From assembly GCA_018606725.1 (NCBI GenBank), contig JAGYID010000023.1, positions 1 through 35,809 of the forward strand: a stretch of DNA of 35,809 nt. The letters run 5' to 3'. The DNA is from Acidobacteriota bacterium. GTDB taxonomy: Bacteria; Acidobacteriota; Polarisedimenticolia; Gp22-AA2. The notes beneath the pieces were generated by a model, which was not told the origin of the DNA, did not search any database, and saw only the letters and a list, made by a program, of their open reading frames with translations. This document shows positions 1-35,809 of this stretch, one piece after another. The position numbers and the translations under genes are program-made. Within the stretch, counting starts at the first letter, position 1. Every line of letters begins with the position of its first letter.

Positions 1-2
1 CC

Positions 3-1736
3 GCCGACGACGAGCCGCGCATGTCGCCGGACGGGGCGTGGATCTCGTTCCTGTCGGCGCGGCGGCCCGACAGCGCCAGGAAGCAGATCTGGCTGATGAA
101 CGCGCGCGGCGGCGAGGCCGGGGCGCTCACCGACCCGAAGCTGAGCGTGGAGCTGCACGAGTGGTCGCCCGACAGCAAGCGGATCGCCTTCATCGCCGCC
201 GACCCGAAGAGCGAGCAGAAGGAGAAAGACGAGAAGGCCGGCCGCGACCAGGTGGTGGCGGACCGTGACCTGCCGCCGCGGCGAATCTACGTGCTCGACG
301 TGGCCACCGGCGCGAGCGAGGCGCTCGCCGCGCTCGGGGATCGGTCGGCCTGGGGGCTGGCCTGGGCGCCGGAGGGCTCGGCCCTGGTTGCCAGCGTCAC
401 AGCCGTCAACCGCACCGACGAGTCGTATGTCGCGAAGCGCCTGCTGATCCTGCCGCTGCGCGGCGAGGCGCGCGAGCTGGTGCCGGTCGTCGGCAAGGTC
501 GGGCCGCTCGCCTGGTCGGCCGACGGGCGGACCATCGCCTGGCTCGGCGGCGTCGACGCGGCCGACCCGACCTCCGGCTCGCTGTTCGTGGTTCCGGCGG
601 CGGGCGGGACCCCGAGGAACCTCAGCGGCGAGCGCAAGGAGACCGCGCGGGCGCTCGGCTGGAGCCGCGACGGGACGATCCGGGTGACCAGCTCGGCCGG
701 CACCGGCTCGACGCTGGCCGCGGCCGATCCGTCGACCGGCGCCTGGCGGACCATCCTGGCGCCGGGCAGCGCGGCGTTCACCGCGGCGTCGTGGTCGCGC
801 GATGGCGTCCGCTACGCCTTCGCCGGTTCGACCGGCGCGCACCCGACAGAGGTGTTCGGCGGCGTCGATGCCGGACGCGGGCTGGCGGCGCCGCGGCGGC
901 TGACGCGCGCCAATCCGCAGCTCGACGGGCTGCCGCGCGGAACCCAGGAGGTGATCCGCTACACGGCGCTCGACCGTCAGACGATCGAGGCGATCCTGAT
1001 CCGGCCGATCGGGTCGGCCGCAACCGGGCGCGCGCCGCTGGTCGTCATCGTCCATGGCGGCCCGGAGTACGAGGACCTGGACGAATGGCACAACTCGCCC
1101 ACCGAGCCGGGGCAGGCCCTCGCGGAGCGCGGCTTCGCCGTGCTGTTCCCGAACTATCGCGGCTCGGCCGGGCGCGGCGTGGCGTTCGCCAAGGCGGATC
1201 AGCGCGACCTGGGCGGCAGGGAGTTCACCGACATCCTCGACGGCGTCGATCACCTGGTCGCAAAGGGGCTGGTTGACCCGGCGCGCGTCGGGATCATGGG
1301 CGGCTCCTACGGCGGTTACATGACCGCGCTGGCGGTGACGCGCGACTCGCAGCGGTTCGCCGCCGGAGTCGAGCTGTTCGGCATCACCGACTGGGAGTCA
1401 TTCCTCGGCCAGAGCGACATCCCGGCGGAGAACTCGCGGGTGCACTGGGCGCTGTGGTGCTACGAGGAGGCGGCGCTTTGCCGCGATCGCTCGCCAATCG
1501 CGCATATCGGCAGCGCCCGCACGCCGACTCTGATCCTGCAGGGGGAGAATGACAGGCGGGTGCCGAAGCCGCAGAGCGACCAGCTGTACGCCGCGCTGCG
1601 CTATCGGAACGTGCCGGTGGAGTACGTCGTCTACCCGCGCGAGGAGCACGGCTTCAAGGAGCGCGAGCACCGGTTGGACGCGGTGACGCGCACGCTCGAC
1701 TGGTTCGAGCGCCATCTGAAAGCCGGCGCGCGGTAG
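3..1736 (+). CDS. S9 family prolyl-oligopeptidase-like serine peptidase, 5'-truncated
   Basis: The reading frame is open from the window edge, so the gene begins upstream; the first Met in view is at 21 and is probably internal because propeller-like sequence precedes it. Residue numbers below count from that Met. The N-terminal ~330 residues are TolB/WD40-like beta-propeller blades (repeated SPDG, SADG and SRDG turns). The C-terminal ~240 residues are an alpha/beta hydrolase with a GGSYGGYM nucleophile elbow (Ser429), Asp511 in GENDRRVP and His543 in EEHGF, which is the complete catalytic triad of the S9 family. The family cleaves oligopeptides, often after Pro or acidic/hydrophobic residues; the exact specificity cannot be read here. 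It converges on the PilZ gene, 67 bp away. Confidence 0.93.
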   Translation, partial: ADDEPRMSPDGAWISFLSARRPDSARKQIWLMNARGGEAGALTDPKLSVELHEWSPDSKRIAFIAADPKSEQKEKDEKAGRDQVVADRDLPPRRIYVLDVATGASEALAALGDRSAWGLAWAPEGSALVASVTAVNRTDESYVAKRLLILPLRGEARELVPVVGKVGPLAWSADGRTIAWLGGVDAADPTSGSLFVVPAAGGTPRNLSGERKETARALGWSRDGTIRVTSSAGTGSTLAAADPSTGAWRTILAPGSAAFTAASWSRDGVRYAFAGSTGAHPTEVFGGVDAGRGLAAPRRLTRANPQLDGLPRGTQEVIRYTALDRQTIEAILIRPIGSAATGRAPLVVIVHGGPEYEDLDEWHNSPTEPGQALAERGFAVLFPNYRGSAGRGVAFAKADQRDLGGREFTDILDGVDHLVAKGLVDPARVGIMGGSYGGYMTALAVTRDSQRFAAGVELFGITDWESFLGQSDIPAENSRVHWALWCYEEAALCRDRSPIAHIGSARTPTLILQGENDRRVPKPQSDQLYAALRYRNVPVEYVVYPREEHGFKEREHRLDAVTRTLDWFERHLKAGAR

Positions 1737-1803
1737 CGCCGCCGGCGGCGGCGCGGCGCCCGGGTATCACCGCGGGCGGCCCGGCTCGGCAGACCGGCCC
1801 GGC

Positions 1804-2130
1804 TCAGGCCGCCGTCGGCGCTTTCACGGTCACCATCAGCTCGTCGCTGGGGGCCAGGAAAGTGATCCCCATGCCGATCCGGCCGGTCGGCAGCCACTGC
1901 ACCGGCCCCTCGCGGGCCCACACCACGACGCCGGTCGTCCGCAGCGGGCCGCTCGGCAGATCGAGCTCGAGCTGCAGGACGGTGCCCGGGTCGAACACCT
2001 TGACCGCCCCGACCATCATGCCGGTGCGCGACACGTTGCGCGAGTAGCCGATGTAGCGCGGCTCCTCGGGACCGAAGTGAACCACCACGCGCCGCCGGAA
2101 CCGCTTGCTCAACTGCTTCTTCTTCGGCAT
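1804..2130 (-). CDS. Small PilZ-domain protein
   Basis: A 108-residue protein made up almost entirely of one PilZ domain. The KRFRRR stretch near the N-terminus and NVSRTG (D/NxSxxG class) are the two parts of the canonical c-di-GMP binding signature, so the protein may bind c-di-GMP; what it signals to is unknown. The start at 2130 is preferred because AGGAGA lies about 5 nt upstream. A longer in-frame start at 2187 would overlap the end of the neighbouring cytochrome gene and has no such site. It lies 53 nt downstream of the dihaem lipoprotein gene on the same strand and may be co-transcribed with it. Confidence 0.82.
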   Translation of the reverse strand: MPKKKQLSKRFRRRVVVHFGPEEPRYIGYSRNVSRTGMMVGAVKVFDPGTVLQLELDLPSGPLRTTGVVVWAREGPVQWLPTGRIGMGITFLAPSDELMVTVKAPTAA

Positions 2131-2183
2131 CGGGTCTCCTTTCCGATGCGGCTCGGATCGGGCACCGGGCCCGATCGCACCGC

Positions 2184-3365
2184 TCACCGACTACCCAGGA
2201 ACTCCAGGATCACCTTCTTGTCGCGCGGCTTCAGGGCGTCGAACCTGGCGCGCGCGCCGCTGCCTTCGCCGCCGTGCAGCCGCACCGCCTCCTCGATCGT
2301 CTTCGCCCGTCCGTCGTGCAGGAACGAGGTGCGCAGCCGCAGCCCCATGAGGGGCGCGGTGCGGAACTCGGACGGCGTGGCCAGACCCAGACAGATGTCG
2401 GCCAGGTCCGTCCCCATGTCATGCAGCAGGAGATCGGTCCAGGCCTCGACGTGCCGGCGCACCGGGGTCCCGGCGGGCATCACAACCCGAAGCTTCGGGA
2501 CGTGGCAGGCCGCGCAGCCGGTCGTGCGGAAGGCCCGCTCGCCGCGCTGGATGGTGAGCGAGCGCCGCGCCGGCATCGGCGGCGCCAGCAGGCGCACGAA
2601 GGCGTCGACGGCCTCCAGGGTGTGGCGATCGATCTCCGGATCGGGGACCGGATCGACGCCCGGCGGCACCGGCACCCCGGCGATCGATTCCTCACGAGGT
2701 ACGCCGGGGTTGGTGATCCCCTGCTCGAACAGGAAGGCGCCGTCGTTGAACTCCCGCAGGGTCGGCACGAATGCCTTGCGCCCGAAGCGGCCCAGGCGGC
2801 CGTCGGCGAAGCGGTTCGGACGGCCGGAGACGCCGTCACCGTCGCGATCGTCGGGATCGGCGTACGCCAGGATGTCCACCTCGGGGACGGCATCGAGGAG
2901 GCCGAGCCCGAACAGGTCCGGTGTCGTGCGCAGGCCGGTCGCCGTGGCGCCCGGCGTCACCGGCTCCTCGTCGATGCCGAGGGCGTCGTGCAACGCCGGC
3001 GTGACGTGCACCTGCAACACAGGGCCGCCCTTGGTCTCCAGCGCGTCGCACATCCCGTCCGGGCGCACGGCGGTGGCGTGCCGCTCCACCTCGTCGCCGA
3101 CGCCGCCGGCGACCGGATCCTCGTGGCACTCGCCGCATGAGGGGGCGTTGAACAGCGGCCCGAGCCCGGTCTCCGGCTCGAACTCGCGCTCGAACGCCTG
3201 CCGGCCCTCGTCGAACAGCGCCCGCTGCGCCTTCGTCAGTCCGGGCAGCGGATCGCCCGGCTGGGTGCGCGCCTCGCAACCGGCGAGCATCACGAGCGCC
3301 GCGGCCGCGAGCAGCGACCGCGCGGCCACCTCGAACACCGACGTTCGAAGATCATCGTGTGTCAT
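2184..3365 (-). CDS. Dihaem c-type lipoprotein, DUF1111 / di-haem oxidoreductase family
   Basis: A 393-residue exported protein with two CXXCH haem c sites: CGECH (Cys77-His81) and CAACH (Cys284-His288). The N-terminus has a hydrophobic segment ending in a lipobox (LAGC, Cys30), predicting a lipid-anchored protein. The central DRDGDGVSGRPNRF followed by GRFGRKA is typical of DUF1111-type di-haem proteins, which resemble the MauG/bacterial cytochrome c peroxidase fold. The substrate is not known from sequence. GGGAGG lies about 10 nt before the ATG. It is transcribed divergently from the DUF418 gene, with a 318-bp gap. No cytochrome maturation genes are in view. Confidence 0.88.
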   Translation of the reverse strand: MTHDDLRTSVFEVAARSLLAAAALVMLAGCEARTQPGDPLPGLTKAQRALFDEGRQAFEREFEPETGLGPLFNAPSCGECHEDPVAGGVGDEVERHATAVRPDGMCDALETKGGPVLQVHVTPALHDALGIDEEPVTPGATATGLRTTPDLFGLGLLDAVPEVDILAYADPDDRDGDGVSGRPNRFADGRLGRFGRKAFVPTLREFNDGAFLFEQGITNPGVPREESIAGVPVPPGVDPVPDPEIDRHTLEAVDAFVRLLAPPMPARRSLTIQRGERAFRTTGCAACHVPKLRVVMPAGTPVRRHVEAWTDLLLHDMGTDLADICLGLATPSEFRTAPLMGLRLRTSFLHDGRAKTIEEAVRLHGGEGSGARARFDALKPRDKKVILEFLGSR

Positions 3366-3683
3366 CGCCCCGCCCCTCCCAGAGCCGAGACCGTCTGACG
3401 CCCATCACATGAATCGGTGTGAGGTCAAGGTGAGTCCCCGGCGCGGGGAAGGCAAGGCGATCGGGAAAGAACGTGAAGAGGGACCGTCGCGCCGACGTCG
3501 TTCCGCGCCCGGCCGCTGTGCGGAATCCGTCCGCTGCCGGCCGTCGTCGCTTCGACGATCCGGTGTGAGCCCGTGACCAGATCCTGGCCCCGCGCATCCC
3601 CCTGAGGGAGGCTGATTTCGCGGATCTGGCCGCCCAGCCCGGCGTATGATGCGCCCCGACCACGCGCCCTGCCGGAGGCACCG
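3366..3683. other. Divergent intergenic region, 318 bp
   Basis: This gap separates the dihaem lipoprotein gene (-) from the DUF418 gene (+). It holds no convincing coding frame. It must contain both promoters. On the plus strand TATGAT at 3645-3650 is a possible -10 box about 34 nt before the DUF418 start, but no good -35 sits at the right spacing. A short 6-bp dyad with a 3-nt loop lies at 3544-3558. No RNA gene was recognised. Confidence 0.5.
3645..3650 (+). promoter_or_regulatory. Possible -10 box of the DUF418 gene
   Basis: TATGAT matches the sigma-70 -10 consensus at five of six bases and stands out in GC-rich surroundings. It would place the transcript start near 3657, giving a leader of under 30 nt that includes the GGAGG ribosome site at 3674-3678. 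No convincing -35 box is present. Confidence 0.25.
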
Positions 3684-5048
3684 ATGGATCCCCGTACCGA
3701 CTTATCGCCCGCGCTCGAAGATTCGCCGCCCGTGCCGGCCATCACACCGGTGGCGGCCCGGGAGCGGATCCCGTCGATCGATGTTCTGCGCGGCGTCGCC
3801 CTGTTCGGCATCCTGATCATGAACATCGTCTACTTCGCGCTGCCCGGCGCCGCGTACGGCGACCCGACCATCGCCGGCGGCTCCACCGGCGCCGACTACC
3901 GGACGTGGTTCGCCTGCCAGCTCCTGTTCGAAGGGAAGATGCGGACCATCTTCTCGATGCTGTTCGGGGCCGGCGTCGCCCTGCTGACCTCGCGCGCCGA
4001 GGAGCGCGGGGCCGGCGCCCGCATCGCCGACATCTATTACCGGCGTACCCTCTGGCTCATCCTGTTCGGGGTGCTGCACGCCTACTTTCTGTGGGGCGGC
4101 GACATCCTGTACGGCTACGGCGTGGCGGGGCTGCTGCTCTACCCGTTCCGGCGGCAGTCGGCGCGCTTCCTGACCATCGCCGGCCTGCTCGTCCTGGCGC
4201 TGCTGGTGCCGAGATCAATCCTCGAGGCGCGCCACCTCGACCGGCTGCGCGCCGGGAGCGAGGCGGCGGCCGCCGCGGTCGCGGCCGGCCGGACGCCGAC
4301 CGCGGAGCAGGAAGAGGCGCGCGACGAGCTGCGCGAGAGGCTGAAGGAGATGAAACCCTCCCCGGCCGAGGTCGCCCGCGAGATCGACGACCACCGGGCC
4401 GGGTACGTGAAGTCGTTCGTGCGCCGCGCCAGGCACGTCAACGAGGGGGAATCGAGCGGCTTCTACAATTTCGGGCTGTTCGACGTCGCCGGCATGATGC
4501 TCCTGGGGATGGGTCTCCTGAAGCTCGGTCTGTTCACCGCCGCCCGGCCGCCGCGGTTCTACGCCGCGCTGGTCCTCGCGGGCTACGGCCTCGGGGTGCC
4601 GCTCAACTGGTGGATCGCGGCGCGCGACGCGGCGTCGGGGTTCGACCCGATGGTCATGTACGTCGACTATTCCGGGTACGACATCGGCCGGCTGCTGGTC
4701 GCCCTCGGCCACATCGGCGTCGTCATGCTCGTCTGCCGTTCCGGCTGGCTGGCGTCGCTGACGTCACGCCTGGCCGCCGTCGGGCAGATGGCGCTCACCA
4801 ACTACCTGATGCACACCCTCATCTGCGTCGCCCTGTTCGAGGGCTACGGTCTCGGCCTGTTCGGCCGGCTGCACCGGCACCAGTTGATGTACGTCGTCGT
4901 GCCGATCTGGATCGCGCAGCTGGCGTTGAGCCCGGTGTGGCTGCGGCGTTTCCGCTTCGGGCCGATGGAATGGCTGTGGCGCTCGCTGACGTATTGGCAG
5001 CGGCAGCCGATGCGCCTCGCGTCTACGGCAGGATTCCCCGCGCCGTGA
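3684..5048 (+). CDS. DUF418 family polytopic membrane protein (YeiB-like)
   Basis: A 454-residue integral membrane protein. The first hydrophobic segment begins with the family hallmark R-I-P-S-I-D-V-L-R-G (residues ~28-37), followed by GVALFGILIMNI. The C-terminal part, with AVGQMALTNYLMHT and a run of helices ending near FGPMEWLWRSLTYW, is the DUF418 domain proper. A charged linker (about residues 185-260) rich in Glu and Arg separates the two membrane halves. The family's function is unknown; suggestions include transport or acyl-transfer-like roles. The start is set by GGAGG at 3674-3678. Its 3' end overlaps the convergent Asp-box gene by 26 nt. Confidence 0.88.
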   Translation: MDPRTDLSPALEDSPPVPAITPVAARERIPSIDVLRGVALFGILIMNIVYFALPGAAYGDPTIAGGSTGADYRTWFACQLLFEGKMRTIFSMLFGAGVALLTSRAEERGAGARIADIYYRRTLWLILFGVLHAYFLWGGDILYGYGVAGLLLYPFRRQSARFLTIAGLLVLALLVPRSILEARHLDRLRAGSEAAAAAVAAGRTPTAEQEEARDELRERLKEMKPSPAEVAREIDDHRAGYVKSFVRRARHVNEGESSGFYNFGLFDVAGMMLLGMGLLKLGLFTAARPPRFYAALVLAGYGLGVPLNWWIAARDAASGFDPMVMYVDYSGYDIGRLLVALGHIGVVMLVCRSGWLASLTSRLAAVGQMALTNYLMHTLICVALFEGYGLGLFGRLHRHQLMYVVVPIWIAQLALSPVWLRRFRFGPMEWLWRSLTYWQRQPMRLASTAGFPAP

Positions 5049-6564
5049 AGATGTCGTTGTTCCGGTAGCGGCGGTCGGTCCAGACGCCGTGAACCTCGTT
5101 GCCGGTCGCGGCGAGGTTGTTGTAGTCGCCGATGAAGGTCGTCAGGCCGGTCGTGGAGGTCGCCGTCGACACCCGCACGTTCGCCGTGAAGCCGCGGCCG
5201 TTGTCGGTGCTGGAGTAAAAGGTGTCGAAGTTGATGTTTGCCGGGTCGAGGCGCTTGTCCTGCCAGATGAGGCTCACCCGGCCGTCCGGATGGGCGGCGG
5301 CCCAGGCGAAGAACTGATCGGCCGTCCCCTTGTCGTCGGAAACATCGGCCGGCTTGCTCCACCTCGCGCCGCCATCGGTCGAGCGCGCCAGGCGGACGTC
5401 GCTGTTGAAGCAGGGCGGCCGGCCGCTGCCGTCGTTGACGCAGGCGCCGTTCGGGAAATCGGTCCAGGCGACCGCGATCGCCCCGTCGGGACCGATCGCC
5501 GCCGTCGGGAAACTGTTGGCGCGGAAGCCGGCGCCCGGCACGGTGCCGAAGCGCGGATCGGCGTTGCGCAGGCGGAAGCGGCCGGGGCTGTTGAGCCCGG
5601 AGGCGACATCGGCGGGGGCGCTCCAGGTCCGCCCGCCGTCCGACGACTTCGCGAAGCGGATGCTGAGCGGGCCGGTGTTGGAGATGAAGTCGGCGTAGAA
5701 GACGTAGACGGTGCCGTCGGGGCCGACGACCGGCAGGCTGCCGGAGATCGCCTCGGGGTACTGCGCCGAATGGCTGAGGGCGATCGGTTCGGACCAGGTC
5801 GCGCCCCCGTCGCGCGAGGCGACGACCTTGATCTGGCCGTTGTCGAGGGCGTGCGGATCGGTCGAATTGAGGAAATCGGTCCAGGTGACGTAGACCGTCC
5901 CGCGGTGCGGACTGCGCGGCCAGGCGTCGGCGGCGATGTACTCCTTGTCAGGGAAGTTCTTGGCCGGGATCCCCCGCGCGGCGACGGAGAAGGTGGCGAA
6001 GGTCAACCCGCCGTCGCTCGACTTGGCTACCAGGACGTCGCTGCCGGTGGCCCCGTTGCTGATGTCCAGGTAGGCGAAATAGAAATTGCCATCGGCGTCG
6101 GCGGTCAGCGCGGGGTCGCTGCAGAAGTTCCCCGCCGCCTGCAACGGCGCCACGGTTCCCAGCATCCAGGTCGCGCCGCCATCGAACGAGGCGGTGAAGC
6201 GGCAGACGAAGTCGTGCGTGGTCGGGAACAGGTCGTGGAAGGCGGCGACCAGGTTGGCCGGATTGGCCGGATTGGCGGCGATCGACGGCTCGGTCTGGCT
6301 GATCAGCAGGCCGGAGAAGTGCTCGCCGCTCAATTGGATGTTCCCCGGGAACTGCGCCATGCCGCCGCGCCGCGCCGGGCGGGTTTCGACTTCGACCTCA
6401 CCCAGCAGGTACTGGGCCACGCGGCCGGAGAGGACCTCGGGGTCGAGGCGGAGCGTCGACGACTCGGATCGCGCCGGCGCCGGCGGAAGCAGGATGACGG
6501 CGGCCGTGGCCGCCGCGAGGAAGACGAGGGCTCGCCTGGCCGGGCGCTTCGGATGTGTGTTCAT
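5023..6564 (-). CDS. Secreted Asp-box (BNR/sialidase-fold) beta-propeller protein
   Basis: A 513-residue protein with a Sec signal peptide (Arg-rich start, hydrophobic core, probable cut after PARS near residue 34). About six Asp-box motifs of the S-x-D-G-G-x-T-W/F type recur along the chain (SFDGGATW, SSDGGLTF, SRDGGATW, SSDGGRTW, STDGGARW, STDNGRGF), indicating a six-bladed sialidase-type propeller. The sialidase FRIP motif and Arg triad are not evident, so glycosidase activity should not be assumed; many such proteins are binding scaffolds. TAGGAGGA about 6 nt upstream fixes the start. It lies downstream of the copper pump gene with a 154-bp gap and may have its own promoter. Confidence 0.85.
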   Translation of the reverse strand: MNTHPKRPARRALVFLAAATAAVILLPPAPARSESSTLRLDPEVLSGRVAQYLLGEVEVETRPARRGGMAQFPGNIQLSGEHFSGLLISQTEPSIAANPANPANLVAAFHDLFPTTHDFVCRFTASFDGGATWMLGTVAPLQAAGNFCSDPALTADADGNFYFAYLDISNGATGSDVLVAKSSDGGLTFATFSVAARGIPAKNFPDKEYIAADAWPRSPHRGTVYVTWTDFLNSTDPHALDNGQIKVVASRDGGATWSEPIALSHSAQYPEAISGSLPVVGPDGTVYVFYADFISNTGPLSIRFAKSSDGGRTWSAPADVASGLNSPGRFRLRNADPRFGTVPGAGFRANSFPTAAIGPDGAIAVAWTDFPNGACVNDGSGRPPCFNSDVRLARSTDGGARWSKPADVSDDKGTADQFFAWAAAHPDGRVSLIWQDKRLDPANINFDTFYSSTDNGRGFTANVRVSTATSTTGLTTFIGDYNNLAATGNEVHGVWTDRRYRNNDIFTARGILP

Positions 6565-6588
6565 GAAGGTCCTCCTACGAATGGAACC

Positions 6589-6594
6589 GTTATA
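6589..6594 (-). promoter_or_regulatory. Possible -10 box of the Asp-box protein gene
   Basis: On the minus strand TATAAC lies about 25 nt upstream of the start codon in an otherwise GC-rich 154-bp gap. TTTCCC sits 18 nt further upstream and is only a poor -35. The resulting leader would be about 18 nt and would include the TAGGAGGA ribosome site. Confidence 0.3.
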
Positions 6595-6718
6595 TCGACA
6601 GGGCCGGATGCCGGGAAAGTACCCCGAACCGTCCCGCAGCGCAACCGGTAGTTGCGACCATACAGGGGAGGCAGGCGGTCAGACCTGGCGCGGGTCGCCC
6701 AGGCCAGGGGAGGGCCGG

Positions 6719-9700
6719 TCAGGCCGGGCGGGGGGCGGAGCCGCGCAGGTGCCTGAGATCGGTGCGCAGCTTCCACAGCTTGTAGACCGGCGGATAGACC
6801 AGCAGCTCGAGCAGGAATGACGTCACGATGCCGCCCAGCATCGGCGCCGCGATGCGGCGGGTGACATCCGCCCCTGCCGAGTGCGACAGCATGATCGGCA
6901 GCAGGCCGGCCAGCGTGGCTGCGACGGTCATCAGCTTCGGGCGCACCCGCCGGACGGCGCCGTGCACGATCGCCTCGTCGAGCGCCGCAAGGCTCGCCGG
7001 CCCGCCCGCCGCCCGGACCCGCGCGTAGGACAGGTCGAGAAACAACAGCATGAACACCGCCGTCTCGGCGTCGAGACCCAAAAGCGCGATGGCCCCGACC
7101 CAGGCGGCGACCGAGACGTGGTAGCCCAGCAGGTAGAACAGCCAGAGGACACCGATGATGGAGAACGGCACGGCCAGCATGACGAGCGCCGACTTGAATG
7201 CCGAGCGGGTGCTCAGCATCAACAGCAGGAAGATCAACGCCAGCGTCAGCGGCACGATCAACGTCAGCCGGGCGCGCACCCGCTGCATGCTCTCGAACTG
7301 ACCGCTCCACGCCAGCAGCGTTCCCGTCGGCAGCTTGACCTGGCGCCGCACCGCCTCGCGCGCCTCGGCGACGAACGATCCGAGGTCGCGTCCGGCCACA
7401 TCGACGTAGACGTAGCCGGCGAGGAAGCCGTTCTCGTCGCGCACCATGGCCGGACCCCGCACGACGCGGATGTCGGCCAGCCGCCCGAGCGGCACCTGCG
7501 GCCCGGCGGGCGTGGCGACCGGCAGGCGGGCCAGCCCCTCCTGGTCGTTGCGGGGGTCGCGCAGGACGACGCGGGTGCGGACCCGCCCCTCGACGACGGT
7601 CGTCACCGGCTCGCCGCCGACGGCCGCGGCCAGCACATCTTGAAGATCTCCGACGGTCACCCCGTACCGCGCCAGGACGTCGCGGCGCGGCACGACATCC
7701 AGGTAGCTGCCGCCGGCGTTGCGCTCGGCGAAGGCGCTGCGCGCTCCCGGCACGGTGCGCACCACCGCCTCGAGCCGCTCGCCGACCCGGTCGATCTCCT
7801 GCAGGTCGGTGCCGAGGATCTTGATCCCGATCGGGGTCCGCATGCCGGTGCTCAGCATGTCGGTGCGGCCCCGGATCGGCATCGTCCAGGCGTTGGCCAC
7901 TCCCGGCAGCCGCACCGCCCGGTCCATCTCGTCGATCAGCTGGCGCACCGTGATCCGGTCCGGCCAGACCCGCCGCAGCGTTCCCTGCAGCCAGGCGGGC
8001 GCCCAGGCGGAGTACCAGCGCGGGCGCCGCCTCCAGGCGGCGGGCGGCCGCAGCATGACGGTCGTCTCGAACATCGACACCGGCGCCGGGTCGGTCACGG
8101 TGTCGGCCCGCCCGGCTTTGCCGAACACCCGCTCGACCTCCGGGAAGGCGCGCAGCGCCCGGTCCTGCGCCGCGAGGATTTGCCGCGCCTGCGGCACCGA
8201 GACTCCCGGCACGGTCACCGGCATGTAGAGGATGGTCCCCTCTTCGAGCTCCGGCATGAACTCCGACCCGAGGCGGCCGTACACCGGCAGGCTGATCGCC
8301 ACCAGCGCGATGGCGCCGCCGATCACCGCCCACGGCCGGCGCAGCGCCAGCCGGCAGGCCGGCAGGTAGAGCCGCACGGCGGCCCGGTTGATCGGGTTGG
8401 CGTCCTCGGCGCGGTAGGTGCCGACCAGGGCGCGCGTGCACAACCCGGCCAGCCAGCGGGGCCGGAAGGCGAACGGCTCCATGCGGGCGAACAGCATGCG
8501 CAGCGCCGGGTCGAGGGTGATCGCCAGCCCCGCCGCCAGCAGCATCGCCAGCGTCTTCGAGGCGGCGAGCGGCCGGAACAGCCGCCCCTCCTGTCCCTCC
8601 AGCGCGAAAATCGGCAGGAACGCGACCGCGATGATCAGCAGCGAGTAGAACACCGCCGGGCCGACCTCCTGCATCGCCTGCAGGCGCACGGCGCCGTAGT
8701 CCCCCTGGCGGCCGCCGGCCTGCCATAGAGAGAGGCGGTTGTAGGCGTTCTCCATCTCGACGATGGCGCCGTCGACCAGGACGCCGATGGAGATGGCGAT
8801 GCCGGCGAGCGACATGATGTTGATGGTCACCCCGAGCAGGAACAGCGGGATGAAGGACAGCAGCACCGCGGCCGGCAGGGTGAGGATCGGCACGATCGCC
8901 GAGGGCAGGTGCCAGAGGAAGGCGAGGATGACCAGCGACACGATGGCCATCTGGATCAGCAGCTCGCGCCGCAGGCCGCGCAGCGCCTCCTCGACCAGCG
9001 CGGAGCGATCGTAGGTCGTCACCAGGTCGACCCCTTCGGGGAGCGACGGGCGCAGCTCGCGCAGCCGTTCCTTCACCCGGCGGATCACTTCGAGGGCGTT
9101 CTCGCCGTGGCGCATGATGACGATGCCGCCCACGACCTCGCCCTCGCCGTCGAGGTCGGCGACGCCGCGGCGCAGCTCCTGTCCCACGCCGACCCGCGCC
9201 ACGTCGCGGACCAGCACGGGGGTCGAACCCGCCATCCCGACGACGGCCCGCTCGAAGTCCTCGACGGAGCGCGCCGAGCCGCGGCCGCGTACCATCGACT
9301 CGGCGCCGCCCGACTCGATGATGCCGGCTCCCGTCTCGCCGCTGGTCCGCGCCAGCGCCGCCGCCAGGTCGGCGCGCGACAAACCGCGGGCCCGCAGGCG
9401 GGCGGGGTCGATGGTGACTTCGATCTGCCGCACGAAGCCGCCGACCGTGGCGACCTCGGCGACGCCCGGCACCGACTGCAGGGCGTAGCGCAGCGTCCAG
9501 TCCTGGAAGGCGCGCAGCTCGTCGGGGGCGCGCCGGCCGGCGCGGTCGACCAGGGCGTACTGGAACACCCAGCCGACGCCGGTGGCGTCCGGGCCGAGCC
9601 CGACGGTGGCGCCGGCGGGCAGCCGCGGCCGGATCTCCGACAGCCGCTCGACGACGCGGGCCCGGGCCCAGTCGAGGTCGGTGCGATCCTCGAAGATGAC

Positions 9701-9979
9701 GGTCACGAAGGCGGAGCCGAAATCCGACAGGCCGCGGATCGCCCGGACCCGCGGCACGCCGAGCAGGCCGGTGACCACCGGGTAGGTGACCTGGTCCTCG
9801 AGGATGTCGGGGGAGCGCTCCCAGTGGACCGCGACGAGGACCTGTGTATCGGAGAGATCCGGCAGGGCATCGAGCCGGCTGGCCCGCAGGCAGTGCCAGG
9901 CGACGACCGCCAGCGCCGCCACCGTCGCCAGGACGATCACGCGGTGCCGCGCCGAGGCGGCGATGATCCGGCCGATCAA
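6719..9979 (-). CDS. cusA: CusA/CzcA-type heavy-metal RND efflux pump, probably Cu(I)/Ag(I)
   Basis: A 1086-residue inner-membrane proton antiporter of the HME-RND family, the pump of a tripartite CBA system. Twelve transmembrane segments in two halves with large periplasmic loops are evident. By my alignment from memory to E. coli CusA, the three substrate methionines are kept: Met586 (ILYMP), Met636 (SMFETT) and Met708 (DMLSTG). So is the proton relay: Asp403 (LVDGAIVEMENAYNRL), Glu972 (LDAETAVF) and Lys1015 (RVRPKLMT). This favours Cu(I)/Ag(I) over Zn/Co/Cd. The start is TTG and overlaps the adaptor's TGA as TTGA, implying translational coupling; the family's N-terminal pattern (IGRIIAASARHRVIVL) supports it. 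About 20 extra residues lie between Met636 and Met708. No outer-membrane CusC-like gene is in view. Confidence 0.93.
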   Translation of the reverse strand: MIGRIIAASARHRVIVLATVAALAVVAWHCLRASRLDALPDLSDTQVLVAVHWERSPDILEDQVTYPVVTGLLGVPRVRAIRGLSDFGSAFVTVIFEDRTDLDWARARVVERLSEIRPRLPAGATVGLGPDATGVGWVFQYALVDRAGRRAPDELRAFQDWTLRYALQSVPGVAEVATVGGFVRQIEVTIDPARLRARGLSRADLAAALARTSGETGAGIIESGGAESMVRGRGSARSVEDFERAVVGMAGSTPVLVRDVARVGVGQELRRGVADLDGEGEVVGGIVIMRHGENALEVIRRVKERLRELRPSLPEGVDLVTTYDRSALVEEALRGLRRELLIQMAIVSLVILAFLWHLPSAIVPILTLPAAVLLSFIPLFLLGVTINIMSLAGIAISIGVLVDGAIVEMENAYNRLSLWQAGGRQGDYGAVRLQAMQEVGPAVFYSLLIIAVAFLPIFALEGQEGRLFRPLAASKTLAMLLAAGLAITLDPALRMLFARMEPFAFRPRWLAGLCTRALVGTYRAEDANPINRAAVRLYLPACRLALRRPWAVIGGAIALVAISLPVYGRLGSEFMPELEEGTILYMPVTVPGVSVPQARQILAAQDRALRAFPEVERVFGKAGRADTVTDPAPVSMFETTVMLRPPAAWRRRPRWYSAWAPAWLQGTLRRVWPDRITVRQLIDEMDRAVRLPGVANAWTMPIRGRTDMLSTGMRTPIGIKILGTDLQEIDRVGERLEAVVRTVPGARSAFAERNAGGSYLDVVPRRDVLARYGVTVGDLQDVLAAAVGGEPVTTVVEGRVRTRVVLRDPRNDQEGLARLPVATPAGPQVPLGRLADIRVVRGPAMVRDENGFLAGYVYVDVAGRDLGSFVAEAREAVRRQVKLPTGTLLAWSGQFESMQRVRARLTLIVPLTLALIFLLLMLSTRSAFKSALVMLAVPFSIIGVLWLFYLLGYHVSVAAWVGAIALLGLDAETAVFMLLFLDLSYARVRAAGGPASLAALDEAIVHGAVRRVRPKLMTVAATLAGLLPIMLSHSAGADVTRRIAAPMLGGIVTSFLLELLVYPPVYKLWKLRTDLRHLRGSAPRPA

Positions 9980-11241
9980 GGCCGGCGGCCCCCGCCGTCC
10001 TCCGCGGTCTCCAGCCCCTGGAGCCTCGCCTCGGCATCGAGCAGGAAAGTGCCCTGCACCGCGACGCGCTCGCCGGCGGCGAGGCCGCCGAGGACCAGGA
10101 CCCGGTCGCCGGCGCGCATCCCGACCCGCACCCGGCGGACCTCGAACCGATCGTCGCCGGCCTCGACGAAGGCGACGCGGCGCTGCCCCGACTCGAGGAC
10201 CGCGGCGGCGGGGACGACGACGCCCTCCCCCGACTGGACCGGGATCTCGACCGCCACCAGCATGCCCGGCTTGAGGGCCAGATCGCGGTTGGCGCAGAGC
10301 AGGCGGACCTTGGTTGTGCGGCTCGCCTGGTCGAGGAACGGATTCACCTGCGCGATGCGCGCCGCCAGCACCACCGGCGGGTCGAGCGGCGGAATCACCG
10401 ACGCCTCGCGCCCCGCCCCGACGCCGGGCGTGTCGCTCTCGAACAACTCCGCCTCGACCCAGACCTCCCGCAGGTCGGTGATGGTCATCAGGTCCATCCC
10501 CGCCTCGACCTGCTGCCCTTCGAAGATCGGGCCGAGCTGCACGAAGCCGGCGGCGGGCGCCACGATCGGCACGACCGCGCTGGCCGTCCCCCGCCCCGCG
10601 AGCGCGTCGATGAAGGCGTCGCCGAAGCCGTAGCGCTCGATCCGGCGCCGCGCCTGCTCCTCGGACCGCTTCTCCGCCTCGGCGACCGCGGCCGGGCGCT
10701 GCAGCGCCTCACGCGTGCGCAGGTAGCGCAGGTACTCCTCCTGGGCCGGGACGAAGTCGGGGGCGTACAGGGTGAGCAGCGTCTGGCCCCGCTCCACCCG
10801 GCCGCCGGTGGCGCGCACCTCGAGCTTCTGGATGAAGCCGCCGAGGCGCAGCGTCACGTGCTGCACGCGTCCGGGGTCGGCGACCACCGTCCCCGGAACG
10901 CGCACGGTGCGGGTGACATGGCCGAGCGCGGCCGGCTCGGTCCGGATGCCGGCCATCCGTCGCGCTTTCGCCGAGACCTCGATCACCCGTTCGCCGCCGG
11001 TGGCCGGCTGAACGGCGTCGGCGTCTGCACCGGCGGCCGGCGGGCCGGCCTCATCCGCGACCAGCCGCATGCCGCAGACGGCGCAGTCCCCGGGGCGGTC
11101 GGAGACCATCGCGGGGTGCATCGGGCAGTGGTAGCGCGCGGCGGCGGGCGGGCCTCCGCCGATCCTCAGGAGGAGGGCCGCGGCCGCCAGGAGCAAGGCG
11201 CCGATCAACAGCGTGCGGCGCGTGGGAAGACGCAGGCGCAT
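9976..11241 (-). CDS. cusB: CusB-type periplasmic adaptor with N-terminal heavy-metal-binding domain
   Basis: A 421-residue membrane-fusion protein linking the RND pump to an outer-membrane channel. It has an N-terminal membrane anchor (residues ~10-27), then a short Cys/His/Met heavy-metal-binding domain (YHCPMHP with Cys39; CAVCGM with Cys53 and Cys56), then barrel-sandwich, helical hairpin (Glu/Arg-rich, ~165-205) and beta-barrel domains typical of CusB. The metal-binding domain may hand copper to the pump. It is translationally coupled to the pump gene (4-nt overlap). The gene starts 167 bp after the flavin oxidoreductase gene, with a strong inverted repeat in the gap, so it probably belongs to a separate transcript. 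Confidence 0.92.
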   Translation of the reverse strand: MRLRLPTRRTLLIGALLLAAAALLLRIGGGPPAAARYHCPMHPAMVSDRPGDCAVCGMRLVADEAGPPAAGADADAVQPATGGERVIEVSAKARRMAGIRTEPAALGHVTRTVRVPGTVVADPGRVQHVTLRLGGFIQKLEVRATGGRVERGQTLLTLYAPDFVPAQEEYLRYLRTREALQRPAAVAEAEKRSEEQARRRIERYGFGDAFIDALAGRGTASAVVPIVAPAAGFVQLGPIFEGQQVEAGMDLMTITDLREVWVEAELFESDTPGVGAGREASVIPPLDPPVVLAARIAQVNPFLDQASRTTKVRLLCANRDLALKPGMLVAVEIPVQSGEGVVVPAAAVLESGQRRVAFVEAGDDRFEVRRVRVGMRAGDRVLVLGGLAAGERVAVQGTFLLDAEARLQGLETAEDGGGRRP

Positions 11242-11323
11242 GGGGCGATCTCGTGCGCGGTGCGCGGTCGCCGGACGCGAAGGATCCCCTGGATCGCCCG
11301 TCAGATCGCGCGTTTGCGGGTCA

Positions 11324-11331
11324 TGCTAGCA
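11324..11331 (-). promoter_or_regulatory. Possible extended -10 / palindrome upstream of cusB
   Basis: TGCTAGCA is an 8-nt palindrome about 83 nt before the cusB start. Read on the minus strand it gives TGCTAGCAT, which fits an extended -10 (TGnTAnnnT). It could be the cus promoter or part of an operator for a copper regulator. There is no clear -35. Confidence 0.22.
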
Positions 11332-11361
11332 CGGAACCGCGGGCGGAGGAGCGGGGCTTCA

Positions 11362-11380
11362 GGCGCCCGGTCCGGGCGCC
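11362..11380 (-). terminator. Strong GC hairpin after the 4Fe-4S/flavin oxidoreductase gene
   Basis: A perfect inverted repeat with 9-nt arms (GGCGCCCGG / CCGGGCGCC) around one central base lies 28 nt after the stop at 11409. It would fold as a 7-bp stem with a 5-nt loop. No T-tract follows on the minus strand, so it is not a canonical intrinsic terminator. It may still mark the boundary between the cytochrome operon and the cus genes. Confidence 0.45.
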
Positions 11381-11408
11381 GGGGAGGGGGGCGCCTGCGG
11401 ACGGCGGC

Positions 11409-12767
11409 TCAGGCGGCGAGGCCCTTGAGCTTGGCCTCGGCCCGCGCTTCCTTGGTCAGGTCGCGGCTGCCGATGGCGACGCCCGCCTTCTCGAGGAATT
11501 CGTTGGGCGGCGTCCCGCCGGCGAAGATCCACACGTAGTCGTTCGGGATCTCCTGCACCTTGCCGGCGGCCTCGAGCAGGACCGACTTCGCGCGGATCTC
11601 GACCGGGTTCGAGCTGAAGACGACGCGGATGGTCCCCTTGCGCATGCATTCCTGGATGCGCTTCTCGTTGCGATCCTTGAGGCGGGAGAACGCGTCGCGG
11701 CGATACGACAGCGTGACCTTGTTGCCCTTCTGGATGGCCAGCCCCATGGCCGCCTCGACGGCGCTGTCCCCGCCGCCGACCACGAGAATCTGGGAGCCGG
11801 TGTAGGCGTCGGCTTCGATCAGGCTGTACATGACCTTCGAGAGCTGTTCCCCCTTGACCCCCAGCTTGCGCGGCGTGCCGCGCCGCCCCAGGGCCAGGAT
11901 GACGGCGCGGGCGCGGTACCGCCCCTTGGCCGTGGTGACCGTGAACAACCCGTCCTCGCCGCGGACGACGCCATCGACCTTCTCGCTGGTGCGGATTTTC
12001 AGGTCGGCGCGCTGCGAGATCTTGTTCCAGACAGCCAGCAGCTCCTCCTTGGAGATCTCCAGCTTGCGGAACTTGCCATAAAGCGGGATCTCCACCGGGC
12101 TGGTCATCACCAGCTTCTGGCGCGGGAACTTGGCGACCGTGCCGCCGAACTCGTCCTGCTCGAGAGTCACGTAGCTGACCTTGTTCTCGATGGCGCGCAG
12201 GGAGGCGGCGATGCCGCCCGGGCCGGCGCCGACGATGCAGACGTCGACGGCGCCCGGCGCCGGCGGCCGCGACAGGGGACGCGACAGGCGGCGGGTGATG
12301 GTGTCGATGACGTCGCGCCCCTGGTTGACGGCGTTCTTGATCAGCGCCAGCCCGCCGAGCTCGCCGATGATGAACAGGTTCGGGACGTTGGTCTCGAGCT
12401 CGGGTGTCAGGCGCGGCAGGTCGCTGGTGATGCTCGGGTCGGCCATGACGATCTCGATCGCCCCCACCGGGCAGGCCTCGGCGCACAGGCCGTGGCCGAT
12501 GCACTTGTGGCCGTTGACGATCGCCGCCTTGCCGGCGATCACCGCCAGGACATCGCCCTCGGGGCAGACCTCGGCGCACGAGCCGCAGCCGATGCACTTC
12601 GACACGTCGATGTGCGGATGCTGGGCGCGCGGCCCTTCGGAGCTCAGCTTGCCGCGCTTCGCCGCCTCCAGGGCACGGGCCTCCTTCTCCCGCATCTTCC
12701 TGATGTACGGGATCATGCAGGCCAGCAGGACGACGGCGAAGACGACGTAGGTGAGAATGTTCTCCAT
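11409..12767 (-). CDS. Membrane-anchored 4Fe-4S and FAD/NAD(P)-binding oxidoreductase
   Basis: A 452-residue fusion. Residues 1-20 form a single membrane anchor. Residues 52-107 are a 2x[4Fe-4S] ferredoxin domain: the first site is complete (Cys58, Cys61, Cys64, Cys68), while the second reads C-I-G-H-G-L-C with His92 in place of the second Cys (Cys89, Cys95, Cys99 kept). Residues ~125-155 (LFIIGELGG...NQGRD) resemble the C-terminal FAD-contact segment of thioredoxin-reductase-like proteins, here placed before the main fold. GAGPGG at 180-185 is the FAD motif and GGGDSA at 331-336 the NAD(P)H motif. No redox-active CxxC of thioredoxin reductase is seen. It lies 96 bp behind the outer-membrane barrel gene. 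It may pass electrons from NAD(P)H or a ferredoxin into the cytochrome chain. Confidence 0.85.
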   Translation of the reverse strand: MENILTYVVFAVVLLACMIPYIRKMREKEARALEAAKRGKLSSEGPRAQHPHIDVSKCIGCGSCAEVCPEGDVLAVIAGKAAIVNGHKCIGHGLCAEACPVGAIEIVMADPSITSDLPRLTPELETNVPNLFIIGELGGLALIKNAVNQGRDVIDTITRRLSRPLSRPPAPGAVDVCIVGAGPGGIAASLRAIENKVSYVTLEQDEFGGTVAKFPRQKLVMTSPVEIPLYGKFRKLEISKEELLAVWNKISQRADLKIRTSEKVDGVVRGEDGLFTVTTAKGRYRARAVILALGRRGTPRKLGVKGEQLSKVMYSLIEADAYTGSQILVVGGGDSAVEAAMGLAIQKGNKVTLSYRRDAFSRLKDRNEKRIQECMRKGTIRVVFSSNPVEIRAKSVLLEAAGKVQEIPNDYVWIFAGGTPPNEFLEKAGVAIGSRDLTKEARAEAKLKGLAA

Positions 12768-12840
12768 AATCCGGACAATTTAATCCGAGATCGGCGGTTC
12801 GTCCAGCGGCAAGCGGGCGCCACCGGCGGGGCGCGCGGAG

Positions 12841-12867
12841 CGGCCGAATGCGCGGACCGGCTCCTAG
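12841..12867 (-). repeat. 27-nt repeat copy 1 (at the stop codon of the barrel gene)
   Basis: This copy matches 17556-17582 at 25 of 27 positions. Both copies start with the last base of the last sense codon plus the TAG stop and run into the downstream spacer. Read on the minus strand, CGG-T-CCG pairs with CGG-CCG, leaving a bulged T and a short loop. Confidence 0.75.
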
Positions 12868-14591
12868 AACCGGTACGTCACCCCGGCGTAGCCCTGGTCG
12901 TTGTCCTGGAACGTGCCGGTGTACCGCTCCACCGACAGGATCATGTACCAGGAGCGCCCGAGCAGCAGGTCGACATCGAGCCCGTACCAGTCGTCGGTCC
13001 GGTCGAGGGTCGGGTCGTCGAGACTGGTCTCCTCCACCCGCCCGGCCGCCAGTTCCAGGTGGGCACGGCGTCCCAGATCGGTGCCGCCTGCCAGCGCGTA
13101 CATCCAGCCGTCGCTGCGGTCGTTGGTGTAGCGCGTGCCGCGGAGCGAGAACGACATGTTGGCGCGGCTGAGCCCGTCCCAGCCGAAGTTGCCGGAGTAG
13201 CCGTCGGCCCGTCCCGACGGGCCGCCGGTGACGACGCGGCCGTCGGCGCCGATCACGAAGTGCCGGCCGAACCGCAGCGTGCCGCCGGCCCAGCCGCCCT
13301 GGCGGTGACTGTCGTCGAACGCCGTGGCCGGCGTGACGCGATCCTGCCACAGCCGGATGCTGCGCCGGTTGTCGTAGCCGGCGTGCAGGGTGAAGCGCTG
13401 GCCGAGCCGGTAGTGCAGGACGGCGAACGTGCTGGTCGGGGCGACGGTGCTCTCGCCCGCCTCGCTGACTTTCCAGGACCGGTTGTAATCGACCTCCTGG
13501 GTGAGAAAGCCGCTCAGGCGCGGGCCGCGGTAGCGGGTCTGCAGATAGAACCACTCGCGGTTCACGTCCCCCTCGGCGTACGAGTCGATCAGCCCCATGG
13601 TCACCGCCCATTGCCGGGCGTCCATCGGCAGGCTGTGGACCGTGTAGTAGCCGCCGTACTCCTTGACGGTGCCGTCGACGCCGAAGTCGGCCGCATCCGG
13701 CTGCGTGCCGGCGAAGAATCCGCCGCCCCAGCGATCGCCGTCCAGATCGTAGACGACGCCGTCGAAGATGCTGACCGCTTCGAGGTTGGGCGCGAACTGC
13801 CGCCCGACGGTGAGCCTCTGGCGGGTATTCGGCAGGTGCCACGTGGCGGCGAGCCGGTAGACCTGGTTGAGGTGCTCGTCCTCCGAGCCCGCCCAGTCGC
13901 GGTAGGTCTGTCGCGCCCGGACGTCGACGTTGACGTCGAAATCGCTACCCCCCACGCCGGAGCCGTCGAGCCTCAGATCGAGCGCCGGCTGCGAGAAGCC
14001 GTTGTCCCCGCCGCTGTTGTCGCGGACCACCTGGTAGCGGACCCCGACCCGGCCGTGCAATCCGCCCCAGCCGCCCCGGCTGCGCGCCGCGGTCGCGGAC
14101 GACGCGGTCGCGCCCGCGCCGGCGGCGGCGCCGGCCGCCCCGCCGGTCGCACGGCCACCGGACGCGGCGCGCGGGACGTAGCGGACGAGATCGCCGACGA
14201 CGGGCGGGGCCGCGGCGTTGACGATGGCGCACGAGGCGCGGTGCTCGGACAGGAAGGAGACCCTGAGCGTCGCGATCGTGCGGCCGTCGCGGATGACCTC
14301 GACGACGTCCCCCTCGTGCAGGCCGTCCAGCCGTCCGGCGTCGAAGTAAAGCGACGCGGCGGTGATGTAGGTGACCCGGGCCGTGGCCGTCCCAGGCTTC
14401 GGGGCGGCGGGGCTTGCCGGGGTCGGGCTGGCCGCCGGCGGAGGCGTGGTGGTCGGGGGCGCGGCGGCCGGCGGTTGGCCGGGCGGCGGCGCGCCCTGCT
14501 GCTGGGCGACGAGGGGCGTCGCGGCGATGCACCCGAGGAGGACGATGGCCGCCGGCGACGGGACGAGGCGCGAACCCCGGCGCGCCGTCAT
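12864..14591 (-). CDS. Outer-membrane beta-barrel protein with N-terminal SH3-like domain, candidate cytochrome porin
   Basis: A 575-residue protein with a Sec signal peptide (MTARRG start, cut near PLVAQ, residue ~30). A Pro/Ala-rich linker follows (~32-70), then a small beta-rich domain (~72-145: LHEGDVVEVIRDGRTIATLRV...VGDLVRYVP) resembling SH3-like folds. From ~175 to the end, alternating amphipathic strands with many Tyr, Trp and Arg close with YRF; a terminal Phe is the outer-membrane assembly signal. The ATG at 14591 overlaps the TGA of the decahaem gene (ATGA), so the two are coupled. Being encoded with multihaem cytochromes, it is a plausible analogue of MtrB/PioB-type porins, although no sequence match to those families is claimed. 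Confidence 0.8.
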   Translation of the reverse strand: MTARRGSRLVPSPAAIVLLGCIAATPLVAQQQGAPPPGQPPAAAPPTTTPPPAASPTPASPAAPKPGTATARVTYITAASLYFDAGRLDGLHEGDVVEVIRDGRTIATLRVSFLSEHRASCAIVNAAAPPVVGDLVRYVPRAASGGRATGGAAGAAAGAGATASSATAARSRGGWGGLHGRVGVRYQVVRDNSGGDNGFSQPALDLRLDGSGVGGSDFDVNVDVRARQTYRDWAGSEDEHLNQVYRLAATWHLPNTRQRLTVGRQFAPNLEAVSIFDGVVYDLDGDRWGGGFFAGTQPDAADFGVDGTVKEYGGYYTVHSLPMDARQWAVTMGLIDSYAEGDVNREWFYLQTRYRGPRLSGFLTQEVDYNRSWKVSEAGESTVAPTSTFAVLHYRLGQRFTLHAGYDNRRSIRLWQDRVTPATAFDDSHRQGGWAGGTLRFGRHFVIGADGRVVTGGPSGRADGYSGNFGWDGLSRANMSFSLRGTRYTNDRSDGWMYALAGGTDLGRRAHLELAAGRVEETSLDDPTLDRTDDWYGLDVDLLLGRSWYMILSVERYTGTFQDNDQGYAGVTYRF

Positions 14592-15466
14592 GGCTTCTTC
14601 CCGTCCGGGTGACAGCTGTAGCAGGCGTCGCTGGTGTAGGTGTATCCGGCCACTCCGGAATGCTGGTTGGCCGTCTTGGTCGCGTCGTTGTGCGCGTGAC
14701 ACAGGATGCACGAGAAGGTCGTGTAGACGCCGGTCTGGTAATGGCAGTCGCTGCACGACGACCACTTGCCGCGGTGCGTCCCGGAATAGATCGGGAAGAA
14801 CAGCGGGTCATGGGCCGGGTAGCGCGCCGGCATCCAGGACATCTGGAAGTGGCACTGGGTGCAGTCCTGGGGGAACATGCCGGCCTGGTGATCCGGATTG
14901 GTGGTCGCGAGATAGTCGTTCAGGTGACAGTCGACGCAGTCGGTCCGCGTGTTGACATAGCGCAGGTGCCCCTGCGCCTGCAGCGGGTGGCAGCTGTCGC
15001 AGTCGGCGGCGAAGTGGGCGCCCACCAGCGGGAAACGGGTCAGGTTGTGCGCCCGTCTCATCCGCATCGGATCGATGAAGCTGCGGGCCGTGTGGCAGCG
15101 GGCGCAGTCGGAGCCGAGCTCGCCGTCGTGCACGTCCATGTGGCAGGCGACGCAGTCGACCTTGGCGTTGTCCTCGGCGAACTTGAGCGACTGATGGCAG
15201 GCGCTGCAGGACGCCGTCTTGTGCGCCCCTTCCAGCCGGAAGAATTTCGCGTGGTCGAACTTCGGGCTGACCTGCGCCGGTCGCCATCCCGTGGCGCCGT
15301 GACAGAGGCTGCACTCCTCGACGTACTTGCCGTGCGGATAAGGCGGCTCGGCGCTCGCGGCGGCGGCGCGCGCCGGCGGGGCGAAGACGCCCGCCGCGAT
15401 GATGACCGCCGCCAGCGCCAGCGCGGCCTGCACCGGTCTCGCGGGACGGACGATGGACCGGTTCAT
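14588..15466 (-). CDS. Ten-haem periplasmic cytochrome c
   Basis: A 292-residue protein with a Sec signal peptide (ALALAAVIIAAGVF, cut near PARA-AAA) and ten CXXCH motifs: CSLCH, CSACH, CVACH, CARCH, CDSCH, CVDCH, CTQCH, CSDCH, CILCH and CYSCH. Spacing is irregular, with extra His residues between sites (FDHAKFF, DVHDGE, RAHNLTRF) that can serve as distal ligands, as in c7/c3-like families. The ATG at 15466 overlaps the stop of the 23-haem gene and its own stop overlaps the start of the barrel gene, both as ATGA. A longer open frame upstream lacks haem motifs and is not coding. Its size and haem number match the periplasmic partner that enters a porin in known conduits such as MtrA. Confidence 0.92.
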   Translation of the reverse strand: MNRSIVRPARPVQAALALAAVIIAAGVFAPPARAAAASAEPPYPHGKYVEECSLCHGATGWRPAQVSPKFDHAKFFRLEGAHKTASCSACHQSLKFAEDNAKVDCVACHMDVHDGELGSDCARCHTARSFIDPMRMRRAHNLTRFPLVGAHFAADCDSCHPLQAQGHLRYVNTRTDCVDCHLNDYLATTNPDHQAGMFPQDCTQCHFQMSWMPARYPAHDPLFFPIYSGTHRGKWSSCSDCHYQTGVYTTFSCILCHAHNDATKTANQHSGVAGYTYTSDACYSCHPDGKKP

Positions 15467-17535
15467 GCGCGCCCCGCCTTCGCCCCCGGGATCCGCTCCC
15501 CGTGGCAGCTCTTGCAGTCCTTCGGGATGGGGCGGTAGATGACCAGCGCGCGGCCCGCGGCGTCTTTCTTCGTCGGGTGGCAACCGCTGCAGGCCACCTT
15601 CGCGTGCATCCCCTCCAGCGGGTACGCCGCATCGCGGTTGTGATCGAAGCGGATGGCCGGGCGGAACGTCAGGGCGCTGTGGCAGGCGCTGCAGGCGCCC
15701 TTGTCGCGGCGGGTCGCGAACTGCGTGCCGTGAGGATTCTGGTGACAGGCCTCGCATCGCTGGTCCTTGATCGACAACGGCATGGCGGCGGCCTGGCCGC
15801 GGACCAGCAGCAGGCTGGAGGCGGCGCGCGGCGTCTTCAGATCCTTGTGGCAGGTGTCGCACGGCGCCGCGCCATGCGCCCCCTCCAGCGGATAGCCGCA
15901 CGTCGCGTGGGCGGCCACGTCGATGGTCGACGGCCGGAAGCGGTCGGCATTGTGGCAGGCGACGCAGCCGGCCGGCCGGGGTCGCGCTCCCTTCGCCGCG
16001 AACCGTCCCTCGTGCGGATCGAAATGACAGGTCTCGCAGGCGATCTCCCTCAAGACGATCGCGACGCCGGCCTTGCCGAGGATGTCGTTGCCCGGCAGCG
16101 GCGGCAGGCCGGCGCGGTTCGGGCCGTGGCAGGCGGCGCAGGGGATCGTCCGATGGCGTCCCAGGAGCGGCAGACGCAGCTTGGCATGCTGGGTCACCGT
16201 GTAGGTGCTCGGCTTCCAGGCGTCGACGCGATGGCAGCCCTCGCAGGCGCCCCGATCCGGGCGCCGCGCCAGCTGGCCGCCGTGGTCGTCCCGATGGCAG
16301 TCGAGACACCGGGCATGCGTCATCCTGATCAGCACGCCGGCGGTGCCGAGCCGTCCCGGCGGCGCGCCAGCGGGCTCCTTGCGATGACAGGCGTCGCAGC
16401 GGGTCGTGCGGTGCGCCCCATCCAGCGGGTAGGCCGCGGCCTTGTGCAGCTCGACCGTGTAGGTCGAGGGCTTCCAGCCCTGCACGTCGTGGCAGGCGGC
16501 ACAGTCGACGATTTTTCCCAGGAGCGTCGCCGTCCCGGCGTGCGCGTCGGCGTGGCAGGCGGTGCAGGTCTGGAAGGCCGGCTTCTTCCCCCACGCCTTG
16601 ACCGGGTCGTGACATTGCCCGCACTGCAGCGGCACGTGCTTGCCGCGCAGCGGATAGCGGGTCAGGTCGTGGTTGAACGATCCCTGCGGGACGCGCTTCC
16701 AGTCATCGGTCACGTGACAGCGCGCGCAGGTCGGCCCGAAACGGTTGGCGTGCGGGTCGGCGTGACAGGCGGTGCATTCCTTGTGCGGCAGCGGCTTGTA
16801 CAGCGGCACCCGGTTCCCCTGCTTGTCGACCTGGAGCTTCAGCGTCGGCGCCAGGTGGCACTTGTCGCACGTCACCTTCCCGTGCCGGCCGGTGAGGGGG
16901 TAGTCGGTCCTGGCGTGATCGAAGGTGGTCGCCGGCTTCCAGACCGACACGCCGTGGCATTTGCCGCAGTCCTTGCCGAGTGCGCCGCGATGCACGTCCT
17001 GCCGCGCGTGGCAGGGGACGCAGCCGCGGTCGAGACCGATCCAGGTGTCCGTGTGATCCTTCCCGGGCGCGAGCCCGATGACCGCCGGGTCCAGGAATGC
17101 CGGCTTGTGGCAGTCGCGGCACTTGGCCTGCGCGTGCTTCCCTTCCAGCGGCCACTTGGTGCGCTTGTGATCGAAGCGCTCGGGGCTGCCTTCCTCCCAG
17201 TTGATCATCTCGAAGTCGAGGCCGGCGTGATCGGGGTGGCACTTGGCGCACTCCGCCTTCGGAACATTGCCGTGCAGACCGACGCCGCGCTCGACGATCG
17301 AGGCGATCTCCTTGTGGCAGGCGAGGCAGCGATCCGGCAGCGAGCCGCCGCCTTGGCCGCGCTGGCCGTGGCAGTTGAAGCACTTGAGATTGCTGTCGAG
17401 CTGCTGGTGCGGCCGCGCCAGAGGTCCCGGCGACACCTGGGCGCGGGCGGCGGTCGCGTGGCTCATGAGGATCGCCCCGAGGAGGACCGGCAGGAGGCCG
17501 AACGCCCGTCGTCCTGTTGCGCCGGCCTCACGCAC
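15463..17535 (-). CDS. 23-haem secreted cytochrome c
   Basis: A 690-residue protein with 23 CXXCH sites, from CFNCH to CKSCH. The signal peptide (FGLLPVLLGAILM, cut after ATAARA) directs it through Sec. A repeating unit of 50-70 residues recurs along the chain: F-x-H-x-x-T-x-YPL-x-G-x-H, then C-x-x-CH, then CHADxH-x-G, then a C-x-x-CH followed by W-KP. This suggests growth by tandem duplication. The start is GTG at 17535, chosen because GGAGGGA lies 5 nt upstream; an upstream ATG at 17622 would overlap the previous gene. It follows the cytochrome-b-like gene by 43 nt and overlaps the decahaem gene. It may sit in the periplasm or on the cell surface as a long electron wire. Confidence 0.93.
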   Translation of the reverse strand: MREAGATGRRAFGLLPVLLGAILMSHATAARAQVSPGPLARPHQQLDSNLKCFNCHGQRGQGGGSLPDRCLACHKEIASIVERGVGLHGNVPKAECAKCHPDHAGLDFEMINWEEGSPERFDHKRTKWPLEGKHAQAKCRDCHKPAFLDPAVIGLAPGKDHTDTWIGLDRGCVPCHARQDVHRGALGKDCGKCHGVSVWKPATTFDHARTDYPLTGRHGKVTCDKCHLAPTLKLQVDKQGNRVPLYKPLPHKECTACHADPHANRFGPTCARCHVTDDWKRVPQGSFNHDLTRYPLRGKHVPLQCGQCHDPVKAWGKKPAFQTCTACHADAHAGTATLLGKIVDCAACHDVQGWKPSTYTVELHKAAAYPLDGAHRTTRCDACHRKEPAGAPPGRLGTAGVLIRMTHARCLDCHRDDHGGQLARRPDRGACEGCHRVDAWKPSTYTVTQHAKLRLPLLGRHRTIPCAACHGPNRAGLPPLPGNDILGKAGVAIVLREIACETCHFDPHEGRFAAKGARPRPAGCVACHNADRFRPSTIDVAAHATCGYPLEGAHGAAPCDTCHKDLKTPRAASSLLLVRGQAAAMPLSIKDQRCEACHQNPHGTQFATRRDKGACSACHSALTFRPAIRFDHNRDAAYPLEGMHAKVACSGCHPTKKDAAGRALVIYRPIPKDCKSCHGERIPGAKAGRA

Positions 17536-17540
17536 TCGAT

Positions 17541-17547
17541 TCCCTCC
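17541..17547 (-). promoter_or_regulatory. Ribosome binding site deciding the 23-haem cytochrome start
   Basis: GGAGGGA on the minus strand, 5 nt before the GTG at 17535. The only upstream ATG in frame (17622) lies inside the preceding gene and would add about 29 residues before the signal peptide. Confidence 0.65.
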
Positions 17548-17555
17548 AATGAACC

Positions 17556-17582
17556 CGGCCGAATACTCGGACCGGCTCCTAG
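17556..17582 (-). repeat. 27-nt repeat copy 2 (at the stop codon of the cytochrome-b-like gene)
   Basis: This copy is nearly identical to 12841-12867 (two differences). On the minus strand CCGG-T-CCGA pairs with TCGG-CCGG around GTAT, giving an 8-bp stem with one bulged T just after the stop codon and before the ribosome site of the 23-haem gene. Confidence 0.75.
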
Positions 17583-18562
17583 TGGAGCCAGGTGACCCCG
17601 AGGGCCACCGCCGTGACGACATGCACCGCCACGGCGATGAGGGCCGTCACCGCCACCGGCCGGTGGGCGACGTGCCAGTAACGGAACACGCGCTGCGTGG
17701 CGTCGAGCATCCGGACCTGCTGGCTGAGCGCCATCTGCCGGCGCGCCAGCCGCAGCACCAGGGAGATCACCTGGCGATCGACCGGCCGCCCGCCGCGCAT
17801 CGCGCCCCGCAGGCCGCGGCGCAGCTTCCGGGCGGCGCGGAAACGGTCGAAGTCGTCGCGCATCATCCGCCACATCGTCCGCATCGGCCCCAGGCCGGTG
17901 TAGGGGCTGGTGTCGACCGCCAGCAGGCGGTCGACGACCTCCGGGGCGACCCCCGTCGAGTCGGCGATGTAGCGCTGCAGAGCGGTGCGCTCGCCGTTGA
18001 CCTCCTCGAGACCCAGCTCCAGACCGCTGCGGCTGCGCGGGATGCGGGCGTAGAGGTACTTCCCGACGATGCCGCTCAGGCAGACGATGAGCATCGAGCC
18101 GTAGCCGAGGCCGATGACGCCGGTGAAGTGCCAGGCGGCGTGGATGGCGGCGAGGAACGGGATGCAGATCCCGGCGACGATGTGCACGTCGAGCCAGCGA
18201 CCGAGCGAGCCGGTGAAGGCGAGCCAGCGGATTTTCTTGCGCAGCGGGTAGAGCCAGAGAAACAGGAACAGAGCCATCGACAGGAAGCCGGCGGTCTGGC
18301 CGACGTAGCCGGTCGGCTTGAGCCACGGATGGAACGGGCTGCGGACGCGGGCCGCCGACGGCAGCGTGTAATACGGCAGGCCCATGGCATTGACCGCCCC
18401 GAGGATGACGAGGAGCGCCAGGGTGATCCGGCGGCCGGTGCGGGGCGCGCTGTTCTCGGCCGGCGCCATCGTCGGTCTAGCGCCGGGACGATGCGGCGAT
18501 TTCGCAGTCACCGCGCCGCCGGACGCCGACGGAAAATTCATCCTGTTCGCTGGTGCGCCCAT
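17579..18562 (-). CDS. Cytochrome-b-like dihaem membrane protein
   Basis: About 327 residues, with roughly five membrane helices and a ~125-residue polar loop before the last helix. Two helices carry histidine pairs 14 residues apart: His127/His141 (in DVHIVAG...AAIHAAWH) and His300/His314 (in VAHRPVAVTALIAVAVH). This is the spacing of the bis-His ligands of two stacked b haems in cytochrome b and related quinone-linked proteins. I do not recognise a named family. It is first in the operon with the 23- and 10-haem cytochromes, so quinol:cytochrome c exchange is a reasonable guess. The start is uncertain: 18562 has AGGAGG 12 nt upstream, while 18469 would give a tighter 296-residue protein without a clear ribosome site. 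Confidence 0.8.
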   Translation of the reverse strand: MGAPANRMNFPSASGGAVTAKSPHRPGARPTMAPAENSAPRTGRRITLALLVILGAVNAMGLPYYTLPSAARVRSPFHPWLKPTGYVGQTAGFLSMALFLFLWLYPLRKKIRWLAFTGSLGRWLDVHIVAGICIPFLAAIHAAWHFTGVIGLGYGSMLIVCLSGIVGKYLYARIPRSRSGLELGLEEVNGERTALQRYIADSTGVAPEVVDRLLAVDTSPYTGLGPMRTMWRMMRDDFDRFRAARKLRRGLRGAMRGGRPVDRQVISLVLRLARRQMALSQQVRMLDATQRVFRYWHVAHRPVAVTALIAVAVHVVTAVALGVTWLH

Positions 18563-18773
18563 TCCCCGGTTCGACCTCCTCCCTGCCTGTCGCCTGACTG
18601 TCGGACGGCCGACGCCTCGCCGGCCGGAGCATCGGCCGGGCAGAAGAATGCCAGAGCCGTACCACCTGATCTTTGTGCAAGTTCGCGGCACATGCAAGGC
18701 GCGGCTCTGCCGGAGGCGTGATCCGCGATGACGAGGATGTAAGCCGGTCGTGGTGCGGATGACCAGATGCCGG
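18563..18773. other. Gap upstream of the cytochrome operon
   Basis: These 211 bp lie between the end of the copper-oxidase operon and the cytochrome operon. They hold AGGAGG at 18575-18580 and two TTGCA words on the minus strand around 18680-18700 (TTGCAT and TTGCAC) that could form part of a promoter, though no clear -10 follows. A small dyad TGACC/GGTCA at 18760-18776 includes the stop codon of the preceding gene. No coding frame is convincing. Confidence 0.35.
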
Positions 18774-19277
18774 TCAGGCGCCCGGTTTCTTCTCCGGAGC
18801 GCCGGACGCGACCACGAGGCCGCCCACGCTGCGGTCGCCGACGACCAGGGTCACCTGGTCGCCCGGCTGGACGACGCCGGGGTTGTGGAACAGCAGGGTG
18901 TAGATGTGCCCGGCCACCGGCTGCATCGTCCTCTGCCGCAGCGCCCCGGCGTTGGAGTCCGGGACCGCGAGCAGCTGCGCCGTCCTGTCGACCAGGAGAT
19001 GAACCGGATCCCTCGAGGCGCGCCCGAGAAGGGGCAGCGACTTGTCGGGGTCGATGACCCGGACGCGCAAATCCAGCATCAGGCCGCCCGCGGTCGTCCG
19101 CAGCGCGACGATCTGCACGCCGAGATCCTCCTGCTTGATGTGCCGGCGCGACCCGCCCTGTCCCATGCCCGGAACGTGCCCGGACGGGGCCGTCGCGTCC
19201 GCCGCGGCTGCGGCGCCGCCGGCGCAGGCGAACACCGCCAGAAGCGCCGGCAGGACCCTCGACAGCCGCGAGGTCAC
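18774..19277 (-). CDS. Small secreted protein of unknown function, last gene of the copper-oxidase operon
   Basis: A 167-residue protein with a Sec signal peptide (VLPALLAVFACAGGAAAAA). The mature part is one compact beta-rich domain with LGVQIVALRTTAGGLMLDLRVRVIDPDKS and YTLLFHNPGVVQPGDQVTLVVGD. It does not match a family I can name. It has no Cys in the mature part and one HNPG motif that could be a loop near a ligand. The GTG start overlaps the TGA of the preceding oxidase-like gene (GTGA), so translation is coupled. It is probably a partner or chaperone of the oxidase-like proteins, which is inference from position only. Confidence 0.75.
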   Translation of the reverse strand: MTSRLSRVLPALLAVFACAGGAAAAADATAPSGHVPGMGQGGSRRHIKQEDLGVQIVALRTTAGGLMLDLRVRVIDPDKSLPLLGRASRDPVHLLVDRTAQLLAVPDSNAGALRQRTMQPVAGHIYTLLFHNPGVVQPGDQVTLVVGDRSVGGLVVASGAPEKKPGA

Positions 19278-20833
19278 GGACCGACCGTGCCGCAGAAATT
19301 CACCGCCGCGACCCTGAAGTAGGCGGTGCCGGACGGCACCGCCACCACCGTCGGAATCGCGGTGACCCCCAAAGCGTACGGGGTCCACGGCCCGGATGGC
19401 GTGGCGCTGATATAGACGATGTAGGACACGGCGCCGGCGGCCGGGCTCCAGCCGATCACCAGCCCGTCCCGGGTGGCGGAGAGGATCCCGAATTCCTTGC
19501 GGGCCACCGTGAGCCCCGTGACCTCGGCGGGAGCGACATCGGCGACCACCTCGAGGACGGCGGGCGGCGCCAGCGTGTCGGTGACCGCCGGCCCGCCGGG
19601 GCAGGTCACGTCCACGGTGTAGGAGTAGGCCCCCGCCGGCTGCGCGACGTCGTAGTTGACGCCGGTGGCCGCCGCGATCGGCGCCCCCCCCAGCCTCCAC
19701 TGGTAGGTCGGGGTCGAGGTGCAGCCCAGGACCGTGGAGCGCGATGCGTCGAGGCGCCGCACGTTTCCCGCACAGTATCGCGCCGGTCCGTCGGCCTGGA
19801 CATGCGCCTTCACGACCGTGCCGCTGGCGGGCGACACCTCGATGAACGCCAGGATGCCGCCCGGGAAGGCGCCGGCGTTGGTGACGTTCAGGCGCCGATC
19901 GTAGAAGGCATAGAGGCCGGCGGTCGCCGGCCGGATCAGGATGTCGAGGGTCTGGCCCGCCTCCAGCGACTCCGAGACGCGACCGGTGCGGGGGTGCCCG
20001 AGCAGATTGCCGTCCTGGGCAATCACGTCCATCCGCGTCCCCTGCAGCTCCATGCTGTGGGTCTGCAGTCCGGCGTTGATCAGGCGGATGAGCGTTGTCT
20101 CGCCGGCGCGTCCGCCGGCGAACGGCGCGTACGGGTCGGTGTACGGCCGGTCGTTGACCAGGAAGTACTTCGGATGGTAGTCGATGGTGCTGGTCACTTC
20201 GCCCGGCAGGGCGGTCTCGGGTGTCTTCTCGGGAGCGTACTTGCCCTGCGCCACGGTGTCGTGGAAGACGGGGTCGATCTCGCTCACGAGCATGACGACC
20301 TCATGGTCGTAAGCGCTCGCCGGCGCATCATAGGCCCGGCCGGCGGTTGCCGGCCGTACCACGATCGCTCCGAACAGGCCCATCTGCACCTCGAGCGAGG
20401 GGTCGGTGCCGCTTTCGTACAGGAACGTGCCGGGACGCACGCCCGTGAAGGTGTACGTGGCCGGCCCGCCGGCCGGCGCCGCCTCGTGGGTGAAGGAGAC
20501 GACCCGGGTGGGAGTGCCGGAGTCGAACACCGGCGAGAGGGTCGCCGGAAGGCCGGCCACAACCAGGGACACCGGCTTCGCAAGATTGTTGGTCAGGTTG
20601 ATCACCAGCGTCGTGTCGCCCGCCGGCACCTCGAGCGTCGGTCCGGGGATCGTCACCGGTCCGCTCCCCAGCGCGAATCCCCACACGGGGATGACGCGGC
20701 CGTCCGGCATCGTCACGCTCCCGTAGTCGGCGCGGAGGTTGTAGGTCACCGCCCGCGACAGCCCATGGAACGACAGAGTCAGGACTGCCGCGACTGTCAG
20801 AACCCGAAGTCGTCTTCCGTGACAGAGTCTCAT
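19274..20833 (-). CDS. Multicopper-oxidase-like protein C with degenerate copper sites and an FN3-like tail
   Basis: A 519-residue exported protein. Residues ~25-320 are two cupredoxin domains laid out as in a two-domain multicopper oxidase. The copper ligands are nearly all missing: the place of HWHG reads NNLAKPVSLVVAG, the place of HCH reads FLYESGTDP, and domain 2 keeps a single His in QTHSMELQG. A PKD-like stretch (~345-410) and an FN3-like domain (~430-519, ending FRVAAVNFCGTVGP) follow. It is unlikely to be an oxidase on its own and may be a structural subunit or binding protein. GAGGGGA lies about 8 nt before the ATG. It starts 22 nt after gene B and is coupled to the small secreted gene downstream. 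Confidence 0.85.
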   Translation of the reverse strand: MRLCHGRRLRVLTVAAVLTLSFHGLSRAVTYNLRADYGSVTMPDGRVIPVWGFALGSGPVTIPGPTLEVPAGDTTLVINLTNNLAKPVSLVVAGLPATLSPVFDSGTPTRVVSFTHEAAPAGGPATYTFTGVRPGTFLYESGTDPSLEVQMGLFGAIVVRPATAGRAYDAPASAYDHEVVMLVSEIDPVFHDTVAQGKYAPEKTPETALPGEVTSTIDYHPKYFLVNDRPYTDPYAPFAGGRAGETTLIRLINAGLQTHSMELQGTRMDVIAQDGNLLGHPRTGRVSESLEAGQTLDILIRPATAGLYAFYDRRLNVTNAGAFPGGILAFIEVSPASGTVVKAHVQADGPARYCAGNVRRLDASRSTVLGCTSTPTYQWRLGGAPIAAATGVNYDVAQPAGAYSYTVDVTCPGGPAVTDTLAPPAVLEVVADVAPAEVTGLTVARKEFGILSATRDGLVIGWSPAAGAVSYIVYISATPSGPWTPYALGVTAIPTVVAVPSGTAYFRVAAVNFCGTVGP

Positions 20834-20855
20834 CGCGCTGTCCCCTCGATCGTTT

Positions 20856-22127
20856 TCAAGGTATGGGCACCCAGGGCGCTTCGATCGCCAGCATGGTCAT
20901 CATCCCGCCCGGGAAGTCGTTCAGGTTGGTCATCTCGTTCTCCCGGTGCGAGTGCCACATGTAGAAGAAGGCGCCGGTCTGGTTCAGGCCGGGATGGTCC
21001 GGCGGCAGCGGCCCGGTCTGCCCGAGGAGCGGGCTGCCGCTGTAGAGATCGCCGTACTGCAACGAGGTCAGGTAAGGAGTCTGGGTCGGGATCGCCTTGC
21101 CGTGGTCGGGCGCGTACTCGCCCACCTGCATCGGGTCGCCGGGCGCGTGTCCGTAGACGTCCCAACCGAGGTTGTCGGCGCTCCAGGTGAACAGGCCGTC
21201 CCAGGTCTGCCCGGAGCCGGCCGGCACCGTGAAGTGGAACTCGGCGAGATCGGCTCCCGCCGCGCCGCCGGTCGACAGCAGCCGCCCGTCCCGGCCGACC
21301 GCCAGCACGTGGTTGCCGTGCGTGTGGAACGGGTGAGGGTCCCGTCCCATGTTCAGGACGCGCAGCAGGATCGTCTCCCCCGGATGCATGCTGACCATGG
21401 CGCCGTACGGCTGGTTCGGGAGCCACGGAACGTTGTCCTCCGACATCGTGTCGGTGGCGCTCCGGCCGTTGATGAACCAGTAACCGGCAATCCAATCAGT
21501 GCTGTCGAACGACAGGCCGCTCTCCGCCGCCGTGCTCAGCCGGTGGTCCAGGTCGGCCAGGAGCAGGAGGTACTCGCGGTCGTAGGCGGTTGCCGCGTCG
21601 GCATAGGCCTGGCCGGCGATGGGCGGGCGCACGATGATGGCGCCGTACAAACCGAGCGGGATCTGCTTATCCAGGTGCGTGCCACTCTGGTAGTAATAGG
21701 TGCCCGGCGCGCCGGCCGTGAAGGTGTAGGTCCTGGTGCCGCCCGACGGCGCCGCTTCCTGCGCAAGGGAGCGCAGCCGGCCGTTCGCGTCGTAAACCGG
21801 CTGCGTCGGCCCCTCCTGCCCCGGGAACACCAGCGACACCGGCTCGGGGAGCATGTTGGTCAGGTTGATCGTCACCATCGTCCCCTGGCTGAGGATGAGG
21901 GTCGGGCCGGGCAGCTGCACCTCGCCCGTCCCGCCGTCGTCGGCGAGACCCCAGAAGTAGATGTAGCTGCCGTCGGGGTTGGCGAGGAAACCGTCCCTGG
22001 CCGTGAAGTTGAACGTCGTGCCGGTGATGCCGGAGATGGCCGCGCTCGCCGGTGCGGCGCCCCCGGCCGCGGCAAGCACCGCGACGATCAGGGCGGCCCG
22101 GGCGAATCGGAACGCTTGTCGGTCCAT
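20856..22127 (-). CDS. Multicopper-oxidase-like protein B carrying only the domain-2 ligands
   Basis: A 423-residue exported two-domain cupredoxin protein with a Sec signal peptide (ALIVAVLAAAGGAAPASA). Domain 2 carries HPFHTHGNH (His265, His268, His270, His273) and WHSH (His392, His394), the places where multicopper oxidases bind the type 2/3 copper cluster. The type 1 Cys is Ser393, so no blue copper is expected here. Domain 1 lacks the HWHG and HxH ligands (MLPEPVSLVFPG; YYYQSGTHLDK). Alone it holds only half of a trinuclear site. TAGGAGG 7 nt before the ATG fixes the start, and the stop codon of gene A lies within that ribosome site. It is very likely in one operon with A, C and the giant gene. 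Confidence 0.88.
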   Translation of the reverse strand: MDRQAFRFARAALIVAVLAAAGGAAPASAAISGITGTTFNFTARDGFLANPDGSYIYFWGLADDGGTGEVQLPGPTLILSQGTMVTINLTNMLPEPVSLVFPGQEGPTQPVYDANGRLRSLAQEAAPSGGTRTYTFTAGAPGTYYYQSGTHLDKQIPLGLYGAIIVRPPIAGQAYADAATAYDREYLLLLADLDHRLSTAAESGLSFDSTDWIAGYWFINGRSATDTMSEDNVPWLPNQPYGAMVSMHPGETILLRVLNMGRDPHPFHTHGNHVLAVGRDGRLLSTGGAAGADLAEFHFTVPAGSGQTWDGLFTWSADNLGWDVYGHAPGDPMQVGEYAPDHGKAIPTQTPYLTSLQYGDLYSGSPLLGQTGPLPPDHPGLNQTGAFFYMWHSHRENEMTNLNDFPGGMMTMLAIEAPWVPIP

Positions 22128-22137
22128 GTCTGGCCTC

Positions 22138-23385
22138 CTACGGCGCCGAGACGCGGATCTCGGTCATCAGACCGCCGCGCGCCTGCCGGTAGTTGTTCAG
22201 GTCATTCAGGTTCCGGGAGTAGACGAAATACGTCCCGGGCGCCACATCCTTGGTGTCCAGGATGACGTCGTACGCCTCACCGCCCCCGAACGTGATCGAG
22301 TTGGCCATGTACGACATGTCGGCGCCGGTCGGGCCGCGCAGCAGCTTCGCGTCCTTGGCCACCACGCGCATCGGGATGCCGAGCACCTGCACCGTGTGAT
22401 GGGCGTTGGTCGAGACGTTGGACAGGCGCAGCAGGATCCGGTCGCCCTTGACGGCCTCCACGAGGGAGTGGATCGGCTGCCGGAAGCCGCTCACCTCGTT
22501 TTCGATGCCGGCCGGGCTGGTGTCGATGGTGTCGGGATACCCGCGGCCGTTGAACAGCGGATAGCTCGAACGGCTGTTGTAGAACGGATCGGGCTGCACG
22601 TTCATGAACACGTCGTGGAAGTAGCGATCGAAGTCGATCACTTGAAGGGCCGCCTCGACGTTGTACCCGGTCCGGCCGTCGCCGTCGTTGTAAGCGAATT
22701 TGTTGTAATGCCGGCCGCTGCCGGTGGGGTACTCCTTGTCGGTGCCGTTCTGCGCCGGGCGGACGTACAGGTTGCCGATCATTCCGAGCTGGATGTGCTC
22801 CGGCGCCTCGAAATGGCAGTGGTAGAAGTAGGTCCCCGGCCGCACCGCCTGGTACCAGTAGGTGAAGATCGTCCCGATCCTCGGCGCCGGCGACACTTCC
22901 GGCACACCGTCGTGAATCGCCGACTGCTCGGGGAAGCCGTGCCAGTGCACGGTGTGGGCGTCGTCCACGTCGAGCCTGACGAGGAAGCCGGTGTTCCCGA
23001 GGTTGAGGTACAGCTCCTGGCCCTCGTCGAGGAAGATGTTCGGCGCCGGCGCGTTGGCCGCGAGCGCACCGTAGCTCTGGGCCTGCTCTTCGGGGAGCGC
23101 CAGCGGCACCGGGCTGAAACCGAACATGTAGATGGTGTAGCCGTCCGCCATCCTCACGAAGCCGTCGCCGCCCTGGATCCACATGCAGACGGCGTTCGGA
23201 TCGACGTCGAGGACGCCGTTGCCGTTGTGGTCGATGTCCCCTGGCCCCGGAAAATCGCCGGCCGGATCCTTGTCGATGTCGTTGGGGCACTGCAGCTGGT
23301 TGACGGCCGCCGCCGCTCCCGGCAGCGCGAGGCACAGGAGGAACAGCCCCAGCCCCAGGCGGGTCATCGCCGTTCTCGTCCTCAT
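22138..23385 (-). CDS. Multicopper-oxidase-like protein A with type 1 copper and the domain-1 cluster ligands
   Basis: A 415-residue exported two-domain cupredoxin protein (signal peptide LGLGLFLLCLALPGAAAA). Domain 1 has HTVHWHG (His144, His147, His149) and YHCHFEAPEHIQLGM (His189, Cys190, His191, His197, Met202): a full blue type 1 site (His144, Cys190, His197, Met202) plus the domain-1 half of a trinuclear cluster. Domain 2 keeps only AHHTVQ (His329, His330), and the expected second HxH is replaced by FVYSRNLN. This resembles the class of two-domain oxidases with type 1 copper in domain 1, but is incomplete. The start at 23385 is preferred because AAGGAGGAG lies at 23395-23403; an ATG at 23427 overlaps the giant gene's TGA and is an alternative. 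Confidence 0.88.
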   Translation of the reverse strand: MRTRTAMTRLGLGLFLLCLALPGAAAAVNQLQCPNDIDKDPAGDFPGPGDIDHNGNGVLDVDPNAVCMWIQGGDGFVRMADGYTIYMFGFSPVPLALPEEQAQSYGALAANAPAPNIFLDEGQELYLNLGNTGFLVRLDVDDAHTVHWHGFPEQSAIHDGVPEVSPAPRIGTIFTYWYQAVRPGTYFYHCHFEAPEHIQLGMIGNLYVRPAQNGTDKEYPTGSGRHYNKFAYNDGDGRTGYNVEAALQVIDFDRYFHDVFMNVQPDPFYNSRSSYPLFNGRGYPDTIDTSPAGIENEVSGFRQPIHSLVEAVKGDRILLRLSNVSTNAHHTVQVLGIPMRVVAKDAKLLRGPTGADMSYMANSITFGGGEAYDVILDTKDVAPGTYFVYSRNLNDLNNYRQARGGLMTEIRVSAP

Positions 23386-23394
23386 CAGCGCTCG

Positions 23395-23403
23395 CTCCTC
23401 CTT
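23395..23403 (-). promoter_or_regulatory. Ribosome binding site deciding the start of oxidase-like protein A
   Basis: AAGGAGGAG on the minus strand lies about 9-11 nt before the ATG at 23385, directly ahead of a normal-length signal peptide. The competing ATGs at 23427 and 23415 have no such site, although 23427 forms an ATGA overlap with the previous stop. Confidence 0.5.
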
Positions 23404-23423
23404 CCGTGCGGTCATGGGCGCGC

Positions 23424-31259
<7,836 letters not shown>

Positions 31260-31264
31260 GTCTG

Positions 31265-31272
31265 CCTCCTCC
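31265..31272 (-). promoter_or_regulatory. Ribosome binding site deciding the giant gene start
   Basis: GGAGGAGG lies 5 nt before the ATG at 31259, immediately ahead of a typical signal peptide. In-frame sequence extends upstream to 31370 but lacks such a site and would bury the signal peptide. Confidence 0.7.
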
Positions 31273-31426
31273 AACAGCGCCAGACGACGCGCGGCCTGCC
31301 GGCAGCCGTCCGACACCCCACCGGTCCGCGGGTATCCTGCGCAGGGCGTCGTCGCGCTTTGCGGCGCCACGCCGGGCTTTCGAACCTTCCCTGTTCGGCG
31401 ATGTAAAGATAAGGGGCGGGCGATCC

Positions 31427-31442
31427 TCGACTGTTCAGTCGA
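31427..31442. promoter_or_regulatory. 16-bp perfect dyad, possible operator
   Basis: TCGACTG-TT-CAGTCGA has 7-bp arms around two central bases. It lies 168 nt upstream of the giant gene and just upstream, in the transcription direction, of the AT-rich TTATCTTTACAT word. Its symmetry and short spacing look more like a dimer-binding operator than a terminator. Confidence 0.4.
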
Positions 31443-31450
31443 TGCACCCC

Positions 31451-31482
31451 GCCGTGGACAAATCCCCCGAGTTCTCCACGGC
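31451..31482. promoter_or_regulatory. Inverted repeat with 8-bp arms
   Basis: GCCGTGGA at 31451-31458 is the exact reverse complement of TCCACGGC at 31475-31482, with a 16-nt centre. After one mismatched pair, AA/TT extends the match. Next to the dyad at 31427-31442 it may be a second regulatory site upstream of the giant gene. Confidence 0.35.
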
Positions 31483-31604
31483 GCCGTGAGCCCTCACGCG
31501 GGAGCCGGCGCACTACGATTCAGCGTGCTGTGCGAGGGAGGAACGGAACCACCAGCGCGAGTCACCCTCCCAGAGACCCACGACGGCGTCAACGTGGCCC
31601 GACT

Positions 31605-31621
31605 AATGCTCCTAAAGCATT
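31605..31621. other. Hairpin AATGCT/AGCATT
   Basis: Six perfect base pairs with a 5-nt loop in intergenic sequence. It may be part of a structured leader or processed 3' region. Confidence 0.35.
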
Positions 31622-31656
31622 CGCCGGTCAAGAGCGGTGAATGTCGGAATCTCGCC

Positions 31657-31671
31657 TCAGGGAAACCCTGA
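31657..31671. other. Hairpin TCAGGG/CCCTGA
   Basis: Six perfect base pairs closed by a 3-nt loop (AAA on the plus strand, TTT on the minus), 35 nt away from the previous hairpin. Confidence 0.35.
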
Positions 31672-31718
31672 TGCGCCGGTCACGCGGAAGAATGCACGAC
31701 AGGTGCGGACATTCCTAC

Positions 31719-31732
31719 GGCGCATTCGCGCC
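31719..31732 (-). terminator. Hairpin after the response regulator gene
   Basis: GGCGC-GAAT-GCGCC on the minus strand, 20 nt beyond the stop at 31753. The stem is five G/C pairs with a tetraloop. No T-run follows, so termination is possible but not shown. Confidence 0.3.
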
Positions 31733-31752
31733 CGCCCGCCGGAACAGCCGAC

Positions 31753-32457
31753 CTACTTCTGGGCGGCGTCGTGGGCGAGCGCCCAGCGGATCGCGAACTG
31801 CACCAGCTTGCGGGTGTCCCTGAGGTTCAACTTCCCTTTGATGTGCGCCTGATAGGTCTCGATGGTCTTGATGCTCAGATGGAGCTTCGCGGCGATCTCC
31901 TGCGCTCCGAGACCGGCGCCGATGAGCAGGAACACCTCGAGCTCGCGATCGCTCAGGCAGCCGACCGGCGAGTCGGCCCCGTCGCCGGGCTCGCCCGAGA
32001 GCAGCTTCTTCAAGAGAGTCGGCGACAGCCGATCGCTCAGGTACACCTTCCCTTCCAGCAGGGCGCGGATGGCGATCAGCACCTTGTCGCTCGCCTCCCC
32101 CTTGGTGAGATAGCCCCAGGCGCCGGCGCGCAGGGCGCGCTCGACGTAGTACGACTCGTCGTGCATCGACAGGACGAGCGCCGCGATCTGCGGATACTCG
32201 GCGCGCAGCCTCTTGATCAGGTCGATGCCGCTGCCCTTCTTGAGCGACAGGTCGACGACGACGACGTCGGGCCGGCGCGTCCTGATCTGCTCCCAGGCGC
32301 CCGGCTCGTCGGCCGCCTGTCCGCACACCAGCAGATCGGGCTGCGCGTCGATCAGCGCGGCCAGACCCTGGCAGACGATCGGATGATCGTCCACGAGCAG
32401 CACCTGGGCGCGCGTCCCCGCCGGCCGCATCCCCTCGCGTTCCTCGGGCTTCATCAT
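31753..32457 (-). CDS. NarL/LuxR-type response regulator
   Basis: A 234-residue two-component regulator. The receiver domain (residues ~17-130) has the acidic pair in LLVDDHP, phosphoacceptor Asp69 in VVVDLSL, Ser in VLSMHD and Lys in YLTKGE. The C-terminal LuxR-type helix-turn-helix (~165-225) has LSDRELEVFLLIGAGLGAQEIA and HLSIKTIETYQAHI. The start ATGATGA overlaps the kinase stop, so the two are coupled; GGGGGAGA lies just upstream. It is the first regulator upstream of the giant and copper-oxidase operon and the most likely controller of it, though no binding site is proven. Confidence 0.94.
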   Translation of the reverse strand: MMKPEEREGMRPAGTRAQVLLVDDHPIVCQGLAALIDAQPDLLVCGQAADEPGAWEQIRTRRPDVVVVDLSLKKGSGIDLIKRLRAEYPQIAALVLSMHDESYYVERALRAGAWGYLTKGEASDKVLIAIRALLEGKVYLSDRLSPTLLKKLLSGEPGDGADSPVGCLSDRELEVFLLIGAGLGAQEIAAKLHLSIKTIETYQAHIKGKLNLRDTRKLVQFAIRWALAHDAAQK

Positions 32458-34556
32458 CCCGTTTCTCCCCCCTCTCCATGGAACCGGCAGGCGACGACGG
32501 TCCCGCCTTCGGGCGGCGCCGCGATCTCGAGGACGCCGCCGATCGCCCCGGCGCGGTAGCGCATCGAGCGCAGGCCCATGGTGTCGCCGTCCGGCGGCTG
32601 GCGCGGAAAGCCGGTTCCGTCGTCGGCGATCGTCAGACTGTTCTCGTCCCCCTCGCGTCCCAGCCGGATGGTGATGCGTTGCGCCTTGCCGTGCCGGAGC
32701 GAGTTGCTGACCGCCTCCTGGGCGATGCGGAACAGGTGCGTCGCCCTGGCGCGGTCGAGATCGGTCGTCCGGACGCCCCCTTCGACGCGGCAGGCCACCC
32801 CGAACAGCCGCTCGACGTTGTCCGCCAGCGCCTCCAGCGCGCCGCGCAGTCCCTCCTTGTCCAGGTCGATCGGTACCAGCCCGCGGGCGAGGACGCGCGT
32901 CTGCTCGATCGCCTCGCCGATCAGGGTCTTGATCCGCTCCGCATCGTCGGCCTCGCGCAGATCCTTGTCCGCCAGCTTCTGTTGCAGCCCTTTGCTGAGG
33001 AGGGCGGTGCCGGTCAGCACCTGCCCCAGCCCGTCGTGCAGGTCGCGGCCGATCCGCTCGCGCTCCAGCTCCGAGACCTCGACGATTTCCCGCTCGAGGC
33101 GCTTGCGGTGGGTGATGTCGGTGGTGATGACCGTGACGGCGACCACCTGGCCGTCGCGCTCCACCGGCCCGATGCGGGTGGCGTACCACGCCGGCCTGCC
33201 CTCGGGCCCGATGCCCTCGAGGTCGAGGCTGGCGGCCTCGCCGCGCTCAAAGACGCGCTCGAGCGCCCGGCGAAACGCCTCGTGATACGCCGGTGCCACG
33301 TAGTCGAAGGCGCTGGTGCCGACGACCTGCTCGACCCGGAAGCCGGTGATCACCCGGTTGATGAACAGGATCGTCCCCCGGCCGTTGACGGTCATGATGA
33401 TGTCGGGGGCGTGCGTGACCAGGGCGCGCCAGTGCGCCAGCGACGCCTCCTGCTCCTCCAGCACGTGCGCCAGCTCCGAGGCCATGGCGTTGAAGGCGCG
33501 GGCGAGCTTGCCGAACTCGTCGTCGTGCCCCTCCTCGACCCGGTGAGCCCGATCCCCCCGCGCCAGCCGGCCGGTGCCCTCGATCAGGACCCCCAGCCTC
33601 GCGGTGATGCTGCGGGCGATGGCGAAGGCGGCGCCGGCCGCCAGCGCCAGGCCGAGGACCGCCGACGACAGGACGGCGACCACGAAGATGCGCACCACCT
33701 GGAACGCCTCGCTCGTCCTCCACAGCGCGACGAGGTGCAGGCCCTGCGCCGGCGCGCCGGGGTCCGGGATGGCGCCGGTTTCGGTGACCAGGTAGCCCGA
33801 AGCCGCCCGCAGGGCTCCCGGCGAGCCCCCGTGCAGGACGACGCGCCCCGCCGCGGCGATCGAGTCGGGCAGCTCATCGACGAATTCCGGATGCCCCGCC
33901 AGCACCGCGCCGTCCGGCCCGGCGAGCAGGAAGAACCGCCCGTTGTCCTGGGCGCTGCCGCCCAGCATCGCGCCGGTGACGATGTCCTCGAGCGGCCCCC
34001 AGCTCACGGTGGCCACCAGCCAGCCGATCGGGTCGGAATGCAGCCGCGACACGACGGGCGCCGCGATCATGAACTGGCGCGCTGCTGCGGCGCCGGCGGC
34101 CGGGAACCCGCCCATCGACACGCCGGTCCCCGGGTGCGCGTGCAGCGCCGCCTCGTCCAGCGGCCCGTGCCCCCCGATCCGGTCGACGTCGGTCGCGGCG
34201 ATGACCGTCCCGGAGCGATCGAGCACCGCCAGGGCGCCATACTGCCGCGGCCGCCCGCGCTGCAGCTCGAGCAGAAGATTCTCGATGTTGAGGAACCGAT
34301 CCTGCACCAGGACCTCGTCCATGATGGAGAGCCCCGCCCACGACTTCACTTCCCGGCAGCGATCCTCGAGGTAACGATTCACGTCGTCGAGGACGTCCTC
34401 GGCCTGCCCCGTCAGGCTTTCGGTCACCAGCGTCTCGATGGCGCCGCGGCCCGCCAGGATCGCCTGCCAGGTCTCGACCGCGAACGCCACCGCCACGACC
34501 AGGAAGAAGGCCGCGAACAACTTGAAGAACAGGCTCCGCGAGCGCAGCCGGAACAC
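32454..34556 (-). CDS. Membrane sensor histidine kinase (Cache-like, HAMP, PAS, HisKA_3)
   Basis: A 700-residue kinase. One membrane helix (~10-27) is followed by a ~250-residue extracytoplasmic sensor of double-Cache type (two YGALAVLDRSGTVIA / FFLLAGPDGAVLAG sheets), a second helix (~288-316), a HAMP linker, a PAS domain (~375-485, ITHRKRLE at its end), a HisKA_3 dimerisation domain with His507 in RERIGRDLHDGLGQ, and an ATPase domain (QEAVSNSLRHG, DDGTGF, GLRSM). It should phosphorylate the coupled LuxR-type regulator. The start is GTG at 34556, 4 nt after the previous gene's stop, with GGAGA upstream; an ATG at 34604 would overlap that gene by 44 nt. It probably senses a small extracellular molecule, perhaps presented by the upstream binding protein. 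Confidence 0.92.
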   Translation of the reverse strand: MFRLRSRSLFFKLFAAFFLVVAVAFAVETWQAILAGRGAIETLVTESLTGQAEDVLDDVNRYLEDRCREVKSWAGLSIMDEVLVQDRFLNIENLLLELQRGRPRQYGALAVLDRSGTVIAATDVDRIGGHGPLDEAALHAHPGTGVSMGGFPAAGAAAARQFMIAAPVVSRLHSDPIGWLVATVSWGPLEDIVTGAMLGGSAQDNGRFFLLAGPDGAVLAGHPEFVDELPDSIAAAGRVVLHGGSPGALRAASGYLVTETGAIPDPGAPAQGLHLVALWRTSEAFQVVRIFVVAVLSSAVLGLALAAGAAFAIARSITARLGVLIEGTGRLARGDRAHRVEEGHDDEFGKLARAFNAMASELAHVLEEQEASLAHWRALVTHAPDIIMTVNGRGTILFINRVITGFRVEQVVGTSAFDYVAPAYHEAFRRALERVFERGEAASLDLEGIGPEGRPAWYATRIGPVERDGQVVAVTVITTDITHRKRLEREIVEVSELERERIGRDLHDGLGQVLTGTALLSKGLQQKLADKDLREADDAERIKTLIGEAIEQTRVLARGLVPIDLDKEGLRGALEALADNVERLFGVACRVEGGVRTTDLDRARATHLFRIAQEAVSNSLRHGKAQRITIRLGREGDENSLTIADDGTGFPRQPPDGDTMGLRSMRYRAGAIGGVLEIAAPPEGGTVVACRFHGEGGETG

Positions 34557-34560
34557 GTCG

Positions 34561-35232
34561 CTATCTCCGCAGGGCGTAGCGGGCCTGCCCCGGCAGGGCG
34601 CCATCGATCGACAGGACCTTGACCCGCGCCCCGTGCGCCGCCTCGGCCCGCACCAGGGCGAGGAGCCCCCGCCCGGCGGCGACGTATTCGACCGTCACCG
34701 CGTCGGAGGTCACGACCTTGGGCGCCAGGTCGATCTCCCCCTGGGACAGCTTCTCCAGGATCAGGCGGCGCAGCGCGGCGAAGTCCATGCGGTAAACCTG
34801 CCCGAGCAGGAACGACCCCGGCTCGAGCTGTCCCTCCGAGAGGATGACTTTCACCGTCTCGCCCGGCCTCCAGAACCGCTCCCGGAAGAGGAAGAGACGG
34901 CGCAGCTCGTCGAGGCTCAGGTTCGCGACCGGCACGTCGGGGCTGGCGATGACCGCGTAGGACTCTTCGCCCGGCGCGGCGGCCGCGCCGAGGCCGAAGA
35001 GGATCGCCGCGGCGATGGATAGCGTCAAGCCGAGCAGCCTGAACTTCGGGGCCAGTTCGGGATGGCCGAAGGGGTCGTCGTGGGAGGAGGGCGGCGCGTC
35101 CGGACCGGCGCCTCCGGTGTCAGCGCACACGGCCGCACGACCGGACGACAACGCCCAGACCATGACGATCGAGAGGAAGGCTCCCGCGCCCCACCCTCCG
35201 GATTCACCCCGATCCGTGAGGTGGCATTTCAT
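34561..35232 (-). CDS. Periplasmic binding-protein-like domain (PstS/phosphate-binding-like), kinase partner
   Basis: About 223 residues. The last ~130 form a small periplasmic binding-protein-like domain (YAVIASPDVPVANLSLDELRRLFLFRERFWRPGETVKVILSEG...VTSDAVTVEYVAAGRGLLALV). It is related to short PstS-like proteins often annotated as phosphate ABC substrate-binding, but no transporter genes are nearby. The N-terminal ~95 residues are odd, with two hydrophobic signal-like segments (~15-35 and ~66-85), so the true start may lie closer to the second. It lies 4 nt before the kinase GTG, indicating one operon and a likely role in sensing rather than uptake. Confidence 0.75.
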   Translation of the reverse strand: MKCHLTDRGESGGWGAGAFLSIVMVWALSSGRAAVCADTGGAGPDAPPSSHDDPFGHPELAPKFRLLGLTLSIAAAILFGLGAAAAPGEESYAVIASPDVPVANLSLDELRRLFLFRERFWRPGETVKVILSEGQLEPGSFLLGQVYRMDFAALRRLILEKLSQGEIDLAPKVVTSDAVTVEYVAAGRGLLALVRAEAAHGARVKVLSIDGALPGQARYALRR

Positions 35233-35319
35233 CAAAGGTTCCCGAGTCTCCCCTTGTCCTCCCGACGCACGGCCGTCGCCGGCGCGCGTCGATCGCCTGC
35301 GTTCAAACGCCCCGCCCTG

Positions 35320-35809
35320 TTACGGGCAGGTTCGACCGGCCCGCTCGAGGCCGTCCGAACCGCTCCCCAGGGGTCCCTGGCCTTCGGGGCACCGGCTCTC
35401 CGCCCGGACCAGGTAATAGAACGCCGCGCCGATCATGGGATTCGAGACATCCGACGCCGTCGTGTCCGGCCCCCCGTCCGACTCGACGCACGTCCCGTTC
35501 GCAACGAAGTCGCCCGGATCCCCCGAGCGCAGCGTGTCGTACTTGAGCGTCATCATAGCCGCTGGCAAGCAGATCGAATGCCCCGGCCAGGTCGATGACG
35601 CCGGCCCCGTAGACGTTGTCCGGCCCCGGCGCGCCGAGGTCGCGGGCCGATCGTTGCAGCGCGGTTTCGATTTGCGCCACCGTGGCCGGCGGGAACGCCC
35701 CGCCGAGCACCGCCATGCCGCCGGCGACGTGCGGGGCGGCGAACGACGTGCCGGTCGAGATCGTATAGGCATCGGGGAACAGGCCGCCGAAAGTCAGATC
35801 GGCGGTCAG
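35320..35809 (-). CDS. Subtilisin-like (S8) protease, 5' end outside the window, probably frameshifted
   Basis: Entering from the right edge, one frame reads the catalytic-Ser region of a subtilase: GTSFAAPHVAGGMAVL (Ser codon at 35744-35746) followed by VYGAGVIDLAGAFDLLASG. Near 35545-35570 this frame loses sense (it ends at 35303 without recognisable sequence). A second frame then carries a convincing C-terminal domain: YDTLRSGDPGDF, TCVESD, FYYLVRAESRCPEGQG and a stop at 35320 after RTCP. The second half looks like the end of an FN3-like domain whose beginning is missing. Either a small out-of-frame deletion or a sequencing error explains this. Function: exported serine protease, if intact. 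Confidence 0.7.

Follow-up and report, generated by a model that had tools for sequence, protein, structure and literature searches.

A 23-haem cytochrome in a five-gene module of an Acidobacteriota bacterium, probably the wire across the periplasm in a porin-cytochrome conduit of the PCC3 type

Among the described systems closest to the locus considered here are the PCC3-type porin-cytochrome conduits, reported from Alpha-, Beta- and Gammaproteobacteria, in which an inner-membrane protein (IMP) of about 300 aa, with five transmembrane helices, an SGXXG motif and two WX3HX13H motifs, accompanies a periplasmic cytochrome with a median of 21 haems, a second, extracellular multihaem cytochrome whose haem number varies, and an outer-membrane beta-barrel, mostly of many strands (He et al. 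2017, PMC5566968). The published PCC3 porins are often larger than the barrel described below, with up to 42 strands, and the relevant passages of that paper make no mention of an FAD/iron-sulphur gene (PMC5566968). A survey of the Gallionellaceae gives 21, 24 or 27 haems for the periplasmic cytochromes of PCC3, numbers that differ by three, and lists 10-18 and 26-35 haems for the second cytochrome without a three-step rule (PMC10734462). A second point of reference is GSU1996, in which each trihaem domain contains one His-Met haem (PMC10138318). A paper on Geobacter cytochromes, as far as its pertinent sections go, has no bearing on the present module (PMC12977616).

The window, that is, the whole 35,809-nucleotide stretch of Acidobacteriota DNA that we analysed (contig JAGYID010000023.1), contains five adjacent genes on the same, minus strand, encoding in order an IMP, a 23-haem cytochrome, a 10-haem cytochrome, a beta-barrel-like protein and an FAD/iron-sulphur NAD(P) oxidoreductase. 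At a probability of roughly three in four, we take the 23-haem protein to be the wire that crosses the periplasm in a porin-cytochrome conduit of the PCC3 type, to which we liken it through the published motifs and descriptions. This reading draws together the five adjacent same-strand genes, the cytochrome c7-like units of the protein, its one extra histidine for every haem, the IMP motifs and the fact that the module turns up again in distantly related genomes.

The 23-haem cytochrome (15463..17535, minus strand; 690 aa) begins at a GTG codon that sits behind GGAGGG, and is a repetitive protein, with about 30 aa per haem, 47 Cys, 50 His and a signal peptide, judged by eye, that marks it as secreted. 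The original prediction of 23 haems is borne out by 23 CXXCH motifs, whereas 2000 shuffled versions of the 690-aa protein contain 0.22 on average and never more than 3. Cytochrome_C7 (PF14522) matches at E=5.2e-34 (116.3 bits, curated cut-off 24.8), and the same family is matched at E<=0.001 by 17 of 17 aligned relatives; the labels HmcA, ExtN/ExtO and CctA were dropped for this protein, all scoring far under their cut-offs. The short phrases that had been noticed between the haem sites are likewise there. The recurring phrase occurs twice in the exact form F.H..T.YPL.G.H, seven times as H-x(4-6)-[YWL]PLxGxH, and seven times, once per unit, as PLxGxH; CHADxH is found twice as such and five times as CHx[DN]xH, and the W-KP element three times as W[KR]P and five times as [WF][KR]P.

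The architecture is that of a two-haem N-terminus followed by seven cytochrome c7-like three-haem modules. The N-terminal part (17251..17535, minus strand, as are all the units) comprises the signal peptide, a QVSPGPL...H segment conserved in the alignment of relatives, and the first two haems, with CXXCH at residues 52 and 70. Delimited at every third haem, the units are unit 1, residues 96-189 (16969..17250); unit 2, residues 190-269 (16729..16968); unit 3, residues 270-344 (16504..16728); unit 4, residues 345-430 (16246..16503); unit 5, residues 431-523 (15967..16245); unit 6, residues 524-614 (15694..15966); and unit 7, residues 615-690 (15466..15693). Successive three-haem blocks start 94, 80, 75, 86, 93 and 91 residues apart, and the 50-70 residues originally proposed for the repeat were wrong, the real unit being 75-94 residues with three haems. 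Every unit has a histidine at the F-x-H place and its PLxGxH ahead of the second CXXCH, and units 1-6 have a histidine soon after the third CXXCH. Compared with shuffles in which the CXXCH positions were held fixed, the unit pairs reach z = 2.7-14.6, and 18 of 21 pairs exceed all 200 such shuffles, the exceptions being pairs 1-5, 1-6 and 5-7. Among 12 relatives with 23 haems, 744 of 924 comparisons between species paired a unit best with its positional counterpart, with a mean identity to the window units of 44-51% at the same position and 37-40% at other positions of the same protein; no DNA-level tandem repeat was found in the window's 23-haem gene. The unit duplications are thus old and predate these species.

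In the alignment of 17 relatives, all 23 haem motifs are retained wherever a row covers them, and of the 27 non-motif histidines of the window protein exactly 23 are invariant among the rows that extend over the site. Each haem therefore has a conserved candidate distal ligand, and His-His ligation at all 23 haems would be the simplest reading. A direct phmmer search of the PDB with the 23-haem protein found nothing, while the 17-row family profile gave 3ov0 (GSU1996) as its top match (E=1.3e-8). The proposal of a linear wire grown by duplication is favoured by this first match and by the repetition of the units, and fails in the unit size that it assumed. The AlphaFold model of the complete 690-aa protein, built from five sequences, was not usable (pLDDT 35.5), and a single trihaem unit (22 rows) reached pLDDT 65.4, with no match at E<=0.001 in a Foldseek search of the PDB. 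High-molecular-weight cytochrome c chains are also among the PDB profile matches, and together with a weak match to NCBIfam HmcA (NF045713, 31.7 bits, cut-off 400) they might suggest an HmcA-like respiratory subunit that serves periplasmic partners without an outer-membrane conduit. We regard this as highly improbable, as the score is far under the equivalog cut-off, and the neighbourhood shows a beta-barrel-like gene instead of adjoining Hmc-type membrane subunits, of which none was seen.

The membership of the 23-haem gene in a five-gene trans-envelope module had been overlooked in the original prediction. The IMP (17579..18469, minus strand; 296 aa) is ferric-reductase-like, with two predicted b haems and a weak Pfam match (Ferric_reduct, under cut-off). 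It contains two WX3HX13H motifs, WLDVHIVAGICIPFLAAIH and WHVAHRPVAVTALIAVAVH, together with SGIVG, and shows five Kyte-Doolittle peaks above 1.5, the weakest at 1.53, on a hydropathy scale that is not a dedicated transmembrane predictor. Among 16 IMPs, SGXXG is present in all 16 and both WX3HX13H motifs in 15, the one without both being that of locus L037, whose reading frame ended early. The 10-haem cytochrome (14588..15466, minus strand; 292 aa, signal peptide, 10 CXXCH) is the shortest form of the variable partner wire; the start of its gene overlaps the stop of the 23-haem gene by four bases (ATGA), and the protein matches Pfam Cytochrome_C7, with a weak Mtrc-MtrF domain match of 27.6 bits against a cut-off of 30. 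The start of the next gene again overlaps the preceding stop by four bases. Its product (12864..14591, minus strand; about 575 aa, C-terminus VTYRF) is judged an outer-membrane beta-barrel-like protein from residue alternation, C-terminal residues and place in the operon: a crude test on a 17-row alignment gave a hydrophobicity alternation of z=5.9 with 21 strand-like peaks, and 16 of 16 relatives end in YRF, WRF, FRF, CRF or YRW. No Pfam family matches it above cut-off, and its profile matched no porins in the PDB (best E=0.26). The last gene (11409..12767, minus strand) encodes a predicted membrane-anchored FAD/NAD(P) oxidoreductase of 452 aa with two ferredoxin-type cluster sites, recognised by Pfam (Pyr_redox_3, E=4.9e-43, and Fer4 families) and by motifs. 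It is closest to YpdA-type reductases (166.8 bits, under the cut-off of 339.9), and its FAD and NAD(P) glycine motifs are kept in 12 of 12 aligned copies. A hydrophobic anchor is seen at the N-terminus of the window protein; of the 12 copies, some begin differently, without an anchor in the aligned stretch, and one is cut by a contig end.

With 12 window proteins as tblastn queries, we examined 20 related loci (numbered with the prefix L). Beside the 23-haem type cytochrome, 16 of them have a second multihaem ORF, 14 an IMP, 12 the FAD/iron-sulphur gene (as a partial match in two) and 10 the barrel; within the stretches fetched, the FAD/iron-sulphur gene was not found in 8 of 20 and the IMP in 6 of 20, some of these loci lying at contig ends. 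By eye, a further ORF ending FTVGWRFR is seen in L001 and one ending SSYRIR in L037. Genes for multicopper-oxidase-like proteins, of which three lie just upstream of the module in the window, for a 2648-aa protein, and for HlyD, RND and histidine-kinase proteins were found by tblastn in none of the 20 loci. The multicopper-oxidase-like genes are therefore outside the conserved module, and they and the 2648-aa protein are ruled out as members of it. Across the class, with 41 genomes, an identical set of 12 has both the 23-haem protein and the IMP, and neither is found in the other 29 (Fisher 1.3e-10, uncorrected for phylogeny), with the barrel in 11 of those 12 and in genome G028. The 23-haem protein is present in one of eight genomes of the window's family, its own, so that the module is patchy. 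Parts of the module are found again in other genomes of the class, in MAGs of Acidobacteriia (one) and Bacteroidetes (several), and on a plasmid of Emticicia oligotrophica DSM 17448, pEMTOL02, which has the complete module together with ccsA: ccsA, IMP, FAD/iron-sulphur, 23-haem, 40-haem and barrel genes are consecutive there.

From these assignments a path for electrons can be proposed. Electrons would cross the inner membrane by way of the two predicted b haems of the IMP and enter the 23-haem protein, taken to span the periplasm; the 10-haem protein, at or in the outer-membrane barrel, would then bring them to the outside of the cell. A link between the chain and NAD(P)H would be provided by the anchored FAD/iron-sulphur enzyme, in the role that the dehydrogenase half has in an NADPH oxidase. 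The YpdA-type match, the FAD and NAD(P) glycine motifs and the anchor of the window form suggest that the chain is connected to NAD(P)H, and not to quinone alone, on the pattern of NADPH oxidase. Outward flow is our first choice. The reverse is possible but less likely: electrons from Fe(II), Mn(II) or a cathode would pass through the 10-haem and 23-haem proteins to the IMP, and the FAD/iron-sulphur enzyme would make NAD(P)H or accept the electrons. PCC3 is found in iron oxidisers, and its describers model the flow inward to quinone (PMC5566968), yet elsewhere PCC3 is described as functionally unverified, in a passage of PMC12442390. The three multicopper-oxidase-like genes would suit an inward path, but they occur in none of the 20 related loci examined.

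Whatever the direction of flow, the periplasmic wire and its partner differ in how their length varies. The new detail is that haem numbers change in steps of three, with the inner wire nearly fixed at 20 or 23 and the partner wire ranging from 10 to about 58. In the 23-haem family, 13 of the 19 relatives counted (the window included) have 23 haems and 6 have 20, that is, 2+3n; this count leaves out L034 (divergent, 21 haems), L037 (fused), L005 and fragments, and L003 and L004 nearly repeat L002. The second cytochromes with both conserved ends have 10, 10, 13, 16, 16, 19, 19, 22, 22, 25, 25, 28, 40, 40 and 58 haems, and 10+3n fits 15 of 15. The values for L002 (25) and L001 (58) include one CX3CH and one CX4CH, CXXCH alone giving 24 and 57. 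Left out were ORFs cut by contig ends (L003, L004, L031, L039, L062, L063), the fused L037, and four loci in which no such ORF was seen (L005, L033, L034, L060). Two 18-haem ORFs, in L032 and L061, are off the 10+3n series, and both are without the C-terminal end in frame; in L061 the reading frame changes. The three-haem rule is not universal, since in L031 and L063, which come from one genome, the repeat step is 25 residues. The coefficient of variation of haem number, a descriptive figure for related samples, is 0.06 for the inner wire and 0.52 for the second cytochrome. The added module of the second cytochrome is 73 residues, or 219 bp (210 bp in L036), and is seen as tandem arrays in the DNA; in L027, L028, L036 and L037 the protein identity between units reaches 95-99%; to judge from these arrays, it appears to be still duplicating.

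In L037 a single ORF of 51 haems has both the hallmark seen at the N-terminus of the 23-haem protein and the one seen at the C-terminus of the second cytochrome, a fusion that suggests contact between the two proteins. The 23-haem protein might, on the other hand, be mainly a periplasmic electron store that does not itself bridge the membranes, as GSU1996, its nearest solved relative and a protein of four trihaem domains, has been described as a capacitor (PMC10138318). We think this improbable: the strict association with an inner-membrane b-type protein, the adjoining barrel and second cytochrome, the L037 fusion and the nearly fixed haem number all fit a bridge better. Taking the periplasmic bridge as the preferred reading, one may go further, tentatively and with more doubt than belief, to a serial cable resembling NADPH oxidase at its inner end, in which an NAD(P)H enzyme would feed two b haems, then a wire of six or seven trihaem modules whose length is fixed by the width of the periplasm, and then an outer wire that lengthens as 10+3n through in-frame duplications of 73 residues, the whole being quantised, tuned in length and mobile between phyla as one cassette.

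Much of the PCC3 plan is present in the window's lineage, in MAGs of both Acidobacteriia and Bacteroidetes, and on a Bacteroidota plasmid. In the open-licence literature, a scope that makes for weak evidence of absence, we found nothing on PCC3 cytochromes in Acidobacteria or Bacteroidetes, on an Emticicia multiheme cytochrome, or joining the terms porin-cytochrome, Bacteroidota, multiheme and NADPH. Emticicia oligotrophica DSM 17448 is a possible test organism, and the pairing of a nearly fixed inner wire with an outer wire that grows in steps of three makes it possible to address directly whether cytochrome length is set by periplasm width.

Compared with known systems, the module would work like MtrCAB and MtoAB, with a barrel and multihaem cytochromes across the outer membrane, but no such family scored above cut-off here in Pfam and NCBIfam scans, and the inner-membrane protein and cytochrome architecture of those systems are unlike those found here. 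With NADPH oxidases and ferric reductases it has in common two HX13H b-haem sites and an FAD/NAD(P) enzyme, here in the same gene group, whereas a separate YpdA-like protein, equipped with ferredoxin-type cluster sites, takes the place of the dehydrogenase, and the acceptor would be a haem wire rather than oxygen. Like GSU1996 (PDB 3ov0, 3oue), the 23-haem protein is a linear chain of trihaem c7-type domains, but with seven domains and 23 haems in place of four and 12, and with 23 conserved histidines for 23 haems in place of a His-Met haem in each domain. The likeness to PCC3 extends to a presumably periplasmic cytochrome with a haem number in the range of about 21-27, a second multihaem cytochrome whose haem number varies, a predicted beta-barrel, repetitive sequences with few residues per haem, and an IMP of 296 aa with five hydrophobic segments, SGXXG and two WX3HX13H motifs. 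The differences are that the haem numbers are 20 or 23 (2+3n) where the Gallionellaceae survey gives 21, 24 and 27 in the counts it reports (PMC10734462), that the barrel is about 575 aa, that the named hosts lie outside the Proteobacteria, and that a gene for an FAD/iron-sulphur NAD(P) oxidoreductase belongs to the neighbourhood. In this context, the module looks like a known kind of conduit, PCC3, in a form with an added gene for an NAD(P)H-type entry enzyme.

The genome that carries the window (G000) also encodes a second pair of 10-haem cytochrome and barrel genes, at positions 8363-10806 of locus L058 on contig C95, whose products share 70% and 68% identity with their window counterparts. 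Within the stretch fetched, no 23-haem gene was found beside this pair. Further multihaem reading frames, with 4 to 18 CXXCH sites, occur on contigs C28, C68 and C70 of the same genome (L064-L066), and in tblastn none of these aligned with the module of the window over a long stretch. In another genome, G034, the second cytochrome takes a variant form in which a haem spacing of 25 residues is repeated many times; it lies on L031 and L063, both of which are contig ends, and the two may represent halves of a single gene. At L061 (3395-5440), the reading frame of the second cytochrome shifts ahead of the conserved C-terminal end, perhaps reflecting an assembly error within a repeat.

In the FAD/FeS oxidoreductase of the window (11409-12767, minus strand), the second ferredoxin-type site reads CxGHGxC...C, with its second cysteine replaced, and histidine occupies this position in most of the 12 copies. 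In the copies of L002, L004 and L072, the first site is also one cysteine short.

Immediately upstream of the window module lie three consecutive multicopper-oxidase-like genes (19274-23688, minus strand), recognized by matches to Cu-oxidase families. Their copper-resistance family scores fall far under the cut-offs, and they were found in none of the 20 related loci searched by tblastn with 12 window proteins. A 2648-aa surface-type protein (23424-31370, minus strand) matches MopE copper-binding, thrombospondin type 3, SdrD_B and beta-helix domains. Downstream of the module, domain matches identify a CusB/HlyD-type adaptor with a heavy-metal-binding domain and an AcrB-family pump (6719-11241, minus strand), which form a metal efflux pair.

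On the Emticicia oligotrophica plasmid pEMTOL02 (L072, 6649-9735), the module has a cytochrome c biogenesis gene of its own, ccsA, ahead of it, which suggests that module and assembly factor may travel together.

Follow-up and report, generated by a model that had tools for sequence, protein, structure and literature searches.

Can the active site of a multicopper oxidase be divided between two genes? This question is raised by an acidobacterial contig of 35,809 nucleotides (hereafter the window), in which two neighboring genes, A and B, encode secreted proteins of two cupredoxin domains that each carry only part of the expected copper ligands. An initial annotation made from the sequence alone had proposed that domain 1 of A and domain 2 of B meet to rebuild exactly one trinuclear copper site. 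We found that the division of ligands is real and strictly kept across many phyla, and that A, B and a third paralogue, C, likely form a heteromeric oxidase related to type C two-domain enzymes.

A gene set with three cupredoxin paralogues

The open reading frames of A and B lie on the minus strand where the initial annotation had placed them (Table 1), and G+C at third codon positions reaches 0.92 in both, a strong coding bias. On this strand the genes run in the order G, A, B, C, D. A, B and C each contain Pfam Cu-oxidase domains; B shares 39% identity with C, and the A-B-C set is single-copy in the window's own genome.

Table 1. Features of the window discussed in the text
Feature	Position	Strand	Description
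Gene A	22138-23385	-	415 aa; secreted two-domain cupredoxin protein (open reading frame, Pfam); domain 1 with complete type 1 Cu site (H144, C190, H197, M202) and half of trinuclear site (H147, H149, H189, H191); domain 2 ligandless
Gene B	20856-22127	-	423 aa; secreted two-domain cupredoxin protein (open reading frame, Pfam); domain 2 with other half-site (H268, H270, H392, H394), H265 and H342 also conserved; domain 1 ligandless
Gene C	19274-20833	-	Third paralogue; two cupredoxin domains; no conserved copper ligands
Gene G	23424-31370	-	Giant secreted protein; SdrD_B, beta-helix, TSP3, Cu-binding MopE motif
Gene D	18774-19355	-	Small secreted protein, no Pfam family; coordinates are those of the open frame, exact start uncertain
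PAS/HAMP sensor histidine kinase	32454-34604	-	Upstream of giant gene G; possible operon regulator
Ferric-reductase-like cytochrome b	17579-18460		Weak match
Two multihaem cytochromes c in series	14591-17622	-	23 and 10 CXXCH motifs
Membrane 4Fe-4S/NAD(P)H oxidoreductase	11412-12767		
RND pump (ACR_tran) and HlyD-type adaptor	6719-11241	-	Adaptor with heavy-metal-binding domain; CusAB-like

Complementary ligand sets are invariant in A and B

The initial annotation had assigned to A a domain 1 with type 1 and first-half trinuclear ligands and a domain 2 without the matching HxH pair, and a full listing of histidines and cysteines upholds this assignment and its residue numbering. Its description of B as the mirror image, with HPFHTHG and WHSH in domain 2, serine in place of cysteine and a domain 1 without ligands, also held.

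Alignment of homologous loci demonstrates that A residues H144, H147, H149, H189, C190 and H191 are kept in 53/53 rows covering the region and H197 in 54/54 rows covering that position; the type 1 ligands H144, C190, H197 and M202 are invariant in all rows that reach them, and neither B nor C has a type 1 site. B residues H265, H268, H270, H392 and H394 are kept in 62/62 aligned rows, and the last motif is nearly always WHSH, in which S393 occupies the cysteine position. The 62 B rows correspond to about 56 distinct B genes, and both alignments include a few overlapping copies. Across the same loci we detected no conserved ligand histidine in A domain 2, no conserved histidine in B domain 1, and no conserved ligand histidine anywhere along C. 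The histidines H329 and H330 in A domain 2 are replaced by F, Y or Q in relatives, are not conserved and fall out of HxH register. Together A and B hold the eight histidines of a trinuclear site, four in A domain 1 and four in B domain 2, with none contributed by C. Chance or a frame artefact can be ruled out as the source of this split because homologues are conserved in many phyla and third-position bias is strong.

Two further histidines outside the predicted copper site are nearly invariant, B H342 in a DHGK insert and A H257 in an FDxxFH motif of the linker, and these perhaps mark a second metal or substrate site.

A and B correspond to opposite halves of a type C site

Among solved structures, A is closest to two-domain enzymes, the type C multicopper oxidase of Nitrosomonas europaea (3g5w) and a metagenomic laccase (2zwn), and profile comparison returns the same two structures as the best solved relatives of B. 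In profile alignments A domain 1 matches the domain of 3g5w and 2zwn that carries the type 1 site and the HxH/HCH motifs, and A domain 2 matches the second domain of 3g5w with non-ligands at the HAIHTHG and HDH positions. The HPfHtHG motif of B falls on HAIHTHG of 3g5w and on HAMHSHG of 2zwn; WHSH falls on FHDH of 2zwn as a weak local match only. Because these alignments put the retained motifs on opposite half-sites, A and B represent complementary halves of a type C site.

Two-domain multicopper oxidases are trimers in which trinuclear ligands are supplied by two protomers, and type C enzymes carry the type 1 site in the N-terminal domain (PMC13151041). A homotrimeric two-domain oxidase has a trinuclear copper site at all three interfaces between domain 1 and domain 2. 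A and B meet the type C features of two cupredoxin domains per chain and, in A, an N-terminal type 1 site, and share with 3g5w and 2zwn the paired motifs HxxHxHG / HCH...H...M and HxxHxHG / HxH. The feature they lack is the presence of all eight trinuclear histidines on each chain: type C enzymes have both half-sites on one chain and are homotrimers in their solved forms, whereas here two gene products carry one half-site each and a third paralogue carries neither.

Other known copper proteins fit less well. Copper nitrite reductase (NirK) has a type 1 site in domain 1, a type 2 copper completed by a domain 2 histidine, and no trinuclear site; this identity is not met, as A domain 1 has the full HxHG and HCH motifs and A domain 2 has no conserved histidine in HxH register. 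Identity with six-domain oxidases such as ceruloplasmin and MnxG is likewise not met, as A, B and C are three separate open reading frames. Six-domain enzymes resemble the arrangement we propose in that their six cupredoxin domains form a ring with one asymmetric trinuclear site, but they are single chains with type 1 and trinuclear sites placed differently. MofA and OmpB oxidases are extracellular, large, tied to metal redox and adjoin mofC-like cytochrome genes (PMC5566968), but are single polypeptides.

A, B and C occur as a unit across phyla

B homologues with 41-49% identity over the best segment occur in named metagenome-assembled genomes (MAGs) and one isolate spanning Myxococcota, Nitrospirota, Acidobacteriota, Desulfobacterota, Planctomycetota and Lentisphaerota. 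Among sampled genomes they are present in 13/396 Acidobacteriota, 13/297 Desulfobacterota, about 12/198 Nitrospirota, 5/237 Myxococcota and 2/246 Planctomycetota, and some of the bacteria that carry the split set are iron-cycling. A search of viral contigs revealed no relative.

Conserved adjacency of A and B had been named beforehand as a check of the proposal, and their independent occurrence in most genomes as its refutation. Adjacency is conserved at all loci with upstream DNA: A lies directly upstream of B on the same strand in 55/56 distinct B genes, and in the one exception (L038) B begins a contig and A sits on another contig of that genome. At two loci (L057 and L098) an automated count misses the A gene owing to overlapping open frames, and A is present beside B. 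C lies downstream of A-B in 55/56 distinct sets. The refutation was not met. A reciprocal search with A in Acidobacteriota returned the same genomes as the B search plus one (G136), in which A without B ends at a contig edge, and on Paraburkholderia and Cupriavidus megaplasmids the eight records with B are the same eight with A. Independent occurrence is thus rejected for genomes of several phyla and for plasmids, the exceptions (L038, L042, L116 and G136) all being contig ends.

Two layouts recur across annotated loci, G-A-B-C-D and A-B-[C fused to G]-D, and the recurrent order is seen in Acidobacteriota, Nitrospirota, Desulfobacterota, Myxococcota, Planctomycetota, Lentisphaerota and Burkholderiales. 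G adjoins the set wherever the DNA extends far enough; in L043 and L049 it forms a fusion with A, and in Burkholderiales-type clusters with C. Among annotated loci these G-A and C-G fusions are the only ones, with no fusion of A to B or of B to C.

Gene D is kept downstream of C, or of C+G, in both layouts, and with its homologues is a candidate assembly factor or additional subunit. A subtilisin-like Peptidase_S8 gene follows D at five loci from several phyla (L037, L040, L042, L045 and L047) and may process the giant protein.

Could A act on its own as an electron carrier of the blue-copper type, with B serving separately in metal binding or structure and no trinuclear site between them? In favor of this reading, A has a complete type 1 site, assembly is not shown, and a fused structural model (below) gives no A-B interface. 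However, electron-transfer cupredoxins need no H147, H149, H189 or H191, yet these residues are kept in every A row (53/53), the four partner histidines are kept in every B row (62/62), and A and B are strictly adjacent and co-occur. We consider this explanation very unlikely.

Evolution of the three paralogues

We constructed a maximum-likelihood tree of A, B and C by quick search, with SH-aLRT support only and the root not determined. A, B and C each form one branch (SH-aLRT 100, 99 and 98), and the same main subfamilies recur within each clade; the set was therefore inherited or moved as a unit. Ordinary two-domain multicopper oxidases encoded by a single gene, whose one chain holds both half-sites (L080, L081, L082 and L135), place among or near the A, B and C clades. 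We infer triplication of a homotrimeric oxidase followed by complementary ligand loss as the simplest origin, while the root remains undetermined.

A compact, distant pair of genes in the order B'-A' shows the same ligand split (L062:5840-7881 and L120:318-2676). A' carries HxIHLHG and HCH...H, and B' carries HYHG or HFHG with HTH or HIH in domain 2. This pair is rare in Acidobacteriota, and no third paralogue was recognized beside it (in L062, within 14 kb). It could represent an independent or an ancestral form of the split and, because it has the split without a recognized third gene, the site itself may do without C.

A putative heteromeric oxidase with a single trinuclear site

Together, the motifs, their invariance, the synteny, the clades and the homology to solved type C enzymes are shown. 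From these data we propose that A, B and C likely constitute a type C-like heteromeric multicopper oxidase with a single A:B trinuclear site, most probably as an A-B-C ring; assembly, stoichiometry, oxidase activity and substrate are inferred, and there are no biochemical data. Points for a heteromer are the invariant complementarity, strict A-B adjacency, co-occurrence in genomes and megaplasmids, and the G-A and C-G fusions.

In this model, paralogous two-domain subunits of type C layout would join as a heteromer, and complementary ligand loss would leave all eight histidines together only at the interface of A domain 1 and B domain 2. The type 1 copper of A would take up electrons from an extracellular donor, and these would run along Cys190 and the His189/His191 pair to the single A:B trinuclear site, where O2 would be reduced. 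C would be the metal-free occupant of the third ring position, and G, sometimes fused to A or C, would probably fix the heteromer to the cell surface or to mineral. Surface anchoring is suggested by the domains of the giant protein (SdrD_B, beta-helix and MopE, with cadherin-like domains in Paraburkholderia) and by its fusion to A or C.

Every sequence test applied supports the rebuilt A-domain-1 : B-domain-2 site that had been proposed; physical assembly is not shown. Structure prediction of A with B, made on a fused chain, neither supports nor refutes the interface. The AlphaFold2 model used the L040 read-through chain, with A and B in one frame and the A stop read as Ser, and an alignment of 22 rows including L044, the subset placed correctly by MAFFT. 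It has a pLDDT of 76 and a pTM of 0.48; the folds are right, the arrangement of A relative to B is not resolved, and the region around B WHSH lies mostly below a pLDDT of 60. Foldseek best matches are factors V/VIII and ceruloplasmin (E 1e-27 to 1e-30) with an rmsd of ~30 Å, which leaves the positions of A and B relative to each other unreliable. The window A modeled alone was poor (pLDDT 53) and was left out of interpretation.

A second alternative keeps the shared site and changes the assembly: A and B would form a heterodimer or another stoichiometry, and C would be an accessory paralogue, such as a scaffold or a partner of G, outside any ring. C has no conserved ligands and is fused to G in one branch, and the compact pair in L062 has the split with no third gene recognized in 14 kb. 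Against this, C is a homologous two-domain protein beside almost every A-B pair, and solved two-domain enzymes are trimers (PMC13151041). We regard this reading as unlikely and favor the A-B-C ring.

A bolder version of the ring model, which as a whole we lean slightly against, holds that the set is an obligately heteromeric cell-surface multicopper oxidase whose three paralogous chains form one adhesin-tethered ring with one trinuclear site. Under the same joint estimate, it would descend from a homotrimeric type C oxidase that was triplicated and whose copies then lost ligands in complementary fashion, and the giant adhesin tether would let the type 1 copper exchange electrons with minerals. 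If true, the set would form a natural intermediate between two-domain oxidases that are homotrimers and six-domain oxidases of the ceruloplasmin type, a living and testable example of a long-proposed step. To our knowledge, the trinuclear site of every known multicopper oxidase is built by a single chain or by copies of the same chain. A conserved site existing only between two different gene products would, if confirmed, be a clear example of complementary loss turning a symmetric homomer into an asymmetric heteromer, and an oxidase annotation given to either gene on its own probably misleads.

Related clusters and redox surroundings

Sideroxydans lithotrophicus ES-1 encodes three tandem cupredoxin/multicopper oxidase genes, Slit_1816-1818 (He 2017, PMC5566968; Keffer 2025, PMC12016527), that are raised on magnetite; two have canonical multicopper oxidase motifs and the third is larger and adhesin-like, and similar clusters occur in Burkholderiales, Anaeromyxobacter and Steroidobacteraceae (Keffer 2025, PMC12016527). 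SCO and cytochrome genes lie near Slit_1816-1818. Burkholderiales loci match this cluster in layout; the Paraburkholderia locus L065 has A, B, C+giant, D, a LolA-like gene, an unknown gene, and a cytochrome c with a periplasmic binding domain; no Pfam match to SCO was found in L065. We infer from layout alone, with no sequence comparison, that Slit_1816-1818 and the A-B-C sets belong to the same family. The initial annotation knew of no oxidase divided in this way, which holds in part: the gene clusters were already known from He 2017 and Keffer 2025, the split active site is not described there, and the literature we searched held nothing relevant on split or heteromeric multicopper oxidases. 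Within that literature the split active site is the new part, and it turns an uncharacterized magnetite-raised cluster into a concrete biochemical hypothesis.

A third alternative reverses the electron flow, with the complex passing electrons to extracellular Fe(III) or Mn(IV) as proposed for Geobacter OmpB. The set is present in lineages that reduce sulfate and metals, among them Desulfoferrobacter and Geobacter MAGs, and in the window it adjoins the 23-haem and 10-haem cytochromes c, the ferric-reductase-like cytochrome b and the NAD(P)H/FeS oxidoreductase (Table 1). However, the multihaem genes are not conserved neighbors at other loci, the Sideroxydans cluster, which shares this layout, is raised when magnetite is being oxidized (Keffer 2025, PMC12016527), and O2 chemistry is implied because the trinuclear site is conserved. 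We judge a reductive direction unlikely, and the multihaem cytochromes are rejected as part of the system, since they do not accompany other copies of the set. The CusAB-like pump and adaptor pair also lies near the copper-protein cluster of the window.
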